Program-made: the position numbers and the translations under genes
The notes under the pieces: model-generated
Told to the model about the DNA's origin: nothing
Database searches by the model: none
The model's input: only the letters and a program-made list of their open reading frames with translations
Part shown: one piece after another, positions 1-57,295 of the stretch
How the letters are laid out: the number at the start of each line of letters is the position of its first letter
Position numbering within the stretch: position 1 is the stretch's first letter
Source: Pseudomonadota bacterium
GTDB taxonomy: Bacteria > Bdellovibrionota_B > Oligoflexia > Oligoflexales > CAIYRB01
NCBI GenBank assembly: GCA_026390445.1
Contig: JAPLFX010000016.1
Coordinates: 1-57,295, forward strand
Length of the DNA stretch: 57,295 bases
Reading direction: 5' to 3'

Positions 1-260
1 CGCTCCTTCTGCCGCACCAAATCCTGTTTTTGATCAAAATAAGACACACGAGCATCCCCGACCACCACCCTAGCAGTCTCTGCACTCTGGTCCGCATTCG
101 GGGCGGCACCAAGTTTGTGCAAGACGTCGGCAAGTAAGTAGAGTCGGTGTCCGCCAGCAGTTCGCAGCTGAGGCCTGACCACGTTTGCTTTGTCCCAGCG
201 ACGAAGGGTCACGACAGACACTCCAATTGCGATACCCAGTTCACCAATTGTGAGAAGCAT
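1..260 (-). mobile_element. tnpA: IS607-family serine transposase TnpA, 3'-truncated by the window edge
   Basis: Translating the minus strand from ATG at 260 gives 86 residues open to the edge. Residues 1-50 form a MerR-like helix-turn-helix (MLLTIGELGIAIGVS, then TLRRWDKA and the GGHRLY turn). They are followed by GDARVSYFDQKQDLVRQ, which matches the start of the serine-recombinase catalytic domain (family pattern YARVSSxDQ), including the expected catalytic Ser after ARV. A MerR-like HTH in front of a serine resolvase domain is the hallmark of IS607 transposases. A strong AGGAGG sits just upstream of the ATG. Members of this family usually carry tnpB directly downstream, which here would lie left of position 1. 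The Tyr usually preceding ARVS is Asp here, so activity cannot be assumed. Confidence 0.85.
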
Positions 261-324
261 GGGGACCTCCTTGGTGGCTAAATCAAAAGGAAATGTAGAT
301 CTTGATGATCAGGTTTGACTAGTC

Positions 325-714
325 TTAATTATGGTTACTGCAAGCTGCTGTCAGCCCCATGGAAAGGATGCCAACAAGACGATTGCCGGACAGCACAGGT
401 AGATGGCGAACTCGGAGTTTTGTCATCAACTTCATGCATTCTTCGATAGTGGTTTCTGGCGTGACGAACGGCAAGCGAGCGGACATGATGTCGCGGACGC
501 GTGCCTCTCTCGGTGCAGAGTCGTTAGGGACGATCTTGCGAACGTAGTCACGCTCAGTCATCATTCCGATAAAGCGGCCGTGTTCGGTAACGACTAATGC
601 ACCTAGATCCCGTGCAGCAAGCATGGCCCTCGCCTCATGGGCCGAGGCGTCGTGCGCGACGGTGTGGACATCAGGTGACTTCTTCGAGGCAAGCACCTCG
701 CTCACTAGCAGCAT
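325..714 (-). CDS. CBS-domain pair protein, apparently C-terminally truncated
   Basis: This is a small cytoplasmic protein of two tandem CBS domains, which typically bind adenine nucleotides and regulate partner proteins. The first domain includes AHEARAMLAARDLGALVV and MTERDYVRKIV; the second includes VRDIM, TIEECMKLMTKLRVRHLPV and LVGILSMG. I chose ATG 714 (129 aa) because GGAG lies six bases upstream; a GTG at 762 would add 16 residues. The second domain normally continues after GILSIG with a final helix beginning with Asp, but here the frame ends after an unrelated LTAACSNHN tail. This is consistent with disruption near 354-358, next to the IS607 gene. The partner is unknown. Confidence 0.8.
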   Translation of the reverse strand: MLLVSEVLASKKSPDVHTVAHDASAHEARAMLAARDLGALVVTEHGRFIGMMTERDYVRKIVPNDSAPREARVRDIMSARLPFVTPETTIEECMKLMTKLRVRHLPVLSGNRLVGILSMGLTAACSNHN

Positions 715-948
715 ATGCTCTCCAAAAAGCGAAAGTTTCGTTGCGCGCAATGGCAGCGCCACGTTGCGGTCACCCTTCAGGCTGCATTTTGCGTGCCAGC
801 ATCATGGACTAGATGCTTTTGACACGTGAGCGCCCCCAGGAGGCATCGACCTCCGGTTTCTAGTGCCAGATGGGATCAGCACCGACGAAGCGCCGGTTTG
901 GATATGGTCCAAGATCGCCATCTGGCCGGAAGAAAGCGTAGACGCACC

Positions 949-1836
949 TTACGGCTTGACCAGACTGCAGTCGGGTTTGTCCAAGTCCAATTGGTTGGCA
1001 TCGCCCCAGCAGCGGTAGAACTGATACAGCTCCTGGCCGTAAGCCGCGCCCTTGGTCGCCGAAATGTGCCCTTCGTAGTCGACTTCACAGGGGTTATTGA
1101 CGCTGCAACGCTCACCACCGGAGTTGATCGTATTGTTGATGCCGATAACCTCATGGGTGTCAGCATTGATGAGGGGTGATCCAGAGGTGCCGCCGATCGT
1201 GTTGCAGCCTGGCTGTTTGAACAGGATCGAATCGCGGAAGGTCCAGCCACCCTCTAGGAGCTTGTTGACGAAGTGATCGATAGAGCAGGAGTAGATGCGG
1301 CGCCAGTACCCAGAGACGATGCGAATAGGATCCCCGGCATCTGGGTGCTTGTCAGCGATGGTGAGCGGCTCGACACCGAAGCTGCTTTGGATCTCTTGAT
1401 AGGTTGCGGTCAAGCGGTAAAGCGTGACGTCGGTATCCGTCATGGTTGCGTAGACGACCTTCTCGGCACGCAGCGTGCCGAGGGATCCGCTGGCATTGCG
1501 ATTGAGCAGACTAAACGAACGATGCGAATCGCGGTCGACGATGGCCGTACCGGCTTTGATAAAGCCACCTTCGTAGCAATGGCCGTTGGTGAGGATCAAG
1601 GCCTTGTCGTCGGCCTTTGAGGTGTTGAAGCGAACCAGCGATCCCGAGCAGTTGCTCAGTGCCACGGTCGAACTAAAGTCGACACCCGCCTCCGTCAGCG
1701 AGTCATCAGAGACCTCTGTAAAATCAGGCGTCTGCCACTCATTGCCGAGCGGCAAAGCCAAGGCGTGAGGTGCGCTCGTCGCCGCGACGGTAAGAAAAGC
1801 CCAGGCTGCAGGCAAGGTTAGATGCTTATGTCCCAT
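949..1836 (-). CDS. Secreted trypsin-like serine protease
   Basis: Predicted 295-residue exported protease of the chymotrypsin/trypsin (S1) fold. The start at ATG 1836 gives a clean signal peptide (MGHKHLTLPAAWAFLTVAA, ending near ALA at residue 27); an in-frame start at 1863 would put extra polar residues in front of it. All three catalytic residues are visible: His86 in TNGHC, Asp136 in TDTDVTLY and Ser218 in GGTSGSP. Several cysteines (63, 87, 184, 211) could form disulphides. The protein probably acts in the periplasm or outside the cell; its substrate cannot be inferred. It lies downstream of the FG-GAP protein with a gap of about 70 bp and may be co-transcribed with it. Confidence 0.82.
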   Translation of the reverse strand: MGHKHLTLPAAWAFLTVAATSAPHALALPLGNEWQTPDFTEVSDDSLTEAGVDFSSTVALSNCSGSLVRFNTSKADDKALILTNGHCYEGGFIKAGTAIVDRDSHRSFSLLNRNASGSLGTLRAEKVVYATMTDTDVTLYRLTATYQEIQSSFGVEPLTIADKHPDAGDPIRIVSGYWRRIYSCSIDHFVNKLLEGGWTFRDSILFKQPGCNTIGGTSGSPLINADTHEVIGINNTINSGGERCSVNNPCEVDYEGHISATKGAAYGQELYQFYRCWGDANQLDLDKPDCSLVKP

Positions 1837-1903
1837 GGAATTCCCCTTATTATGACGGTCCAATGGACGGGATCATAGGAGTGCCAGGCAGGCAGCGTCA
1901 AGT

Positions 1904-3415
1904 TCAGAGGTCCTTCAAATCGACCATGACGACCTTGTTTTGTTGGCCCGGTTCGCGTGGCCAAGTGAAGATGATTTCATTGATTCCGTTGCCGTCGAGA
2001 TCGCTGGCGATCACCTCTGAGCCAACCGTCACGGGAATGTGTCCCAGCGGCACTCCGACTAACGCGCCCTCTCGCTTTTGCAGACGCACCAGATCGATCG
2101 CCTCTTTGGCGGGAAAAAAGGCGACGTCGTGGCCACTGACGTCGGCCTCTTTGTTCGGTAGCCGAATCTGCCACAGCGGCAACGAGCCCAGCACCGAGGT
2201 CAGCCGCTTAAAGTCGACAGGAAAGCTCAAACTGTGCAGGTCTTCTGGCAGGGTGGCGAAGGTGCCATCTTGATTTTTATAGCGCACAAAATCGATGTCG
2301 GCAGCCTTGGCCAAATAGATGCTCATCAGGTCGGACCAGCCCAAGGCGGCAACCGGCGCCACGAGGTCTTTGCGTCCGGCGCCGTCCAAATCAAGGTATT
2401 CTTGGTAGGCAAAGTAGCCCTTGCGCGAGATGATTTGCCCTGGTTTGCCGATGAAGCCGCCGGCCTTGGCTTGGCGAAAGATGTAGACCGTCGTGCGCAT
2501 GTCGCTCACGTTCCATTCGGTTTTACTGACGATGTAGACAGGCAAGGCCCCTTTTTCAAGCTCCACCAATTGGCCAATCGTCCGGATGCTCTGCTGTTGC
2601 CTTTCGGCGTCGGAGCGAACCGGAAAGAAGAAGGTCTTTTGTTGGCTCTCGGCAAAACCGCCGGAGCCCTGGAGGTAGCACTGCAAGCTTTCGCCGCGGC
2701 TTAAACATAGGTCGATTCGACCGTCGCCGTCGAAGTCCAGCGCGGTGATGGCGGGGAAGTCGAGGCGCACGCTGATCAGCTGGGTCGTCTCCAGTTGCTC
2801 GCCTCTGAGCGCCGTGCTGGTCCAGTTATAATTGGCATTTGCGGTTTGTGGCAGACGTACATAGCGTTGATAGGTGGCGCCATCGTCCTTTGAGCGAAAC
2901 ACCTGCAGATGACCAAGGCTAGGGACGACTAAGGCCGGAGCCTCACCGGGGAACAGTTGAAAACACAGGTGCACGCGGGGCACCGAATCATCGCTGGGCT
3001 GGGCGAAGATGTTGTCCGTCGCGGCTAGCGGGGTTTTTGTTCCAAGCCGGTAGACTCCGTCGGGGCGCAGCGTTAAGATCTCAGCAGGGGCTTTAGGCCC
3101 ATGCAGCCGACAGACATCGAAGGCGCCGTCGTCGCTGCTTAAAGCTTGCTCGCCGGCGATGATGAGGTTGGCCCCCTGTTTTTTCAGCCAAAGCAACTGG
3201 CGTTTCGGATGGGGTTTGGATGCGTCGGCGACGATCGCGGCCAGACGACTTTGACCATCGCTGCCGGCGACCTCGGCCATGGAGACGACGTCGCGCTTGA
3301 GCACCAAGGTCACGGGCTTCACGTCGGCTCTTGCTAAGGAGGCGCAACTCATGCCCACAACCGCGACAAAGGCGGTGAGGATTTTGGAGCCCTGCTTCAG
3401 CCATAGGTAGCTCAT
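1904..3415 (-). CDS. Secreted FG-GAP/VCBS-repeat protein (beta-propeller-like)
   Basis: Predicted 503-residue exported protein. It begins with a basic n-region and hydrophobic core (about residues 8-30, ending SLARA), a standard signal peptide. At least three calcium-binding-like FG-GAP/VCBS loops are visible: ALDFDGDGRIDLCLS, YLDLDGAGRKDLVAP and ASDLDGNGINEIIF. They are spaced through the chain as expected for an integrin-like propeller. No enzymatic motif was recognised. Such proteins are usually surface or periplasmic binding or adhesion proteins. The last repeat lies close to the C-terminus, so the protein looks complete. Function is otherwise unknown. Confidence 0.75.
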   Translation of the reverse strand: MSYLWLKQGSKILTAFVAVVGMSCASLARADVKPVTLVLKRDVVSMAEVAGSDGQSRLAAIVADASKPHPKRQLLWLKKQGANLIIAGEQALSSDDGAFDVCRLHGPKAPAEILTLRPDGVYRLGTKTPLAATDNIFAQPSDDSVPRVHLCFQLFPGEAPALVVPSLGHLQVFRSKDDGATYQRYVRLPQTANANYNWTSTALRGEQLETTQLISVRLDFPAITALDFDGDGRIDLCLSRGESLQCYLQGSGGFAESQQKTFFFPVRSDAERQQQSIRTIGQLVELEKGALPVYIVSKTEWNVSDMRTTVYIFRQAKAGGFIGKPGQIISRKGYFAYQEYLDLDGAGRKDLVAPVAALGWSDLMSIYLAKAADIDFVRYKNQDGTFATLPEDLHSLSFPVDFKRLTSVLGSLPLWQIRLPNKEADVSGHDVAFFPAKEAIDLVRLQKREGALVGVPLGHIPVTVGSEVIASDLDGNGINEIIFTWPREPGQQNKVVMVDLKDL

Positions 3416-3433
3416 GATCTGCTCCTCGCTCGG

Positions 3434-4030
3434 TTAGCGCGCTTGCACCAAGGACACGACAAGGACCCGACTCTCAGGCGTCAGAGCATGAAGCGACAGC
3501 TCCTTGGCTTCGTCGCCTTCAATAAGCAAGGTATCTCCGCTACGTAAGTCGCTGGAGGTCCGTTCAAACCCCACCTTAACCGAACCCTCGGCAACAAAGA
3601 TAGCTACCACTGGCGCTGTTAAGTGCCTCGCGCAGCTGGACGTTGAGTCAAGCGGCAGACTCTCGATGTGTGCCGCGTAGCGTCCGCGCCGCACGATACA
3701 GTTGAAATCGCGCACCGGCTCGTCGACCACGCCGTAAACCGCGTCTTCGCCGGCAAAGGCATGGGGTTGCCCCAGCTGTAAGCAGATGGTCTTGTCGCCG
3801 CTTACTAGGCGCATCGGGGTGCCGCTAAGCTGCACGATCGTGCGGTCGTAGCCGGCAAACTCCGAAAACGGCCCGCTGACGCTGACCTCGGCACAACTGA
3901 GTCGCCAATCAAAGCCGCCAGCCACCGTCGCCGCTGTCGGTGCCACGGCAATTTCCGCCGTGATGCCGCCGCCGTTGCGCCAAGGCACGCGCCGGTACGA
4001 TGCGGCGCGCAGGCATGTGATGCTGGTCAC
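3434..4030 (-). CDS. HutD/Ves family cupin protein
   Basis: 198-residue cytoplasmic protein with the HutD/Ves signature near the N-terminus (RRVPWRNGGGITAEIA), followed by the double-barrel cupin pattern (FDWRLSCAEVSVSGPFSEFAGYDR, with later LQLGQPHAFAG and VRDFNCIVRRGRY). HutD is linked to histidine utilisation in some bacteria and Ves to cold response in E. coli; a molecular function is not firmly established. The ATG overlaps the stop of the ABC ATPase by four bases (ATGA), so the two are translationally coupled. No hut genes are visible here; the context instead ties it to the transporter. A small-molecule sensing or binding role is inference. Confidence 0.8.
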   Translation of the reverse strand: MTSITCLRAASYRRVPWRNGGGITAEIAVAPTAATVAGGFDWRLSCAEVSVSGPFSEFAGYDRTIVQLSGTPMRLVSGDKTICLQLGQPHAFAGEDAVYGVVDEPVRDFNCIVRRGRYAAHIESLPLDSTSSCARHLTAPVVAIFVAEGSVKVGFERTSSDLRSGDTLLIEGDEAKELSLHALTPESRVLVVSLVQAR

Positions 4031-5355
4031 AGGGCGCCGCCAAGGGATGGGTCGTAGAGGAAGCGCGTGCTCGCATCATATTCCAGCAACTCGGCAAACC
4101 TTGCCCAGTCGACTGCGGTCATAAATTGCTTCTCGGCCTCCTCCGAGGAGAATCTTTCATCGAGAATATCGATGAAAAACTCGGCATTGATCGAGCGAGA
4201 ATTCTTGCTGCGAAGCGTATCGAGCATGATGTTGATAAGCGGCACGCGCTCGAGGATCTGGCCGCGAAAGATCTCCTTGCCTTGCAAGATGTCGGCGAGG
4301 GCAAAGGCCTTGCCCTTTTCGGTCAGATTGATCTGGCCATCCTTGGCGTCGGCAAAGCCAAGTAGCTGCACGGCGTCGACCAAGGGCATGACGTCGTCGA
4401 TCGACAAGCGCAGCATCTGTGAGAATTGCGATAACTGCCCACCGCCACCGTGATCGAAGATGATTTCGAGGAAGCCACCGATCCCACCAGCACGAACATG
4501 GGGCAATGGCAGCAGGGAGGTGTTGCTGCCCTTTGTCGCCAGGGCTTCGTCGACACCGATGCTGGGGTTGGTCATGATTTTGTAGATACCGTCGGTGAGG
4601 CGACGGAAAGCGTCTGATTTGCGGTTGCGCGGCCGGGCGAGGTCGACGGGAATGACGCCTCGCACGCGTCCTGGTGAATTGCCGAGGACGACGATGCGGT
4701 CGGCAAGAAAGACCGCCTCCTCGATATTGTGGGTGACCATCAGGACGCTCTCGGCGACGAACCGGCCGGCTTCCCACAAATCGCTGATCTCACTGCGCAA
4801 GTTTTCTGCCGTCAAGACATCGAGGGCGGAAAAGGGCTCGTCCATAAACAAGGCTTTGGGGCGCATGACGAAGGCCCGAGCAAAACCGACGCGCTGCTTC
4901 ATGCCACCGGAGAGTTCCTTCGGATAGGCGCTTTCAAAGCCGTCGAGACCAACCATATCGATCGCCTCGACCGCTTGGCGTGCCGCCAAGTCATAGGGGA
5001 CCCCGCGGGCGCGCAGTCCGACCATGACGTTGTCTAGTACCGTGAGCCACGGCAATAAGGCGAAGTTTTGAAAGACTACCGCGACGTCGGGATTTGGTCC
5101 CTCGACCTTTTGACTAGCGCAGATGACCTCACCCATGGTTGGCGCCATCAGGCCAGCAAGAATGCGCAGCAGCGTGCTTTTGCCGCTGCCGCTTCGGCCG
5201 AGCAAGGCGACAAACTCGCCACTTCGCAACTGTAGATCGACGCTCTCGAGTACGATTAGGTCGTTACTACCACCAGCGCTCTTGAAGACCTTGCTGACCT
5301 TTTTTGCTTCGATAAGAGGTACGCCCACGGCGACTTTTTTTGGTGCTTGAGCCAC
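4027..5355 (-). CDS. ABC transporter ATPase with C-terminal AAA-associated domain (nitrate/sulfonate/taurine type)
   Basis: 442 residues. Residues 14-260 form an ABC ATPase with Walker A GRSGSGKST (53-61), Q-loop VVFQNFAL, signature LSGGMKQR (148-155), Walker B ALFMDEPF (168-175) and switch His in VTHNIEEA. It matches the NrtD/SsuB/TauB group. Residues about 300-440 resemble the AAA-associated C-terminal domain found on some of these ATPases (VMPLVDAVQLLGFADAKDGQINLTEKG region). It probably energises the double permease encoded just upstream (14 bp gap). No substrate-binding protein is encoded nearby, so the substrate cannot be named. The extra domain may sense substrate or couple to regulation (inference). 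Confidence 0.88.
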   Translation of the reverse strand: MAQAPKKVAVGVPLIEAKKVSKVFKSAGGSNDLIVLESVDLQLRSGEFVALLGRSGSGKSTLLRILAGLMAPTMGEVICASQKVEGPNPDVAVVFQNFALLPWLTVLDNVMVGLRARGVPYDLAARQAVEAIDMVGLDGFESAYPKELSGGMKQRVGFARAFVMRPKALFMDEPFSALDVLTAENLRSEISDLWEAGRFVAESVLMVTHNIEEAVFLADRIVVLGNSPGRVRGVIPVDLARPRNRKSDAFRRLTDGIYKIMTNPSIGVDEALATKGSNTSLLPLPHVRAGGIGGFLEIIFDHGGGGQLSQFSQMLRLSIDDVMPLVDAVQLLGFADAKDGQINLTEKGKAFALADILQGKEIFRGQILERVPLINIMLDTLRSKNSRSINAEFFIDILDERFSSEEAEKQFMTAVDWARFAELLEYDASTRFLYDPSLGGAL

Positions 5356-5369
5356 GGCGGCCCCCTTTT

Positions 5370-7115
5370 CTATGACAGCGAGTATTTATTGACCGCCACA
5401 TTGTATAACTTGTTCCAGAAGGTTCGATTGAGCAGCACGACGACCAGGGCCATCATGCCAACTCCCAGGGTAATGCGCGGCCAATCGCCCTTTTCTGTCG
5501 CGTCCGCGATGTAGGCGCCTAGCCCATTGGCCTTGAGTTTAATGGTGCCCCATGAGACCACCTCAGCGACGATGCTGGCGTTCCAGGCGCCTCCCGCCGC
5601 AGTCAGTGCCCCGGTGACCCAGAAGCGAAAGATGCCGGGGAGGATGAGGGCACGCCACAGTGGCCAGTGTCGAAGGCCAAAGGTTCGCGCCATTTCCCGC
5701 AACTCGGCTGGGATCGCCTGGGCGCCGCCGATGACGTTGAAAAGCACGTACCACTGCGTGCCAAAGGCCATCAACAAGGCGCTACCGATATTGATCGGAA
5801 TCGCCCATTTAAGAAAGATCGCGGTGGCGAAGGGAAAGAGAAAATTGGCGGGAAACGACGCTAAGAATAGTGCCATGGGCTGGCCAAGGCGCGCCAACTT
5901 GGGGCGAAATCCCATGGCCACTCCGACCGGCACCCAGATCAGGCTGCTGATCACGACCAAGGCAATCACTCGCGATAAGGTGGCCAATGCTAAGCCAGCG
6001 GTGTGTATGACCTCGCGCAGGTCTAGCTCGGCGAGGATAAAGTGTAGGCCGGCATAGGCCAAAACCGCAGCAGCCATCGCAATGGCTGCGGTGTAGCTGC
6101 GATCAACCCAGTTGACTTTGCCATCTTCGACCGGCGCTTTGACCGGCCGAAAGGCGGGCTTTGGCAAGGCTTCGGTCCAAGAACGCAAGCGCCGCTGGAT
6201 CCATCTGGTAACCGCCTGGACCCAGAGCGATGCCAGCAGCATATCGTAGAGCCAGGATTCCGGCCGATCATCGGCCTCAGATTGCTGCTCCATCTTGTAG
6301 CGATGCGACCAAGCGATCAACGGCCGCCAGAGCAGCTGGTCGGTGAGGATGATGACGACGGCGATGGCCAAGATAGCGTAAAGGATAGCGTGCAGGTTCT
6401 TATGTTGGATTGCGACGGTGACGTAGGAACCAATGCCCGGCAGGGTGTAGTTGGTGTTGAGCACGCTCATCGACTCGCTGGCCGAGACGAAAAACCAGCC
6501 GCCGCCGAAGCTCATCATGCCGTTCCACACCAATGGAATAACCGATGACGGCAGTTCCAGGCGCTTGAAGGTCTGCCAGCGGCCGAGCTGGTAGGTGCGG
6601 CAAGCCTCCCTCAGATCATCGGGTAGGGACCTTAAGGACTGGTAAAACGCGAAGGTCAGGTTCCACGCCTGGCCAGTGAACACGGCAAAAATCGACGCCG
6701 CCTCTAAGCCGAGTAAGCTGCCACGAAACAGGGCAATGAATCCAGTGACCGTCACCGACAGAAAGCCCAAGACAGGCACCGACTGGAGGATGTCCAAAAT
6801 GGGAATCATCAGCCGTTCGGCGCGCTTAATGTGCGCTGCGATGTAGCCATAAATAAGCGAAAATAAAAGAGAAAGAGGCAGCGCGATAAACATACGCAGA
6901 GTCGACCGCGCGACGTAATAAGGCAGCCGCCAAGGACTTAAATCGATGGGCTCGGGCATGACCGATGGAGGGGAGAACGGCACAAACATTCCCGCACCGA
7001 CCCGCGCCACCGCTGCTGCGGTCCCGACAAATGCCAAAAATAGCATAAGATCCAGGAGCTTCGGCCAAACGGTCGAGGCGCCGCGGGGAATTCGGTTTAA
7101 GCCCGAGACTTGCAT
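5370..7115 (-). CDS. ABC transporter permease, two BPD-type domains fused
   Basis: 581-residue inner-membrane protein in which two binding-protein-dependent permease domains are joined head to tail (about residues 45-270 and 340-575). Each carries an EAA-like cytoplasmic loop: DLREACRTYQLGRWQTFKRLELPSS (only in part conserved) and ELREMARTFGLRHWPLWRALILPG. A charged linker (about 275-335) separates them. One polypeptide can therefore supply both halves of the channel, paired with the ATPase downstream. The start is uncertain: ATG 7115 has only a weak GGAA upstream, whereas an excellent AAGGAGG (about 7168-7174) serves an ATG in another frame. This may mean a frameshift near the GGGG run at 7085-7088, or a coupled leader peptide. 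Confidence 0.85.
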   Translation of the reverse strand: MQVSGLNRIPRGASTVWPKLLDLMLFLAFVGTAAAVARVGAGMFVPFSPPSVMPEPIDLSPWRLPYYVARSTLRMFIALPLSLLFSLIYGYIAAHIKRAERLMIPILDILQSVPVLGFLSVTVTGFIALFRGSLLGLEAASIFAVFTGQAWNLTFAFYQSLRSLPDDLREACRTYQLGRWQTFKRLELPSSVIPLVWNGMMSFGGGWFFVSASESMSVLNTNYTLPGIGSYVTVAIQHKNLHAILYAILAIAVVIILTDQLLWRPLIAWSHRYKMEQQSEADDRPESWLYDMLLASLWVQAVTRWIQRRLRSWTEALPKPAFRPVKAPVEDGKVNWVDRSYTAAIAMAAAVLAYAGLHFILAELDLREVIHTAGLALATLSRVIALVVISSLIWVPVGVAMGFRPKLARLGQPMALFLASFPANFLFPFATAIFLKWAIPINIGSALLMAFGTQWYVLFNVIGGAQAIPAELREMARTFGLRHWPLWRALILPGIFRFWVTGALTAAGGAWNASIVAEVVSWGTIKLKANGLGAYIADATEKGDWPRITLGVGMMALVVVLLNRTFWNKLYNVAVNKYSLS

Positions 7116-7275
7116 CGGTCGATTCCAAATAATGGTTGTCTTCAGCCGCTCCTTGCATAAGCATCCTCCTTACGCCTATCGGTTTTGCCATGTCCACGAC
7201 GATCTGGCAAAGGTCCGATCAAATGTCCGATCATCGGCCCACGACGCTTTCACTCAGCCAAGGAACGCAAAGCCT

Positions 7276-7437
7276 ATGTCCCACGAATTGTCCGCCACCG
7301 CGACGGGCTCCACCACCTGGTCCAAGAATCTCGTTTGGGTGGTCTTGCTCGGCATCGTAACGGTCGCCATTTTGACCTTCTTGATGGTCTACGTGTACCA
7401 GCAGACACCGGGTAAGCCATTGGAGATGATGCAATAG
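7276..7437 (+). CDS. Small single-pass membrane protein, unknown function
   Basis: 53-residue ORF starting at ATG 7276 (AAGGA about 10 bases upstream). It has a polar N-terminus (MSHELSATATGSTTWSK), one strongly hydrophobic helix (about residues 19-41, NLVWVVLLGIVTVAILTF and on) and a short C-terminus. It ends three bases before the open frame of the following GT-C-like gene, which suggests co-expression. No family was recognised; it could be an accessory subunit of its neighbour. The clean TM topology and tight spacing support a real gene. Confidence 0.55.
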   Translation: MSHELSATATGSTTWSKNLVWVVLLGIVTVAILTFLMVYVYQQTPGKPLEMMQ

Positions 7438-7464
7438 ACTTTGGCGACTAGGCGAGGTGTCCGC

Positions 7465-8775
7465 TTGACTACTAAAACGGCACGCGTCGCGCTGCTGATG
7501 CTGTCCTTGTTCGCCTTTCGGGTCGTTTACGGCCTGAGCATGGATTTTTGGAAAGACGACGAGCGGCAGATTTACCTGCTTGGTCTGCATTGGTTCACGA
7601 CCGGTCATTGGCCTTTTTTCGGTCCAGATGTGGTGCACACCAATCAGCAGATTGCCGGGGCCCTGCAGTCGATCCTGGTCGGCGCGCCACTGTTTGTCGC
7701 GCCGTGGCCGGAAAGCCCGGTGATCCTTGTAAATATCTTATCATTTATCGGTCTGTGGGTCCTCGGTGCCTATCTGGTGCGACTTCTGCCGATGCTGCCT
7801 AGGTCGCTGGTCTACGCTTGGCTATTCACCTTGCCGTGGACTCTGAACATCTCGACACACGTGTATAATCCCTCCTATCTGCTGTTTTCTAGCTGTCTGT
7901 TCTTCGTCGCTTTTTGGGAGTCCATGCCAACGCTGCGCCAAGGCGTCATGAGCGACCGCTGGGCCTTTTTTTGGCTGGGCTTGGCGCTGGGCTGGAGTCT
8001 CCAACTACATTTGTCTTGGTTGCTTCTAGTGCCCTTTGTTGCCGCTGCTTTTGGCGCGAAGGTTCTGTATCGCGAGATGCGCTGGCAGCTGCTGGTGACC
8101 CTATGCATCGGCTTTGCCTTGCCGACCTTGCTGCTGCTGCCGACGCTGTATGAGTATGGGGCCTCCAGCGTGTGGGCGCCGCTGTTTAGTAACTCCAAGC
8201 TCAATGGTCACAATGCGCTGCAGCCGCTGACGATCGCCGCTCGGTTTTTGTCCTTTGCCGCCTACGAACTACCGCGCTTTCTCACCGAACATTCCGAGCA
8301 ACGGCTGAGTTACGTCATGTCCCATCCCTGGCTCATTCCGGCAGGTATCGTGGTCGGGTTGATCGGCGTGGTTCAGCCACTCATCTTCGTTTGGGGGCTG
8401 TGTTTGCGCTGCACCCCGCCCTTGGTCAAGGCCATCGTGGTCGCTAGTGCGGTGGAAATCTGCTTGGCATTTATTGGGTCGACCAGGCCACCGACCGCTC
8501 GTAACTATTTTATCCTGTTCCCTGTCGCAGCCATTGGCGGGGCTTATGCGATGAGCTTTTTGCTGAAGACTAGGCGGCAGCGGCAAGTCGCAGCGGGCGT
8601 GGTCCTCTTGGGCTGCATCTTTCAGGGACTTTTAGCTATCGATCACATCCGAGAACGCGGACTCTACACCGACCGAGCCACCGCGGCAGAGGCGATCACC
8701 ACGAAAAACGACCGTCTTTTTGGTGAAAGACGGCCGTTTACGTTGCCGGATTTAACCGACAAACAAGCACCGTGA
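7465..8775 (+). CDS. Polytopic membrane protein, GT-C glycosyltransferase-like
   Basis: About 436 residues with roughly ten hydrophobic helices. After the first helix lies an acidic loop (DFWKDDERQIYLLGL) like the catalytic first loop of GT-C/PMT-family glycosyltransferases (GT39, ArnT-like), which use polyprenyl-phosphate sugars. The C-terminal hundred residues are less hydrophobic and end in a short soluble tail. I place the start at TTG 7465 because GAGGTG precedes it by six bases; a TTG at 7441 is also open. A hypothetical polyprenol-sugar transferase acting at the periplasmic face is the best guess, but sequence motifs beyond the acidic loop are weak. Confidence 0.6.
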   Translation: MTTKTARVALLMLSLFAFRVVYGLSMDFWKDDERQIYLLGLHWFTTGHWPFFGPDVVHTNQQIAGALQSILVGAPLFVAPWPESPVILVNILSFIGLWVLGAYLVRLLPMLPRSLVYAWLFTLPWTLNISTHVYNPSYLLFSSCLFFVAFWESMPTLRQGVMSDRWAFFWLGLALGWSLQLHLSWLLLVPFVAAAFGAKVLYREMRWQLLVTLCIGFALPTLLLLPTLYEYGASSVWAPLFSNSKLNGHNALQPLTIAARFLSFAAYELPRFLTEHSEQRLSYVMSHPWLIPAGIVVGLIGVVQPLIFVWGLCLRCTPPLVKAIVVASAVEICLAFIGSTRPPTARNYFILFPVAAIGGAYAMSFLLKTRRQRQVAAGVVLLGCIFQGLLAIDHIRERGLYTDRATAAEAITTKNDRLFGERRPFTLPDLTDKQAP

Positions 8776-8777
8776 GG

Positions 8778-9266
8778 TTATTGCTGAACGGTCTTTAGGT
8801 AGGCCAAGATGGCATTGGTGTCGGTAGTGCTCATGCGCCCGCCAATCGGCATACTTGGCGATGAGCCACTGATGCTCTGGGCGATTTCTGCTGTAGAGTA
8901 AGTGCTTAGACTTGGGGCTCTCGCTCCATGGCAGGAATTGCAGTTGCTTTGAAACGCCTTGAAATTGGCATCAAAGGCCACCGCCTTTGATGGCGTGGTC
9001 GGCACCGTTTGTGGCGGCTTTGTCGACGGTTTAGGTCCAGCAACGGCTTGTCCTGGCGCTTGTCCTGGCGCTTGTCCTGGCGCTGTCGCTTGACCTGTTT
9101 CGGGTGCTGGCGCTACCGCGATGGGTGCACCGTTGTTGTCGCTTGGCGTGCTGCTGTTGACGGTCGGAGCAACGGGGATTGGCGCTGGAGCGGGGTTACT
9201 GGAGCTGCCACTCGTGCAGCTAAGGGCTGACAACATGATCCAAGTGAGGGAGGGGGGGAGACGCAT
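8778..9266 (-). CDS. Small monohaem cytochrome c, probable lipoprotein with Pro-rich linker
   Basis: 162 residues. The N-terminus is a signal sequence with a lipobox-like LSALSC (Cys17), then a low-complexity Ala/Pro/Gln linker (about residues 25-95) containing PGQA repeats, then a class I cytochrome c core with CNSCH and a downstream MPIGGRM methionine as probable axial ligand. It is likely tethered to a membrane by lipid, with the haem domain on a flexible arm. The gene converges with the GT-C-like gene with only two bases between stops. A related monohaem lipoprotein lies at 26878-27246 and may be functionally equivalent. The redox partner is unknown. Confidence 0.75.
   Translation of the reverse strand: MRLPPSLTWIMLSALSCTSGSSSNPAPAPIPVAPTVNSSTPSDNNGAPIAVAPAPETGQATAPGQAPGQAPGQAVAGPKPSTKPPQTVPTTPSKAVAFDANFKAFQSNCNSCHGARAPSLSTYSTAEIAQSISGSSPSMPIGGRMSTTDTNAILAYLKTVQQ
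9047..9082. repeat. 12-bp tandem repeat, three copies
   Basis: Three exact copies of CTTGTCCTGGCG lie in tandem and encode the APGQ repeats (minus strand) of the cytochrome linker. In-frame 12-bp units mean that slippage would lengthen or shorten the linker without breaking the frame. Confidence 0.9.
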
Positions 9267-9425
9267 GGGAGGGGACCTTTCAACGACAACGGGGAGTGGG
9301 ATGAGGCTCTAAACAACTTCAGCTTGGAAGGCTTTAGACCCCCAAAGACACGCCCTTATCGGCATCTTGGCGATAAAACTTTAGGATTATTTTTTAGCTC
9401 GGCTAAACGGCCGGAAATGATGAGC
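9267..9425. other. Intergenic segment with AT-rich hairpins
   Basis: Spacer between two minus-strand genes. It holds two inverted repeats: TTATCG/CGATAA (9356-9361 and 9371-9376), and TTTAGC/GCTAAA with a TCG loop (9393-9407) beside a T run. Neither has a T run placed correctly for a terminator of the DUF4105 gene on the minus strand. It probably contains the promoter for the cytochrome gene; no clear boxes were assigned. Confidence 0.35.
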
Positions 9426-11369
9426 TTAAAAGGCGTATCCCAGGGTTATTTGCAGGTCGTGCTGGGCGCCGCTCGTGGTGCGGGTGGCGCGACTTGACGT
9501 GAGTAGCCAGTCGGCGCGTAGTTCCCAGGCGCGACCAAAGCTGAGGCTTTGGCCGAAGCTCCAGCGGCGACTGTCGTCACCGTGGATGACGTCGCGCCGC
9601 TCGGTCCACTCCGCAAGTAGGTGATAGGCGCCCCACTGGGCCACGATTCCCAGCGCCAAGCCAGGGCCGAGTCGTAGGCCGTGATACAAGCCGGGACTTG
9701 CGTCCGCTGCAATCAGCGCGAGGTTAAACAGCGACAGGTGGTTGGCAAAAAACCCCCAGGTTAAGCCAGCGCCTAGCTCGCCGCGCAGCTGGTGGGACTT
9801 CATCCCACCATAGGCACGTCCTTCGATCGGCTGCCAGGCGATACCGGCGCGCCAGGACCAGTCCTTACTGACGAGGTCGAAGGGAGCGAGTGAGTTCACG
9901 GCCACCACGGTGACGTGGTCCAGTTGGAGGCTGCGATCTGCATCGTAGTAGCGCAGTGCGGCCTCCAAATAGTCGATGGCGGCAAACGATTCGTAGCCAC
10001 GACTGTCGCTAAGGAAGTCGTGTAGGCCGCCTTTGACGACCAGGGTGGCAAAGCCGTGGCCTTGATGCACGCCTCCACCCAGGCGCGCTTGCGCCGGCAG
10101 GTGGCCGGCATCTGGGGCCACTGGGGTCTCTTCGCTTGGGCTCAGGTCGTCACTTGGGCCCAATTCGGCCCGGTGTACCAGCGCGGCGCGAAAGGCATAG
10201 CGCTGCTCGGCACTTAAGTGGTTGTGGCTGTCAAATTTCTGGAAATTCAAGGCGGCGATCAAGGCGTCGACCACCTGCGGCGAGGTCTCTGCTTGTAGTC
10301 CCTGAAGGTCACTTCGCAGTGCGTCGAAGCGTCGACGCTGGTCGTGGCTTAAACGGCCTAAACTCGTTTTAAGTTGGCGCTTTAGCGACGGCCGCCAGCG
10401 CACCGCAGCGGTGCTGCCAAGCTGATCATGGACTTGTCTGGCGACCTCCAAGGGCAGTACCACCGGTCCGGTCATCGCCATGAGATGTGCACTGGGCCTG
10501 GCTGCGGTGATGATGCTTAAAATTTGGTAGGCGCAGTTGCCATGGGCAAAGAAGTAGGGGAAATGGGCGAGTGTGGCCACTTCCCAGACGTGATCCACGA
10601 GGAGGCTGACCTCGGCCTCACTGAGGTTTAAATCGTATTCCCAGAGATCGCGACTTTCGCCGTCGGTATAGGTGGCAACGGTGACGTAGTAAGGGTCGAT
10701 CATGTAGGCGCCTGGGTAGCCTCCAGTCAGACCTTTATAAGCATAGGATAACGGGTCATCGTCGGTGCCGACTTGCGCCAGAAAGGCGACGCTATTGTCG
10801 AGCAGGTGCGGCGTCGCGTCGGTCTCGTTAAACAGCGTGGGCTGTTGCCCATTCGGTCTGGCGCGGTGGTTAAGCCGCAGGACGACGTGGCCGAACATCG
10901 ACGCCGGATTATTGGCGTAGGCAGAAGCGAAGATCAAAGTCGCGCTATGAACATCGAGCTTGCGGCGAAAGGCGGCGTACTCTGGGCAAAAGGCCGAAGC
11001 GACTGGCCAGCCGCGCTGGCGCAAAAAAGTCGCGCGGGCTGGCAGGGCGCATGGTCCGGGCCAATGGTTGGGGCCAACCGGTGCGCCCGTAGCCATGACC
11101 TTAAGAGTTGCAGCCAACTCAGCTGCCGGGGAGTCCCTGCCGTCAGTCGCGAGAAAAAAGGCACCTGGCTCGATGTCGCTGCGCCAGCCTTGAGTCAGGG
11201 TGGGGCGCCAATGGCCAAGGGCCAACCAGCCTTCATCCTGCGCCAAGGTCGCTAGCGTACGGTCCCCTCCGGGCTCCAAGGTGGCCGCATTGGCGCTGCC
11301 GACGAAGCTGAGTAGAGACATCAACGCCAGGTGTGGGAGCACTACGGTTAACCTACCGCGCCGCTGCAT
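9426..11369 (-). CDS. DUF4105 (Lnb-like N-terminal periplasmic domain) protein
   Basis: 647-residue predicted envelope protein with a signal peptide (about residues 1-28, ending SANA). The central region carries the DUF4105 signature (SATLIFASAYANNPASMFGHVVLRL, about 140-165) and HGNCAYQILSII, containing His and Cys residues that could form an active site. The C-terminal third (about 430-647) alternates polar and hydrophobic residues and ends in Phe (ITLGYAF), typical of an outer-membrane beta-barrel. The start overlaps the DUF3015 gene by 22 bp, giving the recurrent DUF3015-DUF4105 pair. The biochemical function is not established. Confidence 0.8.
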   Translation of the reverse strand: MQRRGRLTVVLPHLALMSLLSFVGSANAATLEPGGDRTLATLAQDEGWLALGHWRPTLTQGWRSDIEPGAFFLATDGRDSPAAELAATLKVMATGAPVGPNHWPGPCALPARATFLRQRGWPVASAFCPEYAAFRRKLDVHSATLIFASAYANNPASMFGHVVLRLNHRARPNGQQPTLFNETDATPHLLDNSVAFLAQVGTDDDPLSYAYKGLTGGYPGAYMIDPYYVTVATYTDGESRDLWEYDLNLSEAEVSLLVDHVWEVATLAHFPYFFAHGNCAYQILSIITAARPSAHLMAMTGPVVLPLEVARQVHDQLGSTAAVRWRPSLKRQLKTSLGRLSHDQRRRFDALRSDLQGLQAETSPQVVDALIAALNFQKFDSHNHLSAEQRYAFRAALVHRAELGPSDDLSPSEETPVAPDAGHLPAQARLGGGVHQGHGFATLVVKGGLHDFLSDSRGYESFAAIDYLEAALRYYDADRSLQLDHVTVVAVNSLAPFDLVSKDWSWRAGIAWQPIEGRAYGGMKSHQLRGELGAGLTWGFFANHLSLFNLALIAADASPGLYHGLRLGPGLALGIVAQWGAYHLLAEWTERRDVIHGDDSRRWSFGQSLSFGRAWELRADWLLTSSRATRTTSGAQHDLQITLGYAF

Positions 11370-11848
11370 GCCTGAGCCAGGAGCGGCTGCGTTTGCAGTT
11401 CAACGCGGACCTGGTCGACGATAGCTTCGGGTGCGACTGCGTCGGTGGACACGATGCGCTGGAACGATGCCTGCAGGGTGCGGTTGAATTCAAGTTGGGT
11501 CTGCCATGGACAGCCCAGCGTGTTGGCAAAGGCAGCCAGATGCTCGCCTTTGCCTTGCGCCATTTGCACCACTAGGTCGTGATAGGCGAGGGTGGCGAAC
11601 TTGACGCTCTCGCCTTGGTTGTCGACGATCTTATGCGCCGAGCAATTGGACGTGCCAAAGGTCATGCCGATCGTTGTCACGGGAAAGAGAATCCCATTGG
11701 TTGTCCCCCGCAGCGACGAAGATACCAGCGACACATCTTTAAAGATGTACCAACCAGGTCCGCAACCACTGCTGCCATCGGCTGCACGGGCCGTCTGGGT
11801 GGTGGTAAACAAAGCGAGAGCAGCCACTACGGCGCCAAATCGGATCAT
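11348..11848 (-). CDS. DUF3015 family secreted protein
   Basis: 166 residues from ATG 11848, preceded by AAGGAGC six bases upstream. A signal peptide (MIRFGAVVAALALFTTTQTARA) leads into the DUF3015 pattern: GCGPGWYIFKD, then TTNGILFPVTTIGMTFGTSNC, with four to five cysteines. The protein is probably periplasmic or surface-located. A much longer upstream extension is open but lacks signal-peptide logic. The gene overlaps the downstream DUF4105 gene by 22 bp, so the two are likely translated together and may act as one unit. Function is unknown. Confidence 0.8.
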   Translation of the reverse strand: MIRFGAVVAALALFTTTQTARAADGSSGCGPGWYIFKDVSLVSSSLRGTTNGILFPVTTIGMTFGTSNCSAHKIVDNQGESVKFATLAYHDLVVQMAQGKGEHLAAFANTLGCPWQTQLEFNRTLQASFQRIVSTDAVAPEAIVDQVRVELQTQPLLAQACSGAVG

Positions 11849-12076
11849 AAATTGCTCCTTCATAGTCGATGATGTCAGGGGACCGTTGCGCCAAGAATAC
11901 CATGATGGCATCACCTCCGGGCAGCAGACAAACCTTGGAAGCACTCGGGTAGCACCTGGAGCTTCGCTAAATCCTCTCACGTAAGCCGTGCGGATTCGGG
12001 ACTTGCGCAAGTCTACCCGAGTCGGTGATACTGTTCGACTCATGCTGTAAACTTTGTCCCTTGGAAAGCTAGCTTC

Positions 12077-12943
12077 ATGTTGCATGGTCGCTGGAAATCC
12101 GCCTTCTGCCTGGCTTGGCTCATTGCCAACAGCCCGCAGCTGCGTGCGGAAGATGGCCCAGTGGATCCAGTCCTGACGTTCGACTTCGGTGATACTAAAG
12201 TGGTCTACAAGCGCTCCGAATTGCTGCAGCGCCCTGATCTCGAGCATATTGAAGTCGCCGCCGATGCCAGCTATCCAGGGCGAAAGATGAGCTACCAGGC
12301 AGTGCCAGCGGCCAAGCTCTTCGCTAACCAAAAAATATCGCCACAGGCGGTTATTCAGTTCCAGTGCTTGGACGGCTTTTCTGCCCCGATCAGCAAGGAA
12401 CGTCTACTAAACAGCGATAAGCATCAGTCCGTAGCTTATATTGCGATCGAGACCCCGGATGCGCCTTGGCCCGCTGTGAAGGCTGGTGGTCCCTCAGCTG
12501 GGCCTTTCTATCTGGTGTGGCCGCAGCCTAAACTGTCGCAGATAGGCCCTGAAGAGTGGCCGTTTCAGCTGGTTGGATTTAGTCTCAGAGAAAATCTACG
12601 GCAACTTTATCCCGCCATCTTTCCAGTTGAGCCAGCCAGCGCCGAGGTGCAGCAGGGCTTTGCATCTTTCGCCAAAAATTGCTTTCCGTGCCACACGATG
12701 AACCGTCAAGGAACGGCCGAGGTCGGGCCCGACCTCAATGTGCCCTATGGCCCTACCGAGTATCTGAATCGCCGGTCGTTGCGTCGCTTGATTCGCAATC
12801 CCCAGGATCTGCGTTACTTTCCGAAGTCGCGGATGAGCGCCTTCCCGAAGAGCTCCCTGCCGGATGAAGAATTGAACCACCTGATTGCCTACCTTGCGCA
12901 CATGACCAAGCATAAGGTGGCGACCACGGCTAAACACCATTAA
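12077..12943 (+). CDS. SUOX-fold (molybdopterin-like) domain fused to cytochrome c
   Basis: 288 residues with an N-terminal signal peptide (to about residue 24, QLRA). Residues 30-180 resemble the sulfite-oxidase/molybdopterin-binding fold (dL-x-v-x-v patterns, YQAVPAAKLF, IQFQCLDGFSAPI, GPFYLVWPQ), but I see no clear molybdenum-coordinating Cys context, so cofactor binding is doubtful. Residues 195-285 form a class I cytochrome c with CFPCH and a possible Met ligand in SRMSAFP. It is the first gene of the + strand run with an outer-membrane barrel (16 bp gap) and ABC genes. A periplasmic redox or copper-protein-like role is inference. Confidence 0.7.
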   Translation: MLHGRWKSAFCLAWLIANSPQLRAEDGPVDPVLTFDFGDTKVVYKRSELLQRPDLEHIEVAADASYPGRKMSYQAVPAAKLFANQKISPQAVIQFQCLDGFSAPISKERLLNSDKHQSVAYIAIETPDAPWPAVKAGGPSAGPFYLVWPQPKLSQIGPEEWPFQLVGFSLRENLRQLYPAIFPVEPASAEVQQGFASFAKNCFPCHTMNRQGTAEVGPDLNVPYGPTEYLNRRSLRRLIRNPQDLRYFPKSRMSAFPKSSLPDEELNHLIAYLAHMTKHKVATTAKHH

Positions 12944-12959
12944 TGATCTGGAATCTCCG

Positions 12960-14318
12960 ATGCACTCACTTGATGTTCGACACCGCCGCTTGAGTACCCT
13001 CCACGTTCTAGTCGTCACAGCCGGAATAGGCGCTGCGACGTCAGCCGTCGCCGCTCCTGCCCCCGACGGATTGGTCTTTGGCGGTACGTTATCCTTGTTG
13101 ACGGTCGCAGAGCACCTCGATCTAGATAAGGGCAGTCCGCTCAATCCGAGCAACGAAAACATTCAGGCGCCGCACGACGTGTTGACCTCAGAACTACGGC
13201 CGAACATCAAAATCACCGCCAAGAACGTGCAGTTGATCGCCAGGCCCAGGGTCCATTACACCTATGGCCTAGTCCAGGTGGACCAGCATGAGCGCGACCC
13301 GTCCAGCGCGACGACTAGCTATCTAAGCGAGGCTTTTGGCCAGTGGACTGTCTCGGAGTCGTTGAGTTTTTCCTATGGTTTGCAGAGCTACCAGTGGGGT
13401 TCGGCTGAGGCCCTGAGTCCAAGCAACCGCATCTTTCATGAAACCGCAGTGCAGCGGAATATCCTCTACGAGGTCCGCGGCCACAACCTGGCTCGGCTGA
13501 ATTTTAGTGCCGGCAAGTCCTTTAGCACCGTCGTCATGGCCGAGGTCAAAGACAATCCTGAAGATAAGACGACCTTTGTTGCAGATGAGGTGTGGCAGCC
13601 AAAAGCGCTGATTAAATCCGAGTACAACTGGAACGAAGGATCCGACTACTTTGGCATCGTCGCCGGCGCCTACCAGCATGGGCTGCCGTGGGTCGGTGAA
13701 TACTTCAGCTCAGGACTCCCGTTTTTCGATGGTCTTTCGGTGTTTGCTGATATCAGCCATCAGTGGGGTAGTGACGCCTGGTATCCTGAGGCAAATACCG
13801 TGGCTACGCGGCTTGGACCCCAGCAGCAGACGACCTTCGTGCAGGCCTTCCAGAACAGTCGAAAAACCTTCACTTTGGCTGCTGCAGGCCTGAAGTATGA
13901 CTTTATTAACGGCGTCATTGTCCGCGGGGAATATATCTTCAACGAGGCCGGCTATACGCGGCAGCAATTTCAGGCGGCAACTGCCGCCGTCGCCTCGAGA
14001 AACCCGCTGCAGCTGGCCGTTCTAGGTGATAATGTGCGGCGTTTTCTCGGTTCTGGCCTGGACCTTCCGGGGCAGCGCTATGGCTATGTATCGCTGCACG
14101 TGCCAGACTTTCTGACGATCCGCGACCTGATGTTCGATGCTAGGACCTTTTACGCGCTCGCCGATCATAGCTCATTATCTTATGCGAGTTTAGACTATAA
14201 AGCCGGAGATCATGGTACGGTGTCACTAGCCAGCGCAGGTTCGACCGGTCCCAAAGACGGCGAATTGCGCGGCTACGCAAAATCGGTCGAGTACCTCTCG
14301 TACCGCCACGACTGGTGA
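12960..14318 (+). CDS. Predicted outer-membrane beta-barrel protein
   Basis: 452 residues with a signal peptide ending near VAAPA (about residue 32). The mature part has alternating beta-strand patterns and many aromatic-girdle Tyr/Trp residues (VHYTYGLVQV, SLSFSYGLQSYQWGS, ILYEVRGHNLARLNFS) and ends with a short aromatic segment SYRHDW, consistent with a porin-like barrel. No named family was recognised. Close spacing (16 bp from the cytochrome gene, 9 bp to the ATPase) suggests it is the outer-membrane part of the ABC system encoded here. Confidence 0.65.
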   Translation: MHSLDVRHRRLSTLHVLVVTAGIGAATSAVAAPAPDGLVFGGTLSLLTVAEHLDLDKGSPLNPSNENIQAPHDVLTSELRPNIKITAKNVQLIARPRVHYTYGLVQVDQHERDPSSATTSYLSEAFGQWTVSESLSFSYGLQSYQWGSAEALSPSNRIFHETAVQRNILYEVRGHNLARLNFSAGKSFSTVVMAEVKDNPEDKTTFVADEVWQPKALIKSEYNWNEGSDYFGIVAGAYQHGLPWVGEYFSSGLPFFDGLSVFADISHQWGSDAWYPEANTVATRLGPQQQTTFVQAFQNSRKTFTLAAAGLKYDFINGVIVRGEYIFNEAGYTRQQFQAATAAVASRNPLQLAVLGDNVRRFLGSGLDLPGQRYGYVSLHVPDFLTIRDLMFDARTFYALADHSSLSYASLDYKAGDHGTVSLASAGSTGPKDGELRGYAKSVEYLSYRHDW

Positions 14319-14327
14319 TGGAGATTT

Positions 14328-15022
<695 letters not shown>

Positions 15023-15026
<4 letters not shown>

Positions 15027-16387
15027 AGGCCGGCCAATGGTCCATGGCATGGCGCAACCTAGCGCGCAACCGCCGCCGTAATATCGCTACTGGGGTCGCC
15101 ATCGGCCTAGGTTTTGCGGCATTTCTGGCGATTGGCGGTTATATTTCGCAGGTGGAAAACCGGCTTCGGGTCTACACGATCTTTGGGACTCGTGTCGGTC
15201 ATGTGACGATTTATAAACAAGATGGTCTGGAGCGTTTTTCGACCAAGCCGAAGCAGTACAGCTTAGATGAGCACGACCTGGCAGTGATTCGGGAGATGGC
15301 CAGCGGCATGCCCAATGTCGAGCTGCATGGTCCACAGTTGGTCGGTATGGGGCTGATTGGCAACGGCTGCCGCTCGGTACCGTTTCTCGCTTCGGGGATC
15401 GAGCCGGATCTCGACCGTAAACTGCGGGCTCACCCTGAGATGAAGGCTTGGGTGCCCGATATCCGTGATTTCAGCAAGGGACGGGGACTATGGGAATACC
15501 CTGAGTCGGTGGGTGCCATCGGACTCGCCACAGGCCTGGCGAAAATCCTCGGCAAAACGAAGGTATACGATGACTTTCCGGCGGACCATAAAGCCGTCGT
15601 GGTCGCCGATTGTTTGGCCGCCGATGCTAAACAGAAGATCGACTCAGATAGCAATGTCCAGCTGGTCGCTGGATCTTGGTCGGGGATGATGGCGGCCCTT
15701 GATGGCGAGGCGGTCGTCAACTTCAACTCGGGCATGACTGAAACCAACAGCGCCGCGATCATGATGCCACTCAAGCTGCTGCAAAAGCTTTATGATACCG
15801 ACCATGCGACCTATTACTCACTGTGGCTCAAAGACCCCAGCCATTTGGACCGTGAGCTGGCTGCGGTCAAATCGAAGTTGAAGGACGCCGGGCTCTCAGT
15901 CGATGTGTATCCTTGGACTGATGAGGCCGTGGCACCTTTTTATACGGGGACGATCCAGTTCCTCAGTGTCATGACGTCTTTTATTAAGATCGTCCTAGCC
16001 TCTGTCATCATCTTTTCGATCTTCAATTCGGCGACCATGACGGTGATCGAACGCTCGCAGGAGATCGGGATGATGCGCTCGATGGGCTTTACCAGGCGCC
16101 ATGTGCGGCAATTATTTGTCGCCGAAATGCTGCTGCTGACGCTGCTGTCGGTGCTTGGTGGAGGAATCGTCTCATTTTTTGGCAATATTGCGGTCAATAT
16201 GTTGAAGATCCACTTCAATCCTCCTGGCGTTGCGGCGGGTCTATTGCTTAGGATCGACCCAACTGTGAGTACAGTCGCCGCAGCGACCGTCGTCATCTTT
16301 GTCCTCGCGGTACTCACGACCTTGCTCGCGGTCAGGTCGGTCGCCAAACAGAATATCGCCATCTTATTGATGGGGTCTCAGCGCTGA
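15023..16387 (+). CDS. FtsX/LolC-type ABC permease
   Basis: 454 residues with one N-terminal TM helix (about 20-45), a large periplasmic domain (about 45-310) and three C-terminal helices (about 315-345, 370-400, 425-445). This is the MacB/LolCE topology. The cytoplasmic loop after the second helix has the family pattern MTVIERSQEIGMMRSMGFTRRHV. It is translationally coupled to the LolD-like ATPase. A second, divergent permease of the same family lies two genes downstream, so the complex may be a heterodimer like LolCE. The cargo is unknown. Confidence 0.88.
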
Positions 16388-16423
16388 GAGCGCTGGATTT
16401 GTCCAACAGACTGGAGAGCTCAG

Positions 16424-17221
16424 ATGTATACAGCACCGATTCGTAGCCTCGTCACCGCTTTCGCTGTCCTTTCGCCCTGGGTGCTAGGACATGCTTCATT
16501 GGCCAGCGGTGCGGAGGCTGCGCCAAAGGCGGCTCAGGCCGCTCCAGTCGACGCCGGGCAGTTGCTCAAGGATTCTGACCGGGCACGTGGCGCGGTTGGC
16601 GAAGGGATTAGTTGGGAGATCGATGTCCAGACCTTTGAGGATGGCACGACCAATCAGGTTCACTACCAGGTCAAGGTCAAGGGCGTCGATGCGCTTGCCG
16701 AAGCCATGCAGCCGGCTCGTAACAAGGGCGAGACGATGCTCTTTAACGACCGGAATCTATGGTTTTTTAAGCCGGGACTGAAAAAGCCAGTGGCGATCTC
16801 GGCACGGCAAAAGCTGATGGGCCAAGCCGCCAATGGCGACATCGCCTCGACTAACTATAATCGTGACTATGACGGTAAGATCTCTGGCGAGGAAACCGTC
16901 AACGGCGAAGCGTGCTACAAACTTGATCTTAAGGCTAAGGCAAAGAACGTCACCTATGACGGCATTCGCTACTGGATCACCAAGAAGGATCACCTAGGCT
17001 GGAAGGCAGAATTTCTGACGGTCAGCGGTGAGATGTTTAAGAGTGCCTTGTTCAAATACGGCAATCATCTCAAGATCGATGGTAAAGAATTACCCTTTGT
17101 TAGCCAGATGGATATCAACGATGCCCTTAAACCGGGCAGTCACACCTTGATCCAGTATTCCCAGCCGCATGCCGAGGCGCATCCGGAAAGCCTCTTTAAC
17201 ATCAATAACCTGGTGAGATAA
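16424..17221 (+). CDS. LolA-like outer-membrane lipoprotein-sorting family protein
   Basis: 265-residue predicted periplasmic protein. The signal peptide (about 1-30) is followed by a LolA/LolB-like half-barrel pattern (SWEIDVQTFEDGTTNQVHYQ, ETMLFNDRNLWFFKPGLKKP, SGEETVNGEACYKLDL, GIRYWITKKDHLGWKAEF). This matches the secreted family annotated as outer membrane lipoprotein-sorting protein and not classical LolA. Its place between two FtsX-type permeases suggests that it receives a hydrophobic cargo from the ABC complex and ferries it across the periplasm. GGAG lies upstream of the start; the next gene begins 7 bp after its stop. Confidence 0.82.
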   Translation: MYTAPIRSLVTAFAVLSPWVLGHASLASGAEAAPKAAQAAPVDAGQLLKDSDRARGAVGEGISWEIDVQTFEDGTTNQVHYQVKVKGVDALAEAMQPARNKGETMLFNDRNLWFFKPGLKKPVAISARQKLMGQAANGDIASTNYNRDYDGKISGEETVNGEACYKLDLKAKAKNVTYDGIRYWITKKDHLGWKAEFLTVSGEMFKSALFKYGNHLKIDGKELPFVSQMDINDALKPGSHTLIQYSQPHAEAHPESLFNINNLVR

Positions 17222-17228
17222 CCCCGCC

Positions 17229-18569
17229 ATGGCAGGACAACAGACGGCGATCTATAGGCAAATGACCCGCTTGGCTTGGCGCAACGTGCTACGCAATTGG
17301 CGGCATAGCTTGGCGACGATTCTGGCGATTGCTTCGGGTTTTATCGCTGTGTCGCTATTTGACGGGTTTTTGGAGCAGCTTGAGTACCGGAATAAAGACG
17401 GGTATCAAACCAGGGCGATGCTTGGTCATGTCCTGGTTCAGCACAAGGACGCGCAGTACAATAGTACTGAAGATCAGTGGCTTTATGCGATGACCGCACA
17501 GGAACAGCGTTTTGTTGAAGACTTTTTACAACACGACCCAGACTTTCTGCGTCGGGTACGCTTTCTCAATATCAGCGGCATGGTCAACGCTGGGCCGTAC
17601 AACACGGTATTCGTCGGCCTTGGTCACGACACCAAAGAGGGCGCCGAGGTGCGGGGTCCGCGTTGGTCCTGGTATACAGTCGCTGGGGTACCCCTGGAGC
17701 AGTATCCCAAGTCGTCGGTGACGATCGGCATTGCGCTGGGTAAACTCATCGATTGTGAGTCCACCTATCAGGGCCCGCCTTATATCCTCGACGCAGGTAA
17801 CTACATCGCAGAAGACCGGCCATTTACCTGCAAGTATCCACGCATCACAATGTCGGCGACAACTGAAGCATCGCAGGTTAACGCCATCGATGTGCCGGTT
17901 TCAGGTATCTTTGACGCGGGCTTTCGCGAGGCGGATAAGCGGGCCGTGCGCTTGAGTTTGGCCGATGCGCAGCGCTTGATGGATACCGACAAGATCTCGC
18001 TACTATCGGTCGAACTTAAGGACGAGAGAATGCGTAAGGGCTTTATCAAGCGGCTTAAAGCCGCTGCCGAGGCCGCTCATCTCGAACTAGATATCCTGCC
18101 ATGGCAAGAGCACACGCTGGCCGCCTTCCTCCAGGGAGGACTGGATGTTCTGCATGTGTTTCGTGACCTATTTATGACGATTGTCGTCACCATCGGCATC
18201 ATGTCGGTCGCCAATACCATGATGAAGGCGGTCAACGAGCGTATTCGCGAAATTGGTACCCTGCGCAGCTTGGGTTTCTTGCGGCAGCATCTAGTCTATA
18301 TGTTTTCGATGGAAGGCCTCTTTCTCAGTCTGCTAGCTTGCGCGCTCGGGCTTGTCGGCACGGTGGTATTGACCGTGGCGATTGGCATGCTTAGGTTCAA
18401 ATACCGCGCTGGAGTTTTGTCGGCTCCGATCGTGCTGTCCGTGGCCTGGTCATGGCAGGCATGGATCCTGTGTACGCTCGTGTTGATGTCCCTTGCGACC
18501 GGCACCGCTTGGTTCTGTTCGCGGCGTGCCAGTCGCATGGTCATCGCTGATGCTATGCGTCACGTCTAG
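17229..18569 (+). CDS. FtsX/LolE-type ABC permease, second subunit
   Basis: 446 residues with the same four-helix MacB/LolCE layout as the permease at 15023-16387 but divergent sequence: an N-terminal helix (about 25-45), a periplasmic domain, and three C-terminal helices. The loop after helix two reads NTMMKAVNERIREIGTLRSLGFLRQHLV, the diagnostic ERxxEIGTLRxxG pattern. It lies 7 bp after the LolA-like gene. It is probably the partner of the other permease in a heterodimer. Cargo and direction are unknown. Confidence 0.87.
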   Translation: MAGQQTAIYRQMTRLAWRNVLRNWRHSLATILAIASGFIAVSLFDGFLEQLEYRNKDGYQTRAMLGHVLVQHKDAQYNSTEDQWLYAMTAQEQRFVEDFLQHDPDFLRRVRFLNISGMVNAGPYNTVFVGLGHDTKEGAEVRGPRWSWYTVAGVPLEQYPKSSVTIGIALGKLIDCESTYQGPPYILDAGNYIAEDRPFTCKYPRITMSATTEASQVNAIDVPVSGIFDAGFREADKRAVRLSLADAQRLMDTDKISLLSVELKDERMRKGFIKRLKAAAEAAHLELDILPWQEHTLAAFLQGGLDVLHVFRDLFMTIVVTIGIMSVANTMMKAVNERIREIGTLRSLGFLRQHLVYMFSMEGLFLSLLACALGLVGTVVLTVAIGMLRFKYRAGVLSAPIVLSVAWSWQAWILCTLVLMSLATGTAWFCSRRASRMVIADAMRHV

Positions 18570-18586
18570 GAAAGCTCAGGTGTACG

Positions 18587-19372
18587 GTGGTTGATGACAA
18601 CTCGATCTTCAAGGGGCTCATCGACCACCTTCAAAGCAGTAGAGCGCAGGATTTACTGCGGCGTATCGATGAACTGCGGGCATTGCTGGTGCGCTTTTCA
18701 GTGGTCTTGCTGGCTTTTGTCTGCGGCGGTTTTTATTTTGCCAAAGACATTCTTTTATTTCTTAAGGAGCCTCTAGCCGCAGCCATTCCTTCGCAAAAGA
18801 ATGTGCTGCACTTTACAGGGCCGATGGAGGTCATGCTGGCCTACATGAAGGTGTCCTTCATGGTCGGGCTGGTGGTCGCGGCACCCTATGGCTTGCTTTT
18901 ATTGTGGCGGTTTATTGGCCCAGCACTGCCGCAGGAGCATCGCAAATTCGTCATGCCGTTCTTTAGTGCTTCGGTCGGTTTATTTTTGATCGGAGTGGTC
19001 TTTTGCTACTATGCGATGCTTCCGATGGGCTTTAAATGGCTCATTGGTTTTGGTGGCGACCAGGCCGCTCCGGTCATTACTGTCGCCGAATACATCGACA
19101 TGATGACTTTTATGCTGGTGGGGTTTGGTGCGGCATTCCAACTGCCGCTGGTGATCATCCTGCTCGAACGCCTGGGTCTTATCAATGAGCAGATGTTGCG
19201 GAAGAATCGTGGCTTTATCTTGGTCGGAGTGCTGATTTTAGCAGCGGTGATTGCACCATCGCCTGATCCTGTGTCGATGATCTCGCTTGCCATCCCGATG
19301 TATCTCATGTTTGAGGGCGCCCTAGTGGTCATCAAACGCCTCAAGAAAAGCCAGCTGCCGGTGGTCGGTTGA
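18587..19372 (+). CDS. tatC: Sec-independent protein translocase TatC
   Basis: 261 residues with six predicted helices. TatC hallmarks are visible: an N-terminal IDELRALLVR (family LxELRxRL), the TGPMEVMLAYMKVSF segment, PALPQEHRKFVMPFF, and the polar-flanked helix pair ending LILAAVIAPSPDPVSM. TatC is the receptor of the twin-arginine export system and binds RR signal peptides. The start is GTG 18587 with a modest AGG upstream. No tatA or tatB is found in the window, so these must lie elsewhere. Its 17-bp distance from the permease gene suggests read-through with the preceding ABC run. Confidence 0.92.
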   Translation: MVDDNSIFKGLIDHLQSSRAQDLLRRIDELRALLVRFSVVLLAFVCGGFYFAKDILLFLKEPLAAAIPSQKNVLHFTGPMEVMLAYMKVSFMVGLVVAAPYGLLLLWRFIGPALPQEHRKFVMPFFSASVGLFLIGVVFCYYAMLPMGFKWLIGFGGDQAAPVITVAEYIDMMTFMLVGFGAAFQLPLVIILLERLGLINEQMLRKNRGFILVGVLILAAVIAPSPDPVSMISLAIPMYLMFEGALVVIKRLKKSQLPVVG

Positions 19373-19398
19373 TATGCTTGCGAGGCGTTTGTTACACT
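19369..19398 (+). promoter_or_regulatory. Candidate sigma70-type promoter for the amidotransferase gene
   Basis: TTGATA (19369-19374) and TACACT (19393-19398) are 18 bp apart. A small inverted repeat, ACACT/AGTGT (19394-19406), overlaps the -10 and the likely start of transcription. Both elements lie in the spacer after tatC and upstream of an AGGAGG-like site. Confidence 0.4.
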
Positions 19399-19430
19399 AG
19401 TAGTGTCTAACACCTTCGGAGGACGCCGCC

Positions 19431-20291
19431 ATGTGCAGGTTTTTAGCGTATAAGGGCGTTCCAATTGTGGTGCACAAGCTGATTTTTGAGCCAAAAAACT
19501 CACTGATCAATCAAAGCTTCGATGCTCGCGAAATCGAAGAACCCTTGAATGGCGATGGATTTGGCGTCGGCTGGTACAGCCCGGACATCGACCCTGAGCC
19601 AGCCGTCTTTGTCTCGATGTCGCCGGCGTGGAGCAACCGCAACCTGCGCTACTTGGCGCCTAAGATTCGTTCGACCTGCATCTTTGCCCATGTCAGGGCC
19701 GCTAGTGTTGGCGATATTGCCGAGGCCAACTGTCATCCCTTTCACTATAAGCGCTTGATGATGATGCATAACGGCGGCATCGAAGGCTTTGCAAAGATCA
19801 AGCGGGTCCTACGTCGAGGCTTAAGCGATGAAATGTACAGTTGGATCCACGGCGAAACCGATTCAGAGCACTTTTTTGCACTATTTCTCGAGTTTTTGCG
19901 CGCCAAGGGCGATGACTACAAGCTAAGCGATATGGCCGATGCGATGAACCAGACCGTTGCCGCAGTCGAAGCGATGAAGCTTGCTGCTGGGGTCACCGAT
20001 GGCACTTATCTCAATATGGTGATTACCAATGGGAGTGAGATGCTGGCGACGCGCTTTATCACGACCGACGAAGAGCCGTTGTCCTTGTATTTTTCCGAGG
20101 GGAGTCGCTATGTCTGCGAAGATGGCGTGTGCCAAATGATGCCAGCCGATCCTAGCGAGCATGCCGTTTTGATCGTCTCAGAAAAATTGACTGGGGAGCG
20201 GGGTGACTGGCGCCCGGTACCAGCCAACCACATGATCCTGGTCGATAAAGATAGCAAAGTCAGCTTTCGCCGGATGGGAGCTACTTCTTAG
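19431..20291 (+). CDS. Class II glutamine amidotransferase (YafJ/EgtC-like)
   Basis: 286 residues beginning MCRFLAYKG, so that removal of Met exposes the catalytic N-terminal Cys2. Further family features are NGDGFGVGWY (about 40-50), FAHVRAAS, a HPF segment, HNGGIEGF (about 110-118) and GETDSEHFFALF. Such stand-alone GATase II proteins hydrolyse a glutamine or gamma-glutamyl amide. YafJ-like members have no firmly known substrate, and EgtC acts in ergothioneine synthesis, for which no partner genes are present. Its 3' end overlaps the convergent 27-haem cytochrome gene by 11 bp. Confidence 0.87.
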   Translation: MCRFLAYKGVPIVVHKLIFEPKNSLINQSFDAREIEEPLNGDGFGVGWYSPDIDPEPAVFVSMSPAWSNRNLRYLAPKIRSTCIFAHVRAASVGDIAEANCHPFHYKRLMMMHNGGIEGFAKIKRVLRRGLSDEMYSWIHGETDSEHFFALFLEFLRAKGDDYKLSDMADAMNQTVAAVEAMKLAAGVTDGTYLNMVITNGSEMLATRFITTDEEPLSLYFSEGSRYVCEDGVCQMMPADPSEHAVLIVSEKLTGERGDWRPVPANHMILVDKDSKVSFRRMGATS

Positions 20292-22647
20292 CGTGAAACG
20301 TAAATTGGTTGTGGCAGCTGCCACAGTCCTCAAATCCCGGCTGCTTGTGGTTGGGGAAGGCGACCGCGCGCGCTTCTTTGATGTGACATCCGGCACAATC
20401 CGTCGGCGATCCCTGATACACACCGCTTTTGTGGCAGGCGTTGCATTCGGCGACGCGGTGGGCGCCAATCAGCGGGAAGTCGGTCATCGAGTGATGGAAG
20501 GTGTTGGCTGACCAGGTCTGCTGCATATGGCAGCTGGCGCAGTCGGGTAGGCCCCCTTGATGCCTATCATCTTTGCGGTGACAAAATTGGCAGTTGTCAT
20601 TTAGGCCGGTCAAACGTCGATCTTTGAAGTGGCACTGCTCGCATGCGAGCAAATTATGCGCGCCTGTAAGAGTGTAATTTTTGTGGAAGCTGCCGATCGA
20701 TGCCCATTTGTTGGCTTCGTTATGGCACTCAACACAGCGACCACCAAATTTACCCTTGTGCGGATCGACGTGGCAGGTTGCGCAGTTGCGCGTGGCTAGG
20801 TCAGGAAAGATAAATTTGGCTTTAGCGTGATGCTTAGTGCCAGGAAACGCCTCTTTGGTTGGCGTATGGCATTTTTCGCAGCTCAGCGGTATGTGCTTGC
20901 CGGTAATTTCATAAGCAGTGGTGTGGTGGTCGAAGGGCTTTCGCTTGAGGAAGGTGTCGGTATTATGGCAGGTGCGGCAGTCCTTTTCGGCGAATTCGGT
21001 GTGGAACTGGCCGATATGCACGTTCTTGTGGCAGTCGACGCAAAAGCCGCTACTCGCATGGGCGAAGATAAACTGCCCGGCTGGCTTTGGCGGTTTAGTC
21101 GCCAGCATTTTGCCTGGCGCACGGATATGGCAGGTGTCGCAGGCCTTTACCTTGAGATGATCGCCGTCCAATTTAAACCGAGTTTCGTTGTGGTCAAAAG
21201 ACTTCAGCATGCTCGCGGCGAAGGTTTTGGTGCCGTGGCAGTCGGCGCAGGAGGCTGAGTTAAAGCTTGGGCTAAACTGTTCTTTGTGCACGCTAGCATG
21301 GCAACTAACGCAAAACTGCTTGTCGGCGTTGGCAAATTTATAGATGTCTTTGCCATCTTTGACATGGCAGGATTTGCAACTGATGCCTTCGTGTTTGCCG
21401 GTAAGCGCAAATTTGGTGAGCGTGTTGTGGTCGAATTTGCCCTTTTCCAGGCGGGTCAACTCGAGCCAACTCGAGGTGACATGGCAGGAAGCGCAGGGCT
21501 TGGCGAGGAGCTTGGGCGGAAATTTGCCGATATGTGGGTTGGTATGGCATGCCGCGCAGCCGTTCTTGCTTAGGTGCTCCCAGTGGTATTGCCGCAGCGG
21601 CGGGTCTTTTCCGGAGGCGATGAGGCTTGAGAGCTTATTCGCGGACTTTGATCGCTCCGCGGTGTCACTGGAGCTGCCGTCGATCTTCGCCTTCACCCGC
21701 AGACTCTTGTCTAAAGGAAGATGGCAATCGTTGCAACGGACCTGGGTGTGCTTACCATCCAGGACGTAAGTGGTCTTGGTGTTGTGATTGAAGGTAATCT
21801 GCGTTTTCCAGCTTTCCTCTTTATGACAGGTCTGACAGCTGGCTAGCTTGCCGAGTTTGGCCGTTTTGAGGCCGTCAAACCCGTGGTAGTCGGCATGGCA
21901 GGAGTTACACGCTTGCTTTAGTCCTTCCCAATGAAAGACTTTCTTGCCGAGCGCCGCACGCGCCAAGTCGGGCTTGTGGCAGTCGACGCAGGCCGCCTCG
22001 GCATGTTTACCTTTTAGCTCCCAGTGTCCATCCTTCTTGTGGTCGAAGGTGATCTTGTCCTTCCAGGTCGTCTCAACGTGGCAGCTATTGCAGTCCTTTT
22101 TCGCCGTTTTGCCTGTAAATGCGTGCGGATCATCTTTGGTATGGCAGCTCACACAGGTGGCGGTTTTGCCGAAGAAGCGGTGATCGGTCTTGCGGATGGC
22201 CCGGTCACTGCGCTGCGCCGTGTGGCAGTCGACACAATCGATGTCTTGGTGTTTGGGCGCTAGTGGGAAGCCGGTTTTAGCGTGATCGAAGTCCTCGGTG
22301 TCAAAGGCTAGGGCATCAAAATCTCGTCCTTTGTGGTCGCTGTGGCAGGCGTAGCAAGGCTTGTCGGTAAGCTTATGAAAGGATTTGGGTCGTGCCATCG
22401 ATTGCTTAATGTCTTTATGACACTCGAGGCACTTTTGATCCGGCACTCCTTTACCAGCAGCATGGCAGGACAGGCAGTCGGTATGTTCTAATTTCTTATG
22501 ACCCTCCATCAATGGACCTGGGGCGAGTAGCTTGTTCATGAGGCCCTCGCGAGCCTTTTTTGCTGGTGGAGGCTGGTCCGCGGCGAAAGCTGCGGGATGG
22601 ACCCATAAGGCCAGGATCAACGATAAAGCGGCAAGGATGCGCTGCAT
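20281..22647 (-). CDS. 27-haem c-type cytochrome, predicted extracellular or outer-membrane conduit component
   Basis: 788 residues after a signal peptide (MQRILAALSLILALWVHPAAFA). I count 27 CXXCH motifs, the first at Cys58 and the last in CGSCHNQFTFHAKK at the C-terminus. The chain is built from repeats of about 80-90 residues with the pattern FDH...F-L-x-GKH....CxxCH, seen at least eight times (for example YVLDGKHTQVRCNDCH, FALTGKHEGISCKSCH, YEITGKHIPLSCEKCH). Regular His residues outside CXXCH could be distal ligands (bis-His haems). It begins directly after the barrel gene stop with no gap. The likely role is a nanowire-like terminal cytochrome passing electrons to acceptors outside the cell (inference). 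Confidence 0.93.
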   Translation of the reverse strand: MQRILAALSLILALWVHPAAFAADQPPPAKKAREGLMNKLLAPGPLMEGHKKLEHTDCLSCHAAGKGVPDQKCLECHKDIKQSMARPKSFHKLTDKPCYACHSDHKGRDFDALAFDTEDFDHAKTGFPLAPKHQDIDCVDCHTAQRSDRAIRKTDHRFFGKTATCVSCHTKDDPHAFTGKTAKKDCNSCHVETTWKDKITFDHKKDGHWELKGKHAEAACVDCHKPDLARAALGKKVFHWEGLKQACNSCHADYHGFDGLKTAKLGKLASCQTCHKEESWKTQITFNHNTKTTYVLDGKHTQVRCNDCHLPLDKSLRVKAKIDGSSSDTAERSKSANKLSSLIASGKDPPLRQYHWEHLSKNGCAACHTNPHIGKFPPKLLAKPCASCHVTSSWLELTRLEKGKFDHNTLTKFALTGKHEGISCKSCHVKDGKDIYKFANADKQFCVSCHASVHKEQFSPSFNSASCADCHGTKTFAASMLKSFDHNETRFKLDGDHLKVKACDTCHIRAPGKMLATKPPKPAGQFIFAHASSGFCVDCHKNVHIGQFHTEFAEKDCRTCHNTDTFLKRKPFDHHTTAYEITGKHIPLSCEKCHTPTKEAFPGTKHHAKAKFIFPDLATRNCATCHVDPHKGKFGGRCVECHNEANKWASIGSFHKNYTLTGAHNLLACEQCHFKDRRLTGLNDNCQFCHRKDDRHQGGLPDCASCHMQQTWSANTFHHSMTDFPLIGAHRVAECNACHKSGVYQGSPTDCAGCHIKEARAVAFPNHKQPGFEDCGSCHNQFTFHAKK

Positions 22648-24012
22648 TCAAAACCTCTCGCTGGGCGGAGCGACATCGCGGATAGGTGCGAACGCGCGGT
22701 TGCCAAAGCGGTAGCCGAGGGTCAACAGTCCGCTGGTGATGGTAGCCTTCTCGTTGTGCGCGTACTCGGTGCCGACGGAGCCCAAAACGCTATGGGAAAA
22801 GACGTGGCCAACGTTCAGGCCGACAATCACTGGATGAAGGTTTTCGCCGCTGTCCTGATGTCTGATCCCGACTCTGAGATCGCCCGAAACCTCCCACACT
22901 TCAGAGTAGTGCGTCAGGTTGTTGTTGAGAAATAGATCATTGCTTAAAAAATTACGTCGATAGCCGACTAAAGTGCTCAAAGCGGCATGCCCACCAAGAA
23001 TCTTGGTGAAGGTCGGGCCGGTCGCCACCTCAACCTTGCGTAGGTGATCGAGATAGCGCTCCCCGTAAAGGACATAGCCGTCGAGGCGGGATATCGTCGT
23101 CAGCTTATAGCGCGACCCAACTTTTAGCTGCTGATAGGAACTGGCCGATAAGGTTTCAAAAATATCGCGGTGATTCTTGTACTCCGTTAGATCGATGCGT
23201 GAGTAGGTCAGCGCGGCATTTAGCGCCGGACTAAAACGGTGGTCGTAACCAATGACGGCGTCCTCGGCCTTGACCTCGGGTCTTACCGCGAAATCCAGGT
23301 AGGTGTTGACCCGGTCATTTGGTCCGAAATGTAGAAACGATTGATTGATATAGTCCAAGGCTTCGGTAGGTGCGTCGTAGACAAAAGTACGCGGAGCAAA
23401 GACCAGCATGTTACTGCTGTACTTTCCTTCGCTCCAATTGTTGCCCTCGCTTTGGTAAACCTCGTAGGCGCCGACTTGGACGGCGGTGGCCTGTAGCTCG
23501 ACTGCGCGCTCATCGTTGACGCGCGGGCGAAATCCGGCGAAGACGCCAACGCTGTTTGCGCCATTCACCTTATAGCCGACTTCAGCTCCATCGTTATAGA
23601 TGATGCCGTTGTCGGCAGGTAAAAAGCGTCCCACCGACCAGAAATAGGGATGCGTATTGCCAGGGTCCTTCCAGGCCAACAAGCGTAGCCGGAATTTGTT
23701 TTGCCCCGAGAGGTTTAGTCTGGCCGTATCGACTTTATCAAAGAAATCGTGGTTGTCGCGGACGTCGGTGACGAATTCATATTGGGTTTGCCCAATCTTG
23801 GTGACGTCCAGGTACGCGCGATTGGAATAGATCAGCTGGTCATTGTCCTTGCTGCCGGCAATGGACCCGGGAAAGGACTCCTTGGCGGCGTAGGCGCCGG
23901 TTAGTAGATGTCCGGTGTAGTCGTAGGCCAGTGCCTGCTTGGCCGGTGCCGAGGCAAGCAGCGCCAACAAAGCAAGGTGTTTTATATCTCGGTAGCGCAG
24001 ACGAATGCTCAT
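22648..24012 (-). CDS. Outer-membrane beta-barrel, predicted porin of an electron conduit
   Basis: 454 residues with a signal peptide ending near QALA (about residue 28) and a mature part made of alternating amphipathic strands (TQYEFVTDVRDN, KFRLRLLAWKDPG, NTYLDFAVRPEV, VTSGLLTLGYRF-like end). No CXXCH is present. The gene overlaps the tetrahaem cytochrome by four bases and abuts the 27-haem gene, a gene order like that of porin-cytochrome conduits (MtrCAB, OmbB-OmaB-OmcB), although I do not recognise sequence similarity to MtrB. Proposed role: a sheath that lets cytochromes cross the outer membrane. Confidence 0.72.
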   Translation of the reverse strand: MSIRLRYRDIKHLALLALLASAPAKQALAYDYTGHLLTGAYAAKESFPGSIAGSKDNDQLIYSNRAYLDVTKIGQTQYEFVTDVRDNHDFFDKVDTARLNLSGQNKFRLRLLAWKDPGNTHPYFWSVGRFLPADNGIIYNDGAEVGYKVNGANSVGVFAGFRPRVNDERAVELQATAVQVGAYEVYQSEGNNWSEGKYSSNMLVFAPRTFVYDAPTEALDYINQSFLHFGPNDRVNTYLDFAVRPEVKAEDAVIGYDHRFSPALNAALTYSRIDLTEYKNHRDIFETLSASSYQQLKVGSRYKLTTISRLDGYVLYGERYLDHLRKVEVATGPTFTKILGGHAALSTLVGYRRNFLSNDLFLNNNLTHYSEVWEVSGDLRVGIRHQDSGENLHPVIVGLNVGHVFSHSVLGSVGTEYAHNEKATITSGLLTLGYRFGNRAFAPIRDVAPPSERF

Positions 24013-24431
24013 TTATTGATCGGTGGATAGAATTTTGGAAAGGCATGGCAAGAGACACAATCCGCCTTGGTGTCTGGATGCGGATTGGCCTTCGGTCGCA
24101 AACTACCATGACAGGGAATGCAAGCGGTTGGTGCCGGCACGTGCGAGAACTGCGAAAACGACTTCCAGATTGGGTCGGCCGTGATGTAACGGTGGCACAC
24201 GGCGCAGTCTTGGCCGCTACCATGCGGGATCACGTCTACCGGTGGTGGGCGTGTGGCTTCGTGGCACGACACGCAACTAGCGGTAAAGTTGGCGTGGTCG
24301 ATCGTCGGCTTTTGAAACGCCGAGTCGTTGACTGCCGGTCGGTTAAAGCCGCACTGCGTCAGTACCAAGAGAAAAAGGACCGCAACGAAGCTGGAGCCGA
24401 TGGCTGCCAAGGTAGAGTAGGCTCTTTTCAT
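24009..24431 (-). CDS. Tetrahaem periplasmic c-type cytochrome
   Basis: 140 residues with an N-terminal hydrophobic segment (about 8-26). Four CXXCH motifs start at Cys53, Cys76, Cys104 and Cys125, and extra His residues (such as DHANF, FSHVP, PHPD) could serve as distal ligands. The segment VLTQC at Cys27 resembles a lipobox, but the -1 Gln is atypical, so it may instead be an uncleaved membrane anchor. It overlaps genes on both sides by four bases. Probable role: periplasmic electron carrier between the inner-membrane oxidoreductase and the outer-membrane complex. Confidence 0.87.
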   Translation of the reverse strand: MKRAYSTLAAIGSSFVAVLFLLVLTQCGFNRPAVNDSAFQKPTIDHANFTASCVSCHEATRPPPVDVIPHGSGQDCAVCHRYITADPIWKSFSQFSHVPAPTACIPCHGSLRPKANPHPDTKADCVSCHAFPKFYPPINK

Positions 24432-25801
24432 GTGGGTGCCAGTTCTTTGCTCAGAGGTTCACCAAATTTTTTGTCGATTTTGATCCCTAGTTCGGCAAAA
24501 AAACGCTTTTGAAGTTCAGCGCCGATGAATATAAATAAATAGTCATTGGCTATGGTCCGAGATCCGCTTTGGTCGGTGATCGACAGGGAGTCCGGTGTAA
24601 TCTGCGTGACCTTGGCGTTGAAGCGCAGGTCGAGCAGGCCTTGCTCGGCACACAGCCGCACCGCTCTTTGGTTCTCGTCGTTGCAGCGATCAAAATCCGC
24701 GGTGGCCACGAGCATGGTCACCTGATTGCCGTAGCTCTTCTTGCATAAATACTGGACCGCCTCAGCGGCGGCATTGCCGCTGCCGACGATGGCAACCTTT
24801 TGCTTTTGATATTGCTCTGGTTCAATGAGGTTATAGGTGACTTTGGCGAGATCTTCGCCGGGCACGCCAAGGCGCCTTGGTGTGCCTCGCACTCCAGTGG
24901 CGAGGATGACTTTATGGGCGGTCATCTGCCCCCCGCTGGTTTCGACACGAAACACGTCGCCGTCTTTCACTAGGGTCTTGAACTGTGTTTGCTCTTTGAC
25001 CTGCAGCTTGTATTGGCTGCGGATGTCATCCCACTTGGCCATGAGCTGTGCCTTGGAGACTTTATGATGAGGAAATTTCATCGGTCCGATTAGCGGTAGG
25101 TCGGCAGGCTGGGTCATGATGATTTTCTGTCGTGGAAAATTGGCGATGGTGCCGCCAAAGGAGCCTTGTTCCAGGCAAACATAGCGCAGCTTTGCCGCCA
25201 GGGCGCCAAGGGAAGCCGCGATTCCTGCTGGCCCTGCACCGATGATGAGGAGGTCGTACTCAGCCTTAGCGCGGAGGCCCTGGTCTGGGCTTAGCTGCGA
25301 TGCGGCATGTTCCACCGCCAGTCGTCCTTGTTTGACTGCATTGCGGATCAGTCCCATGCCGCCTAGTTCGCCGGCGATATATAAGCCCGGGATGTTGGTT
25401 TCGAAGTGGCCAGAGATGCGGGGCAATTCCCGTCCGCGAGTCTTGGTGCCAAAGACCAAGGAGATGGCGTCAAAGGGACAGGCTGCTTCGCACTGGCCAT
25501 GCCCGACACACTTTGTTGGAGCCACCATGACGGCGCGGTGCTGGATCAGCTGGAGGATTTCACCTTCGGGGCAAGCGCGCACACAGGCGCCGCAGCCCGC
25601 ACATTTGGCGGGGTCGATCAATGGATGGAGCGAAAATGGTTCGTTGAGGTTTTTCTCGATGGTGTCTTGGAGGGTCGAGCTGGCTAGAGCATGCCGTCTA
25701 CGGCGCCGCCTGACGCCGTAGATGGTGACCCCAAGCATCGCTGCAGCCATCAACCAGGCTAACTGGTCGGCGATCCAAAATGAAATTTGCGACCAGTCCA
25801 T
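24428..25801 (-). CDS. Membrane-anchored FAD/NAD(P)-dependent oxidoreductase with two ferredoxin clusters
   Basis: 457 residues: one N-terminal helix (6-30) followed by RRRRRR, so the bulk faces the cytoplasm; two [Fe-S] motifs, Cys67-70-73-77 (CAGCGACVRACP) and Cys98-His101-Cys104-Cys108 (CVGHGQCEAACP), where a His replaces the second Cys; then an FAD Rossmann motif IIGAGPAGIAAS (186-197) and an NAD(P) motif AIVGSGNAAAEA. It is thioredoxin-reductase-like in fold but lacks the CxxC redox pair. Probable role: NAD(P)H oxidation, with electrons passed through FAD and Fe-S centres to the cytochrome b-like protein encoded upstream (28 bp gap). Confidence 0.85.
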   Translation of the reverse strand: MDWSQISFWIADQLAWLMAAAMLGVTIYGVRRRRRRHALASSTLQDTIEKNLNEPFSLHPLIDPAKCAGCGACVRACPEGEILQLIQHRAVMVAPTKCVGHGQCEAACPFDAISLVFGTKTRGRELPRISGHFETNIPGLYIAGELGGMGLIRNAVKQGRLAVEHAASQLSPDQGLRAKAEYDLLIIGAGPAGIAASLGALAAKLRYVCLEQGSFGGTIANFPRQKIIMTQPADLPLIGPMKFPHHKVSKAQLMAKWDDIRSQYKLQVKEQTQFKTLVKDGDVFRVETSGGQMTAHKVILATGVRGTPRRLGVPGEDLAKVTYNLIEPEQYQKQKVAIVGSGNAAAEAVQYLCKKSYGNQVTMLVATADFDRCNDENQRAVRLCAEQGLLDLRFNAKVTQITPDSLSITDQSGSRTIANDYLFIFIGAELQKRFFAELGIKIDKKFGEPLSKELAPT

Positions 25802-25829
25802 GACAGATCACTCCGCGAAGCCTAGGGCC

Positions 25830-26612
25830 TCAGTTAACCCTAAAGAGCAGTTCGGCGACGATGTGGATCACCGCGACCACGTACATAAACACCGCAAAGG
25901 GTACATGAAAGGTATGCCAGTAGCCCATCAACCGCTTGTAGGCGTCGAGCAGCGTGATCTTGCGCCGCATCAGTCCATACTCTTTTAGCTTTTTCTTGAT
26001 CGGTGGCGACACCCCAGGGGGGGTTGGCAAAGGGGAAAGTCGCAGGCGCACATCGCCGACTAAAGAGAACCACAGGATTAACGCAAGATTTGCGTCATTC
26101 GCTCCCATGTCAAAGCCGCCAAAAGCCAAACGCATGGCGTCTGCTTTCATGACACTTAGGTTTGCCGTATTATAGATTTGCGGTTGCAACGCCAGGACCT
26201 TGGCAAAGCCGGCGTCGTAGCGTTTGAGCTGCGCCTTTAAGTGGCCTCGAGCTTGCAGCAGTTGGGTGTAGAAATAGCGGCCGACGACGCCGCTGGCAAA
26301 GCTAATGATCATGCTCCAAAAGCTGATAGCCACTAAGCCGCTGACCTTAAAGTGGGTGTGGAACACCACCAAAGTGGGGCCGACCAGCCCGCAGAAAATG
26401 TGAAAGTCCAGCCACCGTGACGGCTTGCCGACGTGCTGCAGGGCAGGGATCTTTTTGCGCAGTACGTACAGATTAGTCAGGCACATGATGCCAAAGCCGG
26501 CCCATCCTAGCCAATAGCACACCTGTGGGGTCAACAGCGGGCGCATAAACGCCCAAATCCCGCTCATAGTCGCGAGTAGGAGTATCCAGATGGTAAAGTA
26601 GAGACGGATCAC
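25830..26612 (-). CDS. Cytochrome b-like inner-membrane protein
   Basis: 260 residues with about five to six hydrophobic helices. Conserved-looking His residues sit within helices in pairs: LDFHIFCGLVGPTLVVFHTHF (about 70-90) and YWHTFHVPFAVFMYVVAVIHIV (about 233-254), which could ligate two b haems across the membrane. A cytoplasmic or periplasmic loop rich in Lys (PIKKKLKEYGLMRRK) precedes the last helix. The start is GTG 26612, with AAAGG about 11 bases upstream. As first gene of the operon, it is the likely link between the FAD/Fe-S protein and periplasmic cytochromes, possibly as a quinone or direct b-haem relay. Confidence 0.75.
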   Translation of the reverse strand: MIRLYFTIWILLLATMSGIWAFMRPLLTPQVCYWLGWAGFGIMCLTNLYVLRKKIPALQHVGKPSRWLDFHIFCGLVGPTLVVFHTHFKVSGLVAISFWSMIISFASGVVGRYFYTQLLQARGHLKAQLKRYDAGFAKVLALQPQIYNTANLSVMKADAMRLAFGGFDMGANDANLALILWFSLVGDVRLRLSPLPTPPGVSPPIKKKLKEYGLMRRKITLLDAYKRLMGYWHTFHVPFAVFMYVVAVIHIVAELLFRVN

Positions 26613-26639
26613 GGTGGCGGTCGCCTTTTAGCAGTCTTG

Positions 26640-26652
26640 CAGGTCATACCTG
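26640..26652. promoter_or_regulatory. Palindrome upstream of the cytochrome operon, candidate operator
   Basis: CAGGT-CAT-ACCTG is a perfect 13-bp inverted repeat, 27 bp upstream of the GTG start of the cytochrome b-like gene. It would sit in the 5' leader or core promoter of the operon. No regulator family could be assigned. Confidence 0.35.
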
Positions 26653-26791
26653 AGAATTTGCGGTGTGGTCACGTGGATTCGACTATGAGCGTGTCAGGTG
26701 CTTGCCAATGTCAGTCTGAAGCTTGGACTTTATGCGATCTTTATGGATTGGCTGTAAGCCGCAGCAGGTCAACAAGGGTCCATGGATGGGC

Positions 26792-26820
26792 TTGGACACC
26801 TGTATATGTTAACATAAAGT
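26792..26820 (+). promoter_or_regulatory. Candidate promoter with palindromic operator for the monohaem cytochrome
   Basis: TTGGAC (26792-26797) and TAAAGT (26815-26820) are separated by 17 bp. The spacer contains a perfect 12-bp palindrome TATGTTAACATA (26805-26816) that reaches the -10. A bound repressor there would block transcription of the gene at 26878. Confidence 0.4.
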
Positions 26821-26877
26821 GCCTTAGCGCGGTTCTCGCGCCCATCCAGGTCCCGTCTTACAGGAGAGAGTAGTCCC

Positions 26878-27246
26878 ATGATGCGTTCGCCAGCACCAGT
26901 CCTACGCCTATTCGTCAGCGCCTTTGTTGTCCTAGCCCCTTTAGTGATCGGAGGATGCAGCAGCAGCAGCTCGTCGTCTCCGGCGCCAGCGTCGCCGGCC
27001 CCGACGACGGGGACCGCGACGGCCGTATCCACGTCTTACAAATCACTGTGTGTGAGCTGCCACGGTGCTGATGGAGCGCTGACGACCATCACCCCCAAGG
27101 TGCTTAAGGGCACTGCCCTCACTTCAGCGACATACTCCGCCGCCATCCGCAGTGGACGTACTGGCACGAGCATGACGGCGTACACTGCGGCGCAGATGTC
27201 GGATGCCGATATTGCTAATGATTTCGCATTCTTCACTAAGAAGTGA
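26878..27246 (+). CDS. Monohaem cytochrome c lipoprotein
   Basis: 122 residues. The signal sequence ends in a good lipobox, VIGGC (Cys23), followed by a Ser/Pro/Ala/Thr-rich flexible linker and a short class I cytochrome c core: CVSCH with a probable distal Met in TSMTAYT. An AGGAG-rich sequence lies upstream of the two adjacent ATGs. It is transcribed away from the 27-haem operon and may supply or accept electrons in the same chain, but that is inference from position only. It resembles the protein at 8778-9266. Confidence 0.82.
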   Translation: MMRSPAPVLRLFVSAFVVLAPLVIGGCSSSSSSSPAPASPAPTTGTATAVSTSYKSLCVSCHGADGALTTITPKVLKGTALTSATYSAAIRSGRTGTSMTAYTAAQMSDADIANDFAFFTKK

Positions 27247-27250
27247 AGAG

Positions 27251-27272
27251 TTGGCCTAGGCCCCGAGGCCAA
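27251..27272. terminator. Hairpin between convergent genes
   Basis: TTGGCCT/AGGCCAA (27251-27257 and 27266-27272) form a 7-bp perfect stem that spans the end of the uppP gene. It lies five bases after the cytochrome stop. There is no clear T run on either side, so intrinsic termination is uncertain. Confidence 0.4.
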
Positions 27273-28236
27273 GGACCAGGTACATGACTGCGGCCAAAGC
27301 GATGCGGTAGATGCCAAAGGGCACGAAGCCTCGGCGATTCAGATATGTGATGAAGCCGCGTACCGCAATCGCTGCCGCCACCGCCGCCACGCCCAGGCCG
27401 ATCGCCATGTCCGGTATGCCGATGTGCGTCATCAACATGGGCCCCTCCTTGTAGAGTTTAAGGCAAGTGGCTGCGAGCAGGGTGGGCAGGCCGAGGATAA
27501 ACGAAAATTCGGCTGCGGCCACCGGCGTCATGCCGAGGAACATGCCGCTCAGAATGGTCATCATCGACCGCGAGGTGCCAGGCCACATCGCCACGCATTG
27601 GGCCAACCCGATGAGGGCCGCATTGCGTATGCTGAGCTGACCCAGGCCGTAGCCGTGCGTGCGCGCGGCCTTTGCCCACCGGCTGGGCTCAAAGGCCAGC
27701 ATCAGCAGGCCACCAGCTGCCAGGGCAAAGATGACCGGCCCAGAGTGCTGAAGGTACTGCTTTATGAGTTTATTCGCGGCCAGACCGATGACTCCGGTGA
27801 CGAGAAATGCCGCGGCAACGTTTAGCAGGAGTTTGCGGCCTTCAGGTGACCGTCCGACTAAACCAAGCAGCATCTGCTGAATCGCTTTGAAGTATAGCAA
27901 GACCACCGCGAGGATGGCTCCGGCCTGAATGACCACTTCGTAGGCTTCGACAGCATCTAGCTCGTCTTCGCTTAGCTTGGTCGAGTCGCGAAGTCCGAGT
28001 AATTGATCAGCCAAAACCAAGTGTCCGGTCGAAGAGACAGGAAGGTACTCGGTGATGCCTTCGACCAATCCCAAGATCACCGCATTGGCTGGCGAAATGA
28101 TCTTTCGCGTCGACTCGGCCAAGTTGGCGCCGTCAGCGGCAGGTGCTTCGACGCTGTCCGCGAAGGCGCCAGAAGGTAACAGCAAGAACAGCAAAATGCT
28201 GGCAACAAAAGCTTTGAACACCGCTGCTGGACCCAT
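27256..28236 (-). CDS. uppP: Undecaprenyl-diphosphate phosphatase UppP (BacA) with N-terminal extension
   Basis: 326 residues. The core matches UppP: LGLVEGITEYLPVSSTGHLVLAD (about 55-77) with the catalytic Glu/Ser/His set, and MWPGTSRSMMTILSGMFLGM further on, plus about eight helices. UppP dephosphorylates undecaprenyl diphosphate at the membrane to recycle the cell-wall carrier. It is about 50 residues longer than usual: an extra hydrophobic signal-like segment (VFKAFVASILLFLLLPSGAFA) precedes the normal first helix. ATG 28236 has a good GAGGG, while an internal GTG without ribosome site would give the usual length, so the extension is probably real. Confidence 0.93.
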   Translation of the reverse strand: MGPAAVFKAFVASILLFLLLPSGAFADSVEAPAADGANLAESTRKIISPANAVILGLVEGITEYLPVSSTGHLVLADQLLGLRDSTKLSEDELDAVEAYEVVIQAGAILAVVLLYFKAIQQMLLGLVGRSPEGRKLLLNVAAAFLVTGVIGLAANKLIKQYLQHSGPVIFALAAGGLLMLAFEPSRWAKAARTHGYGLGQLSIRNAALIGLAQCVAMWPGTSRSMMTILSGMFLGMTPVAAAEFSFILGLPTLLAATCLKLYKEGPMLMTHIGIPDMAIGLGVAAVAAAIAVRGFITYLNRRGFVPFGIYRIALAAVMYLVLGLGA

Positions 28237-28439
28237 GAAGACCCTCGTGGATACGGAAGAAGACTGACAAAACGGCGCCTGCGCCGACCATTGGTGTAAG
28301 CAATGATGTTACCTCGCGATCGATCTTTTGCCAGTAAAAGCTCAGCCCTCTACTTATGCCCCGACGGATAGGCTGCATTGGCATGAAATGTGCTTCGTTC
28401 TGCTTCCAAGTAACTCATTTCCACTTGGAGGACTTAGTG

Positions 28440-29108
28440 ATGACAACGACCTTCGAACATTTGACGGCCAAGGTTGAAAACCTGATCCATGGTGCCTTTG
28501 CGACCAAGGGTGCGGCGGATTTGCTGGTACTGCAGCATCGCGACATCGAGGAACTTTGCCGCAAAGTCAAAGAACCTGGGTCCGGGCAAAGTCGGGCTAA
28601 GCTCCTTGCTCAGCTGCTGCACTTAGTTGAGGGGCACTCCACGGTCGAGGAGGAGGTCTTTTATCCGGCCGCAAAATCGGTCAATAAGGCTCTGACCCTG
28701 AAGGCGCTCGAGGAGCACGCGATGGTCAAAGCGGTCATCGCCAAATTGCGCGACATTAGCACGACTGACGAAACCTTTGCGGCCAAGATGGAGGTATTCA
28801 GCGAACTGCTCGAGCAGCATTTCAAGGCCGAAGAGAGCCAGTACTTTCCTGCGGTGCAGCATGCCCTCGGCGACGACCGTATGACCCAACTCGGAGTTCA
28901 GCTGGCACAGGCTTTTGATCGCTACAGCAGTGCTCCCATTGCGGTGAAGCTTCCAGCCAAACGCGTCGCCGCAAGCAAACGTACGGTGGCAGCGGCCAGC
29001 GCCAAAGTTAGCCCAGGCTCTAAACCTATAGCGAAGCCGCGGGCGGGCGCCGCAGGTAAAGCGCGAAACCTTGGCCCAGGCAGTGCTGGCCGTCGCCGCG
29101 TCCCTTAA
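28440..29108 (+). CDS. Hemerythrin-domain protein with basic Lys/Ala/Pro tail
   Basis: 222 residues from ATG 28440, with GGAGG eight bases upstream. Residues 25-145 form a hemerythrin-like four-helix bundle with the expected iron ligands: His33 (LQHRDIEE), His66 and Glu70 (HSTVEEE), His93 (EEHAMV), His127 with Glu131 (HFKAEES). It would bind a di-iron site and thereby O2, NO or redox stress signals. Residues 165-222 are rich in Lys, Arg, Ala and Pro (AKRVAASKRTVAAASAK and similar), like histone H1 tails, and suggest nucleic-acid binding. This fusion is unusual. Confidence 0.85.
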   Translation: MTTTFEHLTAKVENLIHGAFATKGAADLLVLQHRDIEELCRKVKEPGSGQSRAKLLAQLLHLVEGHSTVEEEVFYPAAKSVNKALTLKALEEHAMVKAVIAKLRDISTTDETFAAKMEVFSELLEQHFKAEESQYFPAVQHALGDDRMTQLGVQLAQAFDRYSSAPIAVKLPAKRVAASKRTVAAASAKVSPGSKPIAKPRAGAAGKARNLGPGSAGRRRVP

Positions 29109-29185
29109 ATGCGCTTGTCGCTTGTCGCTTAGAATAGGCAATCTGTCACATTTTGCCACCATGATGGCACCGTTGGGAGTAGCAG

Positions 29186-29383
29186 ATGGATATGAAAAAA
29201 TCGGCGATCGCGTGGATGCAAGGGCTCCTAACGCGTTGGCAGGGTGATGGGGCGAAAAAGGCCGCCACAGGGCGCGGCGGCGCGGTCAAAAAGCGCCAGG
29301 ACGCTGTGGCCATGAGCATCAACAAAAAGGGCAAGAATCACACCAGAAAACGGGCAGATAAGGCTCAGCCTGTGCCGCTATAG
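29186..29383 (+). CDS. Small basic protein of unknown function
   Basis: 65 residues, very rich in Lys and Arg, starting at ATG 29186 with GGGAG six bases upstream. The stretch VKKRQDAVAMSINKKGKN vaguely resembles small Lys-rich stress-associated proteins with an xKSRxQAIAIxLS core; this is a weak similarity. It follows the hemerythrin gene and could be a small DNA- or RNA-associated protein. There is no signal peptide and no Cys. Confidence 0.45.
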   Translation: MDMKKSAIAWMQGLLTRWQGDGAKKAATGRGGAVKKRQDAVAMSINKKGKNHTRKRADKAQPVPL

Positions 29384-29451
29384 GTCCAGAGTTGTGACGA
29401 GGCCCCTTGCCGTGAGCAGTTGAAACAGCAGGTCACTGCGGCTCTGTATGC

Positions 29452-29480
29452 TTGGTGTTGACGATCGGCTATCATAATAA
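29452..29480 (+). promoter_or_regulatory. Candidate promoter for the HigA-like gene
   Basis: TTGGTG (29452-29457) and TAATAA (29475-29480) are 17 bp apart, about 120 bp upstream of the HigA start. The match to the -35 consensus is moderate. An overlapping TTGACG also precedes the AT-rich block but with unsuitable spacing. Confidence 0.3.
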
Positions 29481-29599
29481 ATGGCAGCTTCCTCGCCTTA
29501 ACTTAAAAAAAGGGAGTGGGGGAGTGCCATTGCTATCGCATGCGAACAGTCCGCTCAGCGCATGCACCGAAACCGCAAGGGAATAGGCGAGGTCACCCG

Positions 29600-29908
29600 A
29601 TGTTGAGAACCCTGCCCGCTAGTCGGCCGATGTCCCCAGGGCAGATTTTGAAGGACCAATTCCTCTCGCCACTGCAGATTACTCAGAAGCAGCTCGCGGA
29701 TCATATCGGCGTCGATATCATGGTGATTAACCGGATTATCAACGGTCGAGCGCGCATCACGGCAAAGGTCGCGGTTAAACTGGCGTACGCTTTAGACACG
29801 GCCCCAGATTTCTGGTTCCAAGTGCAGACGGCCATCGACCGATTTCGCGTCGAGGAACGGATGGGGTCGCCGCCGGAGTCGCTGCTGAAGCATCGGAAAA
29901 CGGCCTAA
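29600..29908 (+). CDS. HigA-family HTH antitoxin-like regulator, apparently orphan
   Basis: 102 residues with the HigA XRE-type pattern: PGQILKDQFLSPLQITQKQLADHIGV (helix 1-2), INRIINGRARITAKVAVKLAYAL (recognition and following helices) and the terminal PDFWFQVQTAIDRFRV. HigA normally pairs with a small HigB RNase toxin encoded just upstream and represses the shared promoter. I find no HigB-like frame in the 200 bp upstream. It may be an orphan regulator or the remnant of a lost toxin-antitoxin locus. A terminator follows. Confidence 0.82.
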   Translation: MLRTLPASRPMSPGQILKDQFLSPLQITQKQLADHIGVDIMVINRIINGRARITAKVAVKLAYALDTAPDFWFQVQTAIDRFRVEERMGSPPESLLKHRKTA

Positions 29909-29926
29909 TCCGTAGTGAAATCAGGC

Positions 29927-29955
29927 CCTAGTCCGGCGAGGGCTAGGTGATTTTT
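29927..29955 (+). terminator. Intrinsic terminator of the HigA-like gene
   Basis: An 8-bp stem, CCTAGTCC with GGGCTAGG (one G-U pair) around a GGCGA loop (29927-29947), is followed by TGATTTTT and a second T run. It lies 18 bases after the stop codon and is the clearest intrinsic terminator in the window. Confidence 0.65.
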
Positions 29956-30047
29956 ACCTATTTTTAACGTGACACATAAATAAAACCCACGTATAAGCCG
30001 GCCGATACCGTTCGGTGTCTCATCCTCCTTTTACCTGGGTTTATTCA

Positions 30048-30962
30048 ATGCTGACCAAGCCACTGTGCAAGGCCTTGTTCTTCGTCTTGTTTTTCAGCAC
30101 TCTGGCCTTTGTCGAAGCGCCTGCCAAGGCCAAGGACGGTTCGCTGACGCCGACCACCGAAGCTGTCAGTGCCGAGAAGATTCCGCAGAACGAACGGCTG
30201 AAAACCCTCGAAGGGTCAAAGTCGCCGTGGAGCGGTCAGTTCCAAGCAACCTATAACGGCTCGTCGCTCGACCATCCGCTGTCAGAGAGCGCTCCCAATC
30301 CTGGCAAGGTCGTGCCGGCGCCGGTGGTGACCGCCTCGGGCACATTTTCGGGTCGCTACCGCTTTGACGCTGTGACCACCGCTGGTATCGGGGCCGGGGT
30401 CATCACCGAGACGCCGTTTCAGGGGCCAGAAAACACTCGGGGTTCCGATCCGTACGTCGATATTGCGCGATCGTTTTCAATTGGCCCCATCCGAAATCGC
30501 CTCGATCTATCCTTGAAATACTACAGCAGCCATCAGTATCACGACCTCAACGGTTACCGTGCCGGTATATCGGTCTTCGACGATTCGTTTTACGAACTTG
30601 GCGCAGGCTTCACCCTTGGCCTGACGCTCAATGCCTATTTCAATACCTTCGATGAAAAGGGCACGTATCGTAAGAGTCAGCAGACTGCGTATCAATTCTA
30701 CATCGATCCAGTCCTCGAGTACCGATTTAATAAGATCTTCACCGTCCGCGCCGTTGCTGCCTTAACGCAGACCCACACCCGCGACATGAAGGTGGCGAGC
30801 GAATTTCATGCGCCTGAGCCCTTTCAGATGCTTGGCTTCGGCCTGTCGGCGACTGAGAGGGTCTATCTGTACTTGTTTGGCAAATTCTTTCCATATGGCA
30901 CTACACCTGTGACCGCGAAGAACACCGTCGTCGGCTTTAACACTATTGTGAATCTTTTATAG
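30048..30962 (+). CDS. Predicted outer-membrane beta-barrel protein of unknown function
   Basis: 304 residues from ATG 30048, whose first 29 residues form a typical signal peptide (MLTKPLCKALFFVLFFSTLAF onward). A GTG at 30015 is possible but adds a non-signal prefix. The mature part consists of alternating strands (TFSGRYRFDAVTTAGIGAGV, RNRLDLSLKYYS, FYELGAGFTLGLTLNAYF, YQFYIDPVLEYRFNK), fitting a roughly 10- to 12-stranded barrel. No conserved family was recognised and no obvious partner lies beside it. Confidence 0.6.
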   Translation: MLTKPLCKALFFVLFFSTLAFVEAPAKAKDGSLTPTTEAVSAEKIPQNERLKTLEGSKSPWSGQFQATYNGSSLDHPLSESAPNPGKVVPAPVVTASGTFSGRYRFDAVTTAGIGAGVITETPFQGPENTRGSDPYVDIARSFSIGPIRNRLDLSLKYYSSHQYHDLNGYRAGISVFDDSFYELGAGFTLGLTLNAYFNTFDEKGTYRKSQQTAYQFYIDPVLEYRFNKIFTVRAVAALTQTHTRDMKVASEFHAPEPFQMLGFGLSATERVYLYLFGKFFPYGTTPVTAKNTVVGFNTIVNLL

Positions 30963-31063
30963 CCACGACTTTTTGGCCTCGCTTGCGGCCTATGCGATAC
31001 TAAGCCATCTCTCTTTTTGCCCTGGAGACATGGCTGGTCTATCCATTCATCAAACAGCGATTC

Positions 31064-33856
31064 ATGAGTGCAGCCTGCCTGTCGCTCTTAACGGTCACAA
31101 GTGCCCATGGGCTTGGCGCCACCTTGGGGCCTGTACCGGAGCAGCCAGGTGGTTTGCCGAGCTATCAGTTAGCGGTCCACCTCGACATCGATCCGGCACA
31201 CGGTATTGGTACGGCCACGGGGATCATGACCCTACGTGGTTGGCAGGATCTACCAGGCACCAGGTTGCACTGCCTATACCTTCCGTATAATGACGATAGC
31301 TATGAATTCGACCCAATCCGCGAATTCGACCTGGTGCCCCGCAAATACTCCAAGCCAGAACGCAGTCGCGGCTTCGTCTCCTTTCGCGTCAACTCGGCGA
31401 AGGTCACCACGGAGTTTTTGAGCCCTCATGTTGTTCTAGTTAAAGGTGATCTTCCTCCATCTGGGTTAGAGGTCGCCTTCGCGTCAAAGCTGCCGCGTTG
31501 GCCCGACGCCGATGGTGATGAATGGCTGTTTTCGGACTTTCATCCCCAGCCGCTCGCGGCATGCCCGAGCGACCCACATGATTCGCGGACGTTCAACTTC
31601 GAGCCAAATGCCGATATCACCGCTAAGTTGAGCTATGGGGGGTCTTGGCAAGTGACGTCGCCCGGAATAGGTGTTGGAGCCATCAGCACCGGCCCTGCCC
31701 AGGAGCAGACGGATGGACCGATGTTGCTTCACCTGATCGGTCGTAAATTGGTCGTTGGTTTGGTCCGAGGCTTCACCCGAACGACCTTCCCGATAAAGGG
31801 TGTGACAGTTGAACTGCTGTCACGCGATCCCGAGCTGGCCGAATCGTTACCTTCATTCATGACTGCGCTGTCTGTCGCCACCGATATGTACGGCCAGCTG
31901 CCATTTCCACACCTAGTCTTGCTCGAAACCTCTGATCTGGAAAAGTCGTCGCTGCCTGGTTTGGTGACGATTAATCGGCCGCGTCAGGTCGGAGCGACCA
32001 CCCTGCAAAGCGACATCCTCAATTGGACGGTATGGCAAATCACCTCATTTATTGCCGAGCAATGGTTTGGTGCATCCGTGACCGTTCGCAACCTAGACGA
32101 TCTCTGGCTGCTGCGAGGCTTTGTCGATTTTACGACGATCGAGGCATTAACGAGGACCCCGGAGTATTACCCTTTGCTTCGTCCTGATCCAGGTGAGTAC
32201 CTTCCACCGGACCAATCCTTTACCTATCTTGGTGCCCAGGACTTCATGGCAGCGGTGTTAACCTACCTGCATCCATATAACGCTCTGACCGACCAATACG
32301 GCGTCAGCCTCGAACCATTTACTAAACAGCATTCACTCAGCCATATTCGGCATGCCCTGGCGCTGCGCCAGATTGGTTGGAATCTTGGTCGAACTCAGAT
32401 GCGTGGGATTCTCCGGCGGTTTTTTGCTAGATTTCAGGGTAGGCACGTCACACCGCAGCAATTTGAAGCGTTTTATCGCAGCGAGGTCGAGCACCTAAAC
32501 ATTCGCGGTGGGGCTGCCGCAGCAAGTAGTCACCTGCAACAGTGGTGGACCACCAGCGAATGGCCAGATTTTGAACTGCTGCATGTCTCCGACGAGGTAC
32601 TTGCAGATCAACGCCTGCATATGATCACGGTGACCCTGGCACAAAATAACGGTTATAGCTTGCCGGTTTCGGTCACGGTTACAGACGACGCGGGTCACAC
32701 TTACTCAGAGCCGGCAAGTCCATTGCCTGGAGATCCGAGGCTGTGGCAGGCGCGCATTCAAACGAGCGCGTCCAGCAGTCGGGTCGAGATCGATCAAAGT
32801 CATCAGATCTTGGATTGGGATAGGTTCAATAACACCGATGCATGGCCCCGGGCGAATTTTTTTCCCGGTCACGCCAAGACCTTTGCGGACAATGCTTACA
32901 CCGTACTGTGGTTGCCGCTGGCGACCAAGCTGCCTGGCGAACCACTTACCTATGAGCTGGTTGGACAAGGCTTTCGCTACCTACATAGTAGTCTTACCGG
33001 GTTGCTGACCTATGCCACGGATCAAAAAAAAACGGGCTACTCGCTCTACTATCTGACGGATTTTCCTAAACTTGCCTCTTACCTGGTCGTTGATGCGCTG
33101 CAGGATAAGGGGTTAACCTTCCGCAACGAACGGGTCATCGAGGGCGGGCTGTATAAAACTCTCGGTTGGATGAAGGACCCCTACCTCGAATACGGTCTTA
33201 GGCTACGCAACCGCGAGGTGTTGGGCAACTCCAGGTCGCGCCACCAAACCCTAGCCTTTAAGACTTTGGTTCAACCTCTCAATCAATACGGACCGTGCAA
33301 CTATGCGGGCAGGCTCGAATACGAGAAGACGGTCCACTACATCGCTCCCAACTACAATTACGATCGCCGCCTGGTTGAGGCGGATGGCTCGTGCAAGGTC
33401 GCGGAGTACATTGAGCTAGGTGGCCGAGCCTTTTACGGCGACCTACTGCGTAAGGGTGGCTACAAAGGCGGTAATTTCCGCTTTGATCCCCAAGATGTCA
33501 ATGAGGCTCGCTTGCGCTTTGATGATCCGAAGCTTGGGCGTACCGACCAGATCTGGACAGCCGGTGCTGATGTTCTGGTGCCGGCATACCTGCCGTTCCC
33601 GGATGATCTCTATTTGCTCAAGCGGCAGGCGCGCTACCGCTTGTTTTACGATTTTGGCGAGTCGGAAGGGCCACATCGCTACTATAAGGATGCGGGCGTT
33701 GGCCTATGGTTACCCATCGGGATCGATTTAGTCGGCAAGGGTGCGGTGTCACCACTGAATTTCTCCCTACTGGTGGTTTTGTACCGAGAAGCCGGTAATT
33801 TTAAGTCGCACTCGCCGGGCATCCTATTTGATTTCGACTTTATCGGCAAAATTTAG
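31064..33856 (+). CDS. Degenerate M1-peptidase-like protein with C-terminal beta-barrel-like domain
   Basis: 930 residues. The first 400 follow the M1 aminopeptidase layout: an N-terminal beta-rich domain, then MYGQLPFPHLVLLET and a WFG segment. The zinc site is lost: the HExxH position reads SFIAE (328-332, in ITSFIAEQWFG) and the downstream Glu ligand is Arg (LLRGFVDF). Catalysis is therefore not expected. From about residue 620 the chain is rich in alternating aromatic strands (YELVGQGFRYLHSSLTG, YSLYYLTDFPK, RYRLFYDFGES) and ends FDFDFIGKI, as in outer-membrane barrels. The start is unsure: a CTG at 31034 with GGAG six bases upstream would add ten basic/hydrophobic residues that improve the signal peptide. 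Confidence 0.72.
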   Translation: MSAACLSLLTVTSAHGLGATLGPVPEQPGGLPSYQLAVHLDIDPAHGIGTATGIMTLRGWQDLPGTRLHCLYLPYNDDSYEFDPIREFDLVPRKYSKPERSRGFVSFRVNSAKVTTEFLSPHVVLVKGDLPPSGLEVAFASKLPRWPDADGDEWLFSDFHPQPLAACPSDPHDSRTFNFEPNADITAKLSYGGSWQVTSPGIGVGAISTGPAQEQTDGPMLLHLIGRKLVVGLVRGFTRTTFPIKGVTVELLSRDPELAESLPSFMTALSVATDMYGQLPFPHLVLLETSDLEKSSLPGLVTINRPRQVGATTLQSDILNWTVWQITSFIAEQWFGASVTVRNLDDLWLLRGFVDFTTIEALTRTPEYYPLLRPDPGEYLPPDQSFTYLGAQDFMAAVLTYLHPYNALTDQYGVSLEPFTKQHSLSHIRHALALRQIGWNLGRTQMRGILRRFFARFQGRHVTPQQFEAFYRSEVEHLNIRGGAAAASSHLQQWWTTSEWPDFELLHVSDEVLADQRLHMITVTLAQNNGYSLPVSVTVTDDAGHTYSEPASPLPGDPRLWQARIQTSASSSRVEIDQSHQILDWDRFNNTDAWPRANFFPGHAKTFADNAYTVLWLPLATKLPGEPLTYELVGQGFRYLHSSLTGLLTYATDQKKTGYSLYYLTDFPKLASYLVVDALQDKGLTFRNERVIEGGLYKTLGWMKDPYLEYGLRLRNREVLGNSRSRHQTLAFKTLVQPLNQYGPCNYAGRLEYEKTVHYIAPNYNYDRRLVEADGSCKVAEYIELGGRAFYGDLLRKGGYKGGNFRFDPQDVNEARLRFDDPKLGRTDQIWTAGADVLVPAYLPFPDDLYLLKRQARYRLFYDFGESEGPHRYYKDAGVGLWLPIGIDLVGKGAVSPLNFSLLVVLYREAGNFKSHSPGILFDFDFIGKI

Positions 33857-33960
33857 CGCCTGCGGGACTTTGGCTGTCGACGTTGTCATCATCTTCGATT
33901 GACGTTGCAGTGAACTAGGCTTTTGTGTCAGCTTCTTGGCTCATCTTGAGGATCCGAGGC

Positions 33961-34737
33961 ATGAAAGTCATCACCTGCAACGTCAATGGTATCCGTTCTG
34001 CGACCACCAAGGGGCTTTGGCCCTGGCTGTCCGAACAGGGCGCCGATTTTATCTGTCTTCAAGAAGTCCGGGCGAAGCTCGAACATCTGCCAGCTAATGC
34101 CGCCGAGATGAACGGTTACCACGCCTATTTTAATCTTGCGGCAAAGCCAGGTTACAGCGGCGTTGCCCTCTATGCTAAGCGTCAGCCGGAGCATGTAACG
34201 CGCACCTTGGGCCTGCCTATTCTAGAGGACGAGGGGCGCTACCTGCAGCTCGATTATGCAAAGCTTTCCGTGATCTCCGCCTACTTCCCGTCGGGTTCTA
34301 GTAGTCCGGAGCGGCAATCGATCAAGTATGACCTGCTGGATCACATGGCCTTGAAGCTAGAGCAATTTCGCAGGGTCAAAAGAGAGTTCATCCTAACCGG
34401 CGACTTAAATATCGCGCACAAAGAGATCGATCTAAAAAACTGGCGAGGTAATAAAAAAAATTCCGGGTTTTTGCCACTCGAACGTGCTTGGATGGACATG
34501 CTGCTTGACCGCCTTGGCTATGTGGATGCCTTTCGCGTCGTCAACCAAAGCCCCGATCAGTATACCTGGTGGTCCAATCGTGGTGCGGCCTATGAAAAGA
34601 ACGTTGGATGGCGCATCGATTACCAAATCGTGAGTCCTGGCTTGAAGCATCTGGTACGCAAGGCCAGCATCTATCAAGAAGAGCGATTTTCCGATCACGC
34701 GCCACTCAGCATCAACTACGACTTGAAGTCTTACTGA
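33961..34737 (+). CDS. xth: Exodeoxyribonuclease III
   Basis: 258 residues from ATG 33961 (MKVITCNVNGIRSA), preceded by GAGG. It has the AP-endonuclease/ExoIII signature set: NVNGIR (metal-binding Asn), FICLQEVRAK (catalytic Glu), YSGVALYAK, ILTGDLNIAHKEIDLKN (catalytic Asp/Asn) and DYQIVSPGL with a final SDHAPLSI (catalytic Asp-His). It repairs abasic sites and degrades 3' ends. The length is normal. No operon partner is apparent. Confidence 0.93.
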   Translation: MKVITCNVNGIRSATTKGLWPWLSEQGADFICLQEVRAKLEHLPANAAEMNGYHAYFNLAAKPGYSGVALYAKRQPEHVTRTLGLPILEDEGRYLQLDYAKLSVISAYFPSGSSSPERQSIKYDLLDHMALKLEQFRRVKREFILTGDLNIAHKEIDLKNWRGNKKNSGFLPLERAWMDMLLDRLGYVDAFRVVNQSPDQYTWWSNRGAAYEKNVGWRIDYQIVSPGLKHLVRKASIYQEERFSDHAPLSINYDLKSY

Positions 34738-34780
34738 CCAGGCGAGGCGATTGGTAGGAAGCATAGGTCCGGTGCTTGGT

Positions 34781-35314
34781 TTAACGAGCCCAAGTATTGA
34801 CGATCAGAACGGTTCCCAGTATCAGGATGATCGAGCTGCAGATGAGCTTAGCTCCGGTCCCAATGAGGCGTCCCCAGAATGCGGCCCGGCCGATCGTCAT
34901 GCTGAGGCCTAAATTCTTACCCTTCCACACCTCGCCAAGTACCGCACCAAGCATGGCGCCAACGGCTGAACAGACGACGATGCCTATGACACTACCGATG
35001 ATCGGTATAGGCAGTCCCAGGGCCGCTCCTACCAAGCTACCGATGATCGCACCGATCATGGCCAGTGCCGCCCCGCGTTTGCTGCCTCCCTTGGCCAAGC
35101 CCGCGGCACTGGCGCCAAATTCCACCACTTCACCAATCAGGGCGAGGATGGCCGCGCTGAGGGTATAGGACCACGCCCCAGCCCCGTGTTCGGGCAAGGC
35201 CCAGTAGGTGAATGCTGAAATTGCTGCCAGCATCAACCAATTACCTGGCATGCCAATCAGCGTTGCTAGCCAGCCGCAGATAAGTACGATCAGCAGTAGA
35301 ATGATGACGATCAA
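34781..35314 (-). CDS. DUF456 family membrane protein
   Basis: 177 residues from TTG 35314, which has GGAGG five bases upstream; a longer frame from 35416 has no ribosome site. The protein consists of five or so hydrophobic helices with Gly-rich packing (GLAKGGSKRGAALAMIGAIIGSLVG, PIPIIGSVIGIVVCSAVGAMLGA), the DUF456 pattern with an internal repeat resembling glycine-zipper helices. Function of the family is unknown. It converges with the xth gene. Confidence 0.75.
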   Translation of the reverse strand: MIVIILLLIVLICGWLATLIGMPGNWLMLAAISAFTYWALPEHGAGAWSYTLSAAILALIGEVVEFGASAAGLAKGGSKRGAALAMIGAIIGSLVGAALGLPIPIIGSVIGIVVCSAVGAMLGAVLGEVWKGKNLGLSMTIGRAAFWGRLIGTGAKLICSSIILILGTVLIVNTWAR

Positions 35315-35445
35315 GGTGACCTCCGGGTAAACTCTGCCAGACGCGACAACCATACTAGAACTTGGCTGGGTGGTGTATATCTGTCTCAGACGGCAGTGCC
35401 TAGGCCCCTTAACCACACGTATTTCACGGCGAGACCGAGCTGACC

Positions 35446-35793
35446 ATGTCCAACCTCACGATCTTTGACAAGATACTAAGTAAAGAGATCCCGGCGCAAA
35501 TCGTCTATGAGGACGATTATGTTCTGGCGTTTCGCGACATCCAACCCCAGGCTCCGGTGCATGTGCTAGTCATCCCAAAGACCAAGTGGGCGGGATTTAG
35601 TGCGCTGCAGGATGCTGCACCCTTGGCTGTTGGTGAGTTTTTCACGCGCATAGCCAAGGTCGCGGCACAGCTTGGATTAGATGCGAAGGGCTACCGTGTC
35701 GTACTAAACAACGGTCGTGATGGTCAACAAACGGTTGAATATATCCATGCGCACATCTTGGGCGGACGTGGTTTGACCTGGCCGCCAGGATAG
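35446..35793 (+). CDS. HIT-family nucleotide hydrolase (HinT-like) with altered His triad
   Basis: 115 residues, typical HinT length. FDKILSKEIPAQIVYEDDYVLAFRDIQPQAPVHVLVIPK (first part) and the closing GGRGLTWPPG match HinT, which hydrolyses aminoacyl- and purine-nucleoside phosphoramidates. The usual HxHxHxx triad reads Y99-I-H101-A-H103: the first His is replaced by Tyr, while the nucleophile position (His101) and the last His remain. Activity could be altered. No partner is obvious, and a strong hairpin follows. Confidence 0.87.
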   Translation: MSNLTIFDKILSKEIPAQIVYEDDYVLAFRDIQPQAPVHVLVIPKTKWAGFSALQDAAPLAVGEFFTRIAKVAAQLGLDAKGYRVVLNNGRDGQQTVEYIHAHILGGRGLTWPPG

Positions 35794-35815
35794 TGGCTGG
35801 ACTGCGTGAAGCCTG

Positions 35816-35839
35816 GTGTATCGGTAGTTGCCGATACAC
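35816..35839. terminator. Strong hairpin between convergent genes
   Basis: GTGTATCGG and CCGATACAC form a perfect 9-bp stem around a TAGTTG loop, in the 48-bp space between the HIT gene and the DUF4239-like gene. A weak GTTT follows on the + strand. It probably acts as a bidirectional terminator or 3' protective hairpin. Confidence 0.5.
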
Positions 35840-35841
35840 GT

Positions 35842-36660
35842 TTAGGATCCAGCGTTCATCATCGCCTGGACCCGCTCCAGGCTGCCAAAACCGACCTGGA
35901 TTAACCCGCTTTGCGGCCGATCGAGATCTAGGACGAGGAAGATGGCGATGCTGATCGTGGCCGCCAATATCAAGGTAAAGCGCTTTTTCCCTTCGCCGCT
36001 TTGACCGTTAAGGTAGGCCACCATGGCGATGACGATGATACTCAAGGTGAAAAGGACCAGCAAAATATCTTCAGGAACATGATTCGCAAAGGTTGTAACC
36101 TGGGTTTCGCTTAGATCGATCACCTCGTTTAAGGTCGTCACCAACAGCGATGCGCTGACGGCGTTTGGGTTCTGTCGACTGTTGGCGGCAGTTAAAGCCC
36201 ACATTTGTTGCTGTAGGGCCGCTGTCTGGGTCAACGCGGCTTGTTGCGTGGCTGCTGCCGGAGCCGTGGACGACTGTGGGGCATAAATCTGCAAACGGGT
36301 GGTCACGTACTGCCGTAGCAGGTCTTGAAGCTGCGCCGTCTGTGCTGGCAGGGGGAAGAGCTGCGCGCGTAAATAGGCTGTGCCAAGTGCATTCGCCTCT
36401 TGCAGCACGACCTGCTTACGCGTCTCAAAGCGCGACGCCGCCATGGAAAAGGTAAAAGCAAGCAGCAGGCCAAGCAGGGAAAGCATGGCCGCCTCGATGG
36501 CCTGGGCCTGAGAATCTGATCGAGTTTTCGCCCCTGTCGGGCGCGCCGTCCAGCGTCCCAGGCGATAGCCGCATTCGGCGACGATCACCAGGACGGCGAA
36601 CAAGGCCCCCGTGACTAAGAATCCGTCCCATTGATATAGCCATTCAGTGCGTTCAATCAT
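35842..36660 (-). CDS. Bestrophin-like/DUF4239 family membrane protein
   Basis: 272 residues from ATG 36660, which has GAGG upstream; a longer frame to 36846 lacks one. It has two helices near the N-terminus (about 12-35 and 55-80, MLSLLGLLLAFTFSMAASRFE), a helical soluble middle with the pattern RKQVVLQEANALGTAYLRAQLFP, and two C-terminal helices (about 200-245). This matches the DUF4239 or bestrophin-like bacterial family, for which channel function is assumed but unproven. It ends beside a lipoprotein gene on the same strand, 7 bp from that gene's stop. Confidence 0.72.
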   Translation of the reverse strand: MIERTEWLYQWDGFLVTGALFAVLVIVAECGYRLGRWTARPTGAKTRSDSQAQAIEAAMLSLLGLLLAFTFSMAASRFETRKQVVLQEANALGTAYLRAQLFPLPAQTAQLQDLLRQYVTTRLQIYAPQSSTAPAAATQQAALTQTAALQQQMWALTAANSRQNPNAVSASLLVTTLNEVIDLSETQVTTFANHVPEDILLVLFTLSIIVIAMVAYLNGQSGEGKKRFTLILAATISIAIFLVLDLDRPQSGLIQVGFGSLERVQAMMNAGS

Positions 36661-36667
36661 GGCCTCA

Positions 36668-38407
36668 CTATGCGCCAGATTTGCATGCCGGTGCAACCGG
36701 AACGCAGACCCCGGCGCCACCCGGGTCGCTCGGCGCATGACAGCGATAACCTGGCCCGCCTGCGGCGACGCAGCCCTTGTCATCCGTGCAGCCCATCGTG
36801 CAAAAGGCTGATGCACCATTGATTGGTGAACAGAGGTTGCCGTCACCGCCGCAGCTTTCTTTATTTGTACATGGCTGGCATAGGCTCTTGGTGTTGGCTA
36901 AGGGGTCCGCCTTAGGATTTTCCTGAACTCCGTGCAGGCCATAGACCGGGAACAGCGGATCGTCCGCGTCTCCTTCCGTTAGGCTCAAGGATGCTGCAGA
37001 GCTCTTTTTAGGAAATGGAATTTTATAATCTCGATTCAGGGCGGCGAGGATCGAGGATACCCTGGGGCTTACCATCTGCGGTTTGCCAGAGGCAACGGAT
37101 TGTTGGGTCAGGGCTTTGATCAACCTAGTTGCCGTAGTGATGGATGCCGAGGCGGTAAAGCCATTCGATGTAATCAAGTTTAGGTTGCGTCGATCGCGTT
37201 TACTGGGGTTCTGCCAGAAGGCATCAGCCAAGTAGTAGGTCTGGCACCCTTCGGCGACGACGAGCTGAAATGAATTGAGCAGTGGCAGCGTTTCTAGATC
37301 AAGAGGTGGAATATTGCCTTCTGCAGTGCGGTTCCAATCGGCGAGATTGAAGCCACGACGCACACCGGAGTGGCCGATATAGATGATCACGCGTTTGGTC
37401 GACAAACTGTGGCGCATTTCAGCTCCGACGATTTTGCCCCCGGCGTCGGTAGTGATATCGGGCCCCGCAACTTCAATGCCGTCTGCGTGTTGGCCGCCAA
37501 AATATACCGATACTTCGACGGCAATCTCTTTACCGTTCACTTTGATGGACTTTTTAAACGGCGGTGTCGTCGCCTTGAACGGCTCGTAGCTGGCAAAGGA
37601 CCTGGTCGGCGCTTGAAAACCCATCTGTATAAGCTTTTGAAACATCACCTCGGATAGGACGATATCGTTGCGGCGACCAGAATTTTCGCCGTCCCAGCCA
37701 AAATGGACGGCGATACTTAAGTGACCGTCCGCAACCAGGCGATCAATGGGTAAATAAGCATCGCTATCAACTGGTTGTGGTTCTAAATGCATCGCTACCT
37801 GGCGTTGCTCGTTGGCGGGCGTCGCTTTTGGCCCCCAAAACTCCCATGGATCGTCGCGAAACCATTCGTGGTGTGTTATCAGCTTCGCCATCAATTGATT
37901 GTCGAGTATAGGCATAGGGATACTAAAGTTGCGTGTGCCAGGCGCCAGATGCCGATCGTCGATGATGCGATTCATGAGGTCGTTGTAGCCGACGACGCCG
38001 AATTTGAAGTCAAAGGCGTAGGTTTGGGCAGCGACCTTGCGCACTTCGGTTTGGTCAGTGTCGTTGCCGAAGCGTACCTGGGCGTTGAACTTGCCCCAAT
38101 CGAAGTTTGGATCTCCAACCTCCTTGTCGGCCAAATAAGCATTGAGGAACCAGGCAACTGCGATGCGGCGGTTTGCCGCTAAAAGGTGCGCACGGTCAAG
38201 GCGAGATGTTTCCGGCTTGGTAGCGTACTCAGGTTCCAAAGTGATGATGTCGGTGCCACTTACCCAGTACTCCCTGCTTCCAGCGGCGACAAAGTCTTCT
38301 TTGACTGCGGACGCACCGGGCGACTTGCAGCCTCCCTGTACTAGCAGGAGGCCGGCCGTCATAAAGGCAACGAAGGTTCGAGTCATGTCATAACGAGATC
38401 TTAACAT
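36668..38407 (-). CDS. Lipoprotein with clan-CD (caspase/gingipain-like) His-Cys dyad and Cys-rich C-terminus
   Basis: 579 residues. The signal ends in a lipobox, VQGGC (Cys27), so a lipid-anchored envelope protein is likely. In the centre, IIYIGHSGVRRG (His346) and LVVAEGCQTYYLADAFW (Cys388) have the order and spacing of the His-Cys catalytic dyad of clan CD peptidases, following beta strands. This assignment rests on motif form alone. The last 60 residues contain ten Cys in a knottin- or EGF-like pattern. GGAG supports the ATG at 38407. It is divergent from a trypsin-like lipoprotein gene, and both may act at the cell surface. Confidence 0.55.
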   Translation of the reverse strand: MLRSRYDMTRTFVAFMTAGLLLVQGGCKSPGASAVKEDFVAAGSREYWVSGTDIITLEPEYATKPETSRLDRAHLLAANRRIAVAWFLNAYLADKEVGDPNFDWGKFNAQVRFGNDTDQTEVRKVAAQTYAFDFKFGVVGYNDLMNRIIDDRHLAPGTRNFSIPMPILDNQLMAKLITHHEWFRDDPWEFWGPKATPANEQRQVAMHLEPQPVDSDAYLPIDRLVADGHLSIAVHFGWDGENSGRRNDIVLSEVMFQKLIQMGFQAPTRSFASYEPFKATTPPFKKSIKVNGKEIAVEVSVYFGGQHADGIEVAGPDITTDAGGKIVGAEMRHSLSTKRVIIYIGHSGVRRGFNLADWNRTAEGNIPPLDLETLPLLNSFQLVVAEGCQTYYLADAFWQNPSKRDRRNLNLITSNGFTASASITTATRLIKALTQQSVASGKPQMVSPRVSSILAALNRDYKIPFPKKSSAASLSLTEGDADDPLFPVYGLHGVQENPKADPLANTKSLCQPCTNKESCGGDGNLCSPINGASAFCTMGCTDDKGCVAAGGPGYRCHAPSDPGGAGVCVPVAPACKSGA

Positions 38408-38448
38408 GGCATGCTCCGATGCGGCTGCTGGTGATATGGCCTATGATG

Positions 38449-38514
38449 TAGAATAGTTAGGGTGATTCTAATAGTGCCCAAGGTTCTTGTAAACGGTGAT
38501 TTACATGGTCATGT
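38449..38514. promoter_or_regulatory. Cluster of three inverted repeats in a divergent promoter region
   Basis: Between the clan-CD-like lipoprotein and the protease gene lie TAGAAT/ATTCTA (38449-38454 and 38465-38470), GTAAA/TTTAC (38489-38493 and 38500-38504), and ACATG-GT-CATGT (38503-38514). All are AT-rich relative to flanking genes. They could be operators for one regulator controlling both genes. No precise promoter boxes are assigned. Confidence 0.35.
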
Positions 38515-38578
38515 ATCCGACTCTCGGCTTATGATCTCCTGGGAACTCCATGAAACCTAAAAACCGGGTGATTGACTC

Positions 38579-39661
38579 ATGCGCTTCGCTGCTTTTTCTG
38601 CCCTTATGCTCGTGGTGTCCGGCTGTGGCGTTCAGAGAGCTGGAGACCTACAGCTTAGCCATATATCGGTCCGTGGCGGTGAGCTCATTCGTCATGATCA
38701 ATGGGAAGCGCGCCATTCGTTGGCCCTGTGGACGGGTGAGGGCAAGCAGTTTTGTTCGGCGGTGCGTATTGGCCCGAATCAGATTGCCACTGCGGGGCAT
38801 TGTCTCGCTAATCCCATGCCGGGCATGATGATTGGGTACGGGCCGGGTTGTGCCAAAGACGCTGGAGCTAAACCCGGCTGCATTCAACGCCCTCCGATTA
38901 AGGATGATCAGATTAAGGTGTTATCGACGACCGTCCACCCACGGTTTGTTAGTGATCAGCAGCGAGAAAAGGGTATTGGCGATGACTATCACGACGTTGG
39001 TCTAATCGTGTTTGGTGGGGAGCTGCCGATCACCGTCACCCCGGTTGCTAACTTTGATGATTTTCCCACCGGCAGCGATGAGCTCAACCAAGATCACACG
39101 CTGGTCAAGGTTGGCTATGGAGCCATCAGTGATGATGATGACAGTCCGCCGGCGCTGCGTGGAGTGCAGCTGCGCGTGGTAAGGACAGATCCAAGGCACG
39201 GCGAGCTTGAGTATGTGCGGCACGCCCGCCGCGGTACCTGCCCGGGAGATTCCGGTAGTCCTGGGTTCGCCAGTCCAAAAAATGGCTTGCCCAAGATCGT
39301 CGGACTTACCTCCCGGGGGCCTGATTATGACTTCCGTCATATCGGCGCCGATGAGATGCCGTGCAATGATGGCAACGGGATCGATACCGATATTCGTTAT
39401 TACCGCGACTGGCTCCAGTGCGTTAGTGCGGGTCTGGCGAGTCGGCTCCAGCGTGAGGGCGCGGTTGTTGCCGCGTTAGACCTACGTCATGAATCTGGTG
39501 ACGACAGCCGTAGCGACTGTGATCTCACCCCAGTCGAGCTGCACGAGGAGTTTTATCTTCGGGTCAAGACTCAGTGCGAACGTAGGCCACATCACGTTTA
39601 TGACGAAAAATCCGGCGCCTGTGAGAAAACTAGGCGCCATGACAAGAAGCCAAAGCGCTAA
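38579..39661 (+). CDS. Trypsin-like serine protease lipoprotein
   Basis: 360 residues with a lipobox, VSGC (Cys16). The S1 triad is intact: His74 (TAGHC), Asp139 (HDVGLIVF) and Ser225 (GDSGSP), with six or more Cys for disulphides. A C-terminal extension (about 290-360) is rich in charged residues with a Cys pair. Specificity is hard to predict. It differs from the protease at 949-1836 by its lipid anchor. Its promoter region is shared with the divergent clan-CD-like lipoprotein. Confidence 0.85.
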   Translation: MRFAAFSALMLVVSGCGVQRAGDLQLSHISVRGGELIRHDQWEARHSLALWTGEGKQFCSAVRIGPNQIATAGHCLANPMPGMMIGYGPGCAKDAGAKPGCIQRPPIKDDQIKVLSTTVHPRFVSDQQREKGIGDDYHDVGLIVFGGELPITVTPVANFDDFPTGSDELNQDHTLVKVGYGAISDDDDSPPALRGVQLRVVRTDPRHGELEYVRHARRGTCPGDSGSPGFASPKNGLPKIVGLTSRGPDYDFRHIGADEMPCNDGNGIDTDIRYYRDWLQCVSAGLASRLQREGAVVAALDLRHESGDDSRSDCDLTPVELHEEFYLRVKTQCERRPHHVYDEKSGACEKTRRHDKKPKR

Positions 39662-39677
39662 GCTGACCTCGGATGTA

Positions 39678-41234
39678 TCAGATGGACTCCTTCAGCAGAG
39701 CGGTAAAATGAGCGTCACAGCCAGATGCTGCTTTGCTGCTCTTGCAGGTTTCGGCGTACTGCTTGAGCGTCGCACCGATCCGGCCCTGGCTTAGGCGTGG
39801 GCGTAGTTGAGCTGCGACGCGCTCGGCCCGCTTGGCGTTGCGCCCGAGAAAGCCGTCGGGCAGGCTAAGGGCCGTGTCATAGTATTCTTTGATCAACGCT
39901 TGGAGGCGCCCCTCCTGATTTGCACTCTTAACCGTGCTCGTCATCACTAAGTCTTCAGTAATCCACTGCAGGCGACTGGCGCGCCCCTGCACGGACTCGC
40001 GCGCTTTTTGGCTCCAGGCAAGCGCCGCTTCGTCTTGCCCCTCGGCCCGTTCCAGGTGCGCATAGGTGGATTGGTAGTACCAGGGTGTGTTTGTGTGCGC
40101 TAACTCATGATCCAATAGCTTGCGAGCACCAGCCGCATCACCAGCCTTTAGCAGCAAGGATGCCGCGCCTGAGATCACCGCGTGCCGCTCGTAGGGTGTC
40201 TTTGCCTCGCGGTCGGCGTCGGCGACGATCGCCGCGACCAGTTGGCGCAGCTCGGTCGGTACTTTTTCACCTTTATGCCGTAGCAAGTACACCTGGAACG
40301 GAGCGCTTCTGGCCCACAGGCGTAGGTCGACAGAAGCCGATGGCTCCATGGCAATCTCGGCCATTGCCTTGACCCACAGATCGTCCGCTTGCTGCTGCAG
40401 CGGTGACGTCTTAGGGTATAGCCAAGCCAACAAATCGATGCCGCTATACACCAGTACAGACCTGGCGGCATTGCGACTGTTTGGGTCTTCTACCAACCTG
40501 GTCAACAACTGCGGCGCAGACGCCTGAAATTCTGCGACCGAGGGCTCGCTTACGCTAGGTGCTTCACTCGCAAAGCGATTCAAGATTTGGGCAGTGATCA
40601 ACGCTCGCTCGCGTGCTAGGCGTTCTGGGACTAGTTTCACCAGTCGCACCTGAGCGATTAGAAGCTGTTCTGGCGACCGAGTTAGATCCGTCAGCTCCTC
40701 CCAGTTATAGTAGGCGAGCATGCGCCATTCATCGTCCGTCGCTTTTGCCGCCAAGGCATGGTCCAAAACCTGGCTTAACGGTCGACCTGTAGCTAAGGCC
40801 GAAGTCAGAGCTGTTTCAAATTCACCGATATTGACGGAGGTGGCCAGTCGCATCAACTCGTGTCCGTTGCTGTCAAGAAGCAGTACGGTCGGGTAGCCGC
40901 CTATTTTTAGCCTGTCGCCCCAGAGCTGCGCTTGCTCGCTGTCGCCATCGAGTGCGACGGCGATCAATGGGGCGATCAGCTCGGCAAAACGCGGCTGACT
41001 GAAGACTTGGCTTTTTAACTCGTTGCAAGGCGGGCACCAAACCGCGCCCCAATAGAGCAGGACCGGCTTGTGGTCGCGCTTTGCCGTGGCCAGGGCGGCG
41101 TCGACACCGCCGTTAAACCAACCCTTGAACATGCTATCGTTGGTCACTGCGAATCCTTTCGTGGCACCGCCGGTTAGGAGGGTAAAGCCTAGTAGGGTAA
41201 AGTTCAGGAATAGTCGCTTCAGATGACGTGGCAT
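39678..41234 (-). CDS. Secreted thioredoxin-fold protein with TPR-like helical C-terminus
   Basis: 518 residues. An N-terminal signal sequence (about 1-30) is followed by a thioredoxin domain (about 40-150) with WCPPC (Cys67, Cys70) and the cis-Pro segment GGYPTVLLL. The remaining 350 residues are helical with spaced Ala/Leu patterns as in TPR or similar solenoids (AAGARKLLDHELAHTNTPWYYQSTYAHLERAEGQDEAALAW). It may reduce or isomerise disulphides in the periplasm and bind partners through the solenoid. AGGAGG lies upstream of the ATG. It is convergent with the protease gene. Confidence 0.82.
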   Translation of the reverse strand: MPRHLKRLFLNFTLLGFTLLTGGATKGFAVTNDSMFKGWFNGGVDAALATAKRDHKPVLLYWGAVWCPPCNELKSQVFSQPRFAELIAPLIAVALDGDSEQAQLWGDRLKIGGYPTVLLLDSNGHELMRLATSVNIGEFETALTSALATGRPLSQVLDHALAAKATDDEWRMLAYYNWEELTDLTRSPEQLLIAQVRLVKLVPERLARERALITAQILNRFASEAPSVSEPSVAEFQASAPQLLTRLVEDPNSRNAARSVLVYSGIDLLAWLYPKTSPLQQQADDLWVKAMAEIAMEPSASVDLRLWARSAPFQVYLLRHKGEKVPTELRQLVAAIVADADREAKTPYERHAVISGAASLLLKAGDAAGARKLLDHELAHTNTPWYYQSTYAHLERAEGQDEAALAWSQKARESVQGRASRLQWITEDLVMTSTVKSANQEGRLQALIKEYYDTALSLPDGFLGRNAKRAERVAAQLRPRLSQGRIGATLKQYAETCKSSKAASGCDAHFTALLKESI

Positions 41235-41432
41235 GCAAGAGCCTCCTGGACGTCAGGGTACCAAAACCTCAACAGTTTGCCGTAAAGTTATATTTTAAAG
41301 GTTATTGACTTTATAAGGGACGGCGCCGCAGTGGCTGTGACGCGGCAACGCCTCCCTCGCCATTGATGTTTGCGAAGCTGATCCGCAGCGGAAGCCGCAG
41401 TCATCGTTTGGGGTCTATCAAGGCGAATGATT

Positions 41433-44400
41433 TCAGGAATTCACAGGTGTTTTCTTGTTGTCGGCCTCAACCAGCATAAAGGCGCAGTCATCTTGAATCT
41501 TTCCCTCGCCCCTAGTCTTACGCCACTCTGCCAGGATCAGTTCCTTGGTTTGCGCTAGGGTCTCTCCCCTTGCTAGAATCTTCAAGATGCGCCGCAGGTT
41601 GCCGTGTGTCCGCTTACTCGGATCAGCGCTTTCAATCAGTCCATCGGTGTAGAAGAACAGCCGATCGCCCGGCAAAATCATCGTCGAATGAATAGGCGGA
41701 AGGTTTTCGCTACCGAGGGGATTCCCGGAAGCCGAGAGTGTATGTACATCGCTGCCCTGGATATGGAGCACATGCCGATGGCCGGCGTTGGCAAAAGCCG
41801 CTTTGCCCTGATCGATATCGATCGCGACAAAAAACATGCTCATCCCCCTGCCGACGCGCGACCCAGTGGCGCGTACCGCATGATCGCCGGCACCAACCCA
41901 CAGCGCGACGGTTTCATTCAGAGACAACTCCTTTGACTTGCTCATGACATAGTGAAAACTCGACGTCGCGCCGCAAACAGCCCCCGTCACCAAGGCTGAC
42001 GGAACACCGTGACCAACCACATCGCCGATTTGAAAAAATGCCCGCCGCGCCACTGGATCATAGCGGAAGTCATACCAGTCACCGCCGGTTTGGTCGGCTG
42101 GCTGATAAAACGTTTCAATACTAAACCCAGGGACACTACCGACACCGGGAAGCAGGGCATCTTGAACTGCCCTGGCTGCTTCGAGATCGTTTTCGAGTCT
42201 TGCGCGATGCGCCACTTCGGTGACAAAATAGGTGTTTCTTAGGGAGATGGCGCCTTGGGCCGCCAGCAGCGCCAGTAGATGCACCTTGTCAGGACGAAAA
42301 GCCCCGGCAACGAGTCGATTCTCCAAATAGAGTACGCCCATTAACTCGCCTTGTTGCGCGATGGGAAGGCACGCAATCGAGCGCGGTTTGACCGTCGCAA
42401 GATATGGATCCTTGTCAAAACCACCCAGAGCGCTTGTCGGGTCCAAGACGAAGGGCTCGGCCGCATGTTTAACAAAATTTACAATCGACACCGGTAGATC
42501 GTGACTCATCTCTATGAGTGCCTTGCGTGCAACGGAAATGTCGATGTCGCCATCGACGATACCAGACACCCGACTAAACATGCCGCCGGGCTCGACGAGA
42601 ATGATAAAGCCATGATCGGCGCCAGCATTTTGTAGAATGACCCGCATCAAATCTGCAGCCAGCTTATTTAGATCCAACTGCCCAGAGATCACCTGAAAGG
42701 CCTTCAATAGACTTTCAAGGTCGAGTTCGCTGTCGATCTTAAAGGTACTCTTCGACGAGCTACTCTTGTGTGATCCGCCTTTTTTCCAGGTCTGAATGGA
42801 CCCAGTAGGAGCGCTCACAGCGTCCTTCACGCCGCGTTCGCGTAGTTCAGCCGCCAGCTGCGTCACCTTGCCATGGGCTCCCCAATCCGCATAGCACCTA
42901 CGGGCATCCACCAGCATAGAGGTACCGTAAGCCTGATTGCCGATCTCGAATGCATAGCGGGCTGTTCTCTCTAGAACGAAGGCTTGTGCTGATAAATACT
43001 GCGACTGTGCGGCGTGGTTTCGCGCGCGTTCGAAGGCAGCGATGGCCCTGCCAGGCAGGCGCAGCAACCTGGCCATCTCCGCCAGCATGAGGTACTTGCC
43101 CCAGGCAAAGCTAAGAGGATTCAACTTGGAGACTTTGCGGACATAAAGGTAATCCTTAAGGCGTAAAGCCACACCCAGAAACGCCTTGAACGTGCCTGGC
43201 TTCTCTGACGCCATGGCGACGGCCGCGTGGACAATGCGCAGTTGTGGGTAAACCGGTGCGAGGGTTTCAATCGCTTGGCGGTAGCTCACAGCCTGCTTTA
43301 AAATCGCGGCGGCGGCAGGGTAGTTGCCATAGTAAGCGGTAATGGCCCCCTTGAGGGCCAACCCAGCTCCATATGCCACCAGGTCGTGAGCATCGTAGGC
43401 ATCTTTGAGCAGCTCAGCCTCGTCCATAAACTCGCCAGTAAGCCGATAAGGGTCGGCAGCAAGGCCCATGAGGTTGGCCACAAACTGCGTAAATACGGCA
43501 ATAATGCGCCGGGACTCAACTTGATTGCTGCGCTTTGCCACTTTAATCCAACTGCGCCCACCTTCAAGCAAGTTGCCCAAATGTTCCCAAGTCTGGATAC
43601 GAGTGGTCAAACAGCCGGCATAGGCCAAGCAAGCAAATTCTAGATCGCCCATGGCGATAAAATCTTGGGCCAAGTCTTCCAGACGGGGGGTATTCGACTT
43701 GATCGGATGTAGCCAACCTTCGTTAAACGCCAGGCCAATACAAATCCCTCGCAGCATGCCGCGCCGAAAGCCAAAGGCTTTAGCGATCTCGATGGCCGCA
43801 CGGATCACCACCTCGGCCCCTTTGTAATCATGGAAGGCCCCGGCGCGAATCATGCCGTATACGGTTAGAGCGATGACCCCGTCTTCGCTGATGCCGTCGC
43901 GAACCATCATCCGAACACTTTTTAGGCACATGACCGCGAAGATATTTGGATCCTGAAAAAAGGCTGACGGCAAGGCTTCATCGATCAGAGCCATGTTGTG
44001 CAAGATTTGCGGATCGGACGCAGCCTTCATCTGCGCTAACCTTGGCAAAGACCTAAGTGGTAATACCCACATCGTTGCAAGAATCGCTTTGAGTGCACTA
44101 AAACTACCGACTGATCGCCTGACCCTTATACCCCTCTCGGCCAGCGCTCTCAGAGATAGGCTGATCGCCTCTGCATGCTTGGCGCGCTGGCTTAATGAGT
44201 CAATCACTGCTCGTGTCGCAGCGAAATAATCGTGAGGATCGTTACACTTCGCCACCAGTTCACCATAGTGGCGATTCATGTCGTCGATCAAATTCGCTGG
44301 GTGACTGATTTGTACGCACTGCGAATGCAGCTCCATGGTTAGCTTTGGCTGCTTGCTCCAAGCATCCTCGCCAAGCACGGTAAGGCCGATTTCAAATAGC

Positions 44401-46688
44401 CGAAACGCCGGTTCATAGGCTGCGCCGCTGATGGCTTGCAAGCCGGCGGTGAGACACAGGTTCGCCAAATCCAGGGTTTCATTTGCCTCTAGTAGCCCCC
44501 TTGCAGCATAGAGGTGCGATACGGCAGAAAAAATATCAGCACTGCCGCTTGACTGAAGTTTCAGTCTGCGCCCGATGATTAGATGGGCAGCTATAAGCTC
44601 GGCTTCACTCATAAGCTTGATGCTAGCCTGCTGGATGCGGTCATGACTAAAGCGGTAGCGGACTTCAATGAGAGGCGCGGCTGCTTCAAACAGCCGGTAA
44701 GCCGCATCAAGTGGTATGATCGCATCTTGTTGCATCGCCTCCTGCAGCGATGCCGCGGTATCCTGCGGGCTGCGGTCAAGGCATGCAGCTAGGACCCCAA
44801 GCTTAAACTCGGAGCCAATGCAAGCTGCATAGCTGATCGCCTGCAGTGCCTCAGGACCTAGCCGTCTGAGCTTGCCTAAGACGATATCGACGACGTTGTC
44901 CGCGATGGACACCGCGGCAATGGCTTGCATATCGTAAGAAAACTGCAGTGAGAGCAGGTCAAAAGAAATCAGCCCGCGGGTGTAGAGAAGCTCGAGAAAT
45001 TGCGCTAGGAAGAATGGATTGCCGCCCGTCTTGTGCAGCGCTAGGCTCGCCAAGTCTTGAACTGCGGCAGGGGGCTTTGCCAAAGTGTCGGCGACCAGCT
45101 GAATCACGTCTGGCATCGATAGTGGACGCACCTGGAGCACTTGAGGTTCAACCCCACGCACGGCAAGGCGCCGCAACGCCTCTTGCAGCGGATGAGTTTC
45201 ATTGACTTCATTGTCTCGGAAGGCGCCGATGACAAGCAAAGCCTGCTGCTCGGATTCGGCAGCGAGAATCTCGATGAGACTTAGTGACGCGCCATCCGCC
45301 CACTGTAAATCATCGATAAACAATACGAGAGGGTGCTCTCTGGGTGAAACGGCTCGGGCAAAGGCCTCAAAGACCAGGCGAAAGCGGTTGGTCGTCTCCA
45401 ATGGTGGCAGGGGGCGCGCCGGCTTTAATACTCCGAGCAAAGCGCCGAGCTCTGGTACCATGTCGGCAATGACCTGGGGGCTGTCTCCGAGTGCTCGCTC
45501 GATACGCGCGCGCCACCATGCCAGCTCGTCAGGGCTACTGGCCAGGAAGGTTCGGACCAAACTGCGAAAGGCTTGGACAAAGGGCAGATATGGCTGATTT
45601 TGTTGGTATTGGTCGAATTTTCCGGCGATGAAATTGCCGCGCCTTGCTGCAATTGGCTTTTTAATTTCGGCGACGACCATCGACTTGCCGATACCCGATG
45701 ACCCCTTGACCAGCAACAGACCTGTCCGACCGGTAGCAGCATGGTCAAACGCTGAAAGCATCAGCGCCACCTCCGCCTCTCGCCCATAGAGCTTGCGTGG
45801 AATCTCAAAGCGACCCTTGGGATCACCCATTCCGAGGGGATTTTCCATAGGCTCATCGGAATCCTGGAGGCAGCGGCGCAGATCATGCTTTAAACCGAGT
45901 GCTGACTGGTAGCGAGCTGACGGTTCCTTTTCCAAGAGCTTCATGACGATCCGTGACAGCAACACGGGAATCCCCGGCTTAAGCTCCTTCGGTGCTGGCG
46001 GCGTGATGGCGATGTGGCCATGAATGATTTCAAGCGGGGTTTGGCCAGAAAAAGGTAGCTGGCCTGTTAGCATTTCAAACAAAGTGACGCCTAGGGCGTA
46101 AAGGTCGGCGCGGCTATCGACTGGTCGGTTCATCCTTCCGGTTTGCTCCGGCGAGATATAAGGGATTGTACCTTCTAAACCCTGATTGGTGACAAAGGCT
46201 TGCTCCTTATCGAGGCGCGTGGCGATATCAAAGTCGATCAACTGCAGATCCTGGCGGTGGTCATTGATGACGATATTGGCTGGATTGACGTCCTTATGGA
46301 TGACACCTCTAGCATGGATCGACGTCAGGACATCACAGGCTTTGATGGCAATCTCTAGGACCCTTTTGATATTAAGAGGTCCATTGGCCAGTAGCTTTTG
46401 TAAGGACACCCCACCGATATCTTGACTAACGATGGTCCAATGCCCATTGAGGTAGCAAAAATCTATAACGTGCGGCGTTCCGTTCCCGCCTAGATCTCGC
46501 AGCAAGTTGGCCTCTCGCTGCAAGCGAGCAAAATCCTCAGGGGTTGCACGATCTGAAGCTAGGCGCTTGAGTACGGCAGGCTGCCCATCCGCCAGCCTGA
46601 TGCAGCGCAACACGACGGCTCGTCCTCCTTCGTGGAGAACGGCAACGACCTGGTAGCCAGGCACCGAATGGTTGCTCACATCAGACAT
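41433..46688 (-). CDS. Ser/Thr protein kinase - AAA/NTPase - GAF - PP2C (SpoIIE-type) signalling protein
   Basis: 1751 residues, all apparently in one frame. Residues 10-275 form a kinase with Lys41, the catalytic Asp133 (HKDVNPANI) and the metal-binding Asp152 (IDFDIA). Residues about 300-620 form an AAA-like ATPase with GSSGIGKS and LVLFIDDLQWAD. A long helical TPR-like region follows. About 1310-1450 is a GAF domain (HGFIILVEPGG). The C-terminus (about 1500-1745) is a PP2C/SpoIIE phosphatase with GGDWYDF, GDVVGHGVPSALVTG and TDGLIES. The chain can thus add and remove phosphates. It probably drives a partner-switching cascade; no anti-sigma gene is next to it. Confidence 0.9.
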   Translation of the reverse strand: MSDVSNHSVPGYQVVAVLHEGGRAVVLRCIRLADGQPAVLKRLASDRATPEDFARLQREANLLRDLGGNGTPHVIDFCYLNGHWTIVSQDIGGVSLQKLLANGPLNIKRVLEIAIKACDVLTSIHARGVIHKDVNPANIVINDHRQDLQLIDFDIATRLDKEQAFVTNQGLEGTIPYISPEQTGRMNRPVDSRADLYALGVTLFEMLTGQLPFSGQTPLEIIHGHIAITPPAPKELKPGIPVLLSRIVMKLLEKEPSARYQSALGLKHDLRRCLQDSDEPMENPLGMGDPKGRFEIPRKLYGREAEVALMLSAFDHAATGRTGLLLVKGSSGIGKSMVVAEIKKPIAARRGNFIAGKFDQYQQNQPYLPFVQAFRSLVRTFLASSPDELAWWRARIERALGDSPQVIADMVPELGALLGVLKPARPLPPLETTNRFRLVFEAFARAVSPREHPLVLFIDDLQWADGASLSLIEILAAESEQQALLVIGAFRDNEVNETHPLQEALRRLAVRGVEPQVLQVRPLSMPDVIQLVADTLAKPPAAVQDLASLALHKTGGNPFFLAQFLELLYTRGLISFDLLSLQFSYDMQAIAAVSIADNVVDIVLGKLRRLGPEALQAISYAACIGSEFKLGVLAACLDRSPQDTAASLQEAMQQDAIIPLDAAYRLFEAAAPLIEVRYRFSHDRIQQASIKLMSEAELIAAHLIIGRRLKLQSSGSADIFSAVSHLYAARGLLEANETLDLANLCLTAGLQAISGAAYEPAFRLFEIGLTVLGEDAWSKQPKLTMELHSQCVQISHPANLIDDMNRHYGELVAKCNDPHDYFAATRAVIDSLSQRAKHAEAISLSLRALAERGIRVRRSVGSFSALKAILATMWVLPLRSLPRLAQMKAASDPQILHNMALIDEALPSAFFQDPNIFAVMCLKSVRMMVRDGISEDGVIALTVYGMIRAGAFHDYKGAEVVIRAAIEIAKAFGFRRGMLRGICIGLAFNEGWLHPIKSNTPRLEDLAQDFIAMGDLEFACLAYAGCLTTRIQTWEHLGNLLEGGRSWIKVAKRSNQVESRRIIAVFTQFVANLMGLAADPYRLTGEFMDEAELLKDAYDAHDLVAYGAGLALKGAITAYYGNYPAAAAILKQAVSYRQAIETLAPVYPQLRIVHAAVAMASEKPGTFKAFLGVALRLKDYLYVRKVSKLNPLSFAWGKYLMLAEMARLLRLPGRAIAAFERARNHAAQSQYLSAQAFVLERTARYAFEIGNQAYGTSMLVDARRCYADWGAHGKVTQLAAELRERGVKDAVSAPTGSIQTWKKGGSHKSSSSKSTFKIDSELDLESLLKAFQVISGQLDLNKLAADLMRVILQNAGADHGFIILVEPGGMFSRVSGIVDGDIDISVARKALIEMSHDLPVSIVNFVKHAAEPFVLDPTSALGGFDKDPYLATVKPRSIACLPIAQQGELMGVLYLENRLVAGAFRPDKVHLLALLAAQGAISLRNTYFVTEVAHRARLENDLEAARAVQDALLPGVGSVPGFSIETFYQPADQTGGDWYDFRYDPVARRAFFQIGDVVGHGVPSALVTGAVCGATSSFHYVMSKSKELSLNETVALWVGAGDHAVRATGSRVGRGMSMFFVAIDIDQGKAAFANAGHRHVLHIQGSDVHTLSASGNPLGSENLPPIHSTMILPGDRLFFYTDGLIESADPSKRTHGNLRRILKILARGETLAQTKELILAEWRKTRGEGKIQDDCAFMLVEADNKKTPVNS

Positions 46689-46873
46689 CGAAATCCAGAC
46701 TCTAGACGACGGTCAAGCTGAGGGATGCTAAGTGGGGGATCGGAAAAAAGAGGTAAAACGTTAGGATTTTCGCCGGATTCAGCATTGGCCGAGGACGGCG
46801 GCCGACCGCCAATCCCGCGATTGAAGGAAGTAAATGTCCGTTTAATGCGGGATCCGCAAAGCTAAGTGCCAAG
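46689..46873. other. Intergenic region with nested inverted repeats
   Basis: This 185-bp spacer lies upstream of the kinase gene. It holds GGCGG-CCGA-CCGCC (46797-46810) and a larger pair ATCCCGC/GCGGGAT (46812-46818 and 46847-46853). On the minus strand these would form in the leader of the kinase transcript or at the end of the aminophenol transcript. Nothing coding is seen. Confidence 0.4.
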
Positions 46874-48763
<1,890 letters not shown>

Positions 48764-48783
48764 CAAATGAGGAACAGCACAAA

Positions 48784-49188
48784 ATGTTGACCGCCCCCCT
48801 TGCGAAATACACCCATAGCCGGCGCGTTGGGTCCTTGCTCTTTATCGCTGGGCAGGGATGTCGAGATCCAGGCACCAACAGCTATGCCGGCGTCGAGCGC
48901 GACGCCCATGGCATCGTCGTGCGTCATGATATTGCGACGCAGGCGGCTGCTGTGCTCCACAACATCGAGCGGGTGTTGCACAGCCACGGCTTGCACCGGG
49001 GGCACCTGGTCGATGTCACCGTGTTTCTCACCGACATGGCCGAGTTTGAGGTGATGAATAAGGTTTGGAACGAGTTCTTCCGCGAATTTGCTCCGCCCAC
49101 GCGGACGACGGTCGCGGTGACGCGACTACCAGGAGATAACTTTATCGAAATGAAAGCGATTGCCGAAATAAATCAAACTGGGGTTTAG
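48784..49188 (+). CDS. amnD: 2-aminomuconate deaminase, RidA family
   Basis: 134 residues of the RidA/YjgF fold: GSLLFIAGQGCRDP near the start, AAVLHNIERVLHSHGL in the middle, and VTVFLTDM then APPTRTTVAVTRLPGDNFIEMKAIAEI at the end. RidA proteins hydrolyse enamines; next to AmnB/AmnC the assignment as 2-aminomuconate deaminase, giving 4-oxalocrotonate and ammonia, is well supported. GAGGA lies upstream of ATG 48784. It ends three bases before the dehydrogenase gene. Confidence 0.85.
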   Translation: MLTAPLAKYTHSRRVGSLLFIAGQGCRDPGTNSYAGVERDAHGIVVRHDIATQAAAVLHNIERVLHSHGLHRGHLVDVTVFLTDMAEFEVMNKVWNEFFREFAPPTRTTVAVTRLPGDNFIEMKAIAEINQTGV

Positions 49189-49191
49189 ACG

Positions 49192-50688
49192 ATGCGCCAC
49201 GGACTGGATCAGTTTCCACTATTGCCTCAGCACCTTGATCACTATATCGGTGGACGGTTTGTGCCAGCGCAGTCAGGTGAGCGCTTTGCCAACGTCGCGC
49301 CAGCAACCGATCAGCCATTCGGCGACGTCGCCCTTGGTGCGGCAGCGGATGTCGATGCGGCCGTGGCGGCGGCTCATGCGGCCATGGCCGGGCCTTGGGG
49401 GCGCAGCACTGCCGCTGAGCGCGCTCGCATCCTGCGTAAGGTGGGCGACCTCATCGTCGAGCATGGAGAGGAACTGGCTCGGCTTGAGACGATGGATACC
49501 GGCAAGCCCATGGCCGAGTCGTTGACCGGCGATATCACTAGGGCAGCGGCGAATTTTCGCTTTTATTCAGAGCTTTCAGCGCATCAAAGCGCAGCCTCTT
49601 ATGTTGGTGAGGACGGCACGCACCATGTCAGTCGCCGCGAGCCTTTGGGCGTCGTCGGCTTGATCACGCCGTGGAATTTGCCACTTTATTTGGCGACCTG
49701 GAAGCTGGCTCCAGCGCTGGCCCAGGGCAATGCGGTGGTGCTAAAACCGGCGGAGCTGACGCCACTATCGGTGCTGGCCCTCATGCCACTGTTGGCGGCG
49801 GCAGGCTTGCCTAAAGGCGTGGTGAACATCGTCCAAGGTCTGGGCGCCGAAAGTGCTGGCGAGGCCTTGGTTCAGCACGCTGGTGTCAGTGCCATTTCAT
49901 TTACCGGAGAGACCGGTACCGGCGAGCACATCATGCGCGCAGCAGCGCCAACTCTAAAGAAGTTATCCTTTGAGCTTGGCGGTAAGGGTGCATCGGTGAT
50001 TTTTGCCGATGCTGATATCGAACACGCGGCATTTCAAGCGGCTCGCGCTGCTTTTCGTAATCAGGGTCAGGTCTGCCTCGCTGGATCGCGCTTGCTGGTG
50101 CAGCGGTCCGTTTACGCTGAGACCGTGGCGCGGGTTCTCGATGCGACTATGAAGATCAAGCTCGGCGATCCCCTCGCCGAACAAACCACCATGGGTTCAC
50201 TGATCAGCCGAGATCATCGGCAAAAGGTGATGGGTTACGTCGATGCCGGCCGTGGAGAGCCTGGGGTCGAGGTATTGTGCGGCGGGCGAGTGCCGGGGTC
50301 CCTGCCGATGGGGGCATTCTATGAGCCCACCATCTTGAGTGGGGTGCGGCAGGAATCGCGTTTGATTCAGGAAGAAATTTTTGGACCCGTGCTGACCGTG
50401 CAGGCTTTTGATGATGAAGACGAGGCGCTGGCCTTGCTCAATGGTACCAAGTTTGGATTGTCTTGCTCGATCTATACGCAGGACATCGACCGTGCGCAGC
50501 GGATGGCAAGCCGTGCTCGGATGGGCCTAGTTTGGATCAACACCTGGTTTGTCCGCGATCTACACACGGCTTTCGGCGGTATGAAGCGCAGCGGGCTTGG
50601 GCGTGAGGGCGGACAATACAGCCTGGATTTCTTTAGCGACTTTAAAACGATTTCGACGGCCGTCCCGGCTCATAAGAGGAGTTTATAG
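49192..50688 (+). CDS. amnC: 2-aminomuconate semialdehyde dehydrogenase (ALDH family)
   Basis: 498 residues, usual ALDH length. Catalytic elements are intact: Asn162 (TPWNLP), Glu261 (FELGGKG), Cys295 (NQGQVCLAGSR) and the NAD-binding FTGETGTG. It would oxidise 2-aminomuconate 6-semialdehyde to 2-aminomuconate using NAD+. Its substrate is inferred from the flanking amn genes; sequence alone would allow related hydroxymuconic semialdehydes. The stop shares a base with the start of the next gene. Confidence 0.87.
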   Translation: MRHGLDQFPLLPQHLDHYIGGRFVPAQSGERFANVAPATDQPFGDVALGAAADVDAAVAAAHAAMAGPWGRSTAAERARILRKVGDLIVEHGEELARLETMDTGKPMAESLTGDITRAAANFRFYSELSAHQSAASYVGEDGTHHVSRREPLGVVGLITPWNLPLYLATWKLAPALAQGNAVVLKPAELTPLSVLALMPLLAAAGLPKGVVNIVQGLGAESAGEALVQHAGVSAISFTGETGTGEHIMRAAAPTLKKLSFELGGKGASVIFADADIEHAAFQAARAAFRNQGQVCLAGSRLLVQRSVYAETVARVLDATMKIKLGDPLAEQTTMGSLISRDHRQKVMGYVDAGRGEPGVEVLCGGRVPGSLPMGAFYEPTILSGVRQESRLIQEEIFGPVLTVQAFDDEDEALALLNGTKFGLSCSIYTQDIDRAQRMASRARMGLVWINTWFVRDLHTAFGGMKRSGLGREGGQYSLDFFSDFKTISTAVPAHKRSL

Positions 50689-51476
50689 TGGATCTTCAGC
50701 TGCGTGGCCTGAACGCTTTGGTTTGCGCGTCATCACAGGGACTAGGATTGGCCACGGCGCGGGCCTTGGCCGCTGAGGGCGTTAATCTATACCTATGCGC
50801 CCGAAGTGCCGACAAATTGGCCGCCGCTGCGGCCGACATCCGCGCCACTCATGGCGTCCGGGTCGAAACCGGAGCCCTCGATCTGAGCAGCGGCGAAGCC
50901 GCGCTTCGCTTGGCAGATCTAGCGCAGCATTCGCTCGGCCGCATCGACATCTTAGTGAACAATGTTGGCGGTCCAGCTCCAACCAAGGCGACGGACACCA
51001 GCGCAGAACAATGGCGCATCGGGTTTGAACAGGTGTTTCTCACAGCAGCCCAGTTAAGCAATGCGCTGCTACCGGCCATGCGGGCGGCCCAATTTGGACG
51101 AATCATCACGATTACGTCGATCAGCGTTCTTGAACCGATCGAGAATCTGGTGATCTCGACAGCGATGCGACTTGCCATCACGGGTTTTACCAAAACGCTT
51201 GCGGATGAGGTTGCGGCGGATGGGGTTACGGTTAATACGGTCCTACCCGGCGTGATCCATACCAACCGAATTGAAGATCTACGTCGCGCCAAGGCGCTAC
51301 GTTCTGGCACCACTCTTGCTGATGAAATGCAAAAGACGCAGCAGCAAATCCCAGCGCGCCGTCTTGGGCGGCCGGAAGAGCTTGGCGCATTTATTGCGTT
51401 CTTATCATCGAGGCATGCCGGCTATATCACTGGAACCCATACACCGATCGATGGTGGTTTGCGACGGGGCTGGTGA
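50688..51476 (+). CDS. Atypical short-chain dehydrogenase (BKR-like), active-site residues replaced
   Basis: 262 residues with the SDR Rossmann fold: the nucleotide motif is ASSQGLGLA (13-21) instead of TGxxxGIG, and NNVGG and ITSIS are kept. Alignment of the FTKTLA helix places Ser157 where the catalytic Tyr should be and Arg161 where the Lys should be (ISTAMR in place of YxxxK). This matches the BKR-like SDR subgroup that lacks a normal catalytic tetrad. Co-translated with amnC, it may have an unusual reaction or be structural. Its substrate is unknown. Confidence 0.8.
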   Translation: MDLQLRGLNALVCASSQGLGLATARALAAEGVNLYLCARSADKLAAAAADIRATHGVRVETGALDLSSGEAALRLADLAQHSLGRIDILVNNVGGPAPTKATDTSAEQWRIGFEQVFLTAAQLSNALLPAMRAAQFGRIITITSISVLEPIENLVISTAMRLAITGFTKTLADEVAADGVTVNTVLPGVIHTNRIEDLRRAKALRSGTTLADEMQKTQQQIPARRLGRPEELGAFIAFLSSRHAGYITGTHTPIDGGLRRGW

Positions 51477-51507
51477 TGGTGCTTACTCTTGCTTAAACAA
51501 GCGCCGT

Positions 51508-51523
51508 GAGACCTAGCGGTCTC
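51508..51523. terminator. Short perfect hairpin at convergent gene ends
   Basis: GAGACC and GGTCTC form a perfect 6-bp stem around TAGC. It overlaps the last codon of the beta-helix gene and lies 32 bases after the SDR stop. No T run follows. Confidence 0.35.
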
Positions 51524-52778
51524 CCGTCAGGTTGCTTTCGATCACCTTACGACCGTTCGGGGCGCGATCGATGATGGATGGGTAGTCCGACTGCTCAAAC
51601 ACATTTCCGGTAATACCGATTCGATTGACGCCTGGCTCGAGGACGATGCCAGCACTGTTCTTGTCGAAGGTGTTGCCGGTGAGATTGACCAGCTTGCCGC
51701 CCGCGATGATGACCTTTGGCTCAAGCTCCCAGCCCGGATTCTTTTTGAAGGACGAACCGGTCACGGTCAGGCTATCGCCACCTTTGACCATCAGGCATTG
51801 GTTGCTATTGGAGCGAAATTCCGCAGTCCCCACTAGGACATCGCCTTCGCCGGCAATAACCATCCCGTAGTGGTGGGTCCAGAAGCTACCTCCGGTAATC
51901 CGTAAGACCTTGACGGTGTCGATGAGGATACCGGTGCCGGTATAGTCGACCGTGCAATTGTCCATGCCGCCCCATGCCCGGCTGATTTGGCCGTTCGGCA
52001 GTTTGGTGGCTATAAAGTGAAAGCCGATCGCGGCGCCGATGACCGCACAGTTGGTGAAGCGAATCTCGTCAGCTGCACCGATGAGAAAGCCGGTCGTGGT
52101 TTCAAGTAGCTCCGGCAGGTAGTTCCACACCTCGACGTTGTTCATGGTGATGATGTCGAGGCCGTATTCGAAGCGGACACCGATGCGCCTGGCGTTGACG
52201 ATAAAGACGTTTTGCAGATTCACCCGGCCGCAGTTGACCGTGCCGTCAGCGACGATGCCGTAGGTCGGTTGGTGGATGAGGACATTGACAATCGAGACAC
52301 CACCGCCAACGAGCTGAATCGCTGGGCCAAATTCGCGCGCCTTATCTTTGCTGTAGTCAAAGTCAAAGCTCAGGCCGTGAATGGAGGCACCAAGCCCCGC
52401 GAGGATGGTCGGCAGCGGTGCCGGCACATCGACGAGGATGGTCGGCAGCGGCCGGGAGTCGGCCGGCCAACCACCCGATTCACTGCCAATGAGTAGGGTG
52501 CTGCCTAAGGCGAGCGGCGCGGTGATGCGGTACGTTCCGGGTGCAACCCGCACGCTGTGGCCCGTCGCTAATTTGCTAGCTGCGTCGATAGCCGCTTGAA
52601 AGGCGAGCGTGTCGTCTTTTATGCCGTCGCCCACCGCACCAAAATCCTGAACGCCGAGTGCAGCCGAGGCGTTAGTCGTAGGCGTCAGGCCGGTTGCGAG
52701 CGGTGCCGCAGTCGTTGCAGTTGCAAACGCTAATGCAGCTAGGAGGCACAAACGCACATAGGCAAAGTGAAACATCAA
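51513..52778 (-). CDS. Secreted right-handed beta-helix protein, pectate-lyase-3 superfamily
   Basis: 421 residues with a signal peptide (about 1-25, ending TTAA). The N-terminal part has the pectate lyase 3/GH28-like opening: VQDFGAVGDGIKDDTLAFQAAIDAA and VRVAPGTYRIT. A long series of beta-helix turns follows (GLSFDFDYSKDK, VSIVNVLIHQPTYGIVADG, LTVTGSSFKKN, LVNLTGNTFDKNSAGIVLEPG, IGITGNVFEQS). I cannot point to catalytic residues. It may degrade or bind a polysaccharide, or act as a tail-spike-like depolymerase. It is convergent with the SDR gene. Confidence 0.78.
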   Translation of the reverse strand: MMFHFAYVRLCLLAALAFATATTAAPLATGLTPTTNASAALGVQDFGAVGDGIKDDTLAFQAAIDAASKLATGHSVRVAPGTYRITAPLALGSTLLIGSESGGWPADSRPLPTILVDVPAPLPTILAGLGASIHGLSFDFDYSKDKAREFGPAIQLVGGGVSIVNVLIHQPTYGIVADGTVNCGRVNLQNVFIVNARRIGVRFEYGLDIITMNNVEVWNYLPELLETTTGFLIGAADEIRFTNCAVIGAAIGFHFIATKLPNGQISRAWGGMDNCTVDYTGTGILIDTVKVLRITGGSFWTHHYGMVIAGEGDVLVGTAEFRSNSNQCLMVKGGDSLTVTGSSFKKNPGWELEPKVIIAGGKLVNLTGNTFDKNSAGIVLEPGVNRIGITGNVFEQSDYPSIIDRAPNGRKVIESNLTGDR

Positions 52779-53168
52779 GACATGACTCCTAGGGGTGGTT
52801 TGGTGAGGGCGAGTGACTAAATTTAACGTGGGCTAGTACAGCTCAGAGCGTTGTTAACCGCGGGAGACCGTTGGAGGGAGTCTTATACAATAAGTCCTCC
52901 TCAAATGGAATCCACGGAGCGAAACGCCCACTTGGCTTGGCACATATCTTGCTTTCCTATCACTGTCTTGCAAGCGCCGTCGGCGTGAGTCGAGCATTGC
53001 TGTTTGGGGAGTTCTGGCGGATGGAAATGGCGACACTGTCACAAAAATGCGCCGCACATCTGACGGGTGGCGGTCTTTGGGTTACGGAGCTTCTGACCAG
53101 GCGGGTTCGTGTGTGAGTTCCAAAGTGCAGTGCCAAGGCGGCTTGGCCTTGGCCGGTGAAGGGGATAT
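52779..53168. other. 390-bp intergenic region
   Basis: Divergent spacer between the beta-helix gene and the patatin. An 81-codon frame at 52871-53116 has no ribosome site and no recognisable features, so I do not call it. A perfect 8-bp stem, GCCAAGGC/GCCTTGGC (53132-53153), lies 15 bases upstream of the patatin start and could affect its translation. Promoters for both genes are expected, but no strong boxes were found. Confidence 0.4.
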
Positions 53169-54413
53169 GTGGAGGCTGAAGTAACATCGGGAAGCGCCTC
53201 AAAATTAAGGGCAGTGGCTCAGCGTTCGCCTAGTGCCGCTGGGGAGCCACTCCAGCGTGTAGGTTTGGTTCTCTCTGGCGGCGGAGCCCGAGGCGCCTAT
53301 CAGGTAGGGGTGCTGCGCGGCATTTTTGAAGTCGCCTCGCAAAGCGGCCTACCTAGTCCCTTTCGGATACTTACCGGAGTCAGCGCTGGGGCTATCAATG
53401 TGGCCTACCTGGCGGCTCATGCAGGTGATTACATCGAGGCTACGCAGTTGCTCCAGGACTTTTGGGCGAACCTACGCACCGATCAGGTGTTTAAGGTCGA
53501 TCCATGGTCGCTAAGCCAAACCGGCTTGCACTGGCTCGTGGATGCCGTATCCGGAGGAAGTACGATCGGTCACAGAGCACGTGCCCTGTTAGATACATCA
53601 CCATTGGCTGAACTCATGCGGGTCCATTTGGATGTCGCGGCGATCCGCGGCAACCTAGACGCGAAGCACTTGGATTCTGTGGCGGTCTCGGCAACGGATT
53701 ACGCGTCGACTGAATGCATGACCTTCTGTATGTCCCGGTTTAAAGTGAAGCCTTGGCAGCGCAGCCGGAGGGTGGGAGTTGCGCAAAACATTGAAGTCGG
53801 ACATGTGCTGGCATCGGCGGCCATCCCTTTCTTTTTTCCTCCGGTTTCTGTCGCTGGGCGCTACTACGGCGACGGGTGTTTACGAAATACGGCGCCGCTC
53901 AGCCCCGCGGTTCATCTTGGTGCCGACAAGCTATGCATTATCGGCGTCCGCAAGGCCGCCGGCTTCGGTGTTGTAGACATCGATGCTGCAGTCGATGATC
54001 CTCCGCTAGAACCAAGTATAGCTAGGGTGTTAAACACAATTATCAACGCTGTTCTACTCGACGGGGTCGATGCGGACATCGAGCGCCTATCGCGCATCAA
54101 TCATACGGTTGACTTGCTCGCTGCTGAGGCTAAGGCCTCAACAACGCTCAAATCAATCGACTGGCTTTATTTTCATCCATCGGTAGACATCGCGCAGATC
54201 GCCATCGAAGAAGCCAGTGCCATGCCGCGCATCATCCGCTACCTGATGGCGGGCCTAGGGAGTCTAGCTGAGGCAGCTGACATGGTCAGTTATCTCTTGT
54301 TCGAGCCATCCTTTCTCCGCCGCCTTCTTGACCTAGGCTACAGTGATGCCATATCCCGTCAGGACGAGATTCGAGCCTTCCTAAAGCCGCGCGAAGCGCT
54401 CGTCCTGACCTAG
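53169..54413 (+). CDS. Patatin-like phospholipase
   Basis: 414 residues from GTG 53169 (AAGGGG five bases upstream). The patatin domain (about 28-230) has the oxyanion loop LSGGGARGAYQVGVL, the nucleophile Ser in GVSAG (GxSxG), and the catalytic Asp in YYGDGCLRNTAP (DG motif). It is predicted to hydrolyse phospholipids or other acyl esters. The C-terminal part (about 270-414) is helical, as in longer bacterial patatins. There is no signal peptide, and the first 25 residues are polar and low in complexity. Its target is not evident. Confidence 0.88.
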   Translation: MEAEVTSGSASKLRAVAQRSPSAAGEPLQRVGLVLSGGGARGAYQVGVLRGIFEVASQSGLPSPFRILTGVSAGAINVAYLAAHAGDYIEATQLLQDFWANLRTDQVFKVDPWSLSQTGLHWLVDAVSGGSTIGHRARALLDTSPLAELMRVHLDVAAIRGNLDAKHLDSVAVSATDYASTECMTFCMSRFKVKPWQRSRRVGVAQNIEVGHVLASAAIPFFFPPVSVAGRYYGDGCLRNTAPLSPAVHLGADKLCIIGVRKAAGFGVVDIDAAVDDPPLEPSIARVLNTIINAVLLDGVDADIERLSRINHTVDLLAAEAKASTTLKSIDWLYFHPSVDIAQIAIEEASAMPRIIRYLMAGLGSLAEAADMVSYLLFEPSFLRRLLDLGYSDAISRQDEIRAFLKPREALVLT

Positions 54414-54428
54414 CCGGGCCTACCGTCG

Positions 54429-54446
54429 CCGCATCGGGCGATGCGG
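54429..54446. terminator. Perfect hairpin after the patatin gene
   Basis: CCGCATCG and CGATGCGG form an 8-bp perfect inverted repeat with a GG centre, 15 bases after the patatin stop. There is no T run. It covers an ATG at 54441, which argues against using that ATG as a start. Confidence 0.45.
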
Positions 54447-54470
54447 ACATCGCTACTAGGAGGCGTCAGT

Positions 54471-54701
54471 TTGCCGACTCTTAAGTCGGCCGAATTAAGC
54501 CATTCAATCAGGTATCTCGACCGCATTGTGGATCGTCTCGCCGACGACGCATATCTTTATACGCTCGCGACCATTGGCCTCCCCTTTTGGTTGCAAACGA
54601 CGGAGCGGCACGGAACTTGCTTCGCTGCTATTCGAAAAGGTTCAAGCGGCGTATCAGTGTGGCGATCGTCGCCTCAGCAAACGACAAGGATTTTACCATG
54701 A
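54471..54701 (+). CDS. Possible small protein of unknown function
   Basis: 76 residues from TTG 54471, with AGGAGG seven bases upstream. The first half (PTLKSAELSHSIRYLDRIVDRLADDAYLY) has an amphipathic helical look; the rest is unremarkable. No family was recognised. It overlaps the start of the next gene by four bases in another frame, which would allow coupling. It could be a gene remnant. Confidence is low. Confidence 0.25.
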   Translation: MPTLKSAELSHSIRYLDRIVDRLADDAYLYTLATIGLPFWLQTTERHGTCFAAIRKGSSGVSVWRSSPQQTTRILP

Positions 54702-55168
54702 ATAATCTCCACCTTTTTGGGGTTTGGTTGGATCATAGAAAAGCAAAAATCGTTGAACTGTGCGGTGACGACGTGAGCGAACAAGAGATCGAATCGAATG
54801 TGGAGCGGCACACTCACTCCACGGGCGGTACACAGCTTGGCGGACGTGCTTACATCAGCGCCATGGGGTCGTCCGAGCGGCGCTTAGATGAACGCCGCGG
54901 TCATGAGATCACTCTATTTTACCAAACCATCGCCAAAGCCATTTCAAGAGCAGACGAGATCGCGGTACTTGGGTCTGGAGTGGCGAGGGGTGAGTTTATT
55001 AAATATCTCGAAAAAGACTCGTCACTCGCAGACCGGGTCGCTTTCACCGGACCAAGCAGAGTGATGACAGGTCCTCAGCTGGTGGCGCGTTTCAAAACGA
55101 TTTTCCACATGGATCCGCCTCGTCAAAGGGGATCGAAAGATGGTCTAAGCAGGGGAGCCCACGCCTAA
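54698..55168 (+). CDS. Hypothetical protein with release-factor/host-attachment-like fold hints
   Basis: 156 residues from ATG 54698 with AAGGA eight bases upstream. The opening LHLFGVWLDHRKAKIVEL and the later EIAVLGSGVARGEFIKYLEK, with a central FYQTIAKAISRADE, resemble the eRF1/Pelota-domain-like bacterial family with a VWIDHxxAxI motif. That similarity is from memory of the family and is weak. No signal peptide. It precedes a strong hairpin. Function is unknown. Confidence 0.65.
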   Translation: MNNLHLFGVWLDHRKAKIVELCGDDVSEQEIESNVERHTHSTGGTQLGGRAYISAMGSSERRLDERRGHEITLFYQTIAKAISRADEIAVLGSGVARGEFIKYLEKDSSLADRVAFTGPSRVMTGPQLVARFKTIFHMDPPRQRGSKDGLSRGAHA

Positions 55169-55181
55169 GGCGCGGGACCCA

Positions 55182-55207
55182 GCGACCTAGGGTGGCCCTT
55201 AGGTCGC
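55182..55207. terminator. Hairpin after the gene at 54698-55168
   Basis: GCGACCTA and TAGGTCGC form a perfect 8-bp stem (55182-55189 and 55200-55207) 13 bases after the stop, with a further inner GGG/CCC pairing. The following bases are not T-rich. It is likely a transcript 3' end signal. Confidence 0.45.
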
Positions 55208-55284
55208 GGACCTGGTGACTTCTCTTGTATACAATGTCGCACATTTGTGACTTTGGCTAGCTCGCGAATGTTTCCTCGTCGCAG

Positions 55285-56007
55285 TTAGTCAAAGTGACTG
55301 AGCAAGTACGAGAATTCTCCCGCCTGCTTCAAGTAGTCGGCGTAGGCGGGGTCCCGCGTGCCGTCAGGCCTCACGACACGCCGCAGATTATAGTCAGGAA
55401 TTCTGATGCCAAAGATGTAGGATTCGCGGACCCAGTGGCCATCTTCGACTAAATGCATGGAAAACCTAACGAGCTTATCAGAGATAAGCACGCGCTCGCC
55501 GTCTTTCAATAGGGACGGCTTGATCGTCGCGTTGGTGAAGCTCTCGTCAAATTGCATCACGTAACCTTCGCCTGATTTCCGAGCTTGTTCATAGGCCGCC
55601 CTAGTCATGTCGCTCTTACGGAAGCTGTAGCTACCCTCGTCGCCAGTAGTCAAAAAAGCCGTGCGCGTGGCAGGATCGTAGTGACTGGAGCCCAGCGTGA
55701 CGAGGATGTCACCGATCGGATTGCCGTCCATCCACCAGATCCCCTGAATCGTAGCCGGTAGGCCCTGGGCTGAAGTGGCGATGGGCATGTAGGCCTCAAT
55801 GCCATCAGATGGAACTTCGATAATTCGGCCTTTTTCAACGTTGGCAAGGTTAGCTTCGCCGAGTGTAGCCTCGGGCTGCCAGCAGACGCCAGCGATGCAG
55901 GATGGTTCGGCCTCGAGAAGGGATTGGAGCTGCAAGCCGGATTGAGCGTTGGCTAGTGGGGCGCAGAGGGCCCATGCCGCGACGATGGTCCACACGGTTC
56001 TTTTCAT
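55285..56007 (-). CDS. Secreted protein of unknown function
   Basis: 240 residues from ATG 56007, with GGAGG seven bases upstream; an upstream in-frame ATG at 56073 lacks one. A signal peptide (MKRTVWTIVAAWALCAPLANA) is followed by a beta-rich domain with motifs such as ATIQGIWWMDGNPIGDILVTLG, EGSYSFRKSD and LVRFSMHLVEDGHWVRES. A Cys pair (CIAGVCW) near the N-terminus could form a disulphide. No family was recognised. Confidence 0.65.
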   Translation of the reverse strand: MKRTVWTIVAAWALCAPLANAQSGLQLQSLLEAEPSCIAGVCWQPEATLGEANLANVEKGRIIEVPSDGIEAYMPIATSAQGLPATIQGIWWMDGNPIGDILVTLGSSHYDPATRTAFLTTGDEGSYSFRKSDMTRAAYEQARKSGEGYVMQFDESFTNATIKPSLLKDGERVLISDKLVRFSMHLVEDGHWVRESYIFGIRIPDYNLRRVVRPDGTRDPAYADYLKQAGEFSYLLSHFD

Positions 56008-56314
56008 AGCGAATCCTCCATCTGATATTGGTGTTTCTCGACAGATCCACCCATGCGTCGGAACGACTTTCATCGATGCAAGAAAATAACCAGCGATAAC
56101 GCGGCGTTTTCTTGGGTTTTGGTCGAGGTAATCGGGGGGACTTCGAACCGCTATGATCGATTAAGCTGGGCGACGCACGGGAGGACAACCATACCAGCAA
56201 ATAGGTCTGATCACAAGACCCGGTTTACTCCGGGCATTCTCGCGGGATTCGTCCCTTATGCGTTGGTGCAGAAATTGCAAGTTTCAACGTGAACTTACTT
56301 TCGGGGAGGTTGCT
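56008..56314. other. 307-bp divergent spacer
   Basis: The region lies between two divergent genes and must hold both promoters. A strong GGGAGG (about 56180-56186) precedes an ATA codon opening a 33-codon frame to 56292; with no usual start codon I do not call a gene. No strong repeats were seen. Confidence 0.35.
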
Positions 56315-56689
56315 ATGGACATGCACTTGAATAGAAAGTTGCTCGGTGCCGTGTTGATGGGCGCGCTTGCTGTCGGGTCCGTGACGTCTGCCTGTCAAAC
56401 GGCAAAGGAGGCGACCGCAAATGCTGAGCCGGCGATTAAAACCGAGGTTCCGTTGCCGGTGACTCCGCCGCCCGAAGCACCCCTCCCCGTGTCGCTTGGC
56501 AGCAATCCTAACTGCGACATCGCCGTTGTTGCAAAAAGTCCGGATGCGGTGGCTGATCCTTGTATGACAACCACAAAGTTCATCCAAACCATCGCAGCTT
56601 TGAGCGACAAGCAGAAGAGGCAGGCACTACAAATGGTGGCCGCATCAACCGAGATGATGCAAAAACTGGATGCAAAGCTGGCGCATTGA
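56315..56689 (+). CDS. Small lipoprotein with proline-rich segment
   Basis: 124 residues from ATG 56315, with GGGGAGG six bases upstream. The signal ends in a lipobox-like VTSAC (Cys27). A Pro-rich stretch (about 45-60, VPLPVTPPPEAPLPVS) follows, then two Cys (CDIAVV, PCMTTTK) and a helical C-terminus (LSDKQKRQALQMVAASTEMMQKL). No family was recognised. It may be an envelope stress or periplasmic anchoring protein. Confidence 0.6.
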   Translation: MDMHLNRKLLGAVLMGALAVGSVTSACQTAKEATANAEPAIKTEVPLPVTPPPEAPLPVSLGSNPNCDIAVVAKSPDAVADPCMTTTKFIQTIAALSDKQKRQALQMVAASTEMMQKLDAKLAH

Positions 56690-57076
56690 TCCTCGAGGCA
56701 TGGCAAGAATAAGCGCGTGATCGACCTCGCCTCGGCACTGCTTTCCGAACGAATATCGGTCATTCTTGACGCTTGCTTCATTGCACAGCACCTGCAACAC
56801 CGTGTTCGAGCACTCACCGAGACGATTGGCATTCAATTGACAAGCGATATAGGGCTTTCAGATCCGGGATAACCCGTTCCAGGAAGCCTAACATCGACAT
56901 ATCGCTCGATGTCGATATCAGCGATGGCAGGCTCCGACCAAAGGTTGAAAGACATGTCTCATGAGGTGGCATGTATTTTGCTTTATGAGTACGGAGTCCC
57001 AGACATCAGTCGTCGAGACGGAGTCGCGAGGGATTTGGTGCCATTTTAAACCGTCCAACTTACAATGGAGAACATC
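56690..57076. other. 387-bp region upstream of the Hsp20 gene
   Basis: A 51-codon GTG frame (56717-56872) is open but has a poor ribosome site and no known family, so I leave it uncalled. An inverted repeat ATCGACAT/ATGTCGAT (56893-56900 and 56909-56916) lies about 160 bp upstream of the heat-shock gene and could be an operator. A TTGACA at 56837 lacks a convincing -10 partner. Confidence 0.4.
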
Positions 57077-57295
57077 ATGCTACCAGACATCGTTCCAACT
57101 GGTCTTCGGGCACTCGCACCCTGGCGTCGTCGTGACGACCTCGCTGATTTTCAGCGCAGTATGAGTCGGATGATGCGGGACTTCTTCGAAGATGAGCCAT
57201 CGCTCTTGTCATTTTCGGACCTTGGAGAAAATGCCACGGACTTCGTGCCGCGTCTTGACCTCCAGGAAACCGACGACAAAATCACCCTTTCTGCT
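57077..57295 (+). CDS. Small heat-shock protein (Hsp20/IbpA family), truncated by the window edge
   Basis: 73 residues are visible from ATG 57077, with GGAG eight bases upstream (an ATG at 57065 is also in frame). The helical N-terminal arm (DDLADFQRSMSRMMRDFFED) and the start of the alpha-crystallin domain (FVPRLDLQETDDKITLSA) match bacterial Hsp20 proteins, which act as ATP-independent holdases. The alpha-crystallin core continues beyond the right edge. Confidence 0.82.
   Translation, partial: MLPDIVPTGLRALAPWRRRDDLADFQRSMSRMMRDFFEDEPSLLSFSDLGENATDFVPRLDLQETDDKITLSA

Follow-up and report, generated by a model that had tools for sequence, protein, structure and literature searches.

A PCC3/PCC4-like porin–cytochrome gene cluster with a putative NAD(P)H-type flavoprotein entrance in Oligoflexia

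A five-gene redox cluster

The window (the whole 57,295-nucleotide stretch analysed) is contig 71 of a 4.17-Mb genome that is 93.4% complete. ORF reading of the window revealed five genes on the minus strand, running from 26612 to 20281 and encoding, in order of transcription, a membrane protein, a flavoprotein, a tetrahaem c-type cytochrome, an outer-membrane β-barrel and a large c-type cytochrome, with successive spacings of 28 nt, a 4-nt overlap, a second 4-nt overlap and 0 nt. The place and spacing of the genes and the haem counts of 4 and 27 proposed in a first-pass annotation were thus reproduced by ORF reading and CXXCH counting. The CXXCH count of the large cytochrome is far above chance, as shuffled versions of the 788-aa protein contained a mean of 0.3 and a maximum of 3 such motifs (2000 shuffles). 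The large cytochrome gene overlaps a convergent amidotransferase-like gene by 11 nt. Divergent from the cluster lies a gene for a monohaem cytochrome c (26878..27246, plus strand; Cytochrome_CBB3, E 3.4e-8), a possible periplasmic partner whose membership of the system is uncertain; a divergent upstream one-haem ORF (113–156 aa) is also found in the related clusters L014, L034, L035 and L036. Promoter-like sites numbered 4 against 3.5 expected and terminator-like sites 14 against 8.1 expected (s.d. 2.6), and neither count was used as evidence.

Membrane protein and flavoprotein

The first gene (25830..26612, minus strand; 260 aa, GTG start) encodes a predicted five-helix dihaem b-type cytochrome with the motifs W67-x3-H71-x13-H85, SG107-x2-G111 and W232-x3-H236-x13-H250. 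Residues M1, G36, G39, K53, M101 and W232, the four His, and the Ser and two Gly of SGxxG are invariant in 12 aligned sequences. He et al. 2017 reported a repeated WX3HX13H together with SGXXG as the signature of 47 inner-membrane proteins of PCC3 and PCC4 (PMC5566968). The conduit half of the cluster is therefore a variant of a described kind. The five helices were placed by hand, while a plain hydropathy cut marks three separate regions; charged loops between the hand-placed helices, read by the positive-inside rule, place the long loop and the loop between helices 2 and 3 in the cytoplasm. A PDB profile search for the membrane protein gave chance-level matches and no relative. The score against Ferric_reduct (PF01794) was 13.1 bits (E 0.1) versus a cut-off of 28, so membership of the NOX/ferric reductase family was rejected, the two HX13H pairs being present nonetheless. 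Both HX13H pairs are found in all ten plasmid membrane proteins compared, of which two lack SGxxG and eight lack the first Trp. In L022, the membrane protein gene adjoins two genes that by eye resemble cytochrome c assembly genes.

The flavoprotein (24428..25801, minus strand; 457 aa) has one transmembrane segment (residues 9–27) followed by RRRRRR, so that its body is predicted to be cytoplasmic. Two Fe–S motifs follow, C67-C70-C73-C77 and C98-x2-H101-x2-C104-x3-C108; H101, a single Cys-to-His change, is invariant in 11 sequences, and a flavoprotein from Emticicia additionally has Ser in place of C70. Pfam matches were Fer4 and Pyr_redox_3, and phmmer matched PDB entries 7a76 and 7a7b. The predicted FAD and NAD(P) domains carry the dinucleotide motifs GAGPAG at 188 and GSGNAA at 340, the former standing where YpdA chains read GGGPCG.

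Residues 113–180, searched alone, matched 19 PDB sequences at E up to 1 (best E 0.0016). Sixteen of these, among them 1ojt (P64K), are pyridine-nucleotide flavoproteins matched in their C-terminal part (the FAD segment of DLDH, TrxR and FNR chains); with the full-length query the same C-terminal placement came up only as a secondary match below significance (−2.2 bits). Because a segment of this C-terminal type precedes the FAD Rossmann fold, the protein looks like a circularly permuted YpdA/thioredoxin-reductase fold, an argument that relies on the consistent target position since the E-values are weak. Membership of the YpdA or TrxR family itself was rejected, as the scores were 162.9 bits versus 339.9 for the YpdA model and 77.2 versus 343.45 for TrxR, and the domain order is not linear. 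The window flavoprotein lacks the HRR residues that typically bind NADPH in TrxR. The earlier proposal that the input module differs in type from CymA holds, as the unit contains no NapC/NrfH-type quinol dehydrogenase; the only NapC/NrfH match above cut-off in the genome (contig C134) lies outside the unit, beside a gene that is nrfA-like by eye. On a Pseudoalteromonas plasmid (L054, 6932–9283), the N-terminal half of a 784-aa protein matches the permuted flavoprotein, with Fer4_5 and Fer4 domains further on and glycosyltransferase genes around.

Barrel and cytochromes

The barrel gene (22648..24012, minus strand) encodes a 454-aa protein without Cys, for which the AlphaFold2 model shows 22 strands (pLDDT 74, pTM 0.67); MtrB has 26. 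The 50 Foldseek matches listed, out of 894, were all generic outer-membrane barrels (TM-scores 0.19–0.49) and included no MtrB. A PDB profile search with the barrel gave chance-level matches only, and a search of plasmids gave no match.

The tetrahaem cytochrome (24009..24431, minus strand; 140 aa, 4 CXXCH) matches Cytochrom_CIII in Pfam (E 1.1e-6) and is a predicted lipoprotein, with Cys27 followed by Gly. This cysteine is kept in all seven aligned sequences, which comprise 6 of the 12 tetrahaem proteins and the L022 protein.

The large cytochrome (20281..22647, minus strand; 788 aa) carries its 27 haem motifs in nine groups of three, at average spacings of about 28, 21 and 35 and with 29.2 aa per haem. 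In 17 distinct complete proteins, several of them close relatives, the counts are 24 (four proteins), 27 (two), 30 (one), 33 (five) and 36 (five); the set comprises the window, L014, L016, L018, L020–L022, L025–L028 and L031–L036, after removal of the duplicates L024, L029 and L030 and of L023, which is cut by a contig end. All 17 are multiples of three, but triplet number was rejected as a strict rule since the Emticicia cytochrome has 23. The N-terminus is a hydrophobic signal peptide, its cleavage type read by eye. The single sequence had no match in the PDB; the best PDB profile match was 6r2q_A (E 1.1e-4, a weak match), the MtrA chain of MtrCAB, although the match table gives it another name. 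Membership of the decahaem MtrA family was rejected, the DmsE-family model giving 64.5 bits versus a cut-off of 192.2 and the protein having 27 haems. The structure model was very poor (pLDDT 35, pTM 0.18). The summed S, T, G, A and N composition is 0.31, against 0.32 in the first Emticicia cytochrome and 0.47 in the 40-haem one.

The signal peptide, the whole-triplet counts from 24 to 36, the weak MtrA profile match, and an N-terminal domain in common with 7-haem cytochromes encoded beside the same membrane-protein type make a periplasm-spanning wire more likely than a surface protein. The 27-haem protein had initially been read as the terminal outer cytochrome. These features point instead to a periplasmic location, and a place in the outer membrane or at the cell surface is more plausible for the tetrahaem lipoprotein than for the 27-haem protein.

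Conservation and distribution

We examined 19 related clusters, the window included, with L015 and L017 lying on the same contigs as L035 and L036. The flavoprotein served as the query that retrieved these clusters, so finding it in them is no independent evidence. Flavoprotein, barrel and large cytochrome occur together in 18 of the 19, the exception being L019, whose contig stops within the barrel. Barrel and large cytochrome genes are direct neighbours in all 17 distinct complete cases. Twelve of the 19 clusters have an adjacent 4-haem gene and one (L032) has a partial one; L022, where the gene order is rearranged, has a weakly similar 7-haem ORF in its place, and in five clusters (L016, L020, L023, L031 and L035) no tetrahaem gene was found as an ORF of at least 80 aa. 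The membrane protein gene is adjacent in 12 of 19 and non-adjacent in six (L020, L023, L025, L026, L027 and L033, the last with another ORF upstream of the flavoprotein gene), the remaining cluster (L028) having only 111 nt before the contig end and being counted in neither class. The part list of b-like membrane protein, tethered FAD/Fe–S oxidoreductase, tetrahaem cytochrome, barrel and 27-haem cytochrome is thus borne out as a syntenic unit in relatives. The description of the five genes as an obligate unit is not, given the five clusters without a tetrahaem gene and the six with a non-adjacent membrane protein gene.

Each gene was also searched separately in 58 genomes of the phylum. Matches to the membrane protein (E 1e-3), flavoprotein (E 1e-60) and barrel (E 1e-6) were each found in 12 genomes, and to the large cytochrome (E 1e-12) in 13; 11 genomes contain all four and 45 contain none, and since the carriers are confined to two families the 58 genomes are not independent trials, and a hypergeometric figure for the co-occurrence exaggerates their independence. 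Of the two remaining genomes, G027 (82% complete) has three of the main genes, without the membrane protein, and G030 (72% complete) has only the membrane protein and large cytochrome. Each of the six genomes of the window's genus has two flavoprotein matches (E 1e-60) and a single membrane-protein match; two clusters may therefore share one membrane protein. In the window's own genome the second, paralogous cluster (L023, contig C5, 1–5808) contains flavoprotein, barrel and the cut large cytochrome, without membrane or tetrahaem gene; where relatives of this copy are complete, they have 36 haems. Among the matches listed in a search of CC-licensed PMC literature, no report of this gene combination in Oligoflexia was found.

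Plasmid analogues

In addition to the syntenic unit in relatives, an analogue was found in Bacteroidota. Forty plasmid records match the large cytochrome, and nine were inspected at the match, namely eight 7-haem loci and that of Emticicia. Plasmid pEMTOL02 of Emticicia oligotrophica DSM 17448 carries in a row ccsA (by annotation), the membrane protein, the flavoprotein, 23-haem and 40-haem cytochromes, and a 538-aa protein. Membrane protein, flavoprotein and large cytochrome follow the order of the window, with 40% identity in the flavoprotein and 32.5% in the large cytochrome, whereas the 40-haem cytochrome is additional, the tetrahaem gene is missing, and 23 CXXCH is no multiple of three. 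The 538-aa protein has no detectable match to the window barrel. In CC-licensed PMC literature, no paper joining Emticicia, extracellular electron transfer and cytochrome was found.

The other eight loci have a three-gene module, a flavoprotein gene followed by the same membrane-protein type and a 7-haem cytochrome, in Spirosoma, Pontibacter, Sphingobium, Rhizorhabdus, Caulobacter, Methylophaga and Alteromonas. The membrane-protein type and the N-terminal cytochrome domain are in common with the window; the unrelated flavoprotein, the short cytochrome and the lack of an annotated porin directly beside the module in the stretches inspected are not. All eight 7-haem cytochromes match best within the N-terminal 280 residues of the window cytochrome, suggesting the N-terminal end as the docking site for the b cytochrome. 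The slot before the membrane gene is occupied in all eight by a flavoprotein or 2Fe–2S oxidoreductase by annotation, and the five domain-tested all contain FAD_binding_6, NAD_binding_1 and Fer2 (FNR type), unrelated to the window flavoprotein. In Sphingobium herbicidovorans, thioredoxin-reductase-like, cNMP and Fer4 domains lie beside the membrane protein and a 10-haem cytochrome, which matches the middle of the window cytochrome, not its N-terminus. One slot is filled by either of two unrelated kinds of flavoprotein, across three or more architectures, and this is the main argument, a comparative one, in favour of NAD(P)H-linked over quinol-linked input.

On an Alteromonas macleodii plasmid (L060), the module lies one gene before hydrogenase maturation and [NiFe] hydrogenase genes, a neighbourhood that suggests H2/NAD(P)+ electron traffic across the membrane. 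On four other plasmids (L059, L061, L062 and L063) it lies near copper or heavy-metal resistance genes and multicopper oxidases, and in L061 and L062 a DUF1622 gene follows it.

Comparison with known conduits

Comparison with PCC3 and PCC4 was made by published motifs and descriptions. Like PCC3, described by He et al. 2017 from Sideroxydans, Leptothrix and others, the cluster has the inner-membrane protein motifs with five (hand-placed) transmembrane helices, a porin (by model) and a large multihaem cytochrome with few residues per haem, predicted to be periplasmic. In Gallionellaceae, 21, 24 and 27 haems have been reported for periplasmic PCC3 subunits and 10 to 35 for the extracellular cytochromes (PMC10734462). 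PCC3 includes its own large extracellular multihaem cytochrome, whereas none is encoded in the window operon and none was found in its genome with the probes A4, PF14522 and PF14537; these are weak probes, PF14537 missing even the 27-haem gene, and together they detected only this cluster, the paralogue on C5 and a pentahaem protein on C139. Also unlike PCC3, the operon contains a flavoprotein and a tetrahaem lipoprotein, and about 22 barrel strands are predicted against up to 42 transmembrane regions reported for PCC3 porins.

PCC4, described in the same study from Hyphomicrobium and Zetaproteobacteria, shares the membrane-protein motif class, a porin, a tetrahaem cytochrome and the lack of an extracellular cytochrome, and by definition has its tetrahaem gene preceded by a redox gene (PMC5566968), as in the window. 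The haem numbers are 4 and 27 here, against three periplasmic cytochromes with 4, 5 and 10 haems. The cluster thus files as neither PCC3, as no large extracellular cytochrome was found, nor PCC4, by its haem numbers, and most likely works like them. MtrCAB, MtoAB and PioAB follow the same logic of a barrel and a multihaem cytochrome through the outer membrane, but with 10 haems, a CymA-type quinol oxidase and an MtrB-type barrel, which was not recognised here. MtrAB has been reported in magnetotactic Bdellovibrionota (PMC13200544).

Proposed mechanism and alternatives

Gene content, motifs, domain order, triplet build and co-occurrence were computed, and from them we infer, with a probability of about one half, a PCC3/PCC4-like porin–cytochrome conduit in which an NAD(P)H-type flavoprotein takes the place of a quinol oxidase at the cytoplasmic end. 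In this pathway, cytoplasmic NAD(P)H, the presumed donor, would reduce the predicted FAD of the anchored permuted reductase, whose putative Fe–S clusters would pass single electrons to the dihaem b membrane protein. With one haem predicted at H71–H236 near the inside and one at H85–H250 near the outside, the b protein would move electrons across the inner membrane, like a split NADPH oxidase. The 27-haem cytochrome would then accept them at its N-terminal domain and conduct them across the periplasm to a far end that the barrel, by a putative barrel–cytochrome contact, may keep in the outer membrane, with the tetrahaem lipoprotein as an optional relay in the outer membrane or at the surface. 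Outward flow is more likely. Were NAD(P)H the donor, reducing power could be released to minerals or partners, the putative final acceptors, bypassing the quinone pool. More tentatively, we propose that the conduit is quinone-independent altogether, a split NADPH-oxidase-like unit joined to a triplet-built wire in one operon that would drain cytoplasmic NAD(P)H to the outside, with module count (24 to 36 haems) setting its reach.

A quinone-linked conduit is rather unlikely. In it, the quinone pool would be the redox partner of the b protein, and the flavoprotein would act on the side, in regulation or repair or as another entry point, for instance for ferredoxin by way of its Fe–S clusters. 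Such a conduit would suit a dinucleotide site without the usual NADPH arginines. The PCC3/PCC4 authors proposed a quinone partner, and the PCC3 clusters they describe have no flavoprotein (PMC5566968). The window flavoprotein, in contrast, is found in 12 of 13 genomes with the large cytochrome, the exception being 72% complete, and an unrelated FNR-type flavoprotein occupies the same slot in the plasmid loci.

Inward flow, in which an outside donor (Fe(II), a mineral or a partner cell) would feed electrons through barrel and wire to NAD(P)+, aided by an energised membrane or a strong donor, is improbable. PCC3 and PCC4 were described from iron oxidisers (PMC5566968), the inner-membrane gene of PCC3 copy 2 is up in iron-oxidising Sideroxydans CL21 cells (PMC12442390), and the record of one relative names sediment of Lac Pavin, a ferruginous lake (PMC6386445). 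Reduction of NAD(P)+ would, however, be uphill, and the ES-1 PCC3 clusters were not induced and were down on Fe(II) (PMC8788666). As no RuBisCO match was found in the 93% complete genome, autotrophic iron oxidation as the main role is set low.

About equally improbable is a periplasmic reductase with an import channel, whose barrel would admit a soluble oxidised compound (metal, metalloid or chelate) for reduction by periplasmic haems with no electron exit: several 7-haem relatives lie near copper or heavy-metal genes, the Geobacter porin ExtI has a role in selenite and tellurite reduction (PMC5877670), and weak probes of the genome detected no large surface cytochrome, but 27 haems in whole triplets seem to fit conduction better than local catalysis, and the barrel and cytochrome genes adjoin without exception in the distinct complete clusters.

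For the favoured conduit with an NAD(P)H-type entrance, the first-pass suggestion of a new type of system survives in part. The system is not wholly new, as the membrane protein bears a signature published in 2017 for PCC3 and PCC4, both proposed from genomes (PMC5566968); the new parts are the putative NAD(P)H-type entrance, the apparently permuted flavoprotein and the triplet-built wire. A 2025 paper still calls PCC3 functionally unverified (PMC12442390), and the electron source of the PCC3/PCC4 inner-membrane protein has so far been a guess. The clusters described here, together with the cultured Emticicia strain, tie the PCC3/PCC4-type membrane protein to an NAD(P)H-type flavoprotein, making the choice between quinol and pyridine nucleotide directly testable, and the triplet build offers a simple handle on wire length.

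Genomic context

The genome also encodes a haem-copper oxidase, NrfH- and NrfA-like proteins (NrfA by eye) and a pentahaem cytochrome that by eye resembles that of alternative complex III. In the window, a convergent tatC gene (18587–19372; Pfam TatC) lies two genes beyond the cluster. An ABC ATPase, two FtsX-type permeases and a LolA-like protein are encoded in a row at 14328–18569, preceded by genes for a 452-aa protein without a Pfam match (12960–14318) and a cytochrome c (12077–12943); the row from 12077 to 18569 is possibly a lipoprotein or envelope export set. Further along, a gene at 41433–46688 encodes a 1751-aa protein with kinase, AAA, GAF and SpoIIE phosphatase domains, and 46874–51476 contains what by eye is an aromatic ring-cleavage-like catabolic row (two dioxygenase-like proteins, a RidA-like protein, an aldehyde dehydrogenase and an SDR).
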